Shown piece after piece: positions 1 to 64,000 of a DNA stretch of 64,000 bases (positions within the stretch are counted from its first letter, which is position 1; the number at the start of each line of letters is the position of its first letter). Below the pieces are notes generated by a model. It saw nothing but the letters and a program-made list of their open reading frames with translations, searched no databases and had not been told where the DNA came from. The position numbers and the translations under genes were made by a program. Source of the DNA: Paucisalibacillus globulus (lineage in GTDB: Bacteria > Bacillota > Bacilli > Bacillales > Amphibacillaceae); contig NZ_LT855405.1 of the NCBI RefSeq assembly GCF_900184735.1, positions 248,001-312,000 on the forward strand, written 5' to 3'.

Positions 1-314
1 CCTATCGTTGTCATGGCGAGTCCACCTTTTATGTGGCCAATCCAAGCATCCACTGCCGTATACAAATCTCTACCAAATCCGCTATAAGAAAGAAACATTC
101 CCATTAAAATGAACATCGGAATAACGCTTAACGAATATGAACTTGCTGTTGAAAATGGTGTCGTCCCTAATTGAACGAGTGCGGAATCCCACCCACGGAT
201 CAAGGCAAGTCCTAAAACTCCGACCAGAATTAGAGAGAATGCAACTGGGACTCGAAGCATAAATAATACAAGCAAAGCGATAATCCCTACTATACCAATT
301 ATTTCGGGGCTCAT
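1..314 (-). CDS. dctM: TRAP transporter large permease DctM (partial, N-terminus)
   Basis: Reading leftward from an ATG at 314, the frame stays open to the window edge, giving about 104 residues that begin MSPEIIGIVGIIALLVLFML. This is the hydrophobic N-terminus of the DctM/SiaM large membrane subunit, which carries out sodium-coupled uptake of organic acids or sugar acids. Phrases such as RVPVAFSL, SVIPMFILMGMF and GFGRDLYTAVDAW are typical of DctM. The ATG overlaps the dctQ stop (ATGA), so the two are translationally coupled in the order dctP-dctQ-dctM. The C-terminal three quarters lie outside the window. The family is clear; the substrate cannot be told. Confidence 0.9.
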   Translation of the reverse strand, partial: MSPEIIGIVGIIALLVLFMLRVPVAFSLILVGVLGLALIRGWDSALVQLGTTPFSTASSYSLSVIPMFILMGMFLSYSGFGRDLYTAVDAWIGHIKGGLAMTTI

Positions 315-814
315 TCGTTATTCACCGCCAATCTAAAATAAGCAATTGCTTTGAAGATGGCTGTGAGCATGAACACTAGAATTGTAAAAGCAATAATAAA
401 TATAAACGGGTGAACTGGAAGTGCTAAGTCAGTCGTAGTAGCATTCCTTTCCATCATTCGAATCCCATTATCCAAAATATGTTTTGCCATCGAAAACAAC
501 ACAACCGCAATCATAATCTCAATGACACCGAAAATACGATTTCGATTCCTTTCCGTGAATCGATCGGTTAGAAAATCAACTGTGATGTGATCACCTACTC
601 GATGTGTAATAGCTAAGGCAAAAAACACAAGTAGTGCCGAGCTAAGCTCTGTCAGTTCATAGGTTCCTTTCAAAGGACTATTAAATAAATTCCGACCAAT
701 CACATCAAAGGTAATGATAGCCATCATAAAGATCAGAATAGCATTTGCTACCATCTGTTGAATATCCACTAGTTTTGCAAGTATTTTTTCCGGCTTTGCT
801 AAAAGATTCGGCAT
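311..814 (-). CDS. dctQ: TRAP transporter small permease DctQ
   Basis: This 167-residue protein has four predicted membrane segments (about 22-42, 57-77, 95-115 and 133-155), the DctQ topology. The signature region VIGRNLFNSPLKGTYELTEL follows the first helix. DctQ is the small membrane subunit linking the periplasmic-type receptor DctP to the channel DctM. The ATG at 814 is preceded by a good site (GGGGTGG, 7 nt). The gene lies 17 bp after dctP and overlaps dctM by 4 bp, so all three form one operon transcribed leftward. No regulator (for example a two-component pair) is visible in the window. Confidence 0.92.
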   Translation of the reverse strand: MPNLLAKPEKILAKLVDIQQMVANAILIFMMAIITFDVIGRNLFNSPLKGTYELTELSSALLVFFALAITHRVGDHITVDFLTDRFTERNRNRIFGVIEIMIAVVLFSMAKHILDNGIRMMERNATTTDLALPVHPFIFIIAFTILVFMLTAIFKAIAYFRLAVNNE

Positions 815-831
815 CGCTTTTCCACCCCTAA

Positions 832-1872
832 TTAATTGCCACTTAATTCAACAGCACGGTCATAGACATCTTGCCCTGGCAAACCTTTCCCTTCTACATT
901 ATTAATCCAGTTTTCTACCGTTGGATTAATGAATTCACTCCACTCTGCTAATTCAGAAGCAGACAACTCATAGATTTCTACACCTTTTTCTTTCGCCTGT
1001 TCTATCGCTTCAGCCCCAACTTTATCAAATGCTTCACCTGTTTTCTTTGCCATGTTCTCCCCTGCTAACTCCATAATAGTTGTTTGATCTTCCTCACTTA
1101 AACTATTAAATGCATCTTCGTTCATTACAACAAACATCGTAGTAGAATAAAAGTTTCCGACTGTAGCATAATTTATTACCTCGTCTAACCCCCAAGTCTT
1201 CACCGCTTCCCAAGGAGCAATGGTCCCATCCACAACGCCACGCTCCAGTGCCTCGAAGTTTTCGTTCATTGGCATAGAAACAGGCGTAGCACCAAGTGCC
1301 TCTAACCATTCACTTGTTTCCGGAGATGGTGAACGGATTTTCAGACCCTTTAAATCTTCAATACTCTTAACGGGTTTATCCACGGTGAAAAGTTGCCCTG
1401 GGTCTGTCGTATATAGCCATAACGGGACAGTCCCCTCATATTCCGCATCAAACTCATCAAACTCATTTAGCAATTTCCACAGATTTTCAGACCCGGAAAC
1501 AGCCGTTTTCGCCATAAATGGTAGCTCCATAACAGATGTCAACGGAAACTCACCAGGTGTATACCCATGAACACTTAAAGCAAAATCAACAGAGCCTGTT
1601 GCAGCCGCATCAAAATGCTCATTAGGTGCTGCAAGTGCCGCCCCAGGATATGAAGTTATTTTGATTCTTCCATCTGTCTTTTCTTCCAAGTCAGCAGCAA
1701 ATGCTTTTACTTCTTCTTCCATAAAGTGGGTTGGAGGGAAAAAGTGTGAGAAATCCAGTTCATGCACTTTTTCATCCGAACTAGCAGCATCATCCCCACC
1801 ACCACATGCCGCTAAAAGAAGCATGATACAAAACCCAACCATTAGTACTAAAAACAACTTGCCCTTTTTCAC
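832..1872 (-). CDS. dctP: TRAP transporter substrate-binding lipoprotein DctP
   Basis: This is the extracytoplasmic solute receptor of the TRAP operon. The N-terminus is a lipoprotein signal (KKGKLFLVLMVGF, then lipobox LLAAC) followed by a Gly/Asp-rich linker. The mature protein has the DctP pattern, with LKGLKIRSPSP in the middle and VDGTIAPWEA toward the ligand-binding lobe, and about 340 residues, normal for the family. The start is uncertain. A GTG at 1896 sits directly on GGGGAG and is too close to use. A TTG at 1887 is 8 nt from GGGGAG. A GTG at 1872 is 6 nt from GAGGAAG and gives the most typical signal peptide; I chose it. Substrate unknown, probably a carboxylate or sugar acid. Confidence 0.88.
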   Translation of the reverse strand: MKKGKLFLVLMVGFCIMLLLAACGGGDDAASSDEKVHELDFSHFFPPTHFMEEEVKAFAADLEEKTDGRIKITSYPGAALAAPNEHFDAAATGSVDFALSVHGYTPGEFPLTSVMELPFMAKTAVSGSENLWKLLNEFDEFDAEYEGTVPLWLYTTDPGQLFTVDKPVKSIEDLKGLKIRSPSPETSEWLEALGATPVSMPMNENFEALERGVVDGTIAPWEAVKTWGLDEVINYATVGNFYSTTMFVVMNEDAFNSLSEEDQTTIMELAGENMAKKTGEAFDKVGAEAIEQAKEKGVEIYELSASELAEWSEFINPTVENWINNVEGKGLPGQDVYDRAVELSGN

Positions 1873-1913
1873 TAAAGACTTCCTCAAACCAACCACTCCC
1901 CAAAATAGTAATA

Positions 1914-1927
1914 GGAAAACGATTACA
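1914..1927 (-). promoter_or_regulatory. Possible CcpA cre site upstream of dctP
   Basis: On the minus strand the 14-mer TGTAATCGTTTTCC differs from the cre consensus TGNAANCGNNNNCA only at its last base. It lies about 40 bp upstream of the dctP start, in the expected promoter region. Carbon catabolite repression would suit a TRAP transporter, but a one-mismatch match in AT-rich DNA is weak evidence. Confidence 0.3.
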
Positions 1928-2021
1928 TAATATAATAAAAACCCCTTGTCTATTTATAATCATAAAATATTTAAAATATGAATAGTTTTGATGCTCCTTG
2001 TAATTAGGTTCGTGTGTTTTG

Positions 2022-2080
2022 GGTGCCTGCCCGAGTTTTAGGTGCCTGTCACTTCCCGACTTTTGTCATAAATTGTCGAA
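2022..2080 (+). repeat. REP-like repeat, copy 1
   Basis: Contains a short GGTGCCTG half-unit followed by the full unit GGTGCCTGTCACTTCCCG and the tail TTTGTC...TTGTCGAA. The same unit recurs at 4115, 15481, 23859, 26610, 40438/40598 and 45780. Here it lies in the 1.9-2.2 kb gap and is followed by a hairpin at 2108-2149 and a TTTTTCGAC remnant that resembles the inverted right end of the 40.4-kb copy. No protein is encoded; the small frame that crosses it is an artefact. Confidence 0.85.
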
Positions 2081-2107
2081 CCAATAGGCTTGATAACGTT
2101 CTAACTA

Positions 2108-2149
2108 CAACACCCCCATACCACTTTTACGTGATACAGGGGTGTTTTT
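2108..2149. terminator. Hairpin terminator beside REP copy 1
   Basis: AACACCCC pairs with GGGGTGTT across a roughly 20-nt loop, followed on the plus strand by TTTTT. It lies just past the stop of the VWA gene (2179, minus strand), but the U-run is on the plus strand, so termination for the minus-strand gene would rely on the stem alone. Confidence 0.4.
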
Positions 2150-2178
2150 CGACACCAGCTATTTCATTATTCCTTTCC

Positions 2179-2757
2179 TTACTCCTCCACTCTTCGCATT
2201 GATAGTTCTTCATGAATAACATCATACATGGCTTCTACACCGCTATCTGTTGCTTCAAATGTAAAAGAGTTCTCCACTTGGATACCTAAACTTCCAGCCT
2301 CTCTTGCAGCATCAATATTAGCTCCGAGGAAAATAAATTCCCAACCATGATTTTTCTGTTGATCGACAATCATCTTCTTCACTTGCCTATAATTATACTG
2401 CCGACTGGCATTTTCAAATCCATCTGTCGTAATCACAAACAATACATTATCTGCCCTGTCCTCTGGTTTGGTGTTTGATAAACGGTAACTGACATCCATT
2501 ATTGTCTTTCCAATCGCATCCAAAAGCGCAGTGGATCCTCTAACAAAATAGTCTTTTTCCGTCAATCTCACTTCCCTAGCATCAATCCCATTCCACAGTA
2601 ATTCATACTGATGGTCAAACAATACAGTGGTTAACGTGGTTTCCCCTCTTAACCTGCATTGTTTATTAACCAATGCATTGAATCCACCAATCGTATCTCC
2701 TTCCAGTCCACTCATCGAGCCGCTTCGGTCTAGCAAAAAGATAATTTCAGTTTTCAT
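2179..2757 (-). CDS. Small VWA-domain protein
   Basis: This 192-residue protein is essentially a single von Willebrand factor A domain. The metal-ion adhesion site is intact: DxSxS at residues 10-14 (DRSGSMSG), the threonine of STALLDAIG, and the aspartate of TTDGFEN. There is no signal peptide or membrane helix, so it is cytoplasmic. I chose the ATG at 2757 because GGAGG lies 9 nt upstream; a GTG at 2766 overlaps that site. The family occurs widely in Firmicutes beside macro-domain or HTH proteins of unknown role, and here it is divergent from such a protein at 2817. The function is unknown; a chaperone or complex-assembly role is only an inference from other VWA proteins. Confidence 0.8.
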   Translation of the reverse strand: MKTEIIFLLDRSGSMSGLEGDTIGGFNALVNKQCRLRGETTLTTVLFDHQYELLWNGIDAREVRLTEKDYFVRGSTALLDAIGKTIMDVSYRLSNTKPEDRADNVLFVITTDGFENASRQYNYRQVKKMIVDQQKNHGWEFIFLGANIDAAREAGSLGIQVENSFTFEATDSGVEAMYDVIHEELSMRRVEE

Positions 2758-2816
2758 TCTTATCACCCTCCAATTTAATTAACCATGCTATAATATTAAT
2801 TAATTTCACGGATAAA

Positions 2817-3338
2817 ATGGTCGCCTGTGAAGCGACATTGGAGGGATACGGCTTGCTTGATCAACATCTATTACTAGAATTGGAAATTTATATTGAGCGA
2901 CATTTAAATACTAGTAAACTCTCAGAAAGTCTAAAAGTTTACAAGGAAATGGATATCCTAGAAAGTCAGGTAGATTTAGAAGCATTTATTGGTGAAAGAA
3001 GACAACCAACTTTCCAAGAGTTGCTACTAAAGTTTATTGATCGTTCAGGTGCTACTGATTCAGAGGTCTATAAAAAGGCTGAAATCGATAGAAAACATTT
3101 TTCCAAGATACGCTCCAACACTAATTATCATCCCAGTAAACCTACTGTTCTTTCTTTGGCATTAGCCTTAGAACTTTCCAAGCAGGATACCGATAAACTC
3201 TTGCAAGCTGCAGGTTTTTCATTATCAGATAGTGATACATTTGACCTTATTATTCAATTTTGTCTGGAAAAAGAGATTTATGATCGATTTGAAGTGAATA
3301 ACATGTTGGATTATTTTCAGGTAAAAACGTTGAGTTAA
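2817..3338 (+). CDS. Putative HTH/RNA-binding-like protein (C-terminal region of macro-domain families)
   Basis: This 173-residue protein has the core FQELLLKFIDRSGATDSEVY, then KKAEIDRKHFSKIRSN and KPTVLSLALALELSK. From memory, this all-helical region is the C-terminal part of many Firmicutes macro-domain (Appr-1-p processing) proteins. Here residues 1-60 contain no macro domain; the first 15 residues resemble the tail end of one, so this may be a stand-alone relic or a separate family. The start is unsure: the ATG at 2817 has a poor ribosome site, whereas an in-frame TTG at 2853 follows GGAGG with good spacing. A TATAAT lies at 2789-2794. It is divergent from the VWA gene and probably functionally linked. 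Confidence 0.6.
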   Translation: MVACEATLEGYGLLDQHLLLELEIYIERHLNTSKLSESLKVYKEMDILESQVDLEAFIGERRQPTFQELLLKFIDRSGATDSEVYKKAEIDRKHFSKIRSNTNYHPSKPTVLSLALALELSKQDTDKLLQAAGFSLSDSDTFDLIIQFCLEKEIYDRFEVNNMLDYFQVKTLS

Positions 3339-3400
3339 GAGAAGAAGTTCAAGGTGGTAGATTATCTATCCCTTTCCAAATATTATTGATAAACTTCACA

Positions 3401-3730
3401 TCAGCCGAAGTATATTCTAATACTTCCTTCTTTTCGGGCGGATAATAAACAATTTTGGATAAAAGAATAGATTTGTTTCTCGTCCCAATGCATCGATTTT
3501 TCATCAGGCTTGTCAGAGTGATTATTCATGATGGCTTTAATTCCTTTCCAACTTTTCTCAATTTGTTGCAGGGAAAATGTTTCCTCCTCTCCTGTTCCAC
3601 TAACCCCAGCGTAATATTTAATTGCATCTAAGGTGTTGTATAGAATTAGTGCATTTGGATTTGCCATACTGAATCTTGCATACGCTATTTCTTCTCCTCC
3701 CTTATTAAATCCGTAAATATCATGGCCCAT
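3401..3730 (-). CDS. Conserved hypothetical protein (MGHDIYGF family)
   Basis: This 109-residue soluble protein begins MGHDIYGFNKGGEEIAYARF and ends in RKEGSIRIYFG. It contains a YYAGVSGTG segment and no recognisable enzymatic motif. I have the impression that similar proteins are scattered in Bacillus and Staphylococcus genomes, but I know no function. AAAGGAGG lies 7 nt before the ATG, so it is certainly translated. It converges on the preceding gene with a 62-bp gap. Confidence 0.6.
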   Translation of the reverse strand: MGHDIYGFNKGGEEIAYARFSMANPNALILYNTLDAIKYYAGVSGTGEEETFSLQQIEKSWKGIKAIMNNHSDKPDEKSMHWDEKQIYSFIQNCLLSARKEGSIRIYFG

Positions 3731-4063
3731 AATGTTGCCTCCTTTAATATTAGTTTGAAAATATGATTCTATTAATAGTAGATACGCTTATGTGAAATGG
3801 CACTAACCACTGGTGGTTTGAGGTATTTCGAAAGAGGGTTTTAAATCTAACGTCTATTTCAAGCTCCTTTCTTTTTCATTGGACAATTACATATAAAAAA
3901 TAAAGTATCCAACATTCAAAGTCAAAAGTGTAAAATTGCAAACTTAGACGTGACTTCATTTAAAATTACTATTTTGCTAGATGGGTTTTATAAATATTAG
4001 CCCTACAATTTGCGAAAAAAAGAAATTATTATAGTGTTTTAAAGAAATTTTTAGCACATAAAA
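3731..4063. other. Intergenic region without a visible gene
   Basis: AT-rich and with no convincing reading frame on either strand. It should hold the promoter of the hypothetical gene that starts at 3730. I see no palindrome strong enough to name. The hairpin and REP copy that follow are listed separately. Confidence 0.5.
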
Positions 4064-4107
4064 TAAGCTATACATTTTAGCCCAATAGGGTTAAAACGTA
4101 TAGCTAA
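4064..4107 (-). terminator. Long hairpin downstream of the aldo/keto reductase gene
   Basis: Two 20-nt arms (4064-4083 and 4088-4107) pair at 17 positions plus wobble pairs around the loop AATA; the core is AGCTATAC/GTATAGCT. It lies beyond REP copy 2, in the same order (stop, REP, hairpin) seen at several other genes here. The T-run on the minus strand is modest (TATTTTATG). Confidence 0.55.
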
Positions 4108-4114
4108 TAATTCA

Positions 4115-4154
4115 TTCGACACGATTCGAGCATTTTCGGGAAGTGACAGGCACC
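4115..4154 (-). repeat. REP-like repeat, copy 2
   Basis: Reverse-orientation unit ending CGGGAAGTGACAGGCACC, followed by a degenerate GGTACC half-unit in the same arrangement as copy 1. It lies between the stop of the aldo/keto reductase gene (4171) and the hairpin at 4064-4107. Confidence 0.85.
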
Positions 4155-4170
4155 TTAAAAGACGGGTACC

Positions 4171-4995
4171 CTAAAAATCGTCTGGGTTGGATCCTGCTCT
4201 TTCGTTTTTGTTTAGGTTGTCTATTTGGTTCATTTCTTGTTGGGTTAGGGTGAAATCAAAGATATTGGCGTTTTCTTGGATTCTTTCTGCTGTAATGGAT
4301 TTTGGAATGGTAATAACGTGATGTTGGATATCCCAACGTAGAATTACTTGGGCAGCAGATTTACCGTATTTATTTCCTATTTCAACTAAAGTAGGTTCAT
4401 CTAATAAGCGCCCACGTTTTAGTGGGGACCATGCTTCGAGTTGAATATTCTCCTTTTCACAAAAAGCTTTCAACTCCACTTGTGAAAGATGTGGATGATA
4501 CTCCACCTGATTCACTGCGGGTTTCACCTTGCAATCGGCTAGTAGATTCTCTAAATGATGGACATGAAAATTACTTACACCAATTGCACGGACACGTCCT
4601 TCTTGATACAGAGTCTCTAAAGCACGATATGTTTCCTTATACTTCCCTGTAACTGGCCAATGAATCAAATATAAATCTAAATAAGCCGTTCCTAGCTTCT
4701 CTAAACTTTCATCAAATGCCTTTAAAGTTGATTCATATCCTTGCTGGTCATTCCATACCTTGGAAGTAATAAATAATTCTTCCCGTGGAACACCAGATTC
4801 TCGTACAGCTAAACCCACACTACGTTCATTATCATAAAAAGAAGCTGTATCAATACTTCTATATCCTACATCTATCGCAGTACGAACAGCATGGACTGCA
4901 GTGTCTCCATCTTCGACTTTATAAACACCTAGGCCAAACCCAGGCATTTTGACACCATTGTTTAAGGTGATCTTATCATTTAGACTTGTAATCAT
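4171..4995 (-). CDS. Aldo/keto reductase (AKR5-like, YvgN/2,5-diketogluconate reductase type)
   Basis: A 274-residue NADPH-dependent TIM-barrel reductase for aldehydes or ketones. All four catalytic residues are present: Asp49 and Tyr54 (SIDTASFYDNE), Lys79 (TSKVWND) and His112 (LIHWPV). The nucleotide-binding end has IPKSITAERIQEN, typical of the AKR3/AKR5 group. The frame is open upstream to 5052, but GGGAGG sits 7 nt before the ATG at 4995, and the family's usual length (about 275) supports that start. It stands alone, separated from the dehydrogenase operon by a terminator at 5086-5114. Natural substrate unknown; methylglyoxal or sugar aldehydes are typical. Confidence 0.88.
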   Translation of the reverse strand: MITSLNDKITLNNGVKMPGFGLGVYKVEDGDTAVHAVRTAIDVGYRSIDTASFYDNERSVGLAVRESGVPREELFITSKVWNDQQGYESTLKAFDESLEKLGTAYLDLYLIHWPVTGKYKETYRALETLYQEGRVRAIGVSNFHVHHLENLLADCKVKPAVNQVEYHPHLSQVELKAFCEKENIQLEAWSPLKRGRLLDEPTLVEIGNKYGKSAAQVILRWDIQHHVITIPKSITAERIQENANIFDFTLTQQEMNQIDNLNKNERAGSNPDDF

Positions 4996-5085
4996 ATTGA
5001 TTCCTCCCAACATTAGCTTACCTTCTAAAATTAGCCTAACTAAATCATACAAGAACTAGTAGTAGAAATCGACCAATAAAAATGT

Positions 5086-5114
5086 AAAAAGCGTCAGCCC
5101 AAATGGACCAACGC
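5086..5114 (-). terminator. Terminator of the 2-oxoacid dehydrogenase operon
   Basis: On the minus strand GCGTTGGTCC pairs (with wobble) with GGGCTGACGC across the loop ATTT, followed by TTTTT. It lies 40 bp beyond the E3 stop codon and ends the E1a-E1b-E2-E3 operon. Confidence 0.75.
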
Positions 5115-5155
5115 CAGCTAGAACATTTGGAATCTTACAAGGTATTCCCTCTGTC

Positions 5156-6532
5156 CTAGCTATAATGAATCCCTTTCCCCATCCAAGCTGCAGCACTTTC
5201 AAATAATGCTTCTGATACGGTTGGATGCGGGAAAATCATCGATTCTATTTCTTCTACTGTTCCTTCTAAATGGATAAACGAAGTTGCTTGGCTAATCATT
5301 TCGGTCACATGTGCACCAACCATGATTACTCCAAGAATCTCCCCAAATTTCTCATCCGCGATAATCTTCATAAATCCACTATTCTCGCCTGCAGCAATTG
5401 CCTTTCCATTACCTGCAAGGTCTACTTTTTTCGTACGAACAGAATACCCTTTTGCTCGTGCTTGTTCCTCTGTTAATCCAACACTAGCTATCTCTGGGAA
5501 TGTATACACACAACGTGGCATTGAGAGATCTTTCTTATTCGGCTTTCCTAGTATATGGTTTACTGCATGAATCCCTTCTTCACTTGCAGCATGTGCTAAT
5601 TGGAAACCACCAATTAAATCACCAATCGCATAGATACCATCAAGCGAAGTACGCATATTTTGATCCACTTTTACAAATCTTCCATCAAATGCTACACCTA
5701 GTTCATTAAATCCCTTTAAATTAGGCTCACGTCCGACAGATATTAGGACACTATCTGTTTCTAATAATACTTTTTCACCTTGTTTTTCCAATTCAACAAT
5801 AGTCCGGGAATCCTTCTTAAAGCCTGTAACCTTCGCACCTGTATAAATAGAAATCCCCTTCGCCACTAGTTGCTTCGTTAAAAATGCAGATGCATCCGGA
5901 TCTTCTGAAGGAATGACTCGATCTGCCATCTCGACAATCTCAACAGAAGTTCCTAAACTATTAAACACACAAGCAATCTCCAGTCCTATTACTCCGCCTC
6001 CCATAATGACAAGACGTTCTGGCACTTCAGTAATATCAAAGATAGTATCACTTGTATGATACTCAATATGTTCAAGACCCGGTATACCAGGGACAAACGG
6101 TTTAGAACCATTTGCTAGAATAATATTCTTCGCTTGAATCTCTTCTTTACTGTCTTCAGATTCAATGACGACCTTCTTATTAGAAAAAACCGTTCCAAAG
6201 CCATTAAAATGAGTAATTTTATTTTGCCTTAGTAACCCTTTGATACCATTTCGCAACTGCTTAATATCCTGATTTTTTCGGTTTACCATCTCTTCGATAG
6301 AGAAAGAGAAATCATTTATGGTAATACCATACGTTTTCGCTTCTTTTATTTGATTAATCACTTCAGCATGTTTCAATAAGGTTTTTGAAGGTATACACCC
6401 TCTGTTCAAACAGGTTCCACCAAGGTCCCGTCCCTCAACAAGAGCAACGGACAGGCCGGATTTTGCTGCGCGAATTGCGGCAACATAACCACCAGGACCT
6501 CCACCAATAATGGCAACATCAAAATTTTTCAT
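5156..6532 (-). CDS. acoL: Dihydrolipoamide dehydrogenase (E3 component)
   Basis: A 458-residue flavoprotein that reoxidises the lipoyl groups of E2, passing electrons to NAD. Visible are the N-terminal FAD motif (IIGGGPGGYVAAIRAA), the redox disulfide Cys41/Cys46 (GGTCLNRGCIPSK), the NAD motif (VIMGGGVIGLEIA), the second FAD motif (GIYAIGDLIGG) and the C-terminal HPTVSEAL with the catalytic His-Glu. Three possible starts crowd together (TTG 6538, ATG 6535, ATG 6532) after AGGGGG; the last has the best spacing. It is the last gene of the operon, 12 bp after E2. The symbol acoL follows the operon layout; an lpd-type name would fit equally. Confidence 0.92.
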   Translation of the reverse strand: MKNFDVAIIGGGPGGYVAAIRAAKSGLSVALVEGRDLGGTCLNRGCIPSKTLLKHAEVINQIKEAKTYGITINDFSFSIEEMVNRKNQDIKQLRNGIKGLLRQNKITHFNGFGTVFSNKKVVIESEDSKEEIQAKNIILANGSKPFVPGIPGLEHIEYHTSDTIFDITEVPERLVIMGGGVIGLEIACVFNSLGTSVEIVEMADRVIPSEDPDASAFLTKQLVAKGISIYTGAKVTGFKKDSRTIVELEKQGEKVLLETDSVLISVGREPNLKGFNELGVAFDGRFVKVDQNMRTSLDGIYAIGDLIGGFQLAHAASEEGIHAVNHILGKPNKKDLSMPRCVYTFPEIASVGLTEEQARAKGYSVRTKKVDLAGNGKAIAAGENSGFMKIIADEKFGEILGVIMVGAHVTEMISQATSFIHLEGTVEEIESMIFPHPTVSEALFESAAAWMGKGIHYS

Positions 6533-6544
6533 CATCAATACCCC

Positions 6545-7903
6545 CTACACCAACAAGCTATATGGATCTTCTAGGCTTTCCTTTAGCTCCGTTAAGAATT
6601 CAGCAGCTGGTGCTCCGTCAATTACTCTGTGATCAAATGATAAACTTAATACCATCATCGGACGCACTTCAATCTGACCATTCACCACTACTGGCTTTTC
6701 AACAATTCGACCTATACCTAGAATTGCTGTTTCAGGAGGATTGATAATCGGTGTAAACCCATCAATAGCATACATACCTAGGTTACTAATAGTAAATGTA
6801 CTACCTTGCATCTCATCTGGAGTTAGCTTATTATCTCGTGCTTTCTTACCTAATGTCTTACTTGCTTCTGTCAGTTCAGCAAGGCCTTTTTTATTTGCCT
6901 GTTTCACAGACGGTACAATTAAGCCATTTTCTACTGCAACAGCTAATCCAATATTTACATCGTTATTATAAACAATCTCATTATCGATTAAAGCTGCATT
7001 CACTTTTGGATGGTTACCAAGTACATGGGCAACTGTTTTCATAATGATTTCTGTATAAGATAACCGGTATCCGGTTTGACTTTCCACAACAGGAAGTAAA
7101 GCCTTACGAAGCTCTATAGCTTTCGTCATATCAACATCACTTGTGAGTGTAACATGTGGAATCGAGCGAACGCTTTCGAGCATCTTGTCTGCGATAGCCT
7201 TTCTGAGTCCCTTCAATTTCACACGCTCACCTGTCACAGTTTCTTTAACTGGTGCCTTTTGTGCTTCTATATATGCAAGTACATCAGCTTTTTCAATTTT
7301 TCCTCGTACACCAGTGCCAGTAACAAGAGTTAAATCAACACCATTTTCTTTTGCAATTTTCTCTGCTAAAGGTGTTACTAATACAGTATTATCTGCAATA
7401 GCCTGAATAACATCCTGTTCGTGAATACGTCCCTTAGGTCCAGAGCCAGGAACCGTATTTAATGAAAAATCATTCTCACGAGCGACTCTTCTTGCAGCTG
7501 GTGTAGCACGAACTTTTCCATCAACTGGAACGGTCTTGCTACTAGATTCAACCGCTTCTGTTGCTGCTACTTCTATACCTTTACTAGACTCTGATTCTGT
7601 CTCAGCAGTTGTATCATCCGTATCCTCTCCACTTATTCCAGGAGATTCTAAAGGAACTTCTTCACCTTCATTACCAATATAGGCGATGATTGTATTAACC
7701 GGAATTTCATCATCCTCTTGGAAATACTTCTTGAGTAAAATTCCTTCTTCATATGCCTCTACTTCGATGTTTATTTTATCTGTCATGATTTCAAATATTG
7801 GCTCCCCGACTTCAACGGGATCACCTTCTTCTTTAAACCATTGAAGTAACGTGCCGACTGCCATCGTACTACTTAGTTTAGGCATGAAAACCTCTTTAGC
7901 CAT
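6545..7903 (-). CDS. acoC: Dihydrolipoamide acyltransferase (E2) with two E3-binding domains
   Basis: A 452-residue E2 core. Domains in order: lipoyl domain at 1-80 with lipoyl-lysine Lys43 (MTDKINIE); an acidic linker at 81-128; a first peripheral-subunit-binding domain at about 131-171; a second at about 174-213 (VTPLAEKIAKENGVDL); and the catalytic acyltransferase domain at 225-452 with His425 and Asp429 (SFDHRVIDG). Two binding domains are unusual, since most E2 proteins carry one. The ATG has GGAGGG 8 nt upstream. The gene sits between E1b and E3. Which acyl group is transferred is undecided: acetoin cleavage gives acetyl-CoA, but pyruvate or branched-chain 2-oxoacids use the same fold. 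Confidence 0.9.
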   Translation of the reverse strand: MAKEVFMPKLSSTMAVGTLLQWFKEEGDPVEVGEPIFEIMTDKINIEVEAYEEGILLKKYFQEDDEIPVNTIIAYIGNEGEEVPLESPGISGEDTDDTTAETESESSKGIEVAATEAVESSSKTVPVDGKVRATPAARRVARENDFSLNTVPGSGPKGRIHEQDVIQAIADNTVLVTPLAEKIAKENGVDLTLVTGTGVRGKIEKADVLAYIEAQKAPVKETVTGERVKLKGLRKAIADKMLESVRSIPHVTLTSDVDMTKAIELRKALLPVVESQTGYRLSYTEIIMKTVAHVLGNHPKVNAALIDNEIVYNNDVNIGLAVAVENGLIVPSVKQANKKGLAELTEASKTLGKKARDNKLTPDEMQGSTFTISNLGMYAIDGFTPIINPPETAILGIGRIVEKPVVVNGQIEVRPMMVLSLSFDHRVIDGAPAAEFLTELKESLEDPYSLLV

Positions 7904-7915
7904 GATGATCCCTCC

Positions 7916-8899
7916 TTACGCTCGGTTTAATGTTTCTTTTACAGCTTTAATAATGTCTGGCACTTGAGGTACATGTGCCTTTTCCAGTTCAGGATTGTAT
8001 GGAATTGGCGAATTCGCTCCACCAAGACGTTTAATAGGTGCATCAAGATAATCGAACGCTTCACTTTCTGCTATCATACTAGCAATTTCTCCACCAATTC
8101 CGCCTCGCTTAACCGCTTCATGGACAACGATAACCTTACCTGTTTTCTTCACAGAATTTACAATCGTTTCCTCATCAAGTGGGACAATAGTACGTGGATC
8201 AACTACTTCCACACTAATTCCTTCTTTTTCTAGTTCTTTCGCCGCTTCTAATGACTTATGAACCATAATAGCAGTTGCAACAATGGTTACATCCGTACCT
8301 TCACGTTTAATATCTGCTTTCCCTAACGGTATACTGTACTCTTCTTCCGGTACGTCTGATGATGTTTTGTATAGTAATTTATGTTCATAAAATATTACTG
8401 GGTTATCATCATCCATCGCAGCCTTTAAGAGACCTTTTGCATCATATGCTGTAGAAGGTTGAACTACTTTTAATCCTGGAATATGAGCAACCCATGCCTC
8501 TAAGCTTTGGGAATGTTGTGCAGCAGCACCTGTTCCAGAACCACTTGGCGTTCTTAAGACCATTGGGACTTTTCCTTTTCCACCGTACATATAGCGGATT
8601 TTAGCTGCTTGGTTAACCATTTGATCTAGCGCTATCGTAATAAAATCGGAAAACTGTAATTCTAGTATTGGTCTCATCCCAGTTAGTGCAGAACCGACCG
8701 CTGCTCCAGCAATACCTGCTTCACTAATAGGTGTATTACGAACACGTTCCGGACCAAATTCCTCAATCATGCCACGCGTTACACCAAAAGCTCCACCATA
8801 TACACCGATATCTTCACCTAAAATATAGACATCGTCATTTTTTCGCATTTCTTGACTCATTGCTTCTCGTACTGCTTCTAAGTAAGTAATCTCTCTCAT
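7916..8899 (-). CDS. acoB: 2-oxoacid/acetoin dehydrogenase E1 beta subunit
   Basis: A 327-residue transketolase-like subunit that completes the thiamine-diphosphate site with E1 alpha. Family motifs are [18 protein letters not shown] near the N-terminus, [15 protein letters not shown] (the conserved Glu that activates the cofactor), and [17 protein letters not shown] in the C-terminal domain. Length is normal. AGGAGGGG precedes the ATG. It lies 12 bp after E1a and 12 bp before E2, clearly one transcript. Confidence 0.92.
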
Positions 8900-8911
8900 C
8901 TTTAACCCCTC

Positions 8912-9901
8912 CTACGCATAAACATCTGTTAGTAAGTCATCTAATGTTGGTGCTGGACTTTCTTCTGCGAACTTAACAGCATCTTCAATTTCTTGTTTTA
9001 CAGCTAAGCGAATTTCTTCCGCCTTTTCTTCAGTCAATAGTCCTGCTTCAATCAATACTTCTTTATAACGTTTGATAGGATCTTTCTTACGCCATTCTTG
9101 CTCCTCTTCACGTGTACGATATTTCTTCGCATCACTCTTAGAATGACCTTTCCAGCGATATGTTTTTGCTTCAATTAGTGTAGGACCTTTCCCACTACGT
9201 GCACGATTAATTGCTTCATCCGTCACATTAATCATTTCGATAATGTCATTTCCATCCGCAACAACTCCAGGAATACCATATGCTCCTGCACGATCTGCAA
9301 TATGCTCCACTTTAGCCATTTCTTTAATTGGTCCGGACATACCATATTGGTTATTTTCACAAACAAAGATAACTGGTAGGTCCCAAATAGCTGCAAGGTT
9401 TACCGCTTCATGGAAACTTCCTTCATTCGTTGCACCATCTCCGAAGAAGCAAACGGTTACATAATCCAGTTTCTTCATCTTAGCAGTAAGTGCTGAACCT
9501 ACAGCTAACGGGATTCCTCCTGCAACAATTCCATTCGCCCCAAGATTACCCATTTCAACATCTGCAATATGCATGGAGCCGCCTTTTCCTTTACAATAAC
9601 CAGTTGTTCTACCAAATAACTCAGCCATCATTTTATCTGCAGTTGCACCTTTAGCAATACAGTGTCCATGACCACGGTGTGTACTAGTGATCTTATCTTC
9701 TACTGTAAGTAGAGCACATACCCCAGCAGCACTTGCTTCCTGACCAACCGCTAAGTGAGTGGTACCGTGAATCATTCCTTTTGCGAAAAACTCATCTACT
9801 TTTTCATCAAATAGACGAATTTGCCACATTTGTTTGTATAGGTCTATTAATTTGTCATTACTTAAATCTGGAATTAGTAATTTTTCTTTTGTTAATTGCA
9901 T
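8912..9901 (-). CDS. acoA: 2-oxoacid/acetoin dehydrogenase E1 alpha subunit
   Basis: A 329-residue thiamine-diphosphate enzyme, first gene of the operon. The cofactor motif is GDGATNEGSFHEA...CENN (residues about 155-190), and the phosphorylation-loop region RTREEEQEW and the HRGHGHCIAKG segment are present. It resembles AcoA and other short PdhA-type proteins. No AcoR-type sigma-54 activator or -12/-24 promoter is present. Instead it has a SigA promoter followed by an operator shared with the SorC/PTS operon (9926-9989), so naming it an acetoin enzyme is provisional; co-regulation suggests it handles a product of that sugar pathway. Confidence 0.88.
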   Translation of the reverse strand: MQLTKEKLLIPDLSNDKLIDLYKQMWQIRLFDEKVDEFFAKGMIHGTTHLAVGQEASAAGVCALLTVEDKITSTHRGHGHCIAKGATADKMMAELFGRTTGYCKGKGGSMHIADVEMGNLGANGIVAGGIPLAVGSALTAKMKKLDYVTVCFFGDGATNEGSFHEAVNLAAIWDLPVIFVCENNQYGMSGPIKEMAKVEHIADRAGAYGIPGVVADGNDIIEMINVTDEAINRARSGKGPTLIEAKTYRWKGHSKSDAKKYRTREEEQEWRKKDPIKRYKEVLIEAGLLTEEKAEEIRLAVKQEIEDAVKFAEESPAPTLDDLLTDVYA

Positions 9902-9925
9902 TTAATGCTCACCCCTATATTGTTT

Positions 9926-9989
9926 TTTTACATTTGTTCATTGGTGTTACATTTGTAACTATCATAAACTCATTTTCTTATTTCGTCAA
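9926..9989 (-). promoter_or_regulatory. Promoter and SorC-type operator of the E1a-E3 operon
   Basis: On the minus strand: -35 TTGACG (9984-9989), 17 bp, -10 TATGAT (9961-9966), 1 bp, then a 34-bp block (9926-9959). Read on the plus strand, the block starts TTTTACA and ends GTTACATTTGTAAC. It aligns without gaps to the block at 13010-13043 before the PTS operon (26 of 34 identical), and both sit exactly 1 bp downstream of a -10. This is strong sequence evidence for a common regulator, presumably the SorC-family protein at 13133-14071. Confidence 0.8.
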
Positions 9990-10084
9990 GAGATAAAGCG
10001 TTTTCTTTCAGCATTTTTATAGATTGATAATTAAATAGCTTTGCTACAACTTGCCCTTCCAACTTAGTAATATTTGAAAATAAA

Positions 10085-10127
10085 AAGCTGCCTCTTAGAT
10101 AATAGATCCTTATCCCTGAGACAGCCT
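10085..10127 (-). terminator. Terminator of the SorC-linked PTS operon
   Basis: On the minus strand a 16-bp stem with two mismatches (GCTGTCTC...GAGGCAGC outer part, GGATAA/TTATCT inner part) is followed by TTTTT. It lies just after the IIB stop codon at 10138. Confidence 0.75.
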
Positions 10128-10137
10128 CCTTTAATCA

Positions 10138-10422
10138 CTAGCTATTTATCAATTCTAAAATTTTCCCATACATTTCTTCCGTTCCAAATCCTGTTAATAA
10201 AGGTACACCATCAATTACTTTGTCTCTTACATTATCAGGAACCAAAGTTGTTGAAACAACAATATCATAATCATCTAGTCTATTTAACTCATCTGTGATT
10301 TTAGATTGGAATAATTGCACTTTATCTTCTAGATTATTGTCTTTTAACCAATCTCTTACTTTTCCCGTTACTACTGTAGATGTAGCAATTCCAGTACCAC
10401 ACATAATTAATAATTTTTTCAT
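10138..10422 (-). CDS. PTS galactitol-type EIIB component
   Basis: A 94-residue cytoplasmic phosphocarrier. The phosphorylated cysteine is Cys8 in MCGTGIATST, the P-loop typical of GatB-like IIB proteins. It passes phosphate from IIA to the sugar entering through IIC. GGGGG lies 8 nt before the ATG. It is the last gene of the operon SorC-controlled IIA-IIC-aldolase-IIB; having IIB separated from IIC by the aldolase is less common than the IIA-IIB-IIC order seen in the second cluster (18728-19500). Confidence 0.9.
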   Translation of the reverse strand: MKKLLIMCGTGIATSTVVTGKVRDWLKDNNLEDKVQLFQSKITDELNRLDDYDIVVSTTLVPDNVRDKVIDGVPLLTGFGTEEMYGKILELINS

Positions 10423-10443
10423 GTTTAATTCCCCCAGATAATG

Positions 10444-11091
10444 TTATTTTTGTCCATAAGATGTTGCGTAGAAATTATTACACATATCTACTACTTCACT
10501 AGGAAGAGGTTCAATGTTTGGATTGTGAAGTAAAGCATAATGCGCATATTCAGCAGTCTCTTCCAATATTACTGCCGCTTTCAATGCTTTATTAATGCTA
10601 TCTCCAACTGTGAATACCCCATGATTCTTTAGTAGGATTGCTGGACAATCATCTACATATTTAACTATTTCCTTTCCGATTTCTTCACTTCCAATCGAAG
10701 CAAATCCGGAACAAGGAACACCATGTCTAAATACATTCGCAGCTGTAGTCGTATAACTTGGCAAGCTCTTTCCCTGTATAGCAAAACTTGTAGCAAAAGG
10801 TGAGTGGGTATGAATCACACTGTTTATATTCTTCCTATGTTTATAAACGTATAGATGACTTTCTGTATCAACTGATGGCTTCAAGTCACCTTCCACCACA
10901 TCCCCATCAAGGTTAACGATGACCATATTCTCAGGTGTTAGATCATCAAAGTCAACTCCACTAGGTTTAATGATTACAAGTTCTGTATCGGGAATGCGAT
11001 AACTAACATTCCCACTTGTCCAACGAACTAGATTATTCTCTTTTAGTTTTTTATTAGCTTGACATACCTCACTTCTTAACTCGAAGTACAT
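10444..11091 (-). CDS. Class II aldolase/epimerase (AraD/FucA family)
   Basis: A 215-residue zinc-dependent enzyme acting on sugar phosphates. Zinc ligands are visible as HTH in SVIHTHSPFAT and the later NHGVFTVG histidine; RWTSGNVSYR and IIKPSGV form the phosphate-binding part, and LKPSVDTESHLYVY matches the epimerase/aldolase signature. It could be an L-ribulose- or L-fuculose-phosphate type aldolase, or a 4-epimerase; the sequence does not decide. It starts 2 bp after the IIC stop and precedes IIB, so its substrate is most likely the phosphorylated product of this PTS or its oxidised form. Confidence 0.85.
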   Translation of the reverse strand: MYFELRSEVCQANKKLKENNLVRWTSGNVSYRIPDTELVIIKPSGVDFDDLTPENMVIVNLDGDVVEGDLKPSVDTESHLYVYKHRKNINSVIHTHSPFATSFAIQGKSLPSYTTTAANVFRHGVPCSGFASIGSEEIGKEIVKYVDDCPAILLKNHGVFTVGDSINKALKAAVILEETAEYAHYALLHNPNIEPLPSEVVDMCNNFYATSYGQK

Positions 11092-11093
11092 TT

Positions 11094-12443
11094 TTATGCC
11101 ACTCCTTGATCAGCACTAAGTTCTTTCTTTGGTTTAATCTTATTTACATAAACCATTCCAGCTAGAATGATTAGACCTAATAATCCAATACCCCACCAGC
11201 TAAATACTTTTGGTAACCATACAAATACAAATGTTGTCCAAACTGCACCGTCAACTAGTGAAGAAATACTTGCATTAGATCCCATATCGAAGTTCGCTGC
11301 GATAGCAGAATCTGTGAATAAAGGTGCTACCCATGTTGCAATGTAAAGTCCAACCGCTATATAAACAGAACCTGCGATTACTGTTCGAATGATGTTCCCT
11401 CTGAATACTGGAACCATTAAACAAATTAAGAATGGAATGGTTGCCAAGTCACCAAATGGTAGCACTGTATTTCCTGGTAGGATTACAGCTAAGAATAAAG
11501 TAACTGGAACAATGATCAATGATGCTGATAGTACTGCAGGATGTCCTACAGATAACGCACTATCCATACCAATGTATAGGTCTCTTCCTGGGAAGCGTTT
11601 CTTAACGAAGTTTCCTGCTGCTTCAGACACAGGAGATAGACCTTCCATTAATAATGCAACCATTCTAGGCATTAGCATCATAACAGCACCGGTTTGAACA
11701 GAAAGTTGTAAAGTCTCTGAGACATTATAACCAGCTAAGAAACCGATAACGATACCAATCATAACACCCATTACAGTTGAATCCCCAAAGATCCCCATAC
11801 GCTTTTGGATTGTTTCTGGATTTGCTTCAAGTTTATTAAAACCTGGGATTCTATCAAACAACCAGTTAAACGGTAAAGCAACTAAGAATGATGGTGCAGA
11901 TGCCCCGTGTGGGAATGTAATGTTTTTAAAGCCATAGAACTTTTCAATATATTTTGCAAGAACATCTCCCAAAAAGAAGATTAGTAGAATATGAACAATA
12001 ATAGTAAAAATTGCTAATCCGAAATTACCAGTTAATGCGTACACTAATGACCCTGTAAATGCACAATGCCAATAATCCCATACATCCACATTTAATGTTC
12101 TAGTTAATCCAATACCAAGAAGTATAACGTTAGCAGCGATACCAAGTGGAATAGCCAAACTTCCTAATGCAGTTCCATAAGAGATTGCTGCTGCTGCTGG
12201 CCAACCAACATCAATGGTATTTAATTGAAACCCAAAGTTTTCAACCATTGCTTGTGCTGCAGGTCCTAAACTATCAGTTAATAATCCAATTACTAAATTT
12301 AATCCAATAAATCCAATCCCTACTGTCAAACCAGATCGGAATGCTTTAGCTGGCTTAGAGCCTAAAACTAGAGCAAACACAAAGATAATAATTGGGAGCA
12401 TAACACTCGCTCCAAGATCTACAAACCATTGTAAATACTGCAT
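11094..12443 (-). CDS. PTS galactitol-type EIIC permease
   Basis: A 449-residue polytopic membrane protein of the EIIC-GAT family, with about ten hydrophobic segments. Diagnostic stretches are GSKPAKAFRSGLTVGIGFIG near the N-terminus, GLSPVSEAAGNFVKKRFPGR in the middle and VILPGNTVLPFGDLATIPF near the C-terminus. It moves a polyol or related sugar across the membrane with phosphorylation. It is 30% or more similar by eye to the EIIC at 17370-18629 but is clearly a separate transporter, with its own regulator. Confidence 0.92.
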   Translation of the reverse strand: MQYLQWFVDLGASVMLPIIIFVFALVLGSKPAKAFRSGLTVGIGFIGLNLVIGLLTDSLGPAAQAMVENFGFQLNTIDVGWPAAAAISYGTALGSLAIPLGIAANVILLGIGLTRTLNVDVWDYWHCAFTGSLVYALTGNFGLAIFTIIVHILLIFFLGDVLAKYIEKFYGFKNITFPHGASAPSFLVALPFNWLFDRIPGFNKLEANPETIQKRMGIFGDSTVMGVMIGIVIGFLAGYNVSETLQLSVQTGAVMMLMPRMVALLMEGLSPVSEAAGNFVKKRFPGRDLYIGMDSALSVGHPAVLSASLIIVPVTLFLAVILPGNTVLPFGDLATIPFLICLMVPVFRGNIIRTVIAGSVYIAVGLYIATWVAPLFTDSAIAANFDMGSNASISSLVDGAVWTTFVFVWLPKVFSWWGIGLLGLIILAGMVYVNKIKPKKELSADQGVA

Positions 12444-12480
12444 CTTTTTTCCTCCCTCTCCATTTAGGAACTATTATTTA

Positions 12481-12963
12481 TTATTTATTATTACTTACAG
12501 ATACCTCAGTAAAATTTAGAACGGTATCGATTACCTCTTTTTCAGAAGTACATTTTGTTACCGCTTCCATAAATGCTTTATTTTGAATCAGACTCATCAC
12601 TGTTTGTAGCACTTCCAATTGATTCTCAGGTTTTTGAAGAGCTAACATGAACACTAATTTAACTTCTACATCTTGAACTCCCATTCCCATGTGCTGGAAC
12701 GTAACTGGTTGTCTAAGTATCCCAATACTAATTGCTTCTTCATTAACATGTTCAGCATCAGTATGTGGTAATGCTACACCAAATTGCTCTGTAGCTAGTC
12801 CAGTAGGAAATTCTTTTTCCCGCTGCTTTATAGCTTGAAGATAACTACTTTTGACAAGTCCTTTTTCCTGTAAACTCGTTGCCATTGTTTCAAAGAGTTC
12901 ATCTGTATCTCGGACATCTAGAAAAAATACTAACTTCTCTGAAATAACGTTCTTTAATTCCAA
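12481..12963 (-). CDS. PTS EIIA component (fructose/mannitol type)
   Basis: A 160-residue phosphocarrier of the PTS_EIIA_2 fold. The phosphorylated histidine is in FGVALPHTDAEHV. It takes phosphate from HPr and gives it to the IIB at 10138. The start is a TTG at 12963, 8 nt after AGGGGG; no better start exists. First gene of the operon, directly behind the SorC-type operator and promoter at 13010-13073. Confidence 0.9.
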   Translation of the reverse strand: MELKNVISEKLVFFLDVRDTDELFETMATSLQEKGLVKSSYLQAIKQREKEFPTGLATEQFGVALPHTDAEHVNEEAISIGILRQPVTFQHMGMGVQDVEVKLVFMLALQKPENQLEVLQTVMSLIQNKAFMEAVTKCTSEKEVIDTVLNFTEVSVSNNK

Positions 12964-12979
12964 ACTTTGACCCCCCTCT

Positions 12980-12997
12980 TTTGTAAACCCTTACAAA
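12980..12997. promoter_or_regulatory. Second palindrome in the PTS leader
   Basis: TTTGTAA and TTACAAA form a 7-4-7 palindrome between the main operator and the IIA start. The half-site equals the outer half of the SorC-type operator, so it may be an auxiliary binding site that allows looping or oligomer contact. Confidence 0.45.
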
Positions 12998-13009
12998 TAA
13001 AGGTATTAC

Positions 13010-13073
13010 TTTTACAAATGTTACAGTGTGTTACCTTTGTAAAAATAATACCTTCAAATTTTAGTATTGTCAA
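13010..13073 (-). promoter_or_regulatory. Promoter and SorC-type operator of the PTS operon
   Basis: On the minus strand: -35 TTGACA (13068-13073), 17 bp, -10 TATTAT (13045-13050). The block at 13010-13044 is an inverted repeat with 15-nt arms, TTTTACAAATGTTAC and GTTACCTTTGTAAAA (13 of 15 pair), around a 5-bp centre. It covers the transcription start, as expected for a repressor or effector-controlled SorC protein. A matching copy lies upstream of the 2-oxoacid dehydrogenase operon (9926-9989). Confidence 0.82.
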
Positions 13074-13132
13074 TATATTTTAAAATTTATATTTTCCCAC
13101 ATTTTACCTACTGCAGGATAGTGGTCATTTAT

Positions 13133-14071
13133 TTACTTCAAAACCGCATTCGCAGTAGCTTCATCTGTAACCAGAATATCTATATATCCACCTCTTAACA
13201 TAGCTAATAAAGCATCTGCCTTATAAACTCCAGAAACAACTGCAATGACTTTCTTTATGTTTTTTAAATCCTCTAATGATAGACCGACCATTTTTTTACT
13301 GAACGGGTTGTCTACTTTGTTACCCATTTCATTAAAAAAGCGAAATCCTATATCCCCGACTACACCTAACTCTTTTAACTTACTTAAGTCTCCTTCATCT
13401 AAGTAACCAAGGCTTTCTAGGGTTGAGTTTTCAAATGGATTTCCCAAACTGATAAGACCGATATCCACATTTTTTCCTTCTTCAATGACCGCATTAATAT
13501 CATCCATGCTTAATAAGCGATTTAACAATTCTTCTGATTCAACAATTGCTGGCGCATATAAGAATGAACACTCCGCACCCATCTTCTTACCTAGTTCATA
13601 TGCTAGCTGGTTAGCGTGGATCTCTACTTTTTTTCTACCCATACCACCTTCAAGTGGTACTATTTTGATATCCTCGTTTAACTGAAATGGGTATTCATTA
13701 ACGAATGTTGTTAATGTCTCTCCCCAAGAGATCCCAATACTCTTTACATCCTTTAAATTTTTAGATAGGTAATTTGCTGCAGCTCGTCCTACTGCATGTA
13801 AGGTAATATCTGATTTGGAACTGGAAGGTACGACTTTTGCATCGATTAAATTAAATTCCTTTTCAAGATCTTGCTCTAGACTGACTGTATGTATGGTTTG
13901 ATCATTAATATAAACTTCGACAATTCCTATATCTCTCGCCTTTTGAAGTGATTTTGAAATAATAGGTCTTGAAACAGAAAATTTCTTTGCAATTTGTTCC
14001 TGTGTCCAGTTTTCCCCGTAATACAGATTAGCTATTTTAACTAGCTGCCTTCTTTCTTCCCAATCGACCAT
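13133..14071 (-). CDS. SorC-family (DeoR/SorC) sugar-binding transcriptional regulator
   Basis: This 312-residue regulator has an N-terminal helix-turn-helix (about 8-50, NWTQEQIAKKFSVSRPIISK) and a C-terminal sugar-phosphate-binding domain (about 55-312) with SIGISWGETL, LEGGMGR and VDIGLISLGNPF. SorC-family proteins are usually tetramers that respond to a phosphorylated sugar. It lies just upstream of the PTS operon and is separated from it by the operator at 13010. Based on the shared operator, I infer that it also controls the dehydrogenase operon starting at 9901. AAGGGGAG precedes the ATG. Confidence 0.88.
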   Translation of the reverse strand: MVDWEERRQLVKIANLYYGENWTQEQIAKKFSVSRPIISKSLQKARDIGIVEVYINDQTIHTVSLEQDLEKEFNLIDAKVVPSSSKSDITLHAVGRAAANYLSKNLKDVKSIGISWGETLTTFVNEYPFQLNEDIKIVPLEGGMGRKKVEIHANQLAYELGKKMGAECSFLYAPAIVESEELLNRLLSMDDINAVIEEGKNVDIGLISLGNPFENSTLESLGYLDEGDLSKLKELGVVGDIGFRFFNEMGNKVDNPFSKKMVGLSLEDLKNIKKVIAVVSGVYKADALLAMLRGGYIDILVTDEATANAVLK

Positions 14072-14104
14072 ATTGTTCTCCCCTTTTTTCTACATAGTAT
14101 TATC

Positions 14105-14134
14105 ACTATAAAATAAAAAATATGGCTATAGCAA
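14105..14134 (-). promoter_or_regulatory. Probable promoter of the SorC-family gene
   Basis: Minus-strand TTGCTA (14129-14134), 18 bp, TATAGT (14105-14110), about 35 bp before the start codon and just after the terminator of the upstream operon. There is no copy of the SorC operator here, so autoregulation is not evident. Confidence 0.4.
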
Positions 14135-14138
14135 CAAA

Positions 14139-14166
14139 AAGAGTAAATCCTCTTGGATTTACTCTT
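14139..14166 (-). terminator. Terminator of the second PTS operon
   Basis: A perfect stem of at least 10 bp (GAGTAAATCC/GGATTTACTC) with loop TCTT and a minus-strand TTTTT run, just after the stop codon of the zinc dehydrogenase at 14192. It separates the PRD-controlled operon from the SorC gene. Confidence 0.88.
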
Positions 14167-14191
14167 GATACGAATCTCTCTATTTATTTAC

Positions 14192-15238
14192 TTATGGATT
14201 AAAAATAACCTTAACCGCATCCATCTCACGATTCGTCATTTTACGGAAAGCCTCAGGACCTTCCTCCAATGGCAGGCGATGCGAAATCATTGGTTCTGAT
14301 TTGATTTGGCCAGTGCTCATATAATGAACAGTTGAGCTCCACTCTTTACCTGGGAACGGAGCAGAAATAGCATTCCATGAACCATAAACAGTTAGTTCGT
14401 TACGAACAATTTTCTCAAAGAAGAAGCGTTCGATATTAATGTCTGCATAAGGAATCCCCATAAATACTACTTCTCCACCTTTACGTGGTAGTGCAAATAC
14501 TTGTGCAGAAGTAATAGGTGAGCCAGCTGATTCCACAGCTAAATCAACACCACGTCCATTTGTATGTTCTAGAATTTGCTCATGTGGGGCTTTTTCTAAT
14601 GAATTAATCGTAACGTCAGCGCCTAATTCTTTTGCGATTGCTAACTTTTTATCATCTATATCAATGGCATATACTTTTTTCGCACCAAAGATTTTAGCCC
14701 ATTGTACTGCAAGTAATCCGATACTACCAACACCCATAACGGCTACTTCAGCACCTGGTTGGATTTTTGTACGATAGAAACCATGTGCAACTACTGCAGA
14801 TGGTTCAACCATTGCAGCTGTATCAAAGTCCACATTATCCGGTAATGGGATCACATGTGTATCTGGTAGTTTCGTGTACTCTGCATAGGCACCAGGGCGA
14901 TATGCACCAATCACAGATAGCTTTTCACAACGTGCTGGTTCACCCTTCTGACAATATTCACATTCACCACAAACAAATGCCGGGCATCCTGCAACACGGT
15001 CACCAATCTTCACATTCGTTACACCTTTACCAACTTCTACTACTTCACCTGCAAACTCATGTCCAAATGTCATCCCTTCAACATATGGCCCAAGTTTACG
15101 GTATCGTGAAGTATCCGAACCACAGATACCTACAGATTTCACCTTGATAATTACTTCATTTGTATCTTCAATGACTGGTTTCGGAGTGTTCTCTTCAAAA
15201 CGGAGGTCTTCTACTCCATATAAATTCAATGCTTTCAA
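14192..15238 (-). CDS. Zinc-dependent polyol(-phosphate) dehydrogenase, GatD-like
   Basis: A 348-residue medium-chain dehydrogenase. Catalytic zinc residues lie in GICGSDTSRY and GHEFAGEV; the structural zinc site is CGECEYCQKGEPARC; the NAD fold has VMGVGSIGLLAVQWA. It resembles galactitol-1-phosphate 5-dehydrogenase (GatD), which oxidises the product of a galactitol-type PTS to a ketose phosphate. I chose the TTG at 15238 (8 nt after GAAGGG; product starts MKALNLYGVEDLRF) over a GTG at 15247 that overlaps the ribosome site. Last gene of the operon. Confidence 0.88.
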   Translation of the reverse strand: MKALNLYGVEDLRFEENTPKPVIEDTNEVIIKVKSVGICGSDTSRYRKLGPYVEGMTFGHEFAGEVVEVGKGVTNVKIGDRVAGCPAFVCGECEYCQKGEPARCEKLSVIGAYRPGAYAEYTKLPDTHVIPLPDNVDFDTAAMVEPSAVVAHGFYRTKIQPGAEVAVMGVGSIGLLAVQWAKIFGAKKVYAIDIDDKKLAIAKELGADVTINSLEKAPHEQILEHTNGRGVDLAVESAGSPITSAQVFALPRKGGEVVFMGIPYADINIERFFFEKIVRNELTVYGSWNAISAPFPGKEWSSTVHYMSTGQIKSEPMISHRLPLEEGPEAFRKMTNREMDAVKVIFNP

Positions 15239-15261
15239 ATCTAACACCCTTCCCTGTTGTA

Positions 15262-15420
15262 TTAACTAGCTGACTTACTTTCGGTTTTTCTGCTTCTGGT
15301 ATAGATTTTATACACCGCAAAACCAATGACAATTGTATTCAGAATCATTTGGTGCTCAAAATAAAACTGACTAATGGCACGAAATGGTCCTAACATAAAA
15401 TCTAAAAGTGAATTTACCAT
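15262..15420 (-). CDS. Small membrane protein in the PTS operon
   Basis: A 52-residue product beginning MVNSLLDFMLGPF with one or two hydrophobic stretches (residues about 5-20 and 24-40) and a basic tail KIYTRSRKTESKSAS. The ATG at 15420 follows GGGG with 7-nt spacing; the frame is open up to 15474, but those starts lack a ribosome site. It ends 23 bp before the dehydrogenase start. No family is recognised; it may be an accessory subunit of the transporter. That it is real is supported by position, spacing and composition. Confidence 0.5.
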   Translation of the reverse strand: MVNSLLDFMLGPFRAISQFYFEHQMILNTIVIGFAVYKIYTRSRKTESKSAS

Positions 15421-15480
15421 AAAATTACCCCATTCCATTAAAATTTTTATCCGAGTCCCAGAATGAACTGACACAATGTC

Positions 15481-15553
15481 TGGGCACCTGTTACCTCAAA
15501 ATAATCGACAAAATTCGGGAAGTGACAGGCACCCCAAAACCCAACCTCAGCAC
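15481..15553 (-). repeat. REP-like repeat, copy 3 (inside the PTS operon)
   Basis: Reverse-orientation unit with CGGGAAGTGACAGGCACC, extended by two GGTGC half-units. It begins right after the stop codon of the deoC-like gene (15554) and lies inside an operon, without a terminator hairpin, unlike the other copies. It separates deoC from the small membrane gene and could affect mRNA stability or cause partial polarity. Confidence 0.82.
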
Positions 15554-16225
15554 CTAATAAGATGCGGTTGATACTCCGCCGCTAATAATAGCGACTGCTC
15601 CGCTTGCGCCGATTCGTGTTGCGCCTGCTTCTACAATTTTCACTGCATCTTCATATGTTTTTACTCCGCCTGCTGCTTTTACTTGGATTTTGTCTCCTGC
15701 AACAGATTTAAGAAGTTTGACATCTTCTACTGTTGCTCCACCACCATTAAATCCAGTTGCAGTTTTGACAAAGTCAGCGCCTGCTTCGATAATTAATTCA
15801 GTAACTTTTACTTTTTCTTCATCTGTTAATAATGCTGTTTCGATGATTACTTTTGTTGTTAATCCACCAGCAGCTTTTACAACTGCAGCAATGTCATCAC
15901 GTACTACATCATATTCACCAGATTTAAGTGCACCTAAGTTAACTAGCATATCAATTTCGGTTGCACCGTTTTTAATCGCTTCTTTTGTTTCTTCTACTTT
16001 CACATGTGTTGTTGCCCCACCAAGGGAAAATCCAATTGGAACCCCAACTTTAATTCCATGTGGATCTAGTAAACTATGTGCATAAGATACATAATAAGGA
16101 TTTACGAACACTGTTTTAAAACCATATTCAATTGTTTCTTCACAGAATGCTTTAATTTCCTCTTTTGTAGCTGTTGGTGTTAATAATGTGTAGTCAATGA
16201 TATCGATCAATTGTTGTTTATCCAT
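15554..16225 (-). CDS. Deoxyribose-phosphate aldolase-like protein (DeoC family, divergent)
   Basis: A 223-residue class I aldolase with TIM-barrel motifs: DYTLLTPTATKEEI at the N-terminus, EIDMLVNLGALKSG (active-site Asp), FVKTATGF (Schiff-base Lys) and IQVKAAGGVKT (second Lys). Compared with the DeoC pattern I remember, FVKTSTGF and VKASGG have Ser changed to Ala, and the usual CVNP has become FVNP, so the substrate may differ from deoxyribose 5-phosphate. Presence in a polyol PTS operon fits cleavage of a ketose or aldose phosphate. TAGGAGG precedes the ATG; 30 bp after the upstream dehydrogenase. Confidence 0.85.
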   Translation of the reverse strand: MDKQQLIDIIDYTLLTPTATKEEIKAFCEETIEYGFKTVFVNPYYVSYAHSLLDPHGIKVGVPIGFSLGGATTHVKVEETKEAIKNGATEIDMLVNLGALKSGEYDVVRDDIAAVVKAAGGLTTKVIIETALLTDEEKVKVTELIIEAGADFVKTATGFNGGGATVEDVKLLKSVAGDKIQVKAAGGVKTYEDAVKIVEAGATRIGASGAVAIISGGVSTASY

Positions 16226-16255
16226 TTAAAAGCCTCCTAGTAATCTAGCAAACTA

Positions 16256-17287
16256 TTAATCTGCTGGAGTTAGTAATACTTTAATAGCTTCACCGCTCTT
16301 AATAGCGTTATAAGCTTCATCCCACTGTGTAATGTCATATACATGCGTAACAAGTGCTTTTGCATTTACTTTTCCTTCATTCATTAATGCAAGTGATGGT
16401 TCCCAGTCAGCAGGCTTTTGGCTTCTGCTTCCTACCACGCGAATTTCTTTTTGAATGATTTTTTCTAGATCAAATGGAACTTCGGCATTCGCAAATAGAC
16501 CAACTTGTGCATATTGACCTTTTTTACGTAATAAACCTAGTGCTTGCTTAGCAGCTGGAACAGCACCAGAACATTCTAAAACAACGTCTACCCCGTAGCC
16601 ATTTGTTAATTGATTCACAACTTCTTGTAAATCATCTTCTTGTGTATTCACGGTATAGTCAATACCAACTTCTTTTGCTTTATCTAAGCGTACTTTGTCA
16701 TTTGTTAATCCCGTAATAATAACTGTAGCACCATGACTTTTTGCAACTTGAGCTGCAAGTAATCCAATAGGTCCAGGACCTGTAACAAGTACTACATCGC
16801 CTTCATTGATTTCCGTTTTAGCTACTGCATGATACGTACATGCTAAAGGCTCTGTCATTGCTGCAGATTGATAGTCCACATGTTCAGGAAGATGATGAAC
16901 ACTTTCTTTACGTGCAATTAGATATTTGGCGAAACCGCCATCTTGTTGTGAACCAAGTCCTTTACGGTGGTTACATAGATTGTAGTCACCAGACTGACAG
17001 TATTCACATTCTCCACAAATATAAAAAGTTGTTTCAGAAGTGACACGGTCCCCAACTTTAAACTCGGTTACATTTTCACCAACTTCAACAACTTCTCCAG
17101 AAAACTCATGCCCTAATGTTACAGGAACTGCAACTTTATAATGGCCTTCGTAAGTATGAATATCAGAACCACAAATACCTGCGTACTTAACCTCAATTTT
17201 CACTTGATCTGCACCAGGTGATGGTACGGCTTTCTCTTGAACTTCTAAATTACCAAATCCTAATTCCGTCTTCACTAGTGATTTCAT
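16256..17287 (-). CDS. Zinc-dependent dehydrogenase (sorbitol/L-iditol dehydrogenase type)
   Basis: A 343-residue medium-chain dehydrogenase with catalytic zinc residues in GICGSDIHTYEGH and GHEFSGEV, the structural site CGECEYCQSGDYNLC and the NAD motif VTGPGPIGLLAAQVA. It oxidises a secondary alcohol of a polyol or polyol phosphate. AGGAGG precedes the ATG. It follows the EIIC gene after an 82-bp gap that holds a GC-rich hairpin (17329-17354). A second, different dehydrogenase lies at the operon end (14192), so two oxidation steps or two substrates are likely. Confidence 0.88.
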   Translation of the reverse strand: MKSLVKTELGFGNLEVQEKAVPSPGADQVKIEVKYAGICGSDIHTYEGHYKVAVPVTLGHEFSGEVVEVGENVTEFKVGDRVTSETTFYICGECEYCQSGDYNLCNHRKGLGSQQDGGFAKYLIARKESVHHLPEHVDYQSAAMTEPLACTYHAVAKTEINEGDVVLVTGPGPIGLLAAQVAKSHGATVIITGLTNDKVRLDKAKEVGIDYTVNTQEDDLQEVVNQLTNGYGVDVVLECSGAVPAAKQALGLLRKKGQYAQVGLFANAEVPFDLEKIIQKEIRVVGSRSQKPADWEPSLALMNEGKVNAKALVTHVYDITQWDEAYNAIKSGEAIKVLLTPAD

Positions 17288-17328
17288 AGATGATTCCTCC
17301 TTGTCCTAACAGGTGCAATATAGTATAC

Positions 17329-17354
17329 AGCGGGGACTACACGTCCCCACCGCT
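17329..17354 (-). other. Intercistronic hairpin between EIIC and dehydrogenase genes
   Basis: AGCGGGGAC pairs with GTCCCCACCGCT with one bulge; there is no U-run on the coding strand. It could be an mRNA-processing or stability element that lowers downstream expression. Confidence 0.45.
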
Positions 17355-17369
17355 AAAGTCAATTAACAA

Positions 17370-18629
17370 TTAGTTAAATAAATCAAATACTCTCCAGATA
17401 ACCCAGTTAATTAAGTTACCACCTTGGTCAATACTTGAAACCGAAGCAGATCCTTCTGGCATGTTAATATTTGCATCCACTGCCATTTGTGTAAATACTG
17501 GAGCGATGTCTGTTGCCATATATAGTGATAAAGCAATCATAATCGTACCAACAATAACAGAGTGAATGATATTACCACGTGCCGCACCAACGATAAATGC
17601 GATAACAAATGGAATAGTTGCTAAGTCACCGAATGGTAATACATTGTTACCTGGTAAGATAACAGCGATAAGAACTGTAATTGGTGTTAAGATTAACGCA
17701 GTCGCGATTACAGATGGGTGTCCTAAAAGAACCGCAGCATCTAGACCGATTGTGATATCACTATCACCGAATTTCTTGTTCAACCAGTTACGAGCTGATT
17801 CAGATACAGGCATTAAACCTTCCATTAGAATCTTAACCATACGAGGCATTAAGATCATAACAGCTGCCATAGACATACCGATATTGATGATTTCACCAAT
17901 GTCATAACCAGCAAGTGCTCCAATTGCAGCACCTAGAACTAAACCAATAACCATTGAGTCACCGAATACACCAAAACGTTTTTGGATAGACTCAGAGTCT
18001 GCATTTAATTTATTGATTCCAGGAATTCTTTGTAAACCTTTTACTAAGAAGATAAAAGGTGCGTATGATACAGTACTACCAGTTGCTACGGATACACCAG
18101 GCATTTCATAGAAGTCACGCACCATTGGTGTAGTCCAGTCAGCGATTTTAAGACAGACGATTTGGAATAGAACAGCCGCGATTAAACCTTGAATGATGCT
18201 TCCAGAAATCGCATATACTACTGCAGCCATGAATGTGTAGTGCCAGTAGTTCCAAATATCTACGTTCATTACTTTTGTTGTTTTTGTAAGTAACATTACT
18301 ACGTTTACTACTAAACCTAATGGGATAATAAATGCCGCTACAACAGATGCCCAAGCAATAGAAGATGTTGCAGGCCAACCCACGTCAATAACGTTTAATT
18401 CTACGCCTAAACGGTCAACCATGCCTTGTGCAGCAGGTCCTAAGTTAAGCGTTAACAAATCAATTACTAAGAATATACCTACAAAGGCTACCCCAATTGT
18501 TAAACCTGAACGGAATGCTTTACCTGGTTTTTGTCCAAAGAACAAACCTAGTAAAAATATCGCAACAGGTAGGATTACAGTTGCCCCTAATCCTAAAAAT
18601 CCTTGTATAAAATCAACAAATGATTGCAT
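17370..18629 (-). CDS. PTS galactitol-type EIIC permease (second system)
   Basis: A 419-residue polytopic EIIC-GAT protein. It shares with the EIIC at 11094 the segments KPGKAFRSGLTIGVAFVGIF, GLMPVSESARNWLNKKFG and ILPGNNVLPFGDLATIPF, but has its own sequence throughout. TAGGAGG lies 8 nt before the ATG. It follows IIB after 98 bp that contain a hairpin (18675-18706). Substrate probably a polyol, given the dehydrogenases downstream. Confidence 0.92.
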   Translation of the reverse strand: MQSFVDFIQGFLGLGATVILPVAIFLLGLFFGQKPGKAFRSGLTIGVAFVGIFLVIDLLTLNLGPAAQGMVDRLGVELNVIDVGWPATSSIAWASVVAAFIIPLGLVVNVVMLLTKTTKVMNVDIWNYWHYTFMAAVVYAISGSIIQGLIAAVLFQIVCLKIADWTTPMVRDFYEMPGVSVATGSTVSYAPFIFLVKGLQRIPGINKLNADSESIQKRFGVFGDSMVIGLVLGAAIGALAGYDIGEIINIGMSMAAVMILMPRMVKILMEGLMPVSESARNWLNKKFGDSDITIGLDAAVLLGHPSVIATALILTPITVLIAVILPGNNVLPFGDLATIPFVIAFIVGAARGNIIHSVIVGTIMIALSLYMATDIAPVFTQMAVDANINMPEGSASVSSIDQGGNLINWVIWRVFDLFN

Positions 18630-18674
18630 TCTTGTTTCCTCCTAAGTGAAGAGAGATTTATAAGGTTGTCCAAG

Positions 18675-18706
18675 CGAGGGTAGCTTCATGATGAATACTG
18701 CCCTCG
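18675..18706 (-). other. Intercistronic hairpin between IIB and IIC genes
   Basis: CGAGGGTAG pairs with CTGCCCTCG (one mismatch) around a 14-nt loop, without a U-run. As at 17329, it may set the ratio of soluble to membrane PTS subunits. Confidence 0.45.
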
Positions 18707-18727
18707 ATTGGAGAACTAAACCCTTTG

Positions 18728-19012
18728 TTATTTTTTAAGCTCTTCTAAAATCTGTTTCTTTGTATCTTCAATACCAATACCAGTTAAGAAATTACGTGCA
18801 TTAATAACCGGGAATGGGTATTCAGTTTTTGTCATCGCAGTTGTTACTAGTAAGTCTGCTGTGTCCACATAGCTACCTACTTCTGCAATTTTAATTTGAA
18901 TTAAATTTACAGGAATGTTGTGTTCCTTTGCCATTTCTTCAATAGCACTATTTACAACAGTAGAAGTAGCAATACCTGCTCCACATGCAACTAAAACGTT
19001 CTTTTTCGCCAT
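18728..19012 (-). CDS. PTS galactitol-type EIIB component (second system)
   Basis: A 94-residue phosphocarrier with the active Cys in VACGAGIATSTVV. GGAGGTG precedes the ATG. The start overlaps the IIA stop (TAATG), so IIA and IIB are translationally coupled. Confidence 0.9.
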   Translation of the reverse strand: MAKKNVLVACGAGIATSTVVNSAIEEMAKEHNIPVNLIQIKIAEVGSYVDTADLLVTTAMTKTEYPFPVINARNFLTGIGIEDTKKQILEELKK

Positions 19013-19500
19013 TATCTTTCACCTCCTTCAAATGCCATTAAGTCTAGCTTTTCTTCCAAAAGTGTTTTAATGCTTGTTTGATCTGTTGCATTTGCTAGTG
19101 TAGTTAATGTTGTTTCATCTTGGAATACTTGCATAAGCTTTTGTAACAGTGTTAACTGTGAATGAGCTTCATCCATCGCTAACATAAAGATGATTTGAAC
19201 TGGTGTTGTTTCACTATCATCACCCATGATGACAAAATCAACAGGGTTCTTTAATACAGCAACACTAATTGTTTTTTGGTTAACATGCTCCACATCTGTA
19301 TGCGGAATTGCTACAGAAACACCAGCAGTTGGTAGGCCAGTTGCAAACTCGCTTTCACGTTTTAAGATTGCTGGAACAAAACTTTCCTTTACCAGACCCT
19401 TATCCACTAGATTTTGTGCTACTGTTTCTAAAACTGCTTCCTTAGTGTCTGCTTCTACATCTAGTAGAATGACAGATTCATCAAATACTAAGTTACTCAT
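19012..19500 (-). CDS. PTS EIIA component (second system)
   Basis: A 162-residue PTS_EIIA_2 protein with the phosphorylated His in VSVAIPHTDVEHV. I chose the ATG at 19500 (GGAG with 8-nt spacing) over a GTG at 19509 that overlaps the ribosome site. It follows the PRD regulator by 37 bp, so the regulator and transporter share a transcript. Confidence 0.9.
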   Translation of the reverse strand: MSNLVFDESVILLDVEADTKEAVLETVAQNLVDKGLVKESFVPAILKRESEFATGLPTAGVSVAIPHTDVEHVNQKTISVAVLKNPVDFVIMGDDSETTPVQIIFMLAMDEAHSQLTLLQKLMQVFQDETTLTTLANATDQTSIKTLLEEKLDLMAFEGGER

Positions 19501-19537
19501 AGTTGTCACTCCTAATTATTATGATTAGCCGAAAACC

Positions 19538-21595
19538 CTAGTCTTTAGAATAATGTTGTATGATGGCATAAATATCTTCGACCGAGTCGGCATTAATTAA
19601 CTGATTACACTCTTTTTCAGAACCTACTAAGTTCATTAATTGCATGAGAGCATGAATATGTTGTTGCTTATCTACCGCTGAAATGGCAATGATTAAGTGA
19701 ATATCATAATCATTCGTATAGGAAACCCCATTCTTAATTCGCAGTAAACTCATTCCGACCTCACGTGCTCCATCCTCTGGGGCAGCATGTGGAATAGCAA
19801 CTCCCGGTGCAATAACGATATATGGATCCTCCTCACAATAGCGAATCATCGCATCTACATATTGTGGTTCAATCTTGCCATGGTCTATAAGTGGTTTGGC
19901 ACTTAGACGAATGGCCGCTTCCCAGGAATCCACATCATCAACTAGAGTAATGCTCTTCTTGTTGATCAAGTCATCTAAATCCAAATCATGACCCTCTTGG
20001 TGTGTTACAAAGTTTCCACCATTTTTGGGATCAAGATATTGCAATAAAGCTTCTCTTAATTCTTTTTCTTGGTGGATTGTTGCATGATTTGAAATTAAAT
20101 CGATTAGTTGTTCAACATCGACTTCATCTGAAACAAATCCATGTACACCAAGCATGACATGCTTTCTTAGACGGTATTTCTCTTCTCTTCCTAGAAATGC
20201 TTTGGTCACAAACAATTTCTTATTCGTTTCCAAATTAATTGGTGAAAAAATCACATCATATTCTAATGGATATTTTAAGTACTCTCTTACAGATAAATAA
20301 TCTAAGAAAACAAATTCAGGAAACAGCTCACGTAATTCATTGTACATAAGCCTTGAAACAGATACTCCCTGTGGACAAACGACAATGGCTTTTACTTTTT
20401 TATCAATACTTTCACCGTGTTTGTTCATCCACCCACCAATTAACATGGTGATGAAAGCAATTTCATTATCAGGTATATCAGAACCAACCAACTTCTGAAG
20501 TGGTCCGATTGACCGTTTAACTAAGTGATGTAATTCCTTAAATTCTTTACTTAGCGAACCTTGAAATACAATGGTATCGGTAAGCTGGTATTTAATACGG
20601 TAATAAGCTGGTTTTAAATGTTGCATCAACTTATCCACTAATTGGTTCCGATCCTGTAGGTGAATGACAGCGCTTTTTTCAAAATGTCTAAGCATATTAT
20701 CTACTGCCGGTAACAGGTTCGTCATTAGGTCATCTTCCAACATTTCCGATGAAAAGATGTTCGTCGTTAGAAGGTGAAGCGTAATAAATAATCGCTCAGA
20801 TAACGGAATATCTTCCATATCATAAAGAAGTTCTTCTGTTGCTCGGTATTCCTTCGTGTTAGAGAGCTCCTTATATTCAATAGAAAATGCTTCCATTTGA
20901 TTGCCATTTGTTATTCGCCTTAATAGTAGTATCAAGATGTAAGGCATCAGACGATGTTTTTCATCGGTGAATTTCAAGTTGAGTTGATTCTCGACCTTTT
21001 CTACCCGATTCTTGAACTCAATCACTTCTTCATCTTGAATTGCTGCTATTTTCTTCAGTCGACTTTCTCCATTAACCATTTGTAGGATATGGAAAGTCAT
21101 ATGCATCAGCAATTTGCGAATCTGGAACTCTTTCCCTTCCAGAACATATCCATATTTCCTGGAATAACGAATTGTTAATTCATAATCGTCTATATAATGT
21201 TGTGCTTGCTTCAAATCATTTAAGATGGTGTTTTTACTTACATCCAATTCAAACGTAAAATGATTTAGCGACAACTCTTCATCAGAACTGAGAATCATCA
21301 TTAGAATATATTGAACTCGTTCATCTTCCCGAAGAATTGGTTTTTCATTACTACTCAGTGCAGGCTTCTCAGCCCCGCTCACTTTTGTAATGACAGCTTG
21401 GTCTATTACAAAATAGCCTTGTCTTGTTCTTTCAATTGTCGGGAGATCGTGTGTGATTAGCCATTCGTTAATTTTTGTAATGCTATAACCAAGTTGCCTT
21501 CTTGTTAAGTCAAACTTTCTTTCAATGTCCATACTTGAAACATTAGGATTACTTGTCAACTCATCTAATATCATCTTATCTCGACCACTTAGCAT
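19538..21595 (-). CDS. PRD-containing transcriptional regulator (MtlR/BglG-like activator)
   Basis: A 685-residue PTS-controlled regulator. Domains in order: two N-terminal helix-turn-helix regions (about 5-60 and 95-145; the second contains LDVSKNTILNDLKQ), two PTS regulation domains (about 190-400), an EIIB-gat-like domain with Cys in IVVCPQGVSVSRLMYNEL, and a C-terminal EIIA domain with the phosphorylated His in APGVAIPHAAPEDGAR. This is the DNA-binding activator architecture of MtlR/ManR, not the RNA-binding antiterminator type. Phosphorylation by HPr and the cognate EIIB sets activity. The start at 21595 follows GGGGAG with 9-nt spacing. First gene of the operon; divergent from transketolase. 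Confidence 0.9.
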   Translation of the reverse strand: MLSGRDKMILDELTSNPNVSSMDIERKFDLTRRQLGYSITKINEWLITHDLPTIERTRQGYFVIDQAVITKVSGAEKPALSSNEKPILREDERVQYILMMILSSDEELSLNHFTFELDVSKNTILNDLKQAQHYIDDYELTIRYSRKYGYVLEGKEFQIRKLLMHMTFHILQMVNGESRLKKIAAIQDEEVIEFKNRVEKVENQLNLKFTDEKHRLMPYILILLLRRITNGNQMEAFSIEYKELSNTKEYRATEELLYDMEDIPLSERLFITLHLLTTNIFSSEMLEDDLMTNLLPAVDNMLRHFEKSAVIHLQDRNQLVDKLMQHLKPAYYRIKYQLTDTIVFQGSLSKEFKELHHLVKRSIGPLQKLVGSDIPDNEIAFITMLIGGWMNKHGESIDKKVKAIVVCPQGVSVSRLMYNELRELFPEFVFLDYLSVREYLKYPLEYDVIFSPINLETNKKLFVTKAFLGREEKYRLRKHVMLGVHGFVSDEVDVEQLIDLISNHATIHQEKELREALLQYLDPKNGGNFVTHQEGHDLDLDDLINKKSITLVDDVDSWEAAIRLSAKPLIDHGKIEPQYVDAMIRYCEEDPYIVIAPGVAIPHAAPEDGAREVGMSLLRIKNGVSYTNDYDIHLIIAISAVDKQQHIHALMQLMNLVGSEKECNQLINADSVEDIYAIIQHYSKD

Positions 21596-21839
21596 GACTG
21601 TTATCTCCCCTTGCAAGATTTATTCTAACACCTATTATACACTTTTTGAATCCGATTTCATCACAATTTGTCGAACATCCATTGTACAATACTGTGATTT
21701 ACAATATTAATCAAAGAATTTACATTGTTTGTTCACAGTTATGTACAATAAATCCTTGTTTTTCGACTTTGTTCGGTATACTATTAGATTGTGAAAGCAA
21801 TTTCATAGAACTTTCTAATAGAAAAGGAGATTACAAGAT
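21596..21839. promoter_or_regulatory. Divergent promoter region between PRD regulator and transketolase
   Basis: Minus strand: TATAAT at 21634-21639 with a weak -35, about 40 bp before the regulator start, consistent with an activator-dependent promoter. Plus strand: TATACT at 21777-21782 with CTTGTT 16 bp upstream for transketolase. TTGTACAAT and TATGTACAAT near 21690-21750 form a loose repeat that might bind a regulator. No SorC-type operator is present. Confidence 0.4.
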
Positions 21840-23840
21840 ATGACAAAAACGCAGGAACAGTTATCTGTAAATGCAATTCGTACATTATCAATTGATGCAA
21901 TTGAAAAAGCAAATTCTGGTCACCCTGGATTACCGATGGGTGCAGCACCAATGGCATATACACTTTGGACAGACTTCATGAAACATAATCCGAAAAACTC
22001 TAAATGGTTTAACCGCGATCGCTTTGTACTTTCTGCTGGTCATGGTTCCATGCTTTTATATAGCCTACTTCATTTATCCGGATACAACGTTACAATTGAT
22101 GATTTAAAAGCATTCCGTCAATGGGATTCTAAAACACCTGGACACCCAGAAGTGAACCATACAGATGGTGTGGAAGCAACAACTGGTCCACTAGGCCAAG
22201 GTATTTCCATGGCAGTTGGTATGGCAATGGCAGAACGTCATCTTGCAGCGAAGTATAATAAAGAAGATTTAGATGTAGTGAATCATTTCACTTACGCATT
22301 AGTAGGTGACGGTGACTTAATGGAAGGAATTTCACATGAAGCAGCTTCTTTAGCTGGTCACTTAGGTCTAGGAAAATTAGTTGTATTATACGATTCAAAT
22401 GATATTTCCTTAGATGGTGATTTAAATCGTTCCTTCTCTGAAAATATCCAAGACCGCTTCAAAGCATACGGCTGGCAAACATTATATGTTGAAGATGGTA
22501 CAAGCCTAGATGAAATTAGAAGCGCAATTAAAGCTGCTCAAGAAAATACGGACCAACCTACATTAGTAGAAATCAAGACTGTAATTGGATATGGTTCACC
22601 AAACAAATCCGCTTCATCTGCTTCTCATGGTTCACCACTTGGAGAAGATGAAACCAAACTTACGAAGGAATTCTATGGCTGGGATCATGAACCATTTGCT
22701 GTTCCAGAAGAAGTTTATGCAGACTTCAATGAGAAGATTGTAGCAGTAGGTGAAAAAGAAGAAGCGAAGTGGAATGAACTTCTAACTACTTATGAAGAGA
22801 AATATCCAGAACTAGCTCAAGAACTTAAACTAGCAATGGACGGAAAGCTTCCTGAAGGTTGGGAAAGATCACTACCAGTATTCGAAGCTGGTGTCGATAA
22901 ACTAGCAACTAGAGATGCTTCTGGTAAAGTATTGAACGCTATTGCAAAATCAGTTCCTAACTTCCTTGGTGGTAGTGCGGACTTAGCTGGTTCAAACAAA
23001 ACAACGATTAACGGAGAAGATGATTTCTCTCGTAAAGATTATACTGGCCGCAACATTTGGTTCGGTGTACGTGAATTCGCAATGGGTGCTGCCCTAAACG
23101 GTATGGCACTTCACGGTGGATTAAAAGTATTCGGTGGTACATTCTTCGTATTCAACGATTACCTACGCCCTGCTATTCGTCTTGCAGCAATTATGAATCA
23201 ACCGGTTACTTATGTACTAACACATGATTCCATCGCAGTAGGAGAAGATGGTCCTACTCACGAACCAATCGAGCATCTTGCAGCATTACGCGCAATGCCT
23301 GGACTTTCTATCATTCGTCCTGCAGATGCAAACGAAACAACTGCAGCATGGCGCTTAGCAGTAGAATCTACTGACACACCAACTGCATTAGTTCTTACAA
23401 GACAAGGACTTCCAACGTTAGAAGGTACGAAAGAACATGCATATGAAGGTGTTAAAAAAGGTGCTTATGTAGTAAGCGATTCTGATAAAGAAACACCAGA
23501 TGCACTACTACTTGCAACTGGATCCGAAGTTCAACTAGCTGTAAAAGCTAAAGATGCATTAAAAGAAAAAGGCATCGACGTTCGCGTTGTAAGCATGCCA
23601 TCTTGGGACCGCTTCGAAGCACAAGACGCAGCATACAAGAACAGCGTAATTCCATCTGACGTAAAAGCACGTGTTGCAATCGAAATGGGATCAACATTCG
23701 GATGGGAACGCTATGTCGGCCTAGACGGAAAAGTCCTAGGAATCGACCGCTTCGGCGCATCCGCACCAGGAGACGAAGTAATCGAAAAATACGGATTCAC
23801 AGTAGAAAACGTAGTTAAAACTGTAGAAGAAGTATTGTAG
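21840..23840 (+). CDS. tkt: Transketolase
   Basis: A 666-residue thiamine-diphosphate enzyme that moves two-carbon units between ketose and aldose phosphates in the pentose phosphate pathway. Motifs: [18 protein letters not shown] at the N-terminus, [20 protein letters not shown] (cofactor binding), [18 protein letters not shown] and the C-terminal [18 protein letters not shown]. Full length. AAAAGGAG lies 9 nt before the ATG. It is divergent from the polyol PTS operon, where it would process pentulose phosphates, but it may equally be the housekeeping copy. Confidence 0.97.
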
Positions 23841-23858
23841 AATAGCCAGATTTTTGGG

Positions 23859-23904
23859 GGTGCCTGTTTTGGGGTGCCTGTCACTTCCCGATTTTTGTCG
23901 AAAA
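23859..23904 (+). repeat. REP-like repeat, copy 4
   Basis: A GGTGCCTG half-unit plus the full GGTGCCTGTCACTTCCCG and TTTTTGTCGAA, placed between the transketolase stop (23840) and its terminator stem (23903). Confidence 0.88.
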
Positions 23905-23939
23905 CTCTCTAAAACGAATTGTTTTAGGGAGTTTTTTTC
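23903..23939 (+). terminator. Transketolase terminator
   Basis: Stem AACTCTCTAAAAC/GTTTTAGGGAGTT with loop GAATT and a run of seven T. The left arm begins inside the tail of REP copy 4. Confidence 0.88.
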
Positions 23940-24192
23940 TATATAAAAAGACATCAACTAACCAATGTGGAGTGGTCAATTCATGTCTTTTTATCAAAAA
24001 ATAGGGGGTATAAGGTGAACCTGAAAAATACATAAGTGATAACCTTCATCCTCTATTATAAGGACCGATTGTAATAGTTTGATGAATAGAATGTTAAGTC
24101 TATGTAAAATCATACACTAATCATAAAATATAAAAAATGTTAACATAATAGTATGGGTTACAAGAAAGAAGAAACATTCTAGGAGGTGTTCC
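23940..24192. other. Intergenic region before pxpB
   Basis: AT-rich, no convincing gene. It must carry the promoter of the 5-oxoprolinase operon; I could not identify a clear TnrA, CodY or KipR-type site. AGGAGGTG at the end is the pxpB ribosome site. Confidence 0.5.
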
Positions 24193-24879
24193 ATGCATTA
24201 CACTGTAAAAACTGCTGGTGACCAATCCATCATCATTTATTTTGGTGAGCAAATTAGTAAGCAAACTAGCCAAACGGTTCAAAAGCTATCGAATATAATT
24301 GAGTCCAGTGGCATCATTGGTGTAGAAGAAGTGATCCTTGGTTACACAACAATCTTAATACATTATGCACCTACTAGAATTTCATTTCACACACTTATTA
24401 ACACGATTAAGGCAATAATAATGGATGTTGATCTAGCAAAAACGGATGAAAGAAACACGATTGAAATACCGGTACTATACGGTGAGGAATTAGGGCCGGA
24501 TTTAGCTAATGTCGCTAGGTTAAATAATCTATCGGAACAAGAAGTGATCAAGCTTCATACTGAACCAGATTATACCGTATATTTCTTAGGTTTCAGTCCA
24601 GGATTTCCTTTTTTAGGTGGGTTAGATGAGAGAATAGCCACCCCACGTTTAGAAAATCCACGTAAGAAAGTTCAGGCTGGAAGTGTCGGAATCGCGAATC
24701 ATCAAACCGGGATCTATCCTGTTACTAGTCCAGGTGGCTGGCAAATCATTGGTCATACACCAATACCACTATTTAACCCTAGTGATGATAACCCATTTTT
24801 ACTTTCACCTGGTGATATCATTACATTTAAACCCATCACTAAAATAGAGTATGATGAAATTATCAATAGTCAAATATAG
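24193..24879 (+). CDS. pxpB: 5-oxoprolinase subunit PxpB (KipI-type)
   Basis: A 228-residue AHS1/KipI family protein. The family core is visible as FLGFSPGFPFLGGLDERI, QAGSVGIANHQTGIYP and SPGGWQIIGHTP. With PxpA and PxpC it forms the ATP-dependent 5-oxoprolinase that converts pyroglutamate to glutamate; in Bacillus subtilis KipI also inhibits the sporulation kinase KinA. AGGAGGTG precedes the ATG. Followed after 2 bp by pxpC. Confidence 0.92.
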   Translation: MHYTVKTAGDQSIIIYFGEQISKQTSQTVQKLSNIIESSGIIGVEEVILGYTTILIHYAPTRISFHTLINTIKAIIMDVDLAKTDERNTIEIPVLYGEELGPDLANVARLNNLSEQEVIKLHTEPDYTVYFLGFSPGFPFLGGLDERIATPRLENPRKKVQAGSVGIANHQTGIYPVTSPGGWQIIGHTPIPLFNPSDDNPFLLSPGDIITFKPITKIEYDEIINSQI

Positions 24880-24881
24880 AG

Positions 24882-25850
24882 GTGGTGATCCATATATTCA
24901 ATGTAATCAAACCTGGCCTTCTCACTACTGTTCAAGACTTGGGCAGAAAAGGTTATCAAAAATACGGATTATCCGTTTCTGGTGCAGTCGATTATTACGC
25001 ACACCGAATTGCTAATATTCTAGTTGGCAATCAAGATAATGCAGCAACACTTGAAGTGACCATGATTGGTCCGACATTAAAAGTATTAGAGACTCGAAAG
25101 ATTGCCATAACAGGCGCCGACCTTACTCCTTATGTAAATAACTCCCCAGTTCCACTATGGCGTTCTTTTACTGTTTCTGAAGGGGACATCCTTTCCTTTC
25201 AAGGTTACCGTTCTGGATGCAGGGCCTACATAGCAGTAGCAGGTGGATTGGATGTAGAGGAGACACTCGGAAGTAAATCGACTGACCTCATTAGTGAAAT
25301 CGGTGGGCACCATGGTAGAAGACTAATTAAAGGCGATACAATCACAGCTAATGCTGTTCACACCAACAAGATATGTCTTTCTAGAAGGCTTTCAACTGAA
25401 CTTATACCTACATATACTAAACATGTACGAGTAAGAATCATTTTAGGACCACAGGACGATGCATTCACTGCGAAAGGGATAGAAACTTTCCTTTCATCAG
25501 AATATACCGTTACGAAGGATTCAAACCGGATGGGCTGCCGATTGGAAGGTCCAACAATTGAACATAAAAACGGTGCCGATATCCTTTCTGAAGGAATGTT
25601 TATGGGGGCTATACAAGTACCTCAAAATGGACAACCAATCTTGTTCCTTTCCGGCAGACCAAGTGTTGGCGGCTACACCAAAATAGGTGGTGTAATAACA
25701 GTCGACCTCCCAAAAGTAGCACAACTAAAACCCAATGACCGTGTGTCGATTGAAAAAGTGACTCTTGATGAAGCTCACGAACTATTATACAAACAGGAAA
25801 ATATCTTTAAACTTTTACAAGCCAGCATTGGAGAAGGAGGGGGTCTATAA
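24882..25850 (+). CDS. pxpC: 5-oxoprolinase subunit PxpC (KipA-type)
   Basis: A 322-residue AHS2/KipA carboxylase-like subunit. The N-terminus has KPGLLTTVQDLGRKGYQKYG and VSGAVD, and the C-terminal half FLSGRPSVGGYTKIG. The start is odd: GTG at 24882 or 24885 lies inside the ribosome site (AGAGGTGGTGATCC) with no well-spaced start after it. Translation probably depends on coupling to the pxpB stop 2 bp upstream. The end overlaps the pxpA start (TAATG). Confidence 0.9.
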   Translation: MVIHIFNVIKPGLLTTVQDLGRKGYQKYGLSVSGAVDYYAHRIANILVGNQDNAATLEVTMIGPTLKVLETRKIAITGADLTPYVNNSPVPLWRSFTVSEGDILSFQGYRSGCRAYIAVAGGLDVEETLGSKSTDLISEIGGHHGRRLIKGDTITANAVHTNKICLSRRLSTELIPTYTKHVRVRIILGPQDDAFTAKGIETFLSSEYTVTKDSNRMGCRLEGPTIEHKNGADILSEGMFMGAIQVPQNGQPILFLSGRPSVGGYTKIGGVITVDLPKVAQLKPNDRVSIEKVTLDEAHELLYKQENIFKLLQASIGEGGGL

Positions 25851-26599
25851 TGAATGTGATTGATTTAAATTGTGATATGGGGGAGAGTTTCGGGACATAT
25901 ACGATTGGACAAGATGATGAGGTTATTACATTAGTATCATCGGTTAATATCGCCTGTGGCTTTCATGGTGGTGATCCAGATGTGATGGATCATACCGTAG
26001 AATTAGCCAAGCAATATAAGGTTAGAGTGGGAGCTCATCCTGGTTTCCCTAACTTACTTGGCTTTGGCCGCTGGAATATGGATATTCCTCCCAAGACCTT
26101 AACCAATATAATTATCTATCAAATTGGTGCTTTGGACATATTTTGTAAAAAAAATGACGTAATCATGCAGCATGTAAAGCCACACGGTAACCTGAATAAT
26201 ATGGCGGATTCAGACACAGGTATTGCGACTAGTATAGTGGAGGCAGTTCAATCGATTAATCCGGACCTTCCTCTATATGTAAAGCCAAACTCTGAATTGG
26301 AAAGAATCTCGAAAGAAAAAGGACATCCCTATGTATTGGAGTTATATGCAGATAGAGCATATAACTCAGATATGACATTAGTATCAAGACGTCAAGAAGG
26401 TGCAGTCATCACAGATCCACATAAAGTAGCTGAAAATGTCGTTCGAATGGTAAAAGAAAAACGTATCACCAGCATTACCGGAGAAAATATAAAAATCGAA
26501 GGACAAAGCATCTGCGTACACGGAGACACACAAAGTGCCCTAGAAATGATTAAACACATCCACCAAGAACTCAACAAAGAAAACATACAAATATTGTAG
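25850..26599 (+). CDS. pxpA: 5-oxoprolinase subunit PxpA (LamB/YcsF family)
   Basis: A 249-residue LamB/YcsF protein starting MNVIDLNCDMGESFG, with SVNIACGFHGGDP and the conserved QHVKPHGNLNNM. It is the hydrolase-like subunit of 5-oxoprolinase. GAAGGAGGGGG lies upstream of the ATG. In B. subtilis the order is ycsF first with a transporter (ycsG) and kipR; here the order is pxpB-pxpC-pxpA with no transporter or regulator nearby. Confidence 0.93.
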   Translation: MNVIDLNCDMGESFGTYTIGQDDEVITLVSSVNIACGFHGGDPDVMDHTVELAKQYKVRVGAHPGFPNLLGFGRWNMDIPPKTLTNIIIYQIGALDIFCKKNDVIMQHVKPHGNLNNMADSDTGIATSIVEAVQSINPDLPLYVKPNSELERISKEKGHPYVLELYADRAYNSDMTLVSRRQEGAVITDPHKVAENVVRMVKEKRITSITGENIKIEGQSICVHGDTQSALEMIKHIHQELNKENIQIL

Positions 26600-26609
26600 A
26601 TATGGTATA

Positions 26610-26652
26610 GGTGCCTGCCACTTCCCGAATTTTGTATTAATTTGTCGAAAAA
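26610..26652 (+). repeat. REP-like repeat, copy 5
   Basis: GGTGCCTGCCACTTCCCG (one change from the main unit) with the TTTGTC tail, 10 bp after the pxpA stop. A short AACAGGCAC at 26781-26789, beyond the hairpin, may be the remnant of an inverted partner. Confidence 0.85.
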
Positions 26653-26717
26653 CTAGCATGTAAACAATGTCAGGAAAGAGGTTTCTCGTTCAATATCCGT
26701 TTACCTACAGACTAAAA

Positions 26718-26782
26718 AAATAGCTATTCACTACTTGAGCATTCCCCAAACAAAACACTGTAGCGAATAGCTATATTTTTAA
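26718..26782. terminator. Bidirectional terminator between pxpA and the HAD gene
   Basis: Perfect 10-bp arms ATAGCTATTC/GAATAGCTAT around a roughly 35-nt loop, with ATTTTT on the plus strand and TTTTTTT on the minus strand. It serves both convergent operons. Confidence 0.85.
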
Positions 26783-26815
26783 CAGGCACAGGATTTTTAA
26801 TAGGTCCAGTACATC

Positions 26816-27580
26816 CTACACTAAGCTTAATACCAATTCCTCAATAGAACAAACCACCTTATCAGGAATACATTCTTCAGTAAAAGGAATTTGCCTTCCA
26901 GCGTTTTCCTTGTACCACTTTTCTTCACATAATTCTAAGATTGCTTTATCTTTATTCCTTTCATCAATCGGTAAACTTCTCGCGGATAAAGGGAGGCTTC
27001 TATTTATAAAGATTGATGTAATGCCCATTTTATTTGCCATGACAATGTCGTGATCAATTCTGTCACCAACATGTCCGTATATTTCCTCTTTATTGAGGGA
27101 ATCTAATATTTTGTAATTTGGTTTTGCATAACCAGATTGCTCAGGTGTTATTATTTCATCAAAAACTAAATCTAATCCTATCTCTTTCATAACTGGCAAT
27201 TGATATTTTAGATATCCATTCGTAGCAACTGCCAAAGAATAACCTTCTAATGACTTTAGGCTTTCTATTATATTATCCTCCAGAAGATATACTTTTGGCG
27301 AAACACTGTGCTTTTGAACTAGCTCTTCAATATCTATTTTTAATGATGAATTACCTAATTCAAATAATAAATCTTCGACGATATTATCCCAATCGTAGGC
27401 CTCTAAGATCCGATTTTGACTCATTCTTCTCTCATGCTCCCCTAAAATCAAAGACATTATATCGTATTCCTGATTAATCTCCTTCTTGATTATTGACACA
27501 ATTTCAGGGAAAACCCACTTCCCAAAAGGATTTTGCATAAGCGTACCGTCCAAGTCAAAAGTTATCCATTTTTTCAACAT
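26816..27580 (-). CDS. HAD-superfamily hydrolase
   Basis: A 254-residue phosphatase-like protein. The nucleophile motif is TFDLDGTLM at the N-terminus, the Lys lies in GYAKPNYKIL, and the acidic motif is GHVGDRIDHDIVMANKMG. A four-helix cap lies between. Its start overlaps the permease stop (TAATG), so it belongs to the MurQ/ABC operon and presumably dephosphorylates a sugar phosphate or removes a toxic by-product of amino-sugar catabolism. Last gene before the terminator. Confidence 0.82.
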   Translation of the reverse strand: MLKKWITFDLDGTLMQNPFGKWVFPEIVSIIKKEINQEYDIMSLILGEHERRMSQNRILEAYDWDNIVEDLLFELGNSSLKIDIEELVQKHSVSPKVYLLEDNIIESLKSLEGYSLAVATNGYLKYQLPVMKEIGLDLVFDEIITPEQSGYAKPNYKILDSLNKEEIYGHVGDRIDHDIVMANKMGITSIFINRSLPLSARSLPIDERNKDKAILELCEEKWYKENAGRQIPFTEECIPDKVVCSIEELVLSLV

Positions 27581-28404
27581 TATTTAACTGCCCCTTCTGT
27601 TAATCCATCCATAAATTGTCTAGATGCAAATAAAAATGCTATAAGCATTGGTAATGATGAAATTGTTAAACCAGCAAATAATAAATTCCATTGTGTATCA
27701 AATTCACCAAACAAAGTTAACATGCCAAGTGGAATAGTTTTCAAAGCATCCGTACGAATAAAGATTAATGGATAAAAGAAGTCATTCCATACATTAAGCA
27801 AGTTAACAATCGCTACGATAGAGATGGCAGGTTTCATTAAAGGCAATACAATCTTGTAGTATATTTGGAAATCATTACACCCATCTAGCCTTGCCGAATC
27901 CTCCAATGCCCGTGGAACAGTACGGAAAAATCCATAAAACAGAAATACTGCAAAAGGGATTCCCCCAGCAACATAGACGAATATTAAAGAGAATAGAGAA
28001 TCTAACAACCCTAAATTCATCATCATCATGTATAGAGGAATAACCGCGAGCCTCATTGGTAGCATTAAGCCAATCATGAAGAATAATAGAATAAAAGAAT
28101 TCCACCTAAATTTGTACCTTGCTAAATAGTAACCTGCCATTGAGGAAACAAATAATACAATAAATACAGATGCTGCACTAACGATAATGCTATTCCATAT
28201 ATAACTAGAGAAGTCAACTGCTTCCCATACTTCTGCATAGTTTTCAAATGAAAAAGTACTTGGCAGACTTAATGGTGACGTAAATATTTCTATGTTTGAT
28301 TTAAATGATGAAGAAATCATTAAGAATATTGGATATCCAAAAATAAACGTAAATAAAGCTAGTACTAAATATTTAAGTGTCTGAACATACCACTTAGCTT
28401 TCAT
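27580..28404 (-). CDS. Carbohydrate ABC transporter permease (CUT1, MalG/LacG type)
   Basis: A 274-residue membrane protein with six helices and the EAA loop EDSARLDGCNDFQIYYKIVL that contacts the ATPase. It ends RQFMDGLTEGAVK, the usual MalG-type tail. It pairs with the permease at 28416 and the binding protein at 29436. No ATPase gene is in the cluster, so a shared MsmX-type ATPase is expected. Confidence 0.92.
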   Translation of the reverse strand: MKAKWYVQTLKYLVLALFTFIFGYPIFLMISSSFKSNIEIFTSPLSLPSTFSFENYAEVWEAVDFSSYIWNSIIVSAASVFIVLFVSSMAGYYLARYKFRWNSFILLFFMIGLMLPMRLAVIPLYMMMMNLGLLDSLFSLIFVYVAGGIPFAVFLFYGFFRTVPRALEDSARLDGCNDFQIYYKIVLPLMKPAISIVAIVNLLNVWNDFFYPLIFIRTDALKTIPLGMLTLFGEFDTQWNLLFAGLTISSLPMLIAFLFASRQFMDGLTEGAVK

Positions 28405-28415
28405 ATAATATCCCC

Positions 28416-29357
28416 CTATCTCTCGAAGTCTTTACGTTTGAAGATTAATAGCATGAATGTCGTAGCCAGTCCGATAATAACAAATAAAATAACAGCAATA
28501 GCAGAGCCAAGCCCAATAGATTGACCACCGTCAGTAGTACCAAATGCCAATCGATAGAAAAATGTAGTTAAAACATCTGTTGAATAATACGGTCCCCCGG
28601 AAGACCCTTGCATTGCAAACACATACTCGAATGTTTCAAAAGAACCAATAAAGACCAACACAGACATAACTAATAAGGACGGCCCAAGCATTGGGATTGT
28701 AATTTTTCTTAATACTGTAAACCAATTTGCTCCATCTATTTTTGCTGCCTCAAAAATCTCTGGTTCAATCGCTTGTAATCCAGCTAAGAAGATTAACATA
28801 GAGAAACCAATGGATGCCCAACTATCAACGAAAATGACACTAAATAAAGCAGTATCCATACTCCCTAACCAAGGTCTAGTCAATTCTTCAAGACCAATAG
28901 CTTCCAATAAATTATTTAATGCACCCCTAGTGGGATTTAAAACAAGACTAAAAAGAAAACCAATGACAATTACAGATAACAGTTTAGGAAGAAAGAAAAT
29001 ACTTTTGAATAGCTCTTTTCCTTTAATTTTGCTATGTATAATTAACGCGAGTAATAGGGCAATTACTAACTGAGTAAAAACAGTAACAAAAAAATATATC
29101 CAGTTATGTTTGAAAGCATTAAAAAAAGTACCTTTATAAGGTTCTTCCGTAAAAAGGACAATAAAGTTCTTTAATCCAATAAATTGATCTCTGTCAAATC
29201 CATTAAAAGAATAAAAGCTATTTAACGCAGCAGAAATCAAAGGAAACAACTGAAAAACACCATACAAAACTGCTGCAGGTAGTAAAAACAAATGAACCAT
29301 ATTTTTTCTTAGTTTTCTTTTTTTAAAATACCCTTGATCCTTGATCTGTGTAGACAT
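28416..29357 (-). CDS. Carbohydrate ABC transporter permease (CUT1, MalF/LacF type)
   Basis: A 313-residue membrane protein with a cytoplasmic basic N-terminus, six helices and the EAA loop PEIFEAAKIDGANWFTVLRK. Partner of the permease that follows after 11 bp. Confidence 0.92.
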   Translation of the reverse strand: MSTQIKDQGYFKKRKLRKNMVHLFLLPAAVLYGVFQLFPLISAALNSFYSFNGFDRDQFIGLKNFIVLFTEEPYKGTFFNAFKHNWIYFFVTVFTQLVIALLLALIIHSKIKGKELFKSIFFLPKLLSVIVIGFLFSLVLNPTRGALNNLLEAIGLEELTRPWLGSMDTALFSVIFVDSWASIGFSMLIFLAGLQAIEPEIFEAAKIDGANWFTVLRKITIPMLGPSLLVMSVLVFIGSFETFEYVFAMQGSSGGPYYSTDVLTTFFYRLAFGTTDGGQSIGLGSAIAVILFVIIGLATTFMLLIFKRKDFER

Positions 29358-29435
29358 TGCTGCACCTCCCTAAAAATTGGAATACACAATCAAGATAAAT
29401 TGATTGTGTATTCACTTACTCACCATATAAAACTG

Positions 29436-30713
29436 TTACTTTTCTTCTGCTGCTCTCTCAGCGTTTTTCTGAGCATCTTCTAAGACCTGTTCTTTAGTTA
29501 TTTCTCCCAGAAACATACCTTGCAGAGAGTCTTCAAAAACTGTTTTGGTTGTTGGAGAACCTTCTCCAAAGTAAACTAATAATAAGTACGGAGTAGTATT
29601 CGCTTCAGATGCTTTCGTAATTTGTTTTACAAGTTCATGTTTCGGTTCAACTCCGTTAATCGCACTTAAGCGATTAAGCTCATCACTAAATAATTGACCA
29701 AATTCCTTTGTTGCCATGAATTCTATGAATTTCAAAGCTTCTTCTTTATGCTCTGATTTTTCAACAACACCAAAAGATCCATCTACCCAGTTCATAACGT
29801 ATGGTTCATTTTGGCCTTCTCCTTTTAGACCAGGAACTACTCCAATATTCATTTCAGGTGCATTTTTCTCGAATGTTCCTAAACGATAATCTCCATTGAT
29901 ATACATTGCTGCTTCCCCTGCATAAAATAGTGCTTGGGCATCATTATCATCTAAGGCAATAAAATCCTTCGGTAAATACTGTTCTATTTCTTCCAGTCTA
30001 TCGAGAGTTTCCATCATTCTAGGATCAGTTAAATCGGTGCTACCAGCTAAAATTTCATCTACATAATCATTTCCACCATATGCTGATGGGCTTACTACCC
30101 CATGTAACATAGATAAAAGATATGCAGCACGCCCAGCTTGAGCAATTGGAGTAATTCCGTTATTCTTCAGTTCTTCACTTACCTCAAGTAATTCGTCCCA
30201 AGTCTCAGGAGCAGCTAATCCATATTTTTCAAATATATCTTTGTTATAGAAAATCACTCCAGCATTGAGTGTAGTTGGTACACCATAAACTTGCCCATCA
30301 CTACCTTTTGCTGCTTCTAAGAAACTATCTTCAATATCCATTACACCTGGAACATCATTTAACTGCGTAAGATACCCGTTATCAGCAATAGATTTCGTAC
30401 CAGAATAAGGTCGTAATTGTATGATATCCGGTCCAGAACCAGAAACTAGAGAATTAGTTAGGATGGTATTATATTCCGTAGATTCGAATGGCTGAAAATT
30501 AATCTTAATACCAGGATTCTCTGCTTCAAAAGCTTCAATAAACTTTTCATATGCCTCTCTATCCTCTGGTCTCCAACTGTACAGCTCCAGTTCTACTGCA
30601 TCAACCTTTTCCCCTGAATCACCACTGCTTGACGTGTCTTTATCACTACAAGCAAACAAAATTCCACTAGTTAATACCAAAAGTATAAACAGGATAAACT
30701 TTTTAAACTTCAT
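29436..30713 (-). CDS. Extracellular sugar-binding lipoprotein (CUT1 ABC system)
   Basis: A 425-residue lipoprotein: signal FKKFILFILLVLTSGILFAC with the lipobox Cys at residue 22. The mature part has the family-1 solute-binding pattern (LELYSWRPEDREAYEKFIEA, MYINGDYRLGTF, FGVVEKSEHKEEALKFIEFM). GGGAGG lies 9 nt before the ATG. With MurQ upstream, the ligand is probably a muramic-acid-containing sugar or muropeptide fragment, but this rests on context alone. Confidence 0.9.
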   Translation of the reverse strand: MKFKKFILFILLVLTSGILFACSDKDTSSSGDSGEKVDAVELELYSWRPEDREAYEKFIEAFEAENPGIKINFQPFESTEYNTILTNSLVSGSGPDIIQLRPYSGTKSIADNGYLTQLNDVPGVMDIEDSFLEAAKGSDGQVYGVPTTLNAGVIFYNKDIFEKYGLAAPETWDELLEVSEELKNNGITPIAQAGRAAYLLSMLHGVVSPSAYGGNDYVDEILAGSTDLTDPRMMETLDRLEEIEQYLPKDFIALDDNDAQALFYAGEAAMYINGDYRLGTFEKNAPEMNIGVVPGLKGEGQNEPYVMNWVDGSFGVVEKSEHKEEALKFIEFMATKEFGQLFSDELNRLSAINGVEPKHELVKQITKASEANTTPYLLLVYFGEGSPTTKTVFEDSLQGMFLGEITKEQVLEDAQKNAERAAEEK

Positions 30714-30841
30714 AATATTTTCCTCCCATATATATGTAGTGTTTTACACTCTCTATATTTAGAAAGCGACAACTTTGTATGTATTTTCGATGATGTAATG
30801 AAAATAATTAATAATTAAACCAAGTTCGTAATAAATCAATC

Positions 30842-31735
30842 TCAATTAGAATCAATTGCTTTTTTAACATAACCGTTACTTTCTTTTAATCTTTTCTTCG
30901 CCTCCTTAAAAGAAACACCAGATTTCTTCATGACAATAGCTGGTTTTACTTCATTGTTCGCTTCAGTTAAAAGTTGAGTTGCTTCCTCATAAGAACTACC
31001 AGTTATCTCCATTAGTATACTTTTAGCTCTTTCTAACAACTTGAAATTACTAACACGTACATCAACCATAAGATTCTCGTAAACTTTCCCAAGTTTTATC
31101 ATCGTTGTTGTACTGATCATATTAAGTATCATTTTATGTGCAGTCGCAGCCTTCATACGTGTTGATCCTGATAATACTTCTGGACCAACTATTACCTCAA
31201 TAGAACAATCTGCAAAGGTACTAATTAATGAATTATGATTACAAGTTAAAGAAACTGTATATGCCCCAACTTCATTAGCATATTTTAATGCGCCTATTGC
31301 ATATGGGGTACGACCACTAGCAGTTATTCCAATAACAACATCTTTATCTGTTAAATCCCTGCCCTTAATGTCTTCTTTGCCTTGAGCTTCATCATCTTCA
31401 GCACCCTCCACCGCTTTATAAACAGCACCATTTCCCCCTGCGATAATAGGCTGAATCATACTAGGTGAAGTCATAAACGTTGGGGGGCATTCTACTGCGT
31501 CAAGTATCCCTAATCTCCCACTTGTACCTGCCCCAACATAGAATAAGCGACCACCGCCCATCAACGCTTTGGAAATTTGATCGATTGCTATTGTAATGTT
31601 AGGTAATACAGCCTCAACCGCTTCTGCGATAGATTTATCCTCATTATTTATCGTCTGTATTATTTCCAAAGTAGGCATTTGGTCTAGTCTTACGCTGTTC
31701 TCATTTCTTTGTTCTGTTGTAAGATAAGTCAGCAT
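30842..31735 (-). CDS. murQ: N-acetylmuramic acid 6-phosphate etherase
   Basis: A 297-residue SIS-domain enzyme that cleaves the lactyl ether of MurNAc 6-phosphate, giving GlcNAc 6-phosphate and D-lactate. Family motifs: [18 protein letters not shown], the signature [20 protein letters not shown] with the catalytic Glu, [10 protein letters not shown] and [17 protein letters not shown]. It is first in the operon, 128 bp before the binding-protein gene. The usual MurP phosphotransferase, a MurNAc kinase and MurR are absent from the window; NagA, which acts next, lies 15 kb away at 46990. Confidence 0.95.
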
Positions 31736-31759
31736 TATATGTAAAACACTCCCTCCGTA

Positions 31760-31774
31760 TGTAAAGCGCTTCCA
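31760..31774 (-). promoter_or_regulatory. cre-like palindrome upstream of murQ
   Basis: TGGAAGCGCTTTACA on the minus strand has the CcpA core AAGCGCTT and TG...CA ends but is one base longer than the 14-bp consensus. It lies 25 bp before the murQ start, suited to catabolite repression; a LacI-family protein could also use it. Confidence 0.4.
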
Positions 31775-31878
31775 TTTAATTGAAATTATAAATTTATTGA
31801 ATTATTTTGTCAATATATTTTAAAAATATTTGTAATAATATTTCAATTCACACCAAACGGATTAAATCCTTGCAAAAT

Positions 31879-31918
31879 AATAGAAAGGAACGAAGTAATG
31901 ACCTCGTTCCTTTCTATT
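31879..31918 (-). terminator. Terminator of the LacI-controlled ABC operon
   Basis: A perfect 15-bp stem (AATAGAAAGGAACGA and its complement) with a 10-nt loop, beginning directly after the permease stop codon at 31919-31921. A T-rich stretch follows on the minus strand. Confidence 0.8.
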
Positions 31919-32986
31919 TCAAGCCGTTTTCTCTTTTCGTTGTAATAACACCGCTACGATTACAATTACTCCTTTAAACGCTTCTCTTAGGAATGGTGGT
32001 ACGCCGAATAGGTTTAGTAAGTTATTCATTACGGCAATGATTAACATCCCATATACGGTTCCGAGTATATATCCACGGCCACCTAGCATATTGGTTCCGC
32101 CGACAACTGCTGCTGCGATGGCATCCATCTCCATACCTCGTCCAGCATTGGAAAAGTCCATTGAACCAATACGAGAAACTTGAATAATGGCTGCAACAGA
32201 TACTAGTAGCCCCATTAAGGCATAAACACGAAGCTTTACCTTATTGATATTAACACCGGAAAGCTTTGCTGCTCGCTCATTCGATCCGACCGCAATAATC
32301 TGTCTTCCAAAAGTCGTTCGTTTGGAAACATAATACAATATACACGCAATGATTGCCCAATAGATAATTGGCATAATCATGAGATTACCAATTTTAAAGC
32401 TAGATATTTGCAAAAACTCCACCGGAACCTTTGTATTATACCCTTGAGCAAAATGTTGAGTAACACTTCGGAAAATCATCATCGCACCTAGTGTAGCGAT
32501 AAAAGGTGGAACCATCCCTTTTGTAATGGAAACACCAATTAATGCTCCAAGCATATAACCAAATGCCAACACTAAAATAATGGTTAAGATAATAGCCGGA
32601 ACACCAGTAATTCCAACTGCGCTGAGAATCCCCTGTGCTCCCGTGTCGAGTAAATACATCGCAAAAGCCCCAGTAATAACTAAGGTTGAACCCACGGATA
32701 GGTCAATTCCACCTGTCATAATAACAAACGTCATCCCCAAAGCTACGATTCCAACACCTGCATTATTCCGCAGTATATTAATCCAGTTATTCGTCCAAGC
32801 CTGGAACCATTCACCAAATGAATTATAATCAAAGCCCAAGGTTAATGTCTGTAAGATTACCATAATAATAAGCGCTATTAAAATACTAAATAATGGATCA
32901 TTTGACCATTTATGTTTAAACCACCCTACAAAAGTCTTTTTTCCTGGGCTTGCATTTTCCAAATTAGGTTGCTTATTTGGTATCAT
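31919..32986 (-). CDS. Ribose-type ABC transporter permease (CUT2)
   Basis: A 355-residue RbsC/YtfT-like membrane protein with a basic cytoplasmic N-terminus. Family phrases: GVGIVALGMTFVIMTGGIDL, SVGSTLVITGA, AVGSNERAAKLSGVNINKV and AVVGGTNMLGGRGYILGTV. It overlaps the ATPase gene by 4 bp (ATGA). Last gene of the operon. Confidence 0.93.
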   Translation of the reverse strand: MIPNKQPNLENASPGKKTFVGWFKHKWSNDPLFSILIALIIMVILQTLTLGFDYNSFGEWFQAWTNNWINILRNNAGVGIVALGMTFVIMTGGIDLSVGSTLVITGAFAMYLLDTGAQGILSAVGITGVPAIILTIILVLAFGYMLGALIGVSITKGMVPPFIATLGAMMIFRSVTQHFAQGYNTKVPVEFLQISSFKIGNLMIMPIIYWAIIACILYYVSKRTTFGRQIIAVGSNERAAKLSGVNINKVKLRVYALMGLLVSVAAIIQVSRIGSMDFSNAGRGMEMDAIAAAVVGGTNMLGGRGYILGTVYGMLIIAVMNNLLNLFGVPPFLREAFKGVIVIVAVLLQRKEKTA

Positions 32987-34503
32987 AGTTGGTGTACTCC
33001 CTTCTCTTCGCCAAGCTCCCCACCAGTTGCTAAACGCATGATGGTTTGTTCATTCATCATTTCATCTCGAACCTCACCTTGAATTACCCCATGATACATA
33101 ACCAGCGCCCGGTCACACACACGGATAATTTCTTGTGCCTCACTAGACAACACAATAATTGCGATATTTTCATCTGCTAGTTTTAGAATAATATCGTAAA
33201 TATCTTCCTTCGCCCCTACATCAACACCTTGAGTAGGGTTATCTAAAATCAAAACCTTAGGATTAGCTGCTAACCATTTTGATAAGACTACCTTTTGCTG
33301 GTTTCCACCTGATAGACTGGTAATGCTATCCGTCATGTCACCCATTTTAATTCGTAAAGAATCTCGCTGTTCTTCAAATAATTTCCTATGCCTAGAACTA
33401 TCAATAACACCACGCTTGGAAAACATCGACCAAGTTACAACGGAAGCATTTTCGATGATATCCATATCTTTAAGAATGGCGTTTTCTTTTCGGTTACGCG
33501 GTAGGTAAGCAATCCCTTTTTTTATTGCTTGAGAAGTACTTTTAATTGTTACTTCTTTACCTTCTAAGAATATTTTCCCCGTTTCATAATGATCCGCACC
33601 AAAAATTGCTTGAAAAAGTTCACTACGTCCATCACCAAGAAGCCCTGTAATACCAACGATTTCACCAGCTCTAATGGAAAAATTAATGTCACGGAAATGG
33701 CGACTATCTGTTAGTCCTTCCACACGTAGAATTTCATTTCCAACTTCCTCGTTTCCTGCGACCCTACGTAATGATTCTGTACGAACATCGAATCCAACCA
33801 TATAACTAGCTAAATCTTTTTTCGTCACATCACTTACATTCCCGACAGATACTAGATTTCCATCCCGTAACACAATGTATCGATTGCAAATCTCTTTCAC
33901 TTCATTTAATTTGTGAGAAATAAAAATGATTCCTACATTATTCTCTTTTAATGTCTTCATCATGGCAAAAACGCGTTCAATCTCGGTATCGGTTAAAGAT
34001 GTAGTTGGCTCATCCATGATGATAATAGAGGCATTTGTCATCATCGCTCGACAAATTTCCACGATTTGTTTATAAGAAGCGTCTAGGTCCCGAACCATTC
34101 TCCCAGGATCTAAGTCTACATTCATTTGTTTGAAAATCTCTGCTGTTTTATCATACATTTGCTTTAAATCTAAGCTTCCTTTTTTTGTCTTAATTTCACG
34201 ACCTAGAAACATATTCTCATAGATAGGAAGATCATTAATTAAATTCAATTCTTGATGGATAAAAGCAATGCCGGCTTCTTGTGAATCAACAGGTGTCTCA
34301 AAATCTACTTCTTTCTCGTCAATTAAAATAGAGCCTGAATCCATTGGGATGACACCACCAAGGATGTTCATTAGCGTTGATTTCCCTGCACCATTTTCCC
34401 CAAGTAGTGCACAAATCTCTCCGCCTTGAACAGATAAGGTAACATCCTTTAATACATCATTACTACCAAAGGATTTTCGTATATTTTTCATTTCTATTTT
34501 CAT
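32983..34503 (-). CDS. Ribose-type ABC transporter ATP-binding protein (CUT2, RbsA-like)
   Basis: A 506-residue tandem ATPase. The first half has Walker A GENGAGKST and Walker B IIIMDEPTTSLTD; the second half has the degenerate P-loop GLLGDGRSEL and signature LSGGNQQKVVLSKWLA, as usual in RbsA/MglA. The ATG at 34503 follows GGGTGATTAC; the frame is open further upstream, but that part is unlike the family. It is separated from the binding-protein gene (35125) by a 620-bp gap with a terminator and a 334-bp repeat element. Confidence 0.92.
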   Translation of the reverse strand: MKIEMKNIRKSFGSNDVLKDVTLSVQGGEICALLGENGAGKSTLMNILGGVIPMDSGSILIDEKEVDFETPVDSQEAGIAFIHQELNLINDLPIYENMFLGREIKTKKGSLDLKQMYDKTAEIFKQMNVDLDPGRMVRDLDASYKQIVEICRAMMTNASIIIMDEPTTSLTDTEIERVFAMMKTLKENNVGIIFISHKLNEVKEICNRYIVLRDGNLVSVGNVSDVTKKDLASYMVGFDVRTESLRRVAGNEEVGNEILRVEGLTDSRHFRDINFSIRAGEIVGITGLLGDGRSELFQAIFGADHYETGKIFLEGKEVTIKSTSQAIKKGIAYLPRNRKENAILKDMDIIENASVVTWSMFSKRGVIDSSRHRKLFEEQRDSLRIKMGDMTDSITSLSGGNQQKVVLSKWLAANPKVLILDNPTQGVDVGAKEDIYDIILKLADENIAIIVLSSEAQEIIRVCDRALVMYHGVIQGEVRDEMMNEQTIMRLATGGELGEEKGVHQL

Positions 34504-34626
34504 GTAATCACCCAAGCTTTTTAGAAGTGAATTCATTCTTGTAAAGTTTTTTCTGAACGTCTCTTTTCTATTGATAGAAACTGTGTGGTAACGACTGTCA
34601 ATTAATGAGTGTAGTATTAATATACC

Positions 34627-34960
34627 GCTCCGGCAGAATACTCCGCTTTCCACGGGCACGGCCTCAGCCTCCTCGAGGAAAGATCGCCTCTGCGGGGTCA
34701 TCGGACACGTGCTATTCCCGTAGGAGTCTCCGTATTCTGCCTGCGCTAGTTTGAGCTTTCTAAATTTAAGGTAGCAAATGATTTTTTGATTGGTTTTGAT
34801 TGCTTCTAATTTATTTCACTCTACACTAGCGAAGGAAATACACGGAGACTCCTGCGGGAGGATAGGCTTCGGTGAGACCCCGCAGTGCGTAAGCGCGAGG
34901 AGGCTCACCAGCCGCCCGCGGAAAGCGGAGTGTATTTCCGTAGCGGGTATGGTGCTCCCC
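34627..34960. repeat. GC-rich paired-palindrome element, copy 1
   Basis: Two GC-rich arms, each palindromic and together inverted (left: CTCCGGCAGAATACTCCGC to GGAGTCTCCGTATTCTGCC; right: GGAAATACACGGAGACTCC to GCGGAGTGTATTTCCG), are separated by about 70 bp of AT-rich DNA. A perfect 11-bp outer inverted repeat, TAGAAACTGTG/CACAGTTTCTA, flanks it at 34575-34585 and 34980-34990, so the full unit may be 416 bp. A near-identical copy lies at 42355-42683. It carries no gene. I recall similar dispersed elements in several Bacillaceae genomes. It splits the ABC operon between binding protein and ATPase. Confidence 0.9.
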
Positions 34961-35054
34961 CAAAAAAAGCCATTTCCCGCACAGTTTCTAACAAACTATT
35001 CATTAATAAAATATGGTCAAAAATAATAATCTATTAAAGAATAATCTTTTAAAA

Positions 35055-35089
35055 AAAGAGGCTATAGCTTAGCCATAACCCCTTTTGTT
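35055..35089 (-). terminator. Internal terminator after the binding-protein gene
   Basis: Minus strand: GGTTATGGC pairs (with wobble) with GCTATAGCC, followed by a run of seven T. It lies 36 bp after the binding-protein stop, inside the operon. It would give an excess of binding protein over the membrane components. Confidence 0.75.
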
Positions 35090-35124
35090 TACTGATTTAG
35101 GGACAAACTTCCCATCAATTCGAT

Positions 35125-36099
35125 TTAGTATGGTGATTCTGCATCTAGGAATTCTTCGTAGTTGTCTCTGTCTACGATTGTTGTAGGTATGATGGTTTCC
35201 ATTTCAACATCTTCACCTTTTAGAATCTTAACAGCAGTGTCCACTGCATCTTTTACCATTGCAGGGCTATAAAGTGCGGATTGGATCCAGATATCTTCGT
35301 TTTCTGGCATCATTTTGAAGTATTCTTGCATACCTCCACCACCAGTTACAACTTGAATATCCGTTCTTCCAGCTTCACTTATAGCTTGCAGGACACCAAT
35401 AGATGTTTCATCATCAAGTGAGAATACAGCATCAATTTTATCTAGGCTAGTAAGGATATCTGCAAAATCTTTTAATCCATCTTCTCTAGTAAATTGAGTT
35501 GCATACGTATGGATATTTAAATTTGGAGCAATTTCCGCTACAGTATCTAGGAATCCACCTTTACGTAATTCGGAAACTGAACCTGCTGAAGGTACTTCTA
35601 ATAGGACAACTTCTCCCTCTGTACCAATCTTATCTACTACATATTTTGCACCTTGTACTCCCATGTCATGGTTATCTCCAGCTACACGGTATACACCATC
35701 AACGTCAATCACAATATCAAAGTTAACTACTTCAATTCCTTCATCTAAAGCACGTTGAATCGGAACTTCCATCCCTTCCCATTGTGGGAATGCTACAATT
35801 GCATCTGCTCCCCAAGTTATTAGGTCATCTAGTTGTGATGTCATTTCAGAAGCATCACTACTTGTATGGATTTGATAGTCTATTTCATCAGATAATTCTT
35901 TTGCACGAGCTTCTGCATGGTACGCAACAGCGGCCACCCAACCGTGTGTAACAGCAGGTGCTAAAATCCCGACCTTAAACTTGTCACCAGAATCGCCACC
36001 GTCTCCACCATCACCTGAAGTATTGTCTGAACCGCATGCTGCAAGTGCTGGCACCATAATTAAAACTAGTAGAACAAACACCTTTAAATACTTACTCAT
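35125..36099 (-). CDS. Ribose-type sugar-binding lipoprotein (CUT2, RbsB-like)
   Basis: A 324-residue periplasmic-binding-protein-fold lipoprotein: signal KVFVLLVLIMVPALAACGSD with lipobox LAAC and a Gly/Asp-rich linker. It contains ITWGADAIVAFPQWEGMEV and AVFSLDDETSIGVLQAISEA, typical for RbsB-like receptors. GGGGG precedes the ATG. It lies between the oxidoreductase genes and the repeat element. Confidence 0.92.
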   Translation of the reverse strand: MSKYLKVFVLLVLIMVPALAACGSDNTSGDGGDGGDSGDKFKVGILAPAVTHGWVAAVAYHAEARAKELSDEIDYQIHTSSDASEMTSQLDDLITWGADAIVAFPQWEGMEVPIQRALDEGIEVVNFDIVIDVDGVYRVAGDNHDMGVQGAKYVVDKIGTEGEVVLLEVPSAGSVSELRKGGFLDTVAEIAPNLNIHTYATQFTREDGLKDFADILTSLDKIDAVFSLDDETSIGVLQAISEAGRTDIQVVTGGGGMQEYFKMMPENEDIWIQSALYSPAMVKDAVDTAVKILKGEDVEMETIIPTTIVDRDNYEEFLDAESPY

Positions 36100-36153
36100 T
36101 ACTGAAAACCCCCTTAGATTTGGTATATATTAAAAAAATAATGAAACCAATAG

Positions 36154-37140
36154 TTAGATATACACTTCATGACCAGTCTCAAGTGATAGATTAATAGCTT
36201 CCAATAATCGGATTACATATAGAACATCCTCTAATGGAACTACTTTATTCTCTTGAGTCTTTTCCAAACAGTCTACAAAATAGGAGAGCTCTGCTTCAAA
36301 AGGATCTGCCTTTTCCACAGGTACCTCTATTATCTTTTCATTTTCATATAATATTAGACTACTGTTATTAATACTCTCGATATTTAGCCCGGCTTTCAAT
36401 TGGAAATCTAAGGTGTTTTTATGTGTTTGTGCTCGAAGCGCCATCGTAAATGGGTATCCTGGCGGCATTTGATTGGAAGCTTCTACAAATGCCTTTGCGC
36501 CGTTTTCAAAAGTAAGCGTTGTCAAAACATGATTCCATGCTCCGTTCTTATTCTGAGAACCTTGAGCATATACATACTTTACCTCTCCCAAGAGATAGTA
36601 TAAAAAATCAATATCATGGAGGTGTAGATCAAATAAGGCTCCTCCACTTTTTTCTGGATACTGAAACCAGGAACTCCATGTTGCTGGCTGTCCTAATCGC
36701 TGCGCATGCACAATCTCAATATCTTTTAAGATGTCTGTCTCGCTATAGGCCTTAATCGATTGATATTCTGGCCAAAAACGAAGTACATGCCCCACAAAAA
36801 GTCTCACTCCACATTTCTCTACTTCATTAAAAATTCGCTTTACGGATTCTACAGATAAAGAAATCGGCTTTTCACAGATGATATTTTTCTTCGCTCTTGC
36901 TGCTTTGATGATGTACTCTTCGTGTAAAAAGGTTGGGAGACAGATATCTACTAGATCAATATCATCTCGCAGTAGAAGCTCGTCATAATCCGAAACAAAC
37001 GAATAATCGGACAAGCTATCCTCATCCCTAACCTTATTCCGAGTACAAATCGCAACAACCTTGGCATTCGATATTTTCTGGTAAGCCTCTATATGGGCTT
37101 TTCCAATAAAACCTAATCCAACTAGCCCTACTCTCTGCAT
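36154..37140 (-). CDS. Gfo/Idh/MocA-family oxidoreductase (1)
   Basis: A 328-residue NAD(P)-dependent sugar dehydrogenase. The Rossmann motif is GLGFIGKAHIEAY, the catalytic motif CEKPIS has its Lys, and the C-terminal domain has SGGALFDLHLHDIDFLYYLL with the active-site Asp and His. Such enzymes oxidise hydroxyls of cyclic sugars or inositols. It is in the LacI-controlled operon with a second, different Gfo/Idh protein and a ribose-type importer. Substrate unknown. Confidence 0.88.
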   Translation of the reverse strand: MQRVGLVGLGFIGKAHIEAYQKISNAKVVAICTRNKVRDEDSLSDYSFVSDYDELLLRDDIDLVDICLPTFLHEEYIIKAARAKKNIICEKPISLSVESVKRIFNEVEKCGVRLFVGHVLRFWPEYQSIKAYSETDILKDIEIVHAQRLGQPATWSSWFQYPEKSGGALFDLHLHDIDFLYYLLGEVKYVYAQGSQNKNGAWNHVLTTLTFENGAKAFVEASNQMPPGYPFTMALRAQTHKNTLDFQLKAGLNIESINNSSLILYENEKIIEVPVEKADPFEAELSYFVDCLEKTQENKVVPLEDVLYVIRLLEAINLSLETGHEVYI

Positions 37141-37210
37141 AATATCTTCCCCAATTCTTTTTATAATTGGTTCTATTCTATTTCGTATGTAATCCAGTAC
37201 ATACTGTTTA

Positions 37211-38221
37211 TCATGTCTGAGCTAGTATTTTTTCAACTACTTTTAAGGAAGCCATCGCTTCTTCACTTGTGACAGGTGGTGCCTTTTCATGAATAATACA
37301 ATCAACAAAAGCATCTATCACACCAGTGCTAGTTTGATTATCATTTGTCTGGATTTGTTCTAATTCATATTTGATAACAGAACCATCATTCATCTCCACA
37401 ATTAATTGTGCATCAGGTTGATGATAGAGTTTCAAGATACCCTTTTGACAATAAATGGTGGTGGTATTATCTTCTGCACCGTAATAGGTCCAAGAAAATG
37501 AAGCCGTTCCAAGGCGCCCCTTCTTCGTCCTAAATGCACAAACCACATTATCAGGAACTTCAATTGGATTCCCATTTTCATCCACTTTATCAAGGGCACC
37601 GGAAAATGCATGGACATCTTCTATTTCATCATCCAAAAGCCAATGGATTAGATCAATCTTATGGATTCCTAAATCACCAGCAACACCTGAATGGGAACGT
37701 TCCTTTTTGAAAAACCAGGTAGCATTTGATTTTGTTACGCCCCAACTCTCTGGCCCCTCATGACCAAAAGAAGTCTTAAACGTCAGAACATCTCCTAGTT
37801 CCCGACTCTCGATTATTTTTTTTGCTTTTTGATGTGCCTTTGTAAATCGTTGGTTATGATCAACCATGAGGATCTTCCCAGATTGTCGCTCTGCTTCCAC
37901 CATTTCCTCAGCCTGTTGGAGATTGATTGCTAGAGGCTTTTCACAAAGAACATGTTTTCCTTTTAGTAAAGCCTTTGTCGTATAAAAATGGTGTGCATCA
38001 TTAGAAGAGCAGTCACTTATGGCTATAATTGAAGGGTCATTCAGTAAGTCTTCTAAGGTTTCAGCGACTCTACCACCAAACTCTTCTGCCAATCTATTTG
38101 CTCTTTCAACGTTTCGGTCATAGAATACAATTTCCTCCACGTGAGGATTTGCTTTATATTCTGGAGCGTGCCGGAATCTTGTTATCGACCCACAGCCGAT
38201 TATTCCTACATGAAACCCCAT
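37211..38221 (-). CDS. Gfo/Idh/MocA-family oxidoreductase (2)
   Basis: A 336-residue protein with Rossmann motif GCGSITRFRHAPEY, catalytic CEKPLAINL and DLGIHKIDLIHWLL in the C-terminal domain. It is not a close copy of its neighbour at 36154, suggesting two successive or opposite redox steps (for example oxidation, then reduction after epimerisation). It follows the LacI gene after 32 bp. Confidence 0.88.
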   Translation of the reverse strand: MGFHVGIIGCGSITRFRHAPEYKANPHVEEIVFYDRNVERANRLAEEFGGRVAETLEDLLNDPSIIAISDCSSNDAHHFYTTKALLKGKHVLCEKPLAINLQQAEEMVEAERQSGKILMVDHNQRFTKAHQKAKKIIESRELGDVLTFKTSFGHEGPESWGVTKSNATWFFKKERSHSGVAGDLGIHKIDLIHWLLDDEIEDVHAFSGALDKVDENGNPIEVPDNVVCAFRTKKGRLGTASFSWTYYGAEDNTTTIYCQKGILKLYHQPDAQLIVEMNDGSVIKYELEQIQTNDNQTSTGVIDAFVDCIIHEKAPPVTSEEAMASLKVVEKILAQT

Positions 38222-38253
38222 TAGCAGATGCCTCCTTTATAAGTAGATAGTTC

Positions 38254-39240
38254 CTACACCATAGTGGATTCACGAATGATTAGTTCATGATCCAGCACAA
38301 TGTTCTCTACTTTTTCTCCCTTAATCCTACCTAAGAGCATTTCCGTTGCCTGACAACCCATCGTATACATTGGTTGGGAAATCGTTGTTAATGTAGGATT
38401 GGTCATACTTGAAAAACTAATATTATCGAAACCTACAATCGCAATAGGATCTGAACTTTCTCGTTCCATATTAATTGCTTTCAGTGCTCCTATTGCCAGT
38501 GTATCCGAAACAGCAAATACTGCTGTCGGCTTATCCTCTTGTTTTAGAAGCATTCTCATCGCATGGACCCCGTATTGGAATTCCAATCCCTTCGTATGAT
38601 AAATCCACTCATCTCGGATTGGTAAATCAAACTCTTTTAATGCCCTTTCATATCCCAATCGTCGCATTCTAGCATATAAAAACTTCTCGTCCGATGTAAT
38701 GAGAGCAATCTTTTCATTACCTAATTTAATTAAGTGCTTAACCGCCTGGTATGCAGCTAATTCACTGTCTACTGTTATGTATGGTATATCTCCTTTTTCT
38801 TCATATTCACTACAAAGAATGACCGGATAATGCTCCGCAAGTTCATTTAATCGTTGCATATTCACGGTTGGATCCATAGAAATCACGCCATCCGCAAGTT
38901 TGTTCTTCACCATATTAAAGTAAATATTTTCTCGTTCAGGCTTTGAATCTGTCTCACAAAGAAGAATATTATAGTCGCTTGCAATCGCCGTATCCTGAAT
39001 TCCATTTATGATTTCCGTGTAAAAGGGATTAGCGATGGTGGGCAAAAGCACCAACAAAAGGCGACTCTCTGAATTTCGCAAGTTACGACCAAGCATACTC
39101 GGTTCATAATTCAGTTCTTTTATCGCTTCTTCAACCTTACTTCTTGTTTTTGGGCTTACCGAGGTTGCATGATTTAGCACCCTGGAAACCGTCGCAACCG
39201 AAACACCTGCCCTTTTAGCTATTTGTTGTATATTCGCCAT
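38254..39240 (-). CDS. LacI-family transcriptional regulator
   Basis: A 328-residue repressor with the N-terminal helix-turn-helix and hinge (MANIQQIAKRAGVSVATVSR, then NHATSV) and a periplasmic-binding-protein-like effector domain (VIVGFDNISF-type segment near 275). It is first in the operon of two oxidoreductases and the ABC system, and divergent from the TIM-barrel isomerase. Two LacI-type palindromes lie in the intergenic region (39266-39279 and 39387-39400). Confidence 0.92.
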   Translation of the reverse strand: MANIQQIAKRAGVSVATVSRVLNHATSVSPKTRSKVEEAIKELNYEPSMLGRNLRNSESRLLLVLLPTIANPFYTEIINGIQDTAIASDYNILLCETDSKPERENIYFNMVKNKLADGVISMDPTVNMQRLNELAEHYPVILCSEYEEKGDIPYITVDSELAAYQAVKHLIKLGNEKIALITSDEKFLYARMRRLGYERALKEFDLPIRDEWIYHTKGLEFQYGVHAMRMLLKQEDKPTAVFAVSDTLAIGALKAINMERESSDPIAIVGFDNISFSSMTNPTLTTISQPMYTMGCQATEMLLGRIKGEKVENIVLDHELIIRESTMV

Positions 39241-39265
39241 GAAGATTCCTACCTTTTGAAATAAA

Positions 39266-39279
39266 TGTAATCGATTACA
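39266..39279. promoter_or_regulatory. LacI-type operator 1 (perfect palindrome)
   Basis: TGTAATCGATTACA, a perfect 14-bp palindrome with the central CG of LacI-family sites, 26 bp before the lacI-type start. It probably mediates control of the leftward operon, including autoregulation. Confidence 0.8.
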
Positions 39280-39356
39280 ATTCGATTGTAGAGTTTAACG
39301 AATTGTTTGTCAATAACAAATTATTAATTTGTTTAGAATATAATAAATTTAATATA

Positions 39357-39400
39357 TTGCTTTTATATCTTTTTATGTATAATAGATGTAACGGTTTACA
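39357..39400 (+). promoter_or_regulatory. Promoter and LacI-type operator 2 of the isomerase gene
   Basis: TATAAT at 39378-39383 with TTGCTT at 39357-39362 (15 bp spacing), followed by TGTAACGGTTTACA at 39387-39400, which matches operator 1 at 11 of 14 positions and covers the transcription start. Both divergent units are therefore likely repressed by the same LacI protein. Confidence 0.72.
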
Positions 39401-39418
39401 TTTTAAGGAGGGTTTTTG

Positions 39419-40387
39419 ATGAAATTAGGGGTATTTACGGTTTTATATTCTGACAAAAATCTAGATGAAATGCTCGATCATGTTGCAGCTAAGGGAATTG
39501 AAGCTGTCGAATTGGGTACTGGTGGTTATCCAGGAAATGCACATTGTAATGTAGATGAGTTACTAGATAACGAGGAAAAACAGAAGGAATTCATGAACAA
39601 GATTGAAAGTCGCGGATTAATTGTAAGCGCTTTAAGTTGTCATTCGAATCCTTTACATCCACAGAAAAAAATTGCACAAGCTGCAGATGAATTGTTTGTG
39701 AAGACGGTAAAATTAGCAAGTCAACTGGGAATCCCTGTAGTGAACACTTTTTCTGGATGTCCAGGTGACCATGAAGATGCTAAATATCCAAACTGGCCTG
39801 TTGCCCCTTGGCCAAATGAGTTTCAAGAAATACTAAAGTGGCAATGGGAAGAAAAGATAATTCCGTATTGGAAGGAAAAAGCAAAACTTGCCGAGCAATA
39901 TAATGTAAAAATTGGCCTTGAATTACATGGAGGTTTTTCTGTACATACACCAGCGACATTATTACGACTACGCGAAGCATGTGGACCAGCAATCGGTGCT
40001 AATCTAGATCCTAGTCATATGTGGTGGCAAGGAATTGACCCTGTAGAATCTATTAAAATACTAGGAAGAGAAAATGCCATCCATCACTTTCATGCAAAAG
40101 ACACGGTTATTGATCAACCAAACGTGAATAAAAATGGGTTTACGGATATGACATCCTACTCCGATATGCAGAACCGCGCCTGGTATTTCCGAACAGTAGG
40201 ATTCGGACACGATGCAAAAGAATGGGCCGACATGATCAGCACCCTAAGACTATACGGCTATGACTATGTCGTAAGCATCGAACACGAAGACGGACTAATG
40301 TCCATAGACGAAGGCTTCACCAAAGCAGTCCAAAACCTACAACCAGTAATGGTGAAAGAATCAATAGGGGATATGTGGTGGGCTTAG
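39419..40387 (+). CDS. Sugar phosphate isomerase/epimerase (xylose-isomerase-like TIM barrel)
   Basis: A 322-residue AP-endonuclease-2 fold protein. Metal-ligand motifs: GLELHGGF (Glu), ANLDPSHMWW (Asp, His), HHFHAKD (His) and VVSIEHEDG (Glu). Such proteins isomerise or epimerise keto-sugars and often work with Gfo/Idh dehydrogenases. AAGGAGGG lies 7 nt before the ATG at 39419 (a TTG directly upstream is less likely). Divergent from, and co-regulated with, the lacI operon. Confidence 0.87.
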   Translation: MKLGVFTVLYSDKNLDEMLDHVAAKGIEAVELGTGGYPGNAHCNVDELLDNEEKQKEFMNKIESRGLIVSALSCHSNPLHPQKKIAQAADELFVKTVKLASQLGIPVVNTFSGCPGDHEDAKYPNWPVAPWPNEFQEILKWQWEEKIIPYWKEKAKLAEQYNVKIGLELHGGFSVHTPATLLRLREACGPAIGANLDPSHMWWQGIDPVESIKILGRENAIHHFHAKDTVIDQPNVNKNGFTDMTSYSDMQNRAWYFRTVGFGHDAKEWADMISTLRLYGYDYVVSIEHEDGLMSIDEGFTKAVQNLQPVMVKESIGDMWWA

Positions 40388-40437
40388 ACGGTGAGCTGCC
40401 TGGCTTGAGTTGTTAAGGAGCCTGGCTTGAGTTTATA

Positions 40438-40637
40438 GGTGCCTGTCACTACCCGAATTTTGTACTATTTTGTCGAAAGTGAAAATAGCTGTAAATTGTA
40501 AATATCGGAATATAATCTCATAAAAATAATTACAGAAAATCTAATAAGCTATATGGCTTGTTGGGTACTATATACTCAACTGGCCATATAGCTTTTTTTC
40601 GACAGATTTCGAGCAATTTCGGGAAGTGACAGGCACC
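40438..40637. repeat. Paired inverted REP-like repeats with a central hairpin, copy 6
   Basis: A forward unit (40438-40478, GGTGCCTGTCACTACCCG with tail TTTGTCGAA) and a reverse unit (40598-40637, ending CGGGAAGTGACAGGCACC) face each other 120 bp apart and enclose the terminator at 40546-40599. This is the most complete copy and suggests the form of the mobile unit: REP, hairpin, inverted REP. It fills the gap between two convergent genes. Confidence 0.88.
40546..40599. terminator. Terminator inside the paired REP element
   Basis: A perfect 12-bp stem (AAGCTATATGGC/GCCATATAGCTT) with a 25-nt loop and a seven-T run on the plus strand. It serves the isomerase gene and perhaps, without a U-run, the opposing gene at 40664. 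Confidence 0.85.
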
Positions 40638-40663
40638 GTACACACACTAACGCCCGCACTCTC

Positions 40664-42214
40664 CTAATAATTCACCCAAGATCGTCCATATATTTCTATC
40701 AAATGAGGGTCTATCAGTGTATTTGGTTTTAATTCTATCAATTTACCTTTTTTATCTATAATTTCCTCGTCTTCATCTTTTCCAAATACAGTTAAGGCTG
40801 GAAGCATGTCTTTAGTTAGAAATTCTGTCTCAACAAAGATATCTAGGTCAGACAGATTGATTTTGTCACGGCTAGCCATGACAAATCCCCAGTTTCCGAA
40901 GCTCGGTACATCAACATGTAAGTTTTCAACAGTTAGACCGGTATCAGCAACAGTCTCTGAAATGGTCCAGTATACTTCTGTAGCGAATACAGGGCTTGTC
41001 GCCTGAATCATCACTGCTCCTCCAGGGTTTAAATGATTTCGTACTAAGGAGTAGAATTCCCGTGTATATAATTTATTTAGACTTTCATTATTTGGATCTG
41101 GTAAATCCACAATGATGACATCAAACCATTCATCGGTTCCTTCTAAAAACTTAAATGCATCAGTATTTTCCACATGTACCTTCTCATCCATTAAAGATCC
41201 TTCATTTAATTTCAATAGTAAATCATTCGTGTTGGCTAATTCTACGACTGCTGGGTCTAGGTCCACTAATGTTATTTTATTTACTTCGTCATACTTTAGG
41301 ATTTCTCTCACCGCAATCCCATCACCACCGCCAAGCACCAACACATTCTGAGGAGTACCTGCATAAGCCATTGCAGGGTGAACAAGTACTTCATGATAAC
41401 GATGTTCATCCGTTGAACTAAACTGTAATTGCCCATCTAAATACAACCGGACATCTGCTTCATCTTTTGTTACGGTGATCTTTTGATAGCTAGTTTCCTC
41501 TGTATGGATAATGGGATCCTTATAAAGCTTTTGTTCAAAACTAAATGCCATCTCTTCACCAAAGAACAATCCAATCAATAGGAGAATTCCAATAACTCCC
41601 CCTATACAAGCATGTACCATAAAGTTCCGAATTTCTTTACGGAATAGGTACAAGACAATTAAGGCAACCAATAAATTAATACAACCGACTAAAAATGCCG
41701 TCTTTACCATGCCAAAATAAGGGCGGAACAAGAATACAAATAGTACCCCACCAATTAATCCACCAGCATAATCTGAAAACAATACCCTAGCCGTACTTTT
41801 GTTTAATGTTACTCCAATTTCGTTTGCTTTTCGGATTAAAATTGGTAATTCCACCCCAGTTAATCCTCCAACAATCAGTGTAATGGAATAAAGGAAAAGG
41901 GCATCTGTTCCCTCTGGAGCAAAGGCGGTAATTCCAAACATGGTAAAACTAGAAAATCCACCAATTATCGCGACCCCGAATTCAATCCAGACAAATGTGA
42001 TGATAAGGTTCTTCAAAAACTTCTCGCTTAAACTAGCTCCGATCCCCATCCCTGTCAGGAATAAAGAAATGGTTAGCGTATACTGTTTCACACCGTCACC
42101 TAATATGTAGGAACCTAATGCTCCAAATAACACTTCAAAGACAATCCCACAAATGGACACAATCCCCGAAGACCAATAGATAATTTTACTTTTTCTTACT
42201 GCTGCATCGTTCAA
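40664..42214 (-). CDS. Membrane-fused spermidine synthase-like protein
   Basis: A 516-residue protein with an N-terminal membrane region (about 1-215, six to seven helices) and a C-terminal spermidine-synthase fold (about 230-500). The AdoMet-binding motif is VLGGGDGIAVREIL followed by TLVDLDPAVVELA; the catalytic-loop counterpart is DLPDPNNESLNKLYTREFY. It presumably transfers an aminopropyl group from decarboxylated AdoMet, made by SpeD at 45418, to a membrane-associated acceptor. The start is a TTG at 42214 with GGAGG 9 nt upstream. Separated from the PspA operon by a repeat element and a terminator. Confidence 0.85.
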   Translation of the reverse strand: MNDAAVRKSKIIYWSSGIVSICGIVFEVLFGALGSYILGDGVKQYTLTISLFLTGMGIGASLSEKFLKNLIITFVWIEFGVAIIGGFSSFTMFGITAFAPEGTDALFLYSITLIVGGLTGVELPILIRKANEIGVTLNKSTARVLFSDYAGGLIGGVLFVFLFRPYFGMVKTAFLVGCINLLVALIVLYLFRKEIRNFMVHACIGGVIGILLLIGLFFGEEMAFSFEQKLYKDPIIHTEETSYQKITVTKDEADVRLYLDGQLQFSSTDEHRYHEVLVHPAMAYAGTPQNVLVLGGGDGIAVREILKYDEVNKITLVDLDPAVVELANTNDLLLKLNEGSLMDEKVHVENTDAFKFLEGTDEWFDVIIVDLPDPNNESLNKLYTREFYSLVRNHLNPGGAVMIQATSPVFATEVYWTISETVADTGLTVENLHVDVPSFGNWGFVMASRDKINLSDLDIFVETEFLTKDMLPALTVFGKDEDEEIIDKKGKLIELKPNTLIDPHLIEIYGRSWVNY

Positions 42215-42354
42215 ACTCCATGCCCTCCACTATTGCTACGTTTTTTAGCTAGGCTTAATTATTATTTTTGTAAATTAGTTTTGCAAATAGGATGTTAAAA
42301 TCTGTTCGGTAACAGTTTAATTCCCTCAACTAAAGAGGATAGTGGTATACTACT

Positions 42355-42683
42355 GCTCCGGCAGAATACTCCGCTTTCCGCGGGCCCGGCCTCAGCCTCC
42401 TCGAGGAAAGTTCGCCTCTGCGGGGTCTTCGGACACGTGCTATTCCCGCAGGAGTCTCCGTATTCTGCCTGCGCTAGTTTAGTTTTCTAATTATGATTAG
42501 GAATTAAATTATTCTTTTGAATTAATCACTGTTAATTATTCACACTAACCTAGCGAAGGAAATACACGGAGACTCCTGCGGGAGGATAGGCATCGGTGAG
42601 ACCCCGCAGTGCGATAGCGCGAGGAGGCTCACCAGCCGCCCGCGGAAAGCGAAGTGTATTTCCGTAGCGGGTACGATGCTCCC
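42355..42683. repeat. GC-rich paired-palindrome element, copy 2
   Basis: Same structure and orientation as the element at 34627-34960. The arms are nearly identical (for example CTCCGGCAGAATACTCCGC and CACGGAGACTCCTGCGGG); the AT-rich spacer differs. TACAGTTTCTA lies downstream as in copy 1, but the left outer repeat is not obvious. It lies between the spermidine-synthase-like gene and the DUF350 terminator; small frames through it are not genes. Confidence 0.9.
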
Positions 42684-42810
42684 AATTAAAGGCGTACAGT
42701 TTCTATCAACTATCAACAATCTGTACGAAATCATGAAACTATTCTAGAGAGTATATATGGGCTGCCGTCCCAAATTATGTACCACTACCATAATTACAAA
42801 CAGTGTCTAG

Positions 42811-42841
42811 AAAAAACAAACGACCAAGCAATAGCCTGGCC
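42811..42841 (-). terminator. Terminator of the DUF4178-PspA-DUF4247-DUF350 operon
   Basis: Minus strand CCAGGC/GCTTGG stem with loop TATT, then GTTTGTTTTTT. It lies 13 bp after the DUF350 stop. Confidence 0.7.
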
Positions 42842-42854
42842 GCATTAGCTGATG

Positions 42855-43250
42855 TTATGTAATAGAAGCACCAATTACTAAAGCCAATCCAATCGATACA
42901 CCCATGGACATAAGTCCAACCGCAATATTATTTTTGGAAAGCTGCTCTTCTACGGAAAAATTCCTAGTGAATAAGTCAAATAGGAAATAGGCAATCATCT
43001 GTAAAACGACACCGAATACACCCCAGATAATCGTCTCCCAAATTACAGCACTATTATAAATTGCAAAAGCTAAAATAATACAGATTCCGATTATCTTCCC
43101 AATAATGGAGAGAGAAACTGCGATATTTCCATTTTTTACTTCTTCTAAGTCCTTATATTTCCGAGTTACAGTTTCAAAAACAAATAAACCAGTTAGTACA
43201 ATAACGATAGAAATTACAAAATAGATAAATGTTGAAATAAATGGTTCCAA
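42855..43250 (-). CDS. DUF350 membrane protein
   Basis: A 131-residue protein with four membrane helices arranged as an internal duplication: GNIAVSLSIIGKIIGICI in the first half matches NNIAVGLMSMGVSIGLAL in the second. This matches the DUF350 (YjfL/UPF0719) family. The start is a TTG at 43250, 8 nt after GGGAGG. Its place after PspA and the DUF4247 lipoprotein suggests a membrane-stress function; the molecular activity is unknown. Confidence 0.85.
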   Translation of the reverse strand: MEPFISTFIYFVISIVIVLTGLFVFETVTRKYKDLEEVKNGNIAVSLSIIGKIIGICIILAFAIYNSAVIWETIIWGVFGVVLQMIAYFLFDLFTRNFSVEEQLSKNNIAVGLMSMGVSIGLALVIGASIT

Positions 43251-43270
43251 ATTTGTCGCCTCCCTTTATA

Positions 43271-43882
43271 TTATTTACCTGAACCAGGGCCTCCGCCTCT
43301 GAATGTTGTGTTCCCTCGACTAGGTGTATCCATACCACCCATTCCGGAGTAAGAACCTCGGTACTTCCTCCCCCAGTCATCTACCCCTAACACGTTATCT
43401 AACAACCTAATTGCAAAATATGTACTTAAGAAATTCGGTGAGTAATTTCTCCTGACAAACTCATCACTTGCTACCTCAATTAAAAGCACATTAGAGTCTG
43501 CTTTACTTTCACGTAAGGTAATAAAATCATCTGGATAAATCATAATCTGCTGATTATCCTTTACCTCACTTATCTCTGTAGGTTTAATAGTTTCCGTTAG
43601 AATGGAGCTTAGCTCGGATAAATTAAATCGGGTGGTTGCAAAGATATCTGCATTACTAGAATCTCCCTCCACGGTTGCTACCAATGGAAAGTTAGCCTCT
43701 ATGATATCATCCATCTCATAGTTGGAAGAATTTTTTATAATGGAGGTAATTTCATCTTTCGAAGGCTCATCGGGAATATCTTGGGCTGTAATTGCATCCC
43801 CACTCATCCCTCTTGAAGAACACGCAGATAAAAGAATGATTAGGAACAATAACCCTATTAGTAAAATACATTTCCTACACAA
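43271..43882 (-). CDS. DUF4247 lipoprotein
   Basis: A 203-residue predicted lipoprotein: signal CRKCILLIGLLFLIILLSAC with lipobox LSAC, then about 175 exported residues ending in a Gly-rich tail (FRGGGPGSGK). I assign it to DUF4247 by its general pattern and neighbours. I chose the TTG at 43882 (6 nt after AGGGGG), which gives a clean signal peptide; the frame is open to 43930. It follows pspA by 62 bp. Function unknown, on the outer face of the membrane. Confidence 0.78.
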   Translation of the reverse strand: MCRKCILLIGLLFLIILLSACSSRGMSGDAITAQDIPDEPSKDEITSIIKNSSNYEMDDIIEANFPLVATVEGDSSNADIFATTRFNLSELSSILTETIKPTEISEVKDNQQIMIYPDDFITLRESKADSNVLLIEVASDEFVRRNYSPNFLSTYFAIRLLDNVLGVDDWGRKYRGSYSGMGGMDTPSRGNTTFRGGGPGSGK

Positions 43883-43944
43883 ATCAATCCCCCTCTCCAT
43901 TAGAAGGAGCAGCGTAATTTGCTGCTCCACTAATGTTTACCTTA

Positions 43945-44613
43945 CTACTTACCCATTTTCTCTTTCAGTTTCGCTAATTCATCATCCACTTCACTAGTCT
44001 TACTTAATTCTTCAAACTCATCATCAAGTGTTCGGCTTGCAAAAGATAAATCCTCACTAGTTTCCGCCTCTGCTTCAAAACGAAGTACCTTTTCTTCCAT
44101 TCGTTCAAATCCTTGACGTGATTTATCATTGCCAACATTTGACATTGTACGATTAATCTTTGTACGAGTCTTCGCAGATTCAGCACGTGCTTTTAACGAA
44201 TCCTTTTTAAGATTCATTTGTTGGTATTCTTTTTTCATTTCATCTAATTTAGTCTTTAATAATTCTGAGTCCTGCTTCGCTCGTTGCCAAGACTCTGTTA
44301 ATGTAGTCGCAGTAGACTCATGTTGTTTCTTGTCCTCCAGAGCACGACGAGCTAAATCATCATTTCCAGCAACAATTGCTTGCTCCGCTTGCTTTTGTCT
44401 TTTCTCTACCATTGCTTGTGCATCGTCCATTTTACGCTTCAACATTTTTTCATTGGCGATTTGTTTAGCAACAGCCGCTTCAACTTCACGAATATCCTCT
44501 GCCATATCACGCATGAATTGATCTAACATTTTCACCGGATCTTCCGCTTTGTCTAACATTGCATTTAGTTCTGAACTTACCACCGTTTTTACTCGTTTGA
44601 AAAATTTAAACAT
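43945..44613 (-). CDS. pspA: PspA/IM30-family membrane-stress protein
   Basis: A 222-residue, almost entirely helical coiled-coil protein starting MFKFFKRVKTVVSSELNAML, with the family signature DPVKMLDQFMRDMAEDIREVEAA split over residues 22-45, and long Lys/Glu/Gln heptads to the end. ESCRT-III-related PspA proteins bind stressed membrane from the cytoplasmic side. No PspF or LiaRS regulator is nearby. It sits in the middle of a DUF4178-PspA-DUF4247-DUF350 operon. Confidence 0.93.
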   Translation of the reverse strand: MFKFFKRVKTVVSSELNAMLDKAEDPVKMLDQFMRDMAEDIREVEAAVAKQIANEKMLKRKMDDAQAMVEKRQKQAEQAIVAGNDDLARRALEDKKQHESTATTLTESWQRAKQDSELLKTKLDEMKKEYQQMNLKKDSLKARAESAKTRTKINRTMSNVGNDKSRQGFERMEEKVLRFEAEAETSEDLSFASRTLDDEFEELSKTSEVDDELAKLKEKMGK

Positions 44614-44678
44614 ATTTATTCCTCCTAGTTTTTGGTTTCATTTCATGTTCGAACTTATTTCAAATGGTACGACAAGAT

Positions 44679-45191
44679 CTAATTGGATCCTGCCATTATT
44701 TTAATTTCATAATTTTCAATTGGATAACCAACACTTACTTCAATTTCTGTTCCCCAACCTTCAATACTTAAGAAACGTTCTTCATCTTCATCCGAATAAT
44801 CAGCATAATCGACTAAGGAACCATGTATATTTTTACTTCTACCTTCACCAATTACTCTAGCTGTTCCTGATTCTTCTAGGTAGTAAGTCTTTCCTTCCAA
44901 CTCCAGTTTCTTCGGGTATGGCTTCGACACAGGTAGTTGGACCTTTTTATAAATCCCAAGTTCCAACTCATCATCCATTTCTGCTGCTAACCAAATGGTA
45001 TCATGGCCTTCTAGTAGTTGGTACCCATACCATTCATAATTTCCATCTCGATAGGTGATTTTCCCTACCACCTCATAATCGAAGAGATCGTAATTGATAA
45101 TATCTCCAACTTTAATGTTTAGGACGGTTCTTTCCTTTGGTGCAGGCTTTGTATTTTTATTTTTAGTAAACATCTTAGAAAATAGCCCCAT
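44679..45191 (-). CDS. DUF4178 protein
   Basis: A 170-residue soluble, beta-rich protein with LNIKVGDIINYDLFDYEVVG, YEWYGYQLLEG and WLAAEMDDELEL, the DUF4178 pattern. A GTG at 45194 overlaps the ribosome site, so I chose the ATG at 45191 (MGLFSKMFTKNKN; GAGGTG upstream). First gene of the operon, divergent from speD. In other genomes this family accompanies spermidine-synthase-like and PspA genes, as I recall; a binding role is only inferred. Confidence 0.82.
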   Translation of the reverse strand: MGLFSKMFTKNKNTKPAPKERTVLNIKVGDIINYDLFDYEVVGKITYRDGNYEWYGYQLLEGHDTIWLAAEMDDELELGIYKKVQLPVSKPYPKKLELEGKTYYLEESGTARVIGEGRSKNIHGSLVDYADYSDEDEERFLSIEGWGTEIEVSVGYPIENYEIKIMAGSN

Positions 45192-45417
45192 CACTTCACC
45201 TCGCGTCTTTAAGAATCTTAGCTTAAAGTTATTGTATCACAACGAACCCATAGTGATGCTAGCCTCAACTAGTAATACGAATATTTTCCTTCATTGGTTT
45301 CATATTTTTTCTTTCATTTTCACATCATTTAGGTCTACTAAATTTCACCCTCACACACATAAATATATGGTATGCTAAAATTGACTGTATCAGTATACAT
45401 TTTAAGGAGTTTTTATG
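45192..45417. promoter_or_regulatory. Divergent intergenic region between the DUF4178 operon and speD
   Basis: 226 bp of AT-rich DNA shared by the two divergent units. TATGCT at 45371-45376 is a candidate -10 for speD. No strong palindrome or extracytoplasmic-sigma AAC motif is obvious, so the type of stress control is undecided. Confidence 0.4.
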
Positions 45418-45831
45418 ATGGAAGTATTGGGAAGACATGTTATCGCAGAATTATGGGATTGTAATATAAGTACTTTAAATAATATAGAGTTAATCAAACA
45501 AATCTTTGTAGATGCAGCACTTGAAGCAGGAGCAGAAATTCGAGAAGTAGTGTTCCACCAATTTGCACCATACGGCATAAGTGGAGTCGTCATTATATCC
45601 GAATCACACTTAACCATCCACAGCTTCCCCGAAAAAGGCTACGCAAGTGTTGATGTCTATACATGCGGAGAAAAAGTAGACCCTACCATAGCAGTAAACT
45701 ATATAATAGAAGCACTAGAAGCAAAAACCAGTGAAATATTAGAAATCCCTCGTGGAATGGGACCAGTCAGACCAAAATCGGTGCCTGTCACTCCCCGAAG
45801 TTTGTCGAATAAAAGCTCCTTTGCAGAATAA
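45418..45831 (+). CDS. speD: S-adenosylmethionine decarboxylase proenzyme, C-terminus altered
   Basis: A 137-residue prokaryotic SpeD. The self-cleavage site is Glu62-Ser63 in [10 protein letters not shown], which makes the pyruvoyl group; His68 and Cys83 (VYTCG) are the other catalytic residues. It makes decarboxylated AdoMet, the aminopropyl donor. The conserved body ends EIPRGMGPV; the last 19 or so residues ([19 protein letters not shown] with RP before) are encoded by a REP copy (45780-45809) and the left arm of the terminator, and the stop lies in the terminator loop. The natural tail, a short one in B. subtilis from memory, is lost. AAGGAG precedes the ATG pair at 45415/45418. Confidence 0.93.
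45780..45809 (+). repeat. REP-like repeat, copy 7 (inside the speD reading frame)
   Basis: GGTGCCTGTCACTCCCCG with tail AGTTTGTCGAA. Unlike the other copies it is translated, as residues near [10 protein letters not shown] of SpeD. Confidence 0.88.
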
Positions 45832-45856
45832 CACTCTACATTCTAAAGGAGCTTTT
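45811..45856. terminator. Bidirectional terminator between speD and the GNAT gene
   Basis: A perfect 12-bp stem AAAAGCTCCTTT/AAAGGAGCTTTT with a 22-nt loop that contains the speD stop codon (45829-45831). It serves the convergent speD and the twelve-gene operon ending at 45900. Confidence 0.82.
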
Positions 45857-45899
45857 GATATTACAAATCCTAACACCCCTCCAATCAGATCACTAAAAC

Positions 45900-46988
45900 T
45901 CAAACATAATACATCCCTTCCGTACTAGGCAGCGGAATAGGAAATAAAGTGGGAAGTAAATTATCTATGGGATTGAATAACATATTAGAAAACTCCGCTT
46001 CAGGTAACAACCAAGACTCCCCATCATATTTTAAGACTACTGTACCATCCTTGTTCCACTGAACCTTTAGCTTACTTCGAATAGCCGGGTCCTTGCTCGC
46101 CAAATAAGGCATTATTTGTTCTACTAACCTTTCAGGATGAATAACACGAACAGTCCCACCAATTGATCCTTCTTCTACTAAATAGTCAACAAGTGTTTCC
46201 GTTAACGCATCATGCCAAGGAACTTTTATCTTCAATGCGCCAACTTCCTTCTCTTCAAGAATACCCATTATGATAGAGAAAATAGATTTAGAATCCCCTC
46301 CCCATTCCGTTATGATGGAAGGTTGCTTCAGATCACTCTTATCTGGTAGACCAACAACTACATATCCAGTAATTTCTCCATTTAGTTCCGATACAAAAAA
46401 GGACTGTCTCAGATTAAATATGCTAGCATATCCACCAGCATCTAGAAGCGTTTTCCACTCATTGATACTTGATTCATAACGAACGTATGTCTGTTGACTT
46501 AAAGCATATACACGCATTAAATCTGCATTTGTACCACGACGAATATTCCCCTCGTTCTTAGTAGTAGCACCATGATTTGTAATGTGGTATGTATAGCTCT
46601 TTCCAACTGGTAAACAACCATTCCTCGTATACAGTCCCCTATCACCGGATACCAGTAATAATGATGCACCCACATCTTTGGTAAAGTCATTTATCTTCGC
46701 TAGAATCTTACTTGCAATTCCTTTCCCCCGGTATTCAGGATCTGTACATACGGAACCTATCGAGAATGCATCGACATATGCTGGACCAATCTTCAAACGA
46801 AAGGGAACTAAACCGAAAAAACACACCAACTTCTCCTTGTCAAAAGCACCAAATGCTAGATTGGAATTGCTAGAAAACACCAGTGGAAATGCCTTCCACA
46901 TCGATACCTGCAACTCATTCCGAAACGTTTTATCTGAAAGTTGGATAGCCAGTTCTAATTCTGCTACAGTCAGATGACGTATTTCCAT
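45900..46988 (-). CDS. GNAT-family acetyltransferase with C-terminal SCP2-like region
   Basis: A 362-residue protein with an N-terminal GNAT domain (about 1-150; acetyl-CoA loop DPEYRGKGIASKIL) and a long C-terminal part like Eis-type enzymes, in which two GNAT-like domains precede a sterol-carrier-like domain (KLKVQWNKDGTVVLKYDG). The ATG at 46988 follows AAAGGGGG. It lies 1 bp after NagA and closes the twelve-gene operon. It may re-acetylate or detoxify an amino sugar; the substrate is unknown. Confidence 0.8.
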   Translation of the reverse strand: MEIRHLTVAELELAIQLSDKTFRNELQVSMWKAFPLVFSSNSNLAFGAFDKEKLVCFFGLVPFRLKIGPAYVDAFSIGSVCTDPEYRGKGIASKILAKINDFTKDVGASLLLVSGDRGLYTRNGCLPVGKSYTYHITNHGATTKNEGNIRRGTNADLMRVYALSQQTYVRYESSINEWKTLLDAGGYASIFNLRQSFFVSELNGEITGYVVVGLPDKSDLKQPSIITEWGGDSKSIFSIIMGILEEKEVGALKIKVPWHDALTETLVDYLVEEGSIGGTVRVIHPERLVEQIMPYLASKDPAIRSKLKVQWNKDGTVVLKYDGESWLLPEAEFSNMLFNPIDNLLPTLFPIPLPSTEGMYYV

Positions 46989-46989
46989 A

Positions 46990-48132
46990 TTATTTCCCCC
47001 TTTCATAATATAAGTCACCAGCAATATAAGTTCTCTCTACATGTAAATCTCGATCCAATACAACTAAATCTGCTTGATAACCAATCTTCACCTTACCAAC
47101 AGAGCGTGTTTCCCCAATCATGTTTAAAGGAGCCTCAGTAGCCATGAAGACCGCATCTTCTAATGGAATGTGACAATGATTAACCACAAATCGCACACAG
47201 TCATTTAGTGTACTGGCACTGCCAGCAAGTTGACCATTTCTCAAGGTGACTTTATTACCGTCCTTTACCAAATGCTTACCCCTAAAGTAGTAATCACCAT
47301 CCAGAAGATGATTATAACCGGTACAATCCGATATTAATACGAGACGTTCTTTGCCCTTAATCCGATATAATAATTCTATCATTCTAGGATGAACATGAAG
47401 CCCATCCGCAATCAATTCACAAAATAGCTCTGGATGATACAATGCAGTTCCCACTACTCCAGGCTCCCGGTGATGAAGTCCACTCATTGCATTAAACATA
47501 TGGGTAACCTGATTCAATCCATGCTTGATTGCTTTCTCCAACTCTTCCATGGTAGCATTCGTATGGCCTGCAGACAGTTCAAACCCAAACTGCCTAATAT
47601 AGTCTAAAATATTAATATCCGAGACCTCTTCTGGGGCAAGTGTTATTTTACGAATTACATTTTTGTACGGCTCTAGTAAACTATGAACATCCTCCCAAGA
47701 AAGCTTTTGGATAAAAGCTTCTGGTTGAGCACCTTTATACGCAGAACTAATCCACGGTCCCTCTAAATGTACACCGAGAAAACGTGAACCAGTATAATGC
47801 TGTTGGAATTGCCTCGCCTTCTCTAACATGCTAGTAATGTCTTGAAGGGATGCCGTTCTTGTTGTTGCTAGAAATGAGGTTACCCCGTAGGTTGGGAGTT
47901 TACTTGCTACCGCCTCTATCCCATCACTCCTGTCATCCATAACATCGACACCATCAATTCCATGAATATGCACATCTATAAAGCCGGGGCAAATATACCC
48001 GTCAACAGATAGAACCGGTGCCTGATGATTCATTTCTCTACTTATGTCCGTTATCTTCTCACCCGAAACTTCCACATACCTTCCAGGCAACACTTTTCCT
48101 TCCGTGACCACGTCACCGTATAAATAAAACAC
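46990..48132 (-). CDS. nagA: N-acetylglucosamine-6-phosphate deacetylase (NagA)
   Basis: A 380-residue amidohydrolase. Metal and catalytic motifs are in order: HIHGIDGVDVMD, the HLEGPWIS Glu, GHTNA, HMFNAMS and the catalytic Asp in LISDCTGYN. It removes acetate from GlcNAc 6-phosphate or a related N-acetyl sugar phosphate. The frame is open to 48246, but GAGGTGATTCG before the GTG at 48132 and the family length fix the start. No NagB deaminase or sugar kinase is in the operon, so the substrate may be an unusual N-acetyl sugar. Confidence 0.9.
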   Translation of the reverse strand: MFYLYGDVVTEGKVLPGRYVEVSGEKITDISREMNHQAPVLSVDGYICPGFIDVHIHGIDGVDVMDDRSDGIEAVASKLPTYGVTSFLATTRTASLQDITSMLEKARQFQQHYTGSRFLGVHLEGPWISSAYKGAQPEAFIQKLSWEDVHSLLEPYKNVIRKITLAPEEVSDINILDYIRQFGFELSAGHTNATMEELEKAIKHGLNQVTHMFNAMSGLHHREPGVVGTALYHPELFCELIADGLHVHPRMIELLYRIKGKERLVLISDCTGYNHLLDGDYYFRGKHLVKDGNKVTLRNGQLAGSASTLNDCVRFVVNHCHIPLEDAVFMATEAPLNMIGETRSVGKVKIGYQADLVVLDRDLHVERTYIAGDLYYERGK

Positions 48133-48187
48133 CGAATCACCTCGTTCCATAAAATAAGGACAGGTATTCATCCCTGTCCCAACCATA

Positions 48188-49162
48188 CTAAAGTGAAACT
48201 TTGGCTTTCTTTTCACTAGATTCATATGCTGCAAGAGCCACTTCAAGTGCCTTTAATCCATCCATTCCGGTAATCGATGGGTCACGACGCTTCTCCACAC
48301 AATCCACGAAATCCCGAATTAAACCAAAGTCCATATCATTTCCATAAAACACATTCGATAAAGATTTCTGACCACTTGTAAATAATCGGAAATGCTCTTT
48401 CAATGCATCCACTTTTACTGTTTGCTTGGTGCCAACTACTTCTATCGTCACATCCCCCCATGTTGGGTACTCATTAAACCGAGACCAACTTGCATCATGG
48501 GATGCAATAACACCATTTTCAAACTCTAATGTTAAAAGTCCAGCATCATCTATATCTACTCCATGAAAATAAGAATCAACAATCGCTCGTACTTCCGTAA
48601 TCTCATGCCCTAAATACCAACGCATAATATCCACCATATGTACGGTATGATCCAGTACTGCACCGCCACCACTTAGGTCTTCTTCTATAAACCAGCCACC
48701 TGGATTCTGGCCTCGATTCGTTGTACGAAAAGCAACAATATCTCCTAGTTCACCTTGGTCAATTAATTCCTTTAATTGTTGAATAGGTGTACTGAAACGA
48801 ACCGGAAAGGCAATCTGCAGAATGACACCATTATCCTCACAAACATCGATCATTTCTTGTGCATCAGCTAGATTCGTAGCGATTGGTTTCTCACATAAAA
48901 TATGCTTACCTGCTTTAGCTGCATTCAGGACCATCTCTTTATGCCGAATATTTTCACTACAAATAATAACCGCATCCATATCCAATGCTAAAAAAGCATC
49001 CTGACTATCGTAATATGCCGTTTGATACTTTTCTGCTACCTCTTTACCACGCGTCAAATCATCATCAAAAATTCCAACTAACTCAACGTTATCCAACTTC
49101 ATTAGGCTATCGGCATAACTATAGGCATGCATATGTGCAAAGCTCATCATTCCAATTTTCAT
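48188..49162 (-). CDS. Gfo/Idh/MocA-family oxidoreductase (3)
   Basis: A 324-residue NAD(P)-dependent dehydrogenase: N-terminal MKIGMMSFAHMHAYSYADSL (an atypical, Ala/His-rich nucleotide loop), catalytic CEKPIATNL, and GGAVLDHTVHMVDIMRWYLG in the C-terminal domain. It overlaps the preceding degenerate relative (49159-49851) by 4 bp, suggesting the two products work together. Confidence 0.87.
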   Translation of the reverse strand: MKIGMMSFAHMHAYSYADSLMKLDNVELVGIFDDDLTRGKEVAEKYQTAYYDSQDAFLALDMDAVIICSENIRHKEMVLNAAKAGKHILCEKPIATNLADAQEMIDVCEDNGVILQIAFPVRFSTPIQQLKELIDQGELGDIVAFRTTNRGQNPGGWFIEEDLSGGGAVLDHTVHMVDIMRWYLGHEITEVRAIVDSYFHGVDIDDAGLLTLEFENGVIASHDASWSRFNEYPTWGDVTIEVVGTKQTVKVDALKEHFRLFTSGQKSLSNVFYGNDMDFGLIRDFVDCVEKRRDPSITGMDGLKALEVALAAYESSEKKAKVSL

Positions 49163-49851
49163 TCTACTACACCTCCAACCGCTTGTAAGAATTCCTGAAA
49201 CTTAGGAAGTACCTGTTCAGCAGGTTCTGCATTTCGTAAAATAGAGTCCACATTATACTGGAGAGGTAATGTAGTAAAGCTTTTCGGGTCAAATGGGTTC
49301 ATCTCATCACTATGAAACTCAATAATCTGCTGTACGCCACTCCATTCTAGTTCAATAGATTCCTTATTAGAAAACGTATAATCCACATGTGCCATTACTC
49401 CACCAGCAAAATGAAGCATGACAATCACATGGTTTGGATGAGTATTAGCTTGACTGTGCAAGACATGGATTAATGCCGGTTCGCCAAATAAAGATGAAAG
49501 TACACAAAGATCACTTGCGATTATTGCGGTATTCTTTTCCTCATTTACGACACGACGTAAACGAAATACCCCTTTCGCTGCCCCATTCTCTTGGATAACA
49601 GACTGTGCCTGCTGAAAAAATGGGTATTGTGCTAACTCATGATATACATTGACATGGTTAAAGTTTTCTTTAGGAAGCAATGTTGCTGGAATAAATAAAG
49701 TATGATCGTTAAAGTCTAGTAAAGATGCGGTATTTAAATTCATTAGGCTAATGTTTTTCCTTACATTAGCTACGGAATCTACTACATCTACATCAATCGT
49801 AGTTGTAACAAAATCAATACGTTCCATATTAGCTAATACTATGGTTCCCAT
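49159..49851 (-). CDS. Short Gfo/Idh C-terminal-domain-like protein
   Basis: A 230-residue protein that I cannot assign to a named family. Its second half (AAKGVFRLRRVVNEE, SLFGEPALIHVLH, VMLHFAGGVMAHVDYTF, ELEWSGVQQIIEFH) follows the order of the Gfo/Idh/MocA substrate domain, but the Rossmann loop and the EKP catalytic motif are missing. It is probably a non-catalytic partner of the intact enzyme that overlaps it. The ATG at 49851 has AAAGGGGGAGAG upstream, which also rules out the longer open frame. Confidence 0.6.
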   Translation of the reverse strand: MGTIVLANMERIDFVTTTIDVDVVDSVANVRKNISLMNLNTASLLDFNDHTLFIPATLLPKENFNHVNVYHELAQYPFFQQAQSVIQENGAAKGVFRLRRVVNEEKNTAIIASDLCVLSSLFGEPALIHVLHSQANTHPNHVIVMLHFAGGVMAHVDYTFSNKESIELEWSGVQQIIEFHSDEMNPFDPKSFTTLPLQYNVDSILRNAEPAEQVLPKFQEFLQAVGGVVE

Positions 49852-49867
49852 GTATCCCTCTCCCCCT

Positions 49868-50701
49868 TTATTGTAATAATTCCCGTAATCGACGTACGGC
49901 TTCTTCATTTGCTTTCTTCGGGTCATCAAAGCCCTCATATTCTATTGATAACCATCCATCATAATGACTATCTTTTAGCCCGTTCACAATATAAGATAAA
50001 TTAACTTGACCATCACCAGGAATGGTACCAATTAACTCCACACCTTGAGTCGAGCGAAATCCATTTATTTGTTCTTGGGCATCCTTCACACGGAAATCCT
50101 TAAAATGTACATGGACAATGTTTTCCTTCAAGCGTTCAAATGCCTTTTCTGATTCTTCATGAACTAATAAAAAGTTCCCCGTGTCAAAAGTAGAACGGAC
50201 ATATGGACTATCTACCTTTTGTATAATTTCTTCTACCTGCTCACTTTTTCCTGCTAGTAATCCATGATTCTCAATCGCAAGGTAAATACCTTCTGATTCT
50301 GCTAGTACTGCACTTTTCTTTAGACCTTCGACAATCCAGTCCTGTCCGTCTTCATAGGTAAGCTCTCCAGATAAATCCCCACAAAATACACGGACAATAT
50401 TCGTACCAAGCGTTTTAGCCATTCGAATTCCATCATTTATTTTTTCTACTTCTAATGCACGTTCCTCAGGTGATTCTTTCACAAAATTATTCGTGACATC
50501 ATAGGCAGAAACAGGTAGGTTATATTCTTTTAAGGCTGCTAGTACCTCCTCCACTTCTCCCTCTTCATTTTTCCAATAAAAATCGAGAAGTTCTACCCCA
50601 TCAAGGTTTATCTCCTTGGCATACGCAATAAAATCTACTACAGACCAACCTTCTGCTTGCACTACTTTATTTAAACTGTACATACTGACACTTACTTTCA
50701 T
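49868..50701 (-). CDS. Sugar phosphate isomerase/epimerase (TIM barrel)
   Basis: A 277-residue AP-endonuclease-2-like protein. Candidate metal ligands: LDGVELLDFYW (Glu), AIENHG (Glu), STFDTGNF (Asp), HVHFKDFR (His) and LSIEYEGFD (Glu). Together with the Gfo/Idh enzymes of this operon it could isomerise or epimerise a keto-sugar intermediate. It lies 35 bp after the esterase gene and 16 bp before the short Gfo/Idh-like gene. Confidence 0.86.
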   Translation of the reverse strand: MKVSVSMYSLNKVVQAEGWSVVDFIAYAKEINLDGVELLDFYWKNEEGEVEEVLAALKEYNLPVSAYDVTNNFVKESPEERALEVEKINDGIRMAKTLGTNIVRVFCGDLSGELTYEDGQDWIVEGLKKSAVLAESEGIYLAIENHGLLAGKSEQVEEIIQKVDSPYVRSTFDTGNFLLVHEESEKAFERLKENIVHVHFKDFRVKDAQEQINGFRSTQGVELIGTIPGDGQVNLSYIVNGLKDSHYDGWLSIEYEGFDDPKKANEEAVRRLRELLQ

Positions 50702-50736
50702 ACTTTACATCCACCTCTCCTCATTATGTGGAACAC

Positions 50737-51711
50737 TTAGAATCTTATTTTCTCTGCTACAAAGGCAAGTTTCTTTTCTTCATGAAATACGTTAAACTCG
50801 TGTTCGAATTGTGGATAGACTTCTATCTTCTTCTCTTGAGAAGCTATATATTGAAATGCGGCAAATGCAGTAGATGGTGGTGTCACAGCATCTTCCAATC
50901 CAATGGACATAAGCGTCGGGGCTACAATACGTTCACAAAAATGAACACTATCCACATACCCCAGTGTCTTCATTATCTTTTCATGATTGGAATATTGCGC
51001 ATCATTCCATTTAAAATAAGTGGTAAACTCCATATAAGGTCCGGATAATGCAATGTCTAGAGCTCGTTCAAAATGGGTCAAAAATGGATAATCAGATAAC
51101 ACAAAATCTAACTTCTCATCCAATCCTGCTGCTACAAGTGCGAGACCCCCTCCTTGAGATCCTCCCATGGCTCCTAATTGCGTCACTCCAATAGGGAATG
51201 CAGTTGAACGAACCCAGTTCAGCTGTGTTAAGACGTCTCGGTAAACATTAGTAAAGTAATACTTCTTAGGATTAAATATCCCGTTTAACATCCAACCTGC
51301 TACCCGACTACCATTGTCATAAACAGCATAATCTGGTGACTCTGATTGACCTCGAACATCGAAAATAACGATAGCCACTCCTAAGGCAGCCCATTTTAAG
51401 TAATCAACAGGTAGTCCTCGTGTACCGGTATAGCCATGAAATCCAAGAATAACCGGACCTTCCTCCATCCCTTTTGGCCTTACTAATAGTCCCTTAAGTG
51501 GTGTACCATCCCAACTATCTAGTACGAGATCAGCCACATCAACCGTAGGCACAGGATAGTCTCTCCAGTTAATCTGGACTTTGGGAGTAGCCTTAAACAT
51601 GTTTTCCTTTTCTTGATCCCAAAAATCCCAGAAATCATCTGGTTTATTCGTTAGTTCTGGACGGTAGGTCCATAATTGTTCAATGGAAAAATCACCAATT
51701 TTACGTCCCAT
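50737..51711 (-). CDS. Acetyl xylan esterase/cephalosporin-C deacetylase family (CE7)
   Basis: A 324-residue alpha/beta hydrolase with the CE7 layout: oxyanion region FHGYTGTRG, nucleophile Ser in GGSQGGG, Asp in GLEDAVTPPS and His in FEHEFN. There is no signal peptide, so it deacetylates small imported substrates in the cytoplasm. The ATG at 51711 follows GGGAGGTG; a GTG at 51720 overlaps it. Its presence with NagA suggests a substrate carrying both O- and N-acetyl groups. Confidence 0.88.
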   Translation of the reverse strand: MGRKIGDFSIEQLWTYRPELTNKPDDFWDFWDQEKENMFKATPKVQINWRDYPVPTVDVADLVLDSWDGTPLKGLLVRPKGMEEGPVILGFHGYTGTRGLPVDYLKWAALGVAIVIFDVRGQSESPDYAVYDNGSRVAGWMLNGIFNPKKYYFTNVYRDVLTQLNWVRSTAFPIGVTQLGAMGGSQGGGLALVAAGLDEKLDFVLSDYPFLTHFERALDIALSGPYMEFTTYFKWNDAQYSNHEKIMKTLGYVDSVHFCERIVAPTLMSIGLEDAVTPPSTAFAAFQYIASQEKKIEVYPQFEHEFNVFHEEKKLAFVAEKIRF

Positions 51712-51729
51712 TGCCTTCACCTCCCATTA

Positions 51730-53295
51730 TCATGCTTCTTCATAAAATTCATCTGGCCATTCCAATTCAAAACCATCCTCCCGTAAGCTTTGTTGGAAAT
51801 GTTTTAACAACACCGAATTATTTCTAACTTCCTTTGGTTTTACTTGATTCTGGATACAAAATGCCACTAACGCTCCACACGCCTCCCCAATATTCCACTC
51901 CACTGGGTGTAGACGGTAACAGCCGTTTGTAATATGTGTGGTACCAATGTTTTTACATCCCGCTAACACATTATCCATTTCTTTAGGTATTAATGCTCCT
52001 AATGGAATATGAAATGGTAGTGCTTTAATATCCAAGTAATTACGACCAGCCATACTCGGATGTAGGTCAATACTATAAGATCCAATCCCAACACGGTCCA
52101 CATACTTCTTTCCAGATTTACTTTGATTGAATTCTGGTGAAACATCCTGCTCCACAATGGTATACTCTGCTTTTATCCGACGAGACTCCCTAATATAGGG
52201 GGCTTTGGCTAAGCCATCTTTCGTTTCAAATATATCCGAACGGAGCATTAAACCTGGATACCCGAACCCCCCATCTGGTCTTGGTGCCTCTGTTTGTAAC
52301 CAATATAATAACGAAAGGCTTAATTGTTTTGCTTGATAAAGATGCTTTTCCTTTTCTTCTTTGGACACATCGTAAATATTTCCTAAGAAATAGTCATTCA
52401 TTGGCCAGTTTAATAGTGTCATATCACCTGCATGAAATGGAAATTGGTACTGACTAACATCGAGGATTCTCCGGTATTCCCACAGTGGAAAACCGGTATC
52501 TTCTCGGAATAAGGTGTATTGTCTTTTTTCCTTGGTAATTGGATGTGGCGCAAAGAAGCTTAAATACCGGTCAGGCCAAAAATCCGGTTGGAATTCTTTC
52601 CAGAAATCATACATCTCAGGCTTTGGAATTACATGATTCTCTCCTCTCCGATACTCCATCCCTAGTACATATGTAAAGGCTTGAATATCGAAAGGATTCT
52701 TATCGTCACTCGCATGTGGTTCGTTAGTTTCTGCTTTCGCCTCAGCCCCAGTGACATACTCCATACCAGCCAGTGGTAGCATATCTCCAGCCTCTGTCGC
52801 ATCAATATAGAACGGAGCGACAACACGATAGGAATCATGATGGTCTATTTTTTCGATTATCACATCGGTTAATTGACGATCTTCTCGATTCACAGATGCA
52901 ATTACCGCATTTTTACAAATGGTAAGTTGATTAGTTAGCACATAAGGCATGATCATTTCCTCTAGCACATGTAAGGTAACCCTTGGATCATGGCATATCG
53001 TACTTACAAGACCACTACCTGGATTTATAGGGGCTATTTCCCCCTTATGTGTTAAAATACGTTGATAGGCATCTCGTACCTTTTCTCGGTAGGTTCGATA
53101 ACGTTTTGTGCTACCGAACTCTTCCATCCAAGGATGCTCGTCTGGCGGTACCCCTTGAGAGGTGATTTGACCACCAATCCAATCTGTTTCCTCGGTAACA
53201 AGCACTTTCAGCCCTTTACTACAGGCAGATAAAGCAGCAGCAACACCGCCTAAACCACCTCCTGCGATCAAAACATCGACCTGCCATGTTTCCAT
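51730..53295 (-). CDS. FAD-dependent oxidoreductase (FAD_oxidored family)
   Basis: A 521-residue flavoprotein starting METWQVDVLIAGGGLGGVAA, with the adenine-binding loop VTEETDWIGGQITSQG and a C-terminal GCKNIGTTHITNGCYRLHP FAD-contact region, typical of the pfam12831 group. Members of this group are often found in polysaccharide or glycoside catabolic clusters, with no well-defined reaction known to me. Its ATG directly abuts the TAA of the upstream Gfo/Idh gene. Confidence 0.82.
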   Translation of the reverse strand: METWQVDVLIAGGGLGGVAAALSACSKGLKVLVTEETDWIGGQITSQGVPPDEHPWMEEFGSTKRYRTYREKVRDAYQRILTHKGEIAPINPGSGLVSTICHDPRVTLHVLEEMIMPYVLTNQLTICKNAVIASVNREDRQLTDVIIEKIDHHDSYRVVAPFYIDATEAGDMLPLAGMEYVTGAEAKAETNEPHASDDKNPFDIQAFTYVLGMEYRRGENHVIPKPEMYDFWKEFQPDFWPDRYLSFFAPHPITKEKRQYTLFREDTGFPLWEYRRILDVSQYQFPFHAGDMTLLNWPMNDYFLGNIYDVSKEEKEKHLYQAKQLSLSLLYWLQTEAPRPDGGFGYPGLMLRSDIFETKDGLAKAPYIRESRRIKAEYTIVEQDVSPEFNQSKSGKKYVDRVGIGSYSIDLHPSMAGRNYLDIKALPFHIPLGALIPKEMDNVLAGCKNIGTTHITNGCYRLHPVEWNIGEACGALVAFCIQNQVKPKEVRNNSVLLKHFQQSLREDGFELEWPDEFYEEA

Positions 53296-54348
53296 TTAAA
53301 GTGTAACTTCCTTTCCAGTTCTAGCAGATTCATAGATTGCTGTTAACATTCTCATCACTTGAACACCATCACTTGCTGGTGCAATATTTTCCGAACCATC
53401 TAAGCAACAAGCTACAAAGTGGTTAATTTCATTCTGGAATGCTTTATTAAAATCAAAACTTAAATTATCCAGTTGTGGGGTAACATTTAAGATGGTATTG
53501 TGCTTTTCGGTAACAATCGCTAATTCAGGTTCCATCTCTGCCCCACCTTTATCCCCAAATAGTTTGACATATAATTCATCTTCTTTTAATTGCAAGGTAA
53601 AACTGACATCCACCATAATCGATGCACCATTTTCAAAACGGATAATGGCATTTGTTAGATCTTCTACATCATTCAAATTAGGATCATAATCTGCAGCCTG
53701 GTAGAATGAAAGATTCTCGATATGGCTTCTATTTCCTAACTTTTTGTACGTATTACCGCTAACAGAAACTGGACGAGGTTTCCCCATCATATACCAGCAA
53801 ATATCAATCATATGAACGCCTAAATCAATCAATGGTCCACCACCAGAACGAGTTACATCACTGAACCAACCACCTGGGTTTCCTAGTCTTCTTAGACAGG
53901 ATGTTTTTGCATAATAGATCTCCCCGAGCTCCCCATGATCAATAAATTTCTTAAGAAGCTTGGCATTGTCACCATGACGTCGGACAAATCCAACCTGCAA
54001 GGTCTTCCCAGATTTCTTTTGAGCTTCTTCTACAGCTTCTGCTTCTTCAACCGTCATGCATAATGGTTTCTCCACTAACACATGTTTTCCTGCTTCTAGT
54101 GCATAGATAGCAATTTCAGCATGGGTATTATTCCATGTGCAAATACTAACCGCATCAATATCTGCTTCTCCAATAAGCTCTTTATAATCCGTATAAAGCT
54201 TCTCCACGCCATACAATTTGCCTTTTTCTACTAAGCGCTCTTCATTTAAATCACAAAATGCAACCAACTCCACACGCTCATTTTCTAAATAAGGCTCAAT
54301 ATGAAACTGTGAAATCGAACCAATCCCAATCACACCAACTTTTAACAT
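53296..54348 (-). CDS. Gfo/Idh/MocA-family oxidoreductase (4)
   Basis: A 350-residue dehydrogenase: GIGSISQFHIEPYLE Rossmann loop, catalytic VEKPLCMTVEEA, and GGGPLIDLGVHMIDICWYMM in the C-terminal domain. It resembles its neighbour at 54384 in architecture (a central insertion with NLNDVEDLTNAIIRFENGA matching FDVDDFSSGWIRFRNGA), so the pair probably arose by duplication. Confidence 0.88.
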   Translation of the reverse strand: MLKVGVIGIGSISQFHIEPYLENERVELVAFCDLNEERLVEKGKLYGVEKLYTDYKELIGEADIDAVSICTWNNTHAEIAIYALEAGKHVLVEKPLCMTVEEAEAVEEAQKKSGKTLQVGFVRRHGDNAKLLKKFIDHGELGEIYYAKTSCLRRLGNPGGWFSDVTRSGGGPLIDLGVHMIDICWYMMGKPRPVSVSGNTYKKLGNRSHIENLSFYQAADYDPNLNDVEDLTNAIIRFENGASIMVDVSFTLQLKEDELYVKLFGDKGGAEMEPELAIVTEKHNTILNVTPQLDNLSFDFNKAFQNEINHFVACCLDGSENIAPASDGVQVMRMLTAIYESARTGKEVTL

Positions 54349-54383
54349 TGTGTTTCCTCCTAATGTATGGATTTAATTTAAAT

Positions 54384-55436
54384 TTACAGAATGACTTCCC
54401 GTTCTTCCTCTGATGACTCATACAAAGCAAGCAACATCTTCAATACAGATAAGCCCTGCTCAGCATCAATCAATGGCTCTTTCTGTTCAACCAAGCAATC
54501 AATAAAGTGGTTTAGTTCATCTTGAAACACATCATTTTTTGCAAAATGTGGTTCATTCTTAGTCACAATGCCATTTTCTTCCCCATAGATTGTCAGTGGA
54601 TTTAGCTTTGCACCACCTTGGTCACCGAAGAGCTCAATAGAAATCCCTTCATCTTGTTCCCCATGCATTGCCCAAGCAACTTCAATATTTAAAACAGCTC
54701 CATTCCGAAACCGAATCCAACCACTAGAAAAGTCATCCACATCAAACACATGATTGGCATTGAGTTGATTATTCTTTGATGCCCAAGAACTCGTATACTT
54801 GGTTTGATAATTACCTAACGCACCAATAGCTTTACCAGAAATAGCACGAGGCTCTGGACAACCCATTAGCCACCAAGCAAGGTCTAACACATGTACACCA
54901 ATATCCATTAAGGCGCCACCACCAGAAAGGGATTTATTCGTAAACCACCCTATTGGAGTTCCGCGTCCACGAAACAACTTTGCCTTCACATAGTAAAGAT
55001 CCCCAAGTTTTCCTTTGTCGATATACGATTTTAAAATGCTTGCTTCACGACGAAAACGATGGGTCATACCTACCATCGTCTTCACCTTATTCGCTCTTGC
55101 AAGCTCTATATATTCCTCAACTTCTTCTATTTGAATACCAATTGGCTTTTCAATAAAAACATGGACTCCTTTTTCCGCTGCCTTCTTTGCAATTGGAATA
55201 TGGGTAGAATTTGGAGTACAGATAAACACCGCATCAATCACCATACTCTCTAATAGCCCTTCAACTGATTGAAACCAATGAGATATCCCATTCTTTTTTG
55301 CCACTGCTTCTGCTCTGTTTACATCCATATCCACTAAGCCCACTACTTCAGTGAGTTCATTTTCCATTAAATAGTGAAGATGGGTGGATTCTGCAATGGC
55401 ACCAATTCCAATAATAGCTACGCGAACCTTCTTCAT
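54384..55436 (-). CDS. Gfo/Idh/MocA-family oxidoreductase (5)
   Basis: A 350-residue dehydrogenase starting MKKVRVAIIGIGAIAE, with IEKPIGIQIEEVEE and GGALMDIGVHVLDLAWWLMG. The ATG at 55436 follows AAGGTG; a GTG at 55448 lacks spacing. Close paralogue of the protein at 53296. Two similar enzymes in tandem may act on related positions or as a hetero-oligomer. Confidence 0.88.
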   Translation of the reverse strand: MKKVRVAIIGIGAIAESTHLHYLMENELTEVVGLVDMDVNRAEAVAKKNGISHWFQSVEGLLESMVIDAVFICTPNSTHIPIAKKAAEKGVHVFIEKPIGIQIEEVEEYIELARANKVKTMVGMTHRFRREASILKSYIDKGKLGDLYYVKAKLFRGRGTPIGWFTNKSLSGGGALMDIGVHVLDLAWWLMGCPEPRAISGKAIGALGNYQTKYTSSWASKNNQLNANHVFDVDDFSSGWIRFRNGAVLNIEVAWAMHGEQDEGISIELFGDQGGAKLNPLTIYGEENGIVTKNEPHFAKNDVFQDELNHFIDCLVEQKEPLIDAEQGLSVLKMLLALYESSEEEREVIL

Positions 55437-55449
55437 TCTAATCAACACC

Positions 55450-56451
55450 TTATTCCATATAATTTATTATTTTCGTTAGGACTGGCGATTGTTTATCTCG
55501 AAGTTCTTCATAGGCTGCCGGTGCATCCTGAAAGCGAATGACCTCCTGTATAAGTGGCTTCACATTGATTCGTTCTTCACTAACAAGACGAACATATTCT
55601 GCAATATTCCTACCTTCTGTCCAGCGGATATGTCCATATGGATAATCAATAGCCTGTTGTTCATATACCTTGTCATACCGACCAGGTCCACCTGCTCGAG
55701 AGATGAGAATTTGCGCTTCTTTAGCAAACATCTGATTCCTTGGGAAATCCGGCTCTACATCTCCAACAATTACGACTTTCCCCTTATTACGTATCCAGTT
55801 TAGGCACTTCCCAGTGAGAGGGGAACGCTTACCGCCTGCGCAAAGTAATACTGCATCAGCCCCGTTACCATTTGTTTGCTTATTAATTTCTTCTTCCATT
55901 TCTTCTAGAGTGGAGAATGCATGAATATTGGGCTCATTTAGCATACCAGCACGCTCCTTGCTTATGTCACAAGCAATAACATTATATGCAGCTGCATTGG
56001 CTATTTTGGCAATTATTTGTCCTAATACTCCTAGCCCAACGACTACTGCTGTTTCGCCAAACTGTAAATCCGCAATACGTAAGGCATGGATGGCAATTGC
56101 CCCTAAACCAGAAAGTGCCACTTCCTTTGGATCGACATGATTTGGAACCTTAGCATACAGTGTTTTAGGAACTAAGAGATATTCTGCATGGTGAACATAT
56201 GGTGCCCCGTAACATGCTACTAATTCACCCTTTTGAACATCTGTAATTCCTTCTCCACACTCCACTACAACACCCATGGCATTATATCCCATAGCAAATT
56301 TCTGTTCACCACTTGCTTCTAGCATCATAATTTCTGTACCAGGAGAAATGGCTGAATACATTGTTTTTACTAAAATGTAGTTAGGTTTTACGTTAGGTAT
56401 TTCTTCCTCGGTAATGCGTGCCTGCTTATGTTGCGCTACTATTTTTTTCAT
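55450..56451 (-). CDS. Medium-chain alcohol dehydrogenase, bi-domain (TDH/SDH-like)
   Basis: A 333-residue MDR protein with the cofactor motif VVGLGVLGQIIAKIA and an N-terminal catalytic domain (YSAISPGTEIMMLEASG, ELVACYGAPYVHHAEYL). The usual CGSD and structural four-Cys zinc motifs are absent; this matches the zinc-binding-like dehydrogenases found beside Gfo/Idh proteins in sugar clusters, and zinc dependence is doubtful. It lies 17 bp after the DHDPS-like gene. Confidence 0.83.
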   Translation of the reverse strand: MKKIVAQHKQARITEEEIPNVKPNYILVKTMYSAISPGTEIMMLEASGEQKFAMGYNAMGVVVECGEGITDVQKGELVACYGAPYVHHAEYLLVPKTLYAKVPNHVDPKEVALSGLGAIAIHALRIADLQFGETAVVVGLGVLGQIIAKIANAAAYNVIACDISKERAGMLNEPNIHAFSTLEEMEEEINKQTNGNGADAVLLCAGGKRSPLTGKCLNWIRNKGKVVIVGDVEPDFPRNQMFAKEAQILISRAGGPGRYDKVYEQQAIDYPYGHIRWTEGRNIAEYVRLVSEERINVKPLIQEVIRFQDAPAAYEELRDKQSPVLTKIINYME

Positions 56452-56468
56452 GCCTTACCCTCCCTTCG

Positions 56469-57524
56469 TTAGTTATCTAGCCATTTATCTAAATTATCTT
56501 TCACAAAATCATCATCATGTAAATGTGGGTATGCTGCATAGACGCGGTCAATTTCCTGTAATTGCCCTGGGCTTAAAACTTCACGGTCAAGTAAACACCA
56601 ATTGCCTTTTAAAATTCCTTGTCGTCTCAACACTTCATTTATCCCTGCAATAGATCCTTTAAATTGATGTTTAGCATCAAAGAATGCTGCATTAGCATCA
56701 CTAATTTCTTGTCCGAGGGTGAGAAGTTCTGCCGGAATCTGTTTGGATTCACGCACAACCTTTAGCTCTCTAAACGTTTCCACGACACGTTTAGTCCAAA
56801 CAGACCAGTGACCAAGTAATCCACCAACAATTCGTTTTTCTTTTCTTTCCCCATTTACATCAATTCGGTAAGTGGTTAGTAAATCGGCGATGATATTGTC
56901 ATCATTCCCTGTAAATAAAGCAATCTCTTCATTTCGGCTAGAATTCACAACAGCCCTAACAACATCAATGGTTAAATAACGATTAAATGGGGCAATTTTA
57001 ATCGCATGGACATTTGGTATCTCAGCAAGTTCATGCCAAAAGTCATAAGAGAATACTCTCCCCCCAACTGCTGGTTGTAAGTAGAAACCGACAACAGGAA
57101 TAATCTCGGCAACTTGCTTTGTCCGCTCTAGTAAAGCTTCCTCTGATAAATCAGATAGACCTCCCATACTCAAGAGACCTAAATCATACCCAATCTCTTT
57201 TGCAAGTGTTGCTTCTTCCAAAGCTTGGTCGACAGGACCACAGATCCCTGCAATCTTAATAAAGTTCTCTGGAACATCCGCTTGATCCATTTCTTCCATG
57301 GCTAGCTTTAACACCGTTTCAAATAAATTAAATTGCGGGTCACGTATTTCGAACTGTGTCGTATGTACCCCAACCGCAATTCCCCCAACACCAGCATCTA
57401 TATAATAGCGAGTAAGTGCTCGTTGTCCCTGTGTATCTAGTAATCTATCTTCAGTCAGAGCAAGTGGGTGTGCTGGTATAACCGTTCCTTCTAATAATGC
57501 TTTTTTCACTTCTGTCTTTAACAT
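56469..57524 (-). CDS. Dihydrodipicolinate synthase/NanA-family aldolase
   Basis: A 351-residue class I lyase, longer than DapA (about 290). The TIM-barrel pattern shows YYIDAGVGGIAVGVHTTQFE near the N-terminus and the Schiff-base Lys in HAIKIAPFN. Family members cleave or condense pyruvate with sugar acids or aldehydes. Here, directly after an NAD-dependent epimerase gene, it would carry out the carbon-carbon cleavage of the pathway. Confidence 0.84.
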   Translation of the reverse strand: MLKTEVKKALLEGTVIPAHPLALTEDRLLDTQGQRALTRYYIDAGVGGIAVGVHTTQFEIRDPQFNLFETVLKLAMEEMDQADVPENFIKIAGICGPVDQALEEATLAKEIGYDLGLLSMGGLSDLSEEALLERTKQVAEIIPVVGFYLQPAVGGRVFSYDFWHELAEIPNVHAIKIAPFNRYLTIDVVRAVVNSSRNEEIALFTGNDDNIIADLLTTYRIDVNGERKEKRIVGGLLGHWSVWTKRVVETFRELKVVRESKQIPAELLTLGQEISDANAAFFDAKHQFKGSIAGINEVLRRQGILKGNWCLLDREVLSPGQLQEIDRVYAAYPHLHDDDFVKDNLDKWLDN

Positions 57525-58541
57525 TTAAAATGCTCCTTCTCTTTCCTGGAAATGAGTCGGTTTATTAATCGTTTCCCCATCATTTGCCACCCACTCTGCA
57601 ACCAAATCAATCATTTCTTGAATTGATACTCTTGGATAACCAAATAGTTGGTGAGCTTTTGATGAGTTATTCAATAAAGCTTTATCGGATTCTTCATTTA
57701 CAAATAGCGCTTCTTTACCAAGGCGTTTGGCTAATTCATTTGCCAACCAACGAACAGATAAGGTTTCTGGCCCGGTTACATTTAAAATGGTTGGTGGGTG
57801 GTCCACATGTAGTAAGGAACGGATTGCATATTCGTTCGCATCCCCCTGCCAAATCACATTGACATTCCCCATTGTCAGATCAACTGATTTTCCTGCTTGA
57901 ACTTGTTTCGCAATCTCAAGCAACACTCCATATCGCAGATCAATTGCATAATTCAATCGGAATAATAGCATCGGTGTTTTGTTTTTATGCGAGAAGTTCG
58001 TTAATACGCGCTCACGCCCTAAGCATGACTGAGCATATTCTCCGACTGGATTGACAGGATGGTCTTCCGAACAGCCATTGGTTAAGACATTGGTTAATGG
58101 ATAAACATTTCCAGTTGAAAAAGCAACCATTCGTGAGTCTTTAAACTTATCTGCAATTCTACCCGGAAGATACGCATTCATTGCCCATGTGAAATGCTCG
58201 TTTCCAACCGTTCCAAACTTATTTCCAGCCATATAGATAATGTTTTTCACATTTGGTAATGCTTGAAGTTGTGTATCATCTAATAAGTCACATGCGATGG
58301 TTTCAATCCCCGCACCCTCTAATTCTTCACGTAAATTCCCTGAGGAAAAACGGGATACTCCGATAACACGTTTCTCAATTCCTGCCTCATCAAGCGCACG
58401 TCTTGCTAACTTGGCTAGCGTTGGACCCATTTTACCGCCAACACCTAAAATTAAAATATCGCCATCTATTTTCTTTAGATCCTCCATCAATGCATCTGAT
58501 GGTGTAGTTAAGTAATTTTCTAATTCCGTAATCGTTTTCAT
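57525..58541 (-). CDS. NAD-dependent epimerase/dehydratase (extended SDR)
   Basis: A 338-residue extended short-chain dehydrogenase: Rossmann motif ILGVGGKMGPTLAKLARRAL and a SDR-type middle section MAGNKFGTVGNEHFTWAMNA; the active-site Tyr is probably that of VGEYAQSCLGRE, though the canonical YxxxK is changed to YxxxC. The ATG at 58541 follows GGGAG. First gene of the twelve-gene operon. It could dehydrate or oxidise a sugar or lactone; the missing Lys leaves the activity open. Confidence 0.82.
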   Translation of the reverse strand: MKTITELENYLTTPSDALMEDLKKIDGDILILGVGGKMGPTLAKLARRALDEAGIEKRVIGVSRFSSGNLREELEGAGIETIACDLLDDTQLQALPNVKNIIYMAGNKFGTVGNEHFTWAMNAYLPGRIADKFKDSRMVAFSTGNVYPLTNVLTNGCSEDHPVNPVGEYAQSCLGRERVLTNFSHKNKTPMLLFRLNYAIDLRYGVLLEIAKQVQAGKSVDLTMGNVNVIWQGDANEYAIRSLLHVDHPPTILNVTGPETLSVRWLANELAKRLGKEALFVNEESDKALLNNSSKAHQLFGYPRVSIQEMIDLVAEWVANDGETINKPTHFQEREGAF

Positions 58542-58636
58542 TTTATCACTCCCAATAATAATAAGACATTTCATTTTTTGAAAAGAGTACTTATTTATCT
58601 ATGTTCTTACTTGATTTCATTGTATAAACACGGTTA

Positions 58637-58667
58637 TTAAAAGACAAGTCTAAAAATTGTCTTTTAA
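58637..58667. promoter_or_regulatory. Perfect inverted repeat upstream of the twelve-gene operon
   Basis: Arms TTAAAAGACAA (58637-58647) and TTGTCTTTTAA (58657-58667), a perfect 11-bp inverted repeat with a 9-bp centre, about 95 bp before the epimerase start. The half-site TTGTCTTTTA recurs in relaxed form nearby (58744-58765). It is the best candidate operator for the divergent regulator. Confidence 0.75.
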
Positions 58668-58743
58668 TCCAATCTTCTATATAATCTCACAAACTCTTTT
58701 GACAATAGAGTAGATTCACAGTATGATAGACTCAAAATATTAG

Positions 58744-58765
58744 TAGACATGTCTTTTATGTTGTC
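58744..58765. promoter_or_regulatory. Second GACA/TGTC palindrome near the regulator start
   Basis: AGACATGTCT (58744-58753) is a perfect 10-bp palindrome followed by TTGTCTA. It shares the AGACA/TGTCT half-site with the repeat at 58637 and lies about 90 bp before the regulator start, suggesting autoregulation. Confidence 0.5.
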
Positions 58766-58841
58766 TATTAACTAACTATTTAATGATCAACTACTATATG
58801 ACAATACCTACTAACGATCATCCATAAAGGAGATAAGTCTT

Positions 58842-60200
58842 ATGTCCGGAAAACAAAGTGTCAACCAATCACCAGTCATCACGATTGGAGTCATTGCCCC
58901 GTCTGCACTTTCCGATCAAACAAAGAAAGTTTTGAAAGCGTTCCCAAATTTTAAACCTGTAATACGCGTACTAGATAACTTACAGAATCCTACCCAAATA
59001 GTAACAGACTTAATCAACATGGTTGATGTGCTAATGATTACGGATTACTATCTGTACTATACAATCAAACAGCAAGTAGATTTTAAAATTCCCGTGCATC
59101 ATGTACCACTTATGGGAACTGGACTATACCGCTCATTAGTATTAATTAAAAACAGTCATGGACTGGAACAGTTATCGATTGATATATTAGCACCACAATA
59201 TGTGCATCAAGTGCTTTATGAGCTTGAAGAGGAAAATTGTCATATCATGGAATACCGTTCGGATACATTTGATATTGATTCGGTGGTTCAATTTCACCTC
59301 AAAAATTATCATGAAACTGGTGCAATCGCTCTAACTGGTATTCAAGAAGTATCGAATCGACTAATTGAATTGGATATCCCACATGAATGGGTAACTCCAA
59401 CAAACCAAGATATGATTGTATCATTAGAACGAGCCCTTCTCGCTAGTGAAACAAGAAGGAACAAAGAATCGCAAATCGTGTTTGGTTATATTAGTATTGA
59501 TAACTTTCAAAAGTTATCGGAGCGCTTTACATCAGAGCACGATGTTCAGTTATTAAATCTACAAATCCAACAACGATTATTAGATTTTATTAAGCAGCTT
59601 GATGGTCACTTCGTTAATATCGGTGGTGAGGAATATCTATTTATCACCACTCGTGGTATTTTCGAACGGGAGACCCGAGGCTATAAATTTCTGCCCTTAC
59701 TTGAAAATACTAAAAATCAAATTGGAGTTACCTTAAGTCTTGGTGTCGGCTTTGGTCAGACTGCATCAGAAGCAGGAAACCATGCCCGACTTGCCCTACG
59801 CCAATCAAAAGAACTAGGTGGAGACGTCTGCTATATTGTCCGAGAAGATCGTAGTGTTATTGGACCAGTCGATTTAAACAATACCCAACAATATGAGCAA
59901 TACGAGTTATCGATTACGGATGCAAAATTATTAGACAGAGCCGAAAAAGCAGGAATGTCTGCCGCCTATATGGCAAAACTAATGGCTCGTGTTGCCCGTC
60001 ATAATAAAATAGATTATACGGCACAAGAACTCGCCTCAACCTTAAATATTACCATTCGTAGTGCCCATCGAATTCTTCTTAAATGGATGGACGCAGAGCT
60101 GGTTGATATCGTTGGCGAGGAAAAAGTAACATATAAAGGAAGACCACGACGTATTTACCGCCTAAGCTTCATCCAAGAAGAGCATCTAGCAAAAAATTAA
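58842..60200 (+). CDS. Transcriptional regulator with sensor, degenerate GGDEF-like and winged-helix domains
   Basis: A 452-residue protein. Residues 10-190 form an alpha/beta sensor region; residues about 212-336 resemble a GGDEF/nucleotidyl-cyclase fold (GYISIDNFQKLSERF, NIGGEEYLFITTRG at 259-272, LSLGVGFGQTASEAGNHARL); and residues about 385-442 form a winged helix (YTAQELASTLNITIRSAHRI then GRPRRIYRLSF). The GGDEF signature is GGEEY at 261-265. The combination suggests a one-component regulator that senses a nucleotide or pathway intermediate. AGGAG lies before the ATG. Divergent from the catabolic operon it probably controls. Confidence 0.75.
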   Translation: MSGKQSVNQSPVITIGVIAPSALSDQTKKVLKAFPNFKPVIRVLDNLQNPTQIVTDLINMVDVLMITDYYLYYTIKQQVDFKIPVHHVPLMGTGLYRSLVLIKNSHGLEQLSIDILAPQYVHQVLYELEEENCHIMEYRSDTFDIDSVVQFHLKNYHETGAIALTGIQEVSNRLIELDIPHEWVTPTNQDMIVSLERALLASETRRNKESQIVFGYISIDNFQKLSERFTSEHDVQLLNLQIQQRLLDFIKQLDGHFVNIGGEEYLFITTRGIFERETRGYKFLPLLENTKNQIGVTLSLGVGFGQTASEAGNHARLALRQSKELGGDVCYIVREDRSVIGPVDLNNTQQYEQYELSITDAKLLDRAEKAGMSAAYMAKLMARVARHNKIDYTAQELASTLNITIRSAHRILLKWMDAELVDIVGEEKVTYKGRPRRIYRLSFIQEEHLAKN

Positions 60201-60208
60201 CCTCATGT

Positions 60209-60238
60209 AGAGCCTCTCTCACGCACCATGGAGGCTCT
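60209..60238. terminator. Hairpin between convergent regulator and oxidoreductase genes
   Basis: AGAGCCTC/GAGGCTCT arms around a 14-nt loop, with a short TTCT run on the plus strand and no clear U-run on the minus strand. Confidence 0.5.
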
Positions 60239-60239
60239 T

Positions 60240-61142
60240 CTATAGACGAACAACTTCCCTAGTTTCCCGACTTTCATTAGCCGCTTCAATAAAACGTATA
60301 ATCTCCACCGTTTCTTCTAACGGTACACGGGTTATTCCATCCCGAAAGAATCCAATAATCTCTTCCAAAAGACTAGCATAGAATGGTTTATCATCTGGCC
60401 TAATTACAACAAACTCGGTACCATCCTCATAATGAATTACCGCTCCAAACTGATGATTACCAACCCTATTCCCTCGAATCGTTCCAACTCTGCCATCTTC
60501 CCATACAGCTGTTATACTATCGTGTTCATCTAGTTTAACTGCCTGTATCGTATCTACACCTCGACCCATAATCGTATAAAGCATCTCCACAGTATGAATT
60601 CCATACCAAAATAGGCCAGGTATTTCTTCCAATACCTCCATCGGACCAAAACAGTCTGCCCCTACTATTCTCCGGTGTGAATGTTTTTCTAGTAATCTTG
60701 TTAATGCTTCTGCATAACGTAACGCTGATGTACTCATTATCGGAGTTTGAAACTCCCTGCAAAGCCGTAACATCTCTTGTGCCTCTTCGGTGTTCAGCGC
60801 AAAAGGTTTATCCACGAAAATCGGCTTTTGATAGGACACCACCTCTTTAAGTTGTTCCAGATGAGTACCTCCATCTACCGACTCTATTAGAATAGCATCA
60901 CATTCCTCAGCAACCTTTTGTATGGAATCTGTAATGGGCACTCCATATGTCTGCCTCATCTCCTCCGTGAATCCTTTTAACCGGGAGCTACTAAGGGAAA
61001 GATGCGGGGATCCTCCGGGATATGCTAACGTAACACGAGCACCAGCAATATGATAATTTTCGTCTTGATGATGCAATAATTTAGTAAAGGCCGTAACATG
61101 GCTAGTATCTAAGCCAATTATGCCAAGTTTTATTTCGTACAT
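60240..61142 (-). CDS. Gfo/Idh/MocA-family oxidoreductase (6)
   Basis: A 300-residue divergent member: MYEIKLGIIGLDTSHVTAFT at the N-terminus, where the usual GxGxxG is replaced by GLDTSH, the catalytic motif VDKPFALNTEEAQ with Asp in place of Glu, and GIHTVEMLYTIMG in the C-terminal domain. The ATG at 61142 follows AGAGGG; a GTG at 61151 lies in the ribosome site. It is downstream of the ABC importer genes beyond an internal terminator, so it is probably expressed at a lower level. Confidence 0.82.
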   Translation of the reverse strand: MYEIKLGIIGLDTSHVTAFTKLLHHQDENYHIAGARVTLAYPGGSPHLSLSSSRLKGFTEEMRQTYGVPITDSIQKVAEECDAILIESVDGGTHLEQLKEVVSYQKPIFVDKPFALNTEEAQEMLRLCREFQTPIMSTSALRYAEALTRLLEKHSHRRIVGADCFGPMEVLEEIPGLFWYGIHTVEMLYTIMGRGVDTIQAVKLDEHDSITAVWEDGRVGTIRGNRVGNHQFGAVIHYEDGTEFVVIRPDDKPFYASLLEEIIGFFRDGITRVPLEETVEIIRFIEAANESRETREVVRL

Positions 61143-61184
61143 CCCATACACCCTCTAACTAGAAATTCAGGGAAAGCAAAGAAA

Positions 61185-61213
61185 GGCACCTCATCCTATT
61201 AGGACGAGGCACC
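61185..61213 (-). terminator. Terminator after the ABC permease gene
   Basis: Minus strand GGTGCCTCGTCCT/AGGATGAGGTGCC, 13-bp arms with one wobble and loop AAT, then TTTCTTTG. It lies 13 bp past the permease stop and before the oxidoreductase gene. Confidence 0.75.
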
Positions 61214-61225
61214 ACCCTAGTCCAC

Positions 61226-62029
61226 TTATTTAAGACCAGACATTTGGATCCCTTCCGTGAAATAACGTTGGAAGAATAAGAAAATCAAAAATGTAGGTAT
61301 AAACGACAAGGTTGAACCTGCCATCTCAATACCAAAGTTTCCTTCCTTACCTAGTAATGACGCAAGTCCGACAGTTACCGGATACATTTTTTCTTGTGTC
61401 ATAAAGATAAGTGGTTGGAATAAGTCATTCCAATTGGAAATAAATGAGAATGTACCAACCGTCGCGACTACCGGTAATGATAGCGGTAGAATAATCTTGA
61501 AGAAAATTTGAACATCATTGGCACCATCAATATATGCTGCTTCTTCAAAGTCATTCGGAATACCTTGTAGGAATTGACGTACAAGGAACACACCCATAAT
61601 TCCCCATAATTCCGGTACGATCAATGCCCAGTAAGTGTTGATCCACTCAAATTGTGCAAACATAATATATTTCGGGATGATTAACAATTGCTGTGGGATC
61701 ATAATAACGGCCATGAATACCCAGAAAATAGTCTCCCTACCCGGGAACTGTTTCTTCGCAAATATATATCCCAAAATAGCACATAAGAACATCTGACTAA
61801 ATACCGGTATAACTGTTATTACAACCGAGTTAAATATCCAGCGCATAAACACACCATCCCGGAAAATGTACAAATAGTTACCTAAGGATGGATCTTCTGG
61901 AATCCAGAAAAACGGGTCCAGAAGTGCATATTCAATTTCCTTCAGTGAGCCAAGTAGCATAATGAGAAATGGCAACAGAAAACTAAATGCAAGTATAAAT
62001 AATAATAAGTATTTAATAATCTTTTTCAT
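61226..62029 (-). CDS. Carbohydrate ABC transporter permease (CUT1, MalG type)
   Basis: A 267-residue six-helix protein with EAA loop FEEAAYIDGANDVQIFFKI and the tail QRYFTEGIQMSGLK. Partner of the permease at 62044. As in the first CUT1 system, no ATPase gene is seen. Confidence 0.92.
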   Translation of the reverse strand: MKKIIKYLLLFILAFSFLLPFLIMLLGSLKEIEYALLDPFFWIPEDPSLGNYLYIFRDGVFMRWIFNSVVITVIPVFSQMFLCAILGYIFAKKQFPGRETIFWVFMAVIMIPQQLLIIPKYIMFAQFEWINTYWALIVPELWGIMGVFLVRQFLQGIPNDFEEAAYIDGANDVQIFFKIILPLSLPVVATVGTFSFISNWNDLFQPLIFMTQEKMYPVTVGLASLLGKEGNFGIEMAGSTLSFIPTFLIFLFFQRYFTEGIQMSGLK

Positions 62030-62043
62030 GCTTCTGAACCCCC

Positions 62044-62976
62044 TTAGTAGATTGCTGTATCCTTGCCAATATATTTACGTTGAATTAACGAAACAATTAA
62101 GATAATAAAGAATAAGGCATAGGATAATACAGCTGCATAACTTAGGTTCAAGTTAGTAAATCCTTGCTGATAGAGATAGAACACAATGGTAGTTGTTGCA
62201 TAGTTCGGCCCACCACCGGTTAATAGATACGCAGAATCAAAGATTTGGAACGAACCGATTGTTGTAATAATAGCAACATAGAAGTGGATCGGCTTTAGTA
62301 ATGGAAAGGTAATCTTCCAAAAAATCTTTGACTTTGATGCTCCATCAATTTTTGCAGCTTCATACAATTCCTTAGGGATCGACTGTAGCCCAGCAAAATA
62401 ATAAATCATCGTACTCCCTGCTACCTTTAAAATACTAAGTCCAGCAAGTACAATTAGTGCTTGACTAGAGTCCGATAGAAATAATTGAGGTTCTATGCCA
62501 AAAAAACCGATAATCCAGTTGATTAGACCAGATTCTGTACCACGGAATAACCATCCCCATAATCCAGCAATGATAACAAAGGATGTAACAACTGGCAGAA
62601 AGAAAATTCCTTTAAAGAACCCAGCAAAACGCACACCGGAATTAATAATTAACGCAAGTATTAGCCCTAAAGCCATAGTCGGTACAATATAGTAAACGGA
62701 AAACATAAATGTATTCCAAAGCGCTTTCCACGCTAGTTTATCCTGGAAGAAATGCATCCAATGTTTCAAGCCAACCCATTCATGGTTTCCGATAATTTTC
62801 CAGTCCATAAAAGTAAGAACAAAACTAAATAAAAAGGGAAAAACTTGAAATATCGCAAAGTGGATTAAGATTGGAAATAAGAACAGATAAACGATGGCAT
62901 TTTTACGAAAACGCTCTTTAAAAGGTAATTTATTCTTCTTTTTGTTTATGTTTGGATTGTTCTTCTTCAGTGTCAT
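62044..62976 (-). CDS. Carbohydrate ABC transporter permease (CUT1, MalF type)
   Basis: A 310-residue membrane protein with a Lys/Asn-rich cytoplasmic N-terminus, six helices and the EAA loop KELYEAAKIDGASKSKIFWK. GTG 62979 and ATG 62976 are adjacent; AGGA with 9-nt spacing favours the ATG. It follows the binding-protein gene by 70 bp. Confidence 0.92.
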   Translation of the reverse strand: MTLKKNNPNINKKKNKLPFKERFRKNAIVYLFLFPILIHFAIFQVFPFLFSFVLTFMDWKIIGNHEWVGLKHWMHFFQDKLAWKALWNTFMFSVYYIVPTMALGLILALIINSGVRFAGFFKGIFFLPVVTSFVIIAGLWGWLFRGTESGLINWIIGFFGIEPQLFLSDSSQALIVLAGLSILKVAGSTMIYYFAGLQSIPKELYEAAKIDGASKSKIFWKITFPLLKPIHFYVAIITTIGSFQIFDSAYLLTGGGPNYATTTIVFYLYQQGFTNLNLSYAAVLSYALFFIILIVSLIQRKYIGKDTAIY

Positions 62977-63046
62977 CACCTTATTTCCTGTATAAGATAA
63001 GACAGAGTGAGCATGTTGACTTTACCCCCTCTGTCCTTTTCCTACA

Positions 63047-64000
63047 TTATTGGCTTACAGCAGCTTCGATTGCTTCTGCTGCAGAATCAGCTGCTTCTTG
63101 TGGTGTTTTCTTACCTTCCATCATCGTCTGTAATTCAGCTTGAATCATCGGCATGATGTCACGTCCTTTAGGGTGAATAACACCAGGAAGTGCATATTGT
63201 GTATACGATGCTAATTGAGCTAGGTATGGCTGCTCATCAAAAATATCCTTCGCAGATTCTCTAGTTGGAATGTATTGTGTAACTTCATTAAATGTACGTT
63301 GGTTGTCAGCATTCGTTAATACTTTTACAAACTCAGCTGCAGTGGCAGGGTTATCCGTGTTAGAAGGTATAACAAACATACCAACTGTACCATATGTTAC
63401 TTTTTCTTTATTTTCTAATGGTGAACCAATTACGAAATCAATCTCACCATTCTTTTGCAGATTGCTTAACGTAATACCAGATCCAAGTACAGCTAACATG
63501 TCTCCACTATTCCAAATTGCATCATGTTCCATTGCTGTAATAGAATCTTCTGGAATCCATCCATTTTCATACATATCGTTAACAAAGGTAAATGCTTCTA
63601 CACCAGCTTCGTTATTGATTAATACTTCATCATCCTGTGTTAACACTTCTCCACCAGCTTGCCATAGGTATGGATATAGTGTTCCATTCATGGAACCCCC
63701 ACCTTGGAAAGTTGTTGCATAGAAGCCATTTGCTTTTGCTTTTTCTGCCCAAGCTTTAAACTCATCCCAAGTCTCTGGTAGATTCTCAGGATCTTCTCCA
63801 ATTGCTTCGATTACTTCTTTATTATAAAAGTAAGTATAAGCTTCTTGTAAGATTGGTAGACCATAAGTCTTGTCTTGCCATTTAGTAGATACTAAGGCCG
63901 TATCAACAAAATCGCTTAAATCAAAGTCTTCTAGATAAGGATCAAGTTCTAAGAGCATTCCTTCATTTGCATATTGTGGCATTTGGTCTGGAATTGCATA
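63047..64000 (-). CDS. Extracellular sugar-binding protein (partial, C-terminal part)
   Basis: At least 317 residues of a family-1 solute-binding protein; the frame is open to the window edge and the signal peptide lies outside. Typical segments: YFYNKEVIEAIGEDPENLPE, TWDEFKAWAEKAKANGF, EFVKVLTNADNQRTF and GKKTPQEAADSAAEAI near the end. It delivers the substrate of the 45.9-64 kb catabolic cluster to the permeases at 62044 and 61226. It ends in SQ about 70 bp before the permease start. Confidence 0.9.
   Translation of the reverse strand, partial: YAIPDQMPQYANEGMLLELDPYLEDFDLSDFVDTALVSTKWQDKTYGLPILQEAYTYFYNKEVIEAIGEDPENLPETWDEFKAWAEKAKANGFYATTFQGGGSMNGTLYPYLWQAGGEVLTQDDEVLINNEAGVEAFTFVNDMYENGWIPEDSITAMEHDAIWNSGDMLAVLGSGITLSNLQKNGEIDFVIGSPLENKEKVTYGTVGMFVIPSNTDNPATAAEFVKVLTNADNQRTFNEVTQYIPTRESAKDIFDEQPYLAQLASYTQYALPGVIHPKGRDIMPMIQAELQTMMEGKKTPQEAADSAAEAIEAAVSQ

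Follow-up and report, generated by a model that had tools for sequence, protein, structure and literature searches.

A predicted SorC regulon with an acetoin dehydrogenase-like complex that may cleave 1-deoxyxylulose 5-phosphate

Closest described systems

The acetoin dehydrogenase complex is typically encoded in an AcoABCL layout together with AcoR and sigma-54. DXR-II converts 1-deoxyxylulose 5-phosphate (DXP) into methylerythritol 4-phosphate (MEP), and DeoR of Bacillus, a member of the SorC family, uses deoxyribose-5-phosphate as its effector. Pyruvate and acetoin dehydrogenases reportedly form 1-deoxyketoses, and the sorbitol phosphotransferase system (PTS) is said to transport methylerythritol in Salmonella, both according to titles; the works noted by title are Testa 2004, Yokota and Sasajima 1986, and Perez-Gil 2012. 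Among the matches listed, no methylerythritol- or DXP-degrading pathway was found by title in the open-licence literature. DXR-II (or DRL) was described as an alternative DXP reductoisomerase of isoprenoid synthesis; that paper leaves its evolution in genomes already possessing DXR-I open, and reports two species with DXR-II without other MEP- or mevalonate-pathway genes (PMC3847144).

The locus analysed here lies in a window of 64,000 nucleotides (the whole stretch of DNA studied). It shares with the acetoin dehydrogenase complex an operon of E1-alpha, E1-beta, E2, and E3 genes, and a similar ketol cleavage is proposed for it; however, it differs in its SigA-type promoter, its predicted SorC operator, and the lack of a nearby sigma-54 site. 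In addition, the complex is joined to a PTS in the window and to DXR-II in relatives, and its proposed substrate is phosphorylated. It seems rather probable that the locus represents a SorC regulon whose acetoin dehydrogenase-like complex cleaves DXP, fed by a methylerythritol route in relatives and perhaps by another 1-deoxypentulose in the window.

Promoters, operator, and predicted regulator

The four genes of the complex stand in one row. The features of the locus are as follows.

5156..6538, minus strand, E3 dihydrolipoyl dehydrogenase (TIGR01350, 550 bits over a cut-off of 409)
6545..7903, minus strand, E2 lipoyl acyltransferase (profile matches)
7916..8899, minus strand, E1-beta, the clade marker for the class-wide survey (profile matches, E1 tree)
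8912..9901, minus strand, E1-alpha of the acetoin/pyruvate dehydrogenase type (profile matches, E1 tree)
9928..9958, minus strand, predicted SorC operator (31 bp) of the E1-E2-E3 operon, directly after the -10 box (block alignment, symmetry, corresponding site in 30/49 loci)
9961..9989, minus strand, E1 operon promoter, TTGACG-17-TATGAT (promoter scan)
10078..10132, minus strand, terminator-like hairpin with U tract between the two operons (-22.4 kcal/mol, z -5.0)
10138..10422, minus strand, galactitol-like PTS IIB (PF02302, 38 bits; best NCBIfam model galactitol IIB, below cut-off)
10444..11091, minus strand, AraD-like member of the class II aldolase/epimerase family (NF005123, nearest structures, motifs)
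11094..12443, minus strand, PTS IIC of galactitol type (TIGR00827, 466 bits, below the cut-off of 542; PF03611, 305 bits)
12481..12963, minus strand, galactitol-like PTS IIA (PF00359, 122 bits; best NCBIfam model galactitol IIA, below cut-off)
13012..13042, minus strand, predicted SorC operator (31 bp) of the PTS operon (block alignment, symmetry, kept in L040 and in 1/11 other IIA regions)
13045..13073, minus strand, PTS operon promoter, TTGACA-17-TATTAT (promoter scan)
13133..14071, minus strand, SorC/DeoR-type sugar-binding transcription regulator, the likely reader of both operators (Pfam Sugar-bind, NCBIfam DeoR model)

An earlier note on this DNA had described the two promoters as identical in build (SigA -35, 17 bp, -10, 1 bp, and a 34-bp block), and this layout is indeed present at both. 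On the minus strand, the E1 operon has TTGACG (9989-9984), 17 bp, TATGAT (9966-9961), 1 bp, and the block at 9959-9926, while the PTS operon has TTGACA (13073-13068), 17 bp, TATTAT (13050-13045), 1 bp, and the block at 13043-13010. Among the 26 promoter-like sites found between 4000 and 14300 (mean of 35.2 in shuffles), the PTS promoter ranks first with 11/12 consensus bases and the E1 promoter joint second with 10/12. The note's ungapped block is likewise real, with 25 rather than 26 of the 34 positions identical (23/31 for the inner 31 bp), and self-complementary positions amount to 24/31 in the PTS site and 16/31 in the E1 site. When 2000 pairs of 170-bp sequences were generated with a first-order Markov model, 8 reached such likeness (25/34), as did 2 of about 2000 pairs of pieces drawn at random from the window; judged from the window alone, it is suggestive, and the operator at the E1 promoter was settled by its conservation in relatives.

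The operator consensus is TTACAAatGTaAc-n5-gAACAnaTGTAA, placed directly after the -10 box. Its exact 13-base half-site has three copies in the window genome, the third of which (C12:331200) was dropped, as its agreement with the two full sites amounts to no more than 16 and 17 of 31 positions. With up to two mismatches, the half-site gave 459 matches genome-wide, fewer than the 574 of the reversed control pattern, and is therefore not enriched across the genome. With regard to the acetoin type of control, the note's statement that AcoR and sigma-54 elements are absent agrees with the scan: no sigma-54 pattern (up to two mismatches, a level at which matches occur at chance rate) stands closer than 150 bp to either promoter, and no AcoR-like ORF was seen by eye among those listed for 3000-22000.

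The putative regulator matches PF04198 (Sugar-bind) with 236 bits (cut-off 27). DeoR is its best NCBIfam model (231 bits), in which it resembles DeoR of Bacillus; it differs in falling under the cut-off of 420 and in the genes predicted to be under its control. Besides it, the window genome has a single SorC-family match at E up to 0.001, aligned over residues 65-311 only. What is observed is the conserved site; SorC would bind it and control both operons, presumably as a repressor, and its release would probably be triggered by a sugar phosphate of pentulose type, for example DXP.

The operator and the complex in related genomes

An operator matrix was built from the two window sites alone, and a score of at least 15 was counted as a site. 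Such a site precedes E1-alpha in 30 of the 49 loci compared from related Bacilli (0/980 shuffled controls) and GutM, in the glucitol-type PTS operon, in 26 of 44 regions (0/880), with none upstream of E1-beta (0/49), E2 (0/46), or E3 (0/25). The pattern TTGAnn-16..18-TAnnn(T/G) is kept just before the site in 19 of the 30 operator-bearing E1-alpha regions; the other 19 of the 49 regions have no operator within 200 bp. The PTS-promoter operator recurs in L040, a near-identical relative, and with L040 left out it was found in 1/11 (label IIAs) or 1/15 (label IIAg) galactitol-type IIA regions; G157 and G298 have no site scoring at least 15 before this operon. The conservation in relatives that the note had proposed to examine holds for the E1 promoter (30/49 vs 0/980) and is weak at the galactitol-type PTS promoter (L040 and 1/11 others). 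Its central claim of one operator over two operons is supported, with SorC as the predicted reader, and sharing with a galactitol-type PTS is confined to the window, L040, and one other locus.

The usual companions of the complex in relatives are a PTS of glucitol type and an oxidoreductase of the DXR-II family, and the window E1 nests among the E1s of DXR-II carriers in a tree without any proven acetoin dehydrogenase. Across 398 Bacilli genomes, a DXR-II relative was detected in 37 and the clade E1-beta in 40, with both in 34 (Fisher p 1.4e-39, shared ancestry not corrected; 13 families) and E1-beta without DXR-II in six. E1-beta lies within 20 kb of 26 of the 38 DXR-II places; among the other 12, it is 137-238 kb off on the same contig in five, absent from the contig in five, and the remaining two are copies lacking K193 and R320. 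A DXR-II gene was looked for in the window genome and not found.

A full-length match (E 7e-102) links the DXR-II relative to PDB 3upy, a structure identified as B. abortus DXR-II in PMC3847144, from which the residue set K191, K193, T229, H250, and R320 was also chosen. Of 49 readable copies, 47 have all five residues, as do 7/7 copies of the plasmid collection; the two exceptional copies keep T229 and H250, and neither a PTS nor an E1 lies in the stretch covered around them. These genes thus resemble DXR-II/DRL in full-length match and key residues, but differ in the proposed oxidative, catabolic direction, in standing beside PTS genes, and in occurring also in hosts without IspD-level matches. 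In eight cluster-bearing genomes, MEP has no known isoprenoid use, because HMG-CoA synthase is over its cut-off and no IspD match exceeds 43 bits (cut-off 181). By contrast, four members of the genus have an IspD-like match of 146-153 bits, still below 181. The accompanying PTS resembles the glucitol/sorbitol system (SrlA-SrlE-SrlB with GutM) in that SrlA and SrlE of L047 exceed their NCBIfam equivalog cut-offs, and differs in a sub-cut-off IIA and GutM and in its proposed substrate, methylerythritol; this PTS is not part of the window cluster.

The order DXR-II-E1a-E1b-E2 was found in all four alphaproteobacterial plasmid regions examined, two of which have E2 proteins matching the acetoin dehydrogenase E2 model (404.5 and 377.5 bits, cut-off 307) and one of which carries a kinase and an ABC transporter where the PTS stands elsewhere. 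On these plasmids the gene set recurs and the operator does not. No site scoring at least 15 was present in the plasmid regions of Aminobacter, Rhizobium (2), Terrarubrum, Clostridioides difficile, Listeria, and L. salivarius, and among those scanned only Priestia has one; the operator is therefore known from Bacilli alone. Listeria and L. salivarius have DXR-II and the glucitol PTS with no annotated E1 in about 19 kb.

Proposed cleavage of DXP and alternative readings

In relatives, the glucitol-type PTS would import and phosphorylate 2-C-methylerythritol to MEP, which the DXR-II-family oxidoreductase, working in reverse, would convert to DXP. Thiamine diphosphate of the complex would attack C2 of this ketol and the C2-C3 bond would break, releasing glyceraldehyde 3-phosphate; lipoamide would then carry the acetyl unit to CoA, with E3 making NADH. 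The net reaction would be DXP to acetyl-CoA and glyceraldehyde 3-phosphate. From sequence, DXP cannot be distinguished from acetoin or another methyl ketol as the substrate. If true, this would be a new acyl-CoA-forming reaction and DXP would gain a place in catabolism, with methylerythritol, and perhaps related methyltetrols, as a new carbon source in bacterial metabolism. A catabolic role of DXR-II beside a PTS and an acetoin dehydrogenase-like complex would also answer the open question about DXR-II and explain why many Firmicutes keep a 'redundant' copy. We give about an even chance to the broader proposal of a catabolic pathway of two phyla, in which the first MEP-route steps run in reverse and a new TPP-lipoate DXP dehydrogenase completes the route, under a SorC regulon in Bacilli and with the window as a variant having a second PTS and an epimerase.

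In the window, the galactitol-type PTS would probably import a source of another 1-deoxypentulose phosphate or similar ketol phosphate. The earlier note had called the neighbouring enzyme an aldolase. It exceeds the cut-off of NF005123, an L-ribulose-5-phosphate 4-epimerase subfamily (278 over 251 bits), and is probably a pentulose-5-phosphate 4-epimerase. Its nearest structures are 6btd (FucA, fuculose-phosphate aldolase) with 113 bits vs 1k0w (AraD) with 109 bits. The motifs PSVD, HTHSP, NHGVF, and the C-terminal YGQ occur in 7/7 aligned sequences, but the position of Asp in 1jdi holds Asn in the window enzyme (Asp 3/7, Asn 3/7, and Ala 1/7 in the aligned set). The features compared here are the metal-site motifs, the epimerase-type Asp, the C-terminal Tyr, and the catalytic Asp120. 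That the enzyme epimerises the imported 1-deoxypentulose (or similar ketol) phosphate to DXP is a tentative suggestion, which we somewhat doubt.

The note had further proposed that a class II aldolase splits the sugar phosphate imported by the PTS and that the complex oxidises one fragment. The aldolase-family gene does stand between PTS genes, the closest relative of its product with a solved structure is a fuculose-phosphate aldolase, and a Clostridioides difficile plasmid has a class II aldolase (42.5% identity) near an E1 operon. Together with the galactitol-type PTS, the AraD-like gene is also kept near E1-clade genes in the window genome, G007, G068, G157, and G298; in the latter four the glucitol PTS and DXR-II also stand beside the same E1. 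Since the relatives join the complex mainly to this DXR-II route, which needs no aldolase, oxidation of an aldolase fragment was set aside as distinctly improbable; the subfamily assignment and a 59% relative that shares its row with a split transketolase, which would suit an epimerase, also argue against it. The common fragments lactaldehyde and glycolaldehyde are not known as substrates of such complexes. The better reading appears to be that both routes converge on DXP, cleaved by the acetoin dehydrogenase-like complex.

A true acetoin (or pyruvate/2-oxoacid) dehydrogenase, merely sharing the SorC regulon with a sugar PTS to deal with overflow metabolites, would account for the acetoin/pyruvate type of E1 and E2 and for the clade members L166 and L168, next to which genes encoding a sigma-54 activator domain are found, as is usual for aco operons. 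It is less easily reconciled with the operator common to E1 and glucitol PTS operons, or with the three other E1 loci of the window genome (E1-beta identity 43-49%), where the operator is absent (best score 4.2). Because of the link to the DXR-II family in 34/37 genomes, it is not our first choice; it is kept as the least unlikely rival. A much slighter chance falls to a DXR-II relative acting on another branched polyol phosphate (e.g., apiitol phosphate to xylulose 5-phosphate), with the complex cleaving a non-deoxy ketose phosphate. The chemistry would be of a similar kind, and transketolase-type genes adjoin the AraD-like gene in L183 and, in L191, the DXR-II cluster; however, the residues of proven DXR-II are conserved, and an acetyl-transferring type of complex would suit a methyl ketol.

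A catabolic role of DXR-II beside a PTS and such a complex, if true, would also correct labels, since the plasmid records call these genes pyruvate dehydrogenase, PTS glucitol/sorbitol transporter, SAF domain-containing protein, and NAD(P)H-dependent oxidoreductase.

Promoters and operator in the window

The genes concerned are the following:

13133-14071, minus strand: SorC, a sugar-binding regulator
12963-10138, minus strand: PTS IIA, IIC, an AraD/FucA-family enzyme and IIB
9901-5156, minus strand: E1-alpha, E1-beta, E2 and E3 of an acetoin-dehydrogenase-like complex
4171-5052: aldo/keto reductase, past a terminator-like site and not counted in the operon (the number of such sites around it is not above chance)

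The PTS is galactitol-like, and the enzyme that the earlier note called an aldolase scored 278 bits (cut-off 251) with an L-ribulose-5-phosphate 4-epimerase subfamily model. Two stretches of E2 (6545-7903) match the E3-binding domain. The window genome also contains three further E1 loci (E1-beta identity 43-49%) and one further SorC-family match (31%, over residues 65-311).

Both promoters have the build claimed in the earlier note, namely TTGACG-17-TATGAT (9989-9961) and TTGACA-17-TATTAT (13073-13045) on the minus strand, each with a similar block 1 bp downstream. The likeness of the two blocks was confirmed, but 25 of 34 positions are identical, one below the 26 claimed; by itself, such a match is moderately rare, being reached by 8 of 2000 Markov pairs. 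An exact 13-base half-site occurs in three copies in the 3.92 Mb genome, two of them at these promoters; the third was rejected as an operator, not being a full site. Between the end of the PTS operon and the E1 promoter lies a U-tract hairpin (-22.4 kcal/mol, z -5.0), so the PTS genes and E1 genes are likely to be two transcription units.

The operator in relatives

Relatives were collected with the SorC protein (101 genomes) and with the E1-beta and a DXR-II relative (398 genomes each) as queries; the latter belongs to an oxidoreductase family linking 1-deoxyxylulose 5-phosphate (DXP) and methylerythritol 4-phosphate (MEP). A 31-bp matrix, built from the two window sites only, was run over the 200 bp before each gene and its first 20 bp, with shuffled controls and a site threshold of at least 15; L040, a locus near-identical to that of the window, was excluded from the counts. 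Conservation of the E1-promoter motif, which the earlier note had proposed as a check, was found in 30 of the 49 E1-alpha regions, all distinct, versus 0 of 980 shuffled ones. The remaining 19 had no site at this threshold.

Sites scoring at least 15 upstream of other genes (loci; shuffled controls)
GutM: 26/44; 0/880
SrlB: 8/46; 1/920 (some regions possibly overlapping loci of one genome)
DXR-II relative: 7/49; 1/980 (some regions possibly overlapping loci of one genome)
SorC-family genes, three groups: 0/6, 6/45, 2/9; 0/120, 2/900, 0/180
Galactitol-type IIA, two groups: 1/11, 1/15; 0/220, 0/300

No site of this score was present upstream of E1-beta (0/49), E2 (0/46), E3 (0/25), SrlA (0/45) or SrlE (0/44), and the further E1 loci in the window genome scored 4.2 at best. 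In 19 of the 30 positive E1-alpha regions, TTGAnn-16..18-TAnnn(T/G) directly precedes the site. In genomes G157 and G298, the site lies farther upstream, about 300 bp before E1-alpha, and none scoring at least 15 was found ahead of the galactitol-type PTS operon. As to an operator common to both operons, the E1 part stands, while the galactitol-PTS site is narrow, being known from the window, L040 and L112. On a Priestia aryabhattai plasmid, the operator precedes both E1-alpha and DXR-II; the other plasmid regions scanned contained no site of at least 15.

In five of eight loci (shuffled, 0/160), the operator precedes a GlpD-like FAD oxidoreductase gene (L047:10261-11907 and orthologues), which is divergent from a second SorC gene. 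Three loci of the same E1 clade (L166, L167 and L168) adjoin sigma-54 activator genes, detected by domain scan in L166 and L168 and by eye in L167; their regulation, and perhaps their substrate, may be different.

Partners of the complex and a putative methylerythritol route

In relatives, the complex clusters with GutM, SrlA, SrlE and SrlB of a glucitol-type PTS and with the DXR-II relative. In L047, SrlA (246 bits, cut-off 150) and SrlE (454 bits, cut-off 400) passed their models, and IIA and GutM were under cut-off. The oxidoreductase matches PDB 3upy along its whole length (E 7e-102) as well as Pfam DRL_cat. Excerpts of PMC3847144 identify 3upy as B. abortus DXR-II, in which K191, K193 and T229 anchor fosmidomycin, and describe T229 as absolutely conserved in DXR-II. 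Of 50 copies, one is truncated; among the 49 readable ones, 47 keep all of K191, K193, T229, H250 and R320. The other two (G234, G354) lack K193 and R320 but keep T229 and H250, and neither a PTS nor E1 was found in the stretch examined there.

Among 398 Bacilli genomes, the DXR-II relative (E <=1e-60) occurs in 37, this E1-beta (E <=1e-125) in 40 and both in 34, across 13 families (Fisher 1.4e-39, ignoring shared ancestry). DXR-II lacks this E1-beta in G234, G354 and G274, and the reverse holds for the window genome, G146, G165, G172, G255 and G469. At 26 of 38 places, in 11 families, DXR-II lies at most 20 kb from E1-beta.

We propose that methylerythritol would be taken up as MEP by the glucitol PTS, that DXR-II, working in reverse, would convert MEP to DXP, and that the complex would cleave DXP to acetyl-CoA and glyceraldehyde 3-phosphate, its oxidation drawing the reductoisomerase backwards. 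Testa, Cornish and Poulter (2004) reportedly provide, by their title, a precedent for the PTS step with methylerythritol. Cleavage of DXP is suggested by chemical precedent at the same bond, since Yokota and Sasajima (1986), going by their title, report that pyruvate and acetoin dehydrogenase make 1-deoxyketoses. Another such precedent, described in an excerpt of PMC3424233, is DXP production enabled by mutations in E. coli PDH E1.

All DXR-II genomes except G024 and G104, 35 of 37, have a DXR-I above its cut-off, which makes DXR-II redundant in those 35. In 21 genomes checked, HMG-CoA synthase exceeded its cut-off in 15 and IspD in 6. In eight hosts with both the cluster and HMG-CoA synthase (G002, G006, G008, G010, G024, G047, G059 and G104), any IspD match stays at or below 43 bits, against a cut-off of 181, so MEP in them could not proceed to isoprenoids via the known route; DXR-I was absent from both of those in which it was looked for. 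IspD-like matches in G000, G001, G007 and G009 (146-153 bits) were under cut-off.

DXR-II, E1-alpha, E1-beta and E2 stand in a row in all four alphaproteobacterial plasmid records examined, which were picked from match lists; E2 passes the acetoin-dehydrogenase E2 model in two, and in one, a sugar kinase and an ABC transporter replace the PTS, with E3 and fructose-bisphosphate aldolase also present. The Priestia aryabhattai gene set is likewise plasmid-borne. Shortly downstream of the row in a Rhizobium sp. K1/93 plasmid (L189:14439-19666) are thiC, thiS, thiazole synthase and thiD. In Listeria and L. salivarius, DXR-II and a PTS occur with no E1 in the stretch examined, plasmid gene tables being incomplete. 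In a Ligilactobacillus salivarius plasmid record (L191:9004-16578), DXR-II, glucitol PTS, GutM and a regulator stand ahead of genes for fructose-6-phosphate aldolase and transketolase; E1 is missing, and the arrangement possibly reflects fermentative use of the same compound.

A proposed variant in the window

A DXR-II gene is absent from the window genome. Since its E1 nests among those of the DXR-II carriers L040, L047 and L049, in a tree without a proven acetoin dehydrogenase, the window complex, judged by sequence, likely has the same activity as theirs. The AraD-like gene is rare (4/398 genomes, E <=1e-60), always accompanied by this E1-beta, and lies within about 8 kb of it in G000, G157 and G298; G007, G068, G157 and G298 have both modules, the window's and the DXR-II one, around one complex. 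On a Clostridioides difficile plasmid, E1-E2-E3 are accompanied by a sugar-binding regulator, by a PTS of IIA-IIB-IIC make-up and by a class II aldolase that is 42.5% identical to the window enzyme; the 21 kb shown carry no annotated DXR-II, and the module is similar to the window's. A relative of the AraD-like enzyme in G425 (59%) shares its gene row with a split transketolase, a neighbourhood that suits a 4-epimerase making a xylulose-type phosphate. Given the absent DXR-II gene, the nesting of E1 and this enzyme context, we tentatively suggest, with more doubt than confidence, that the window PTS might import a 1-deoxypentulose or kin, which the epimerase would convert to DXP.

The row at L183:7112-9744 combines a 59% relative of the window's AraD-like enzyme with a SorC-family gene and a split transketolase. 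Window positions 14192-21616 hold a second galactitol-type PTS operon, two zinc alcohol dehydrogenases, DeoC (TIGR00126, 248 bits, cut-off 117) and a BglG-type regulator; in L047, L048 and L050, the same block adjoins the cluster of SorC, glucitol PTS, DXR-II and E1 genes.
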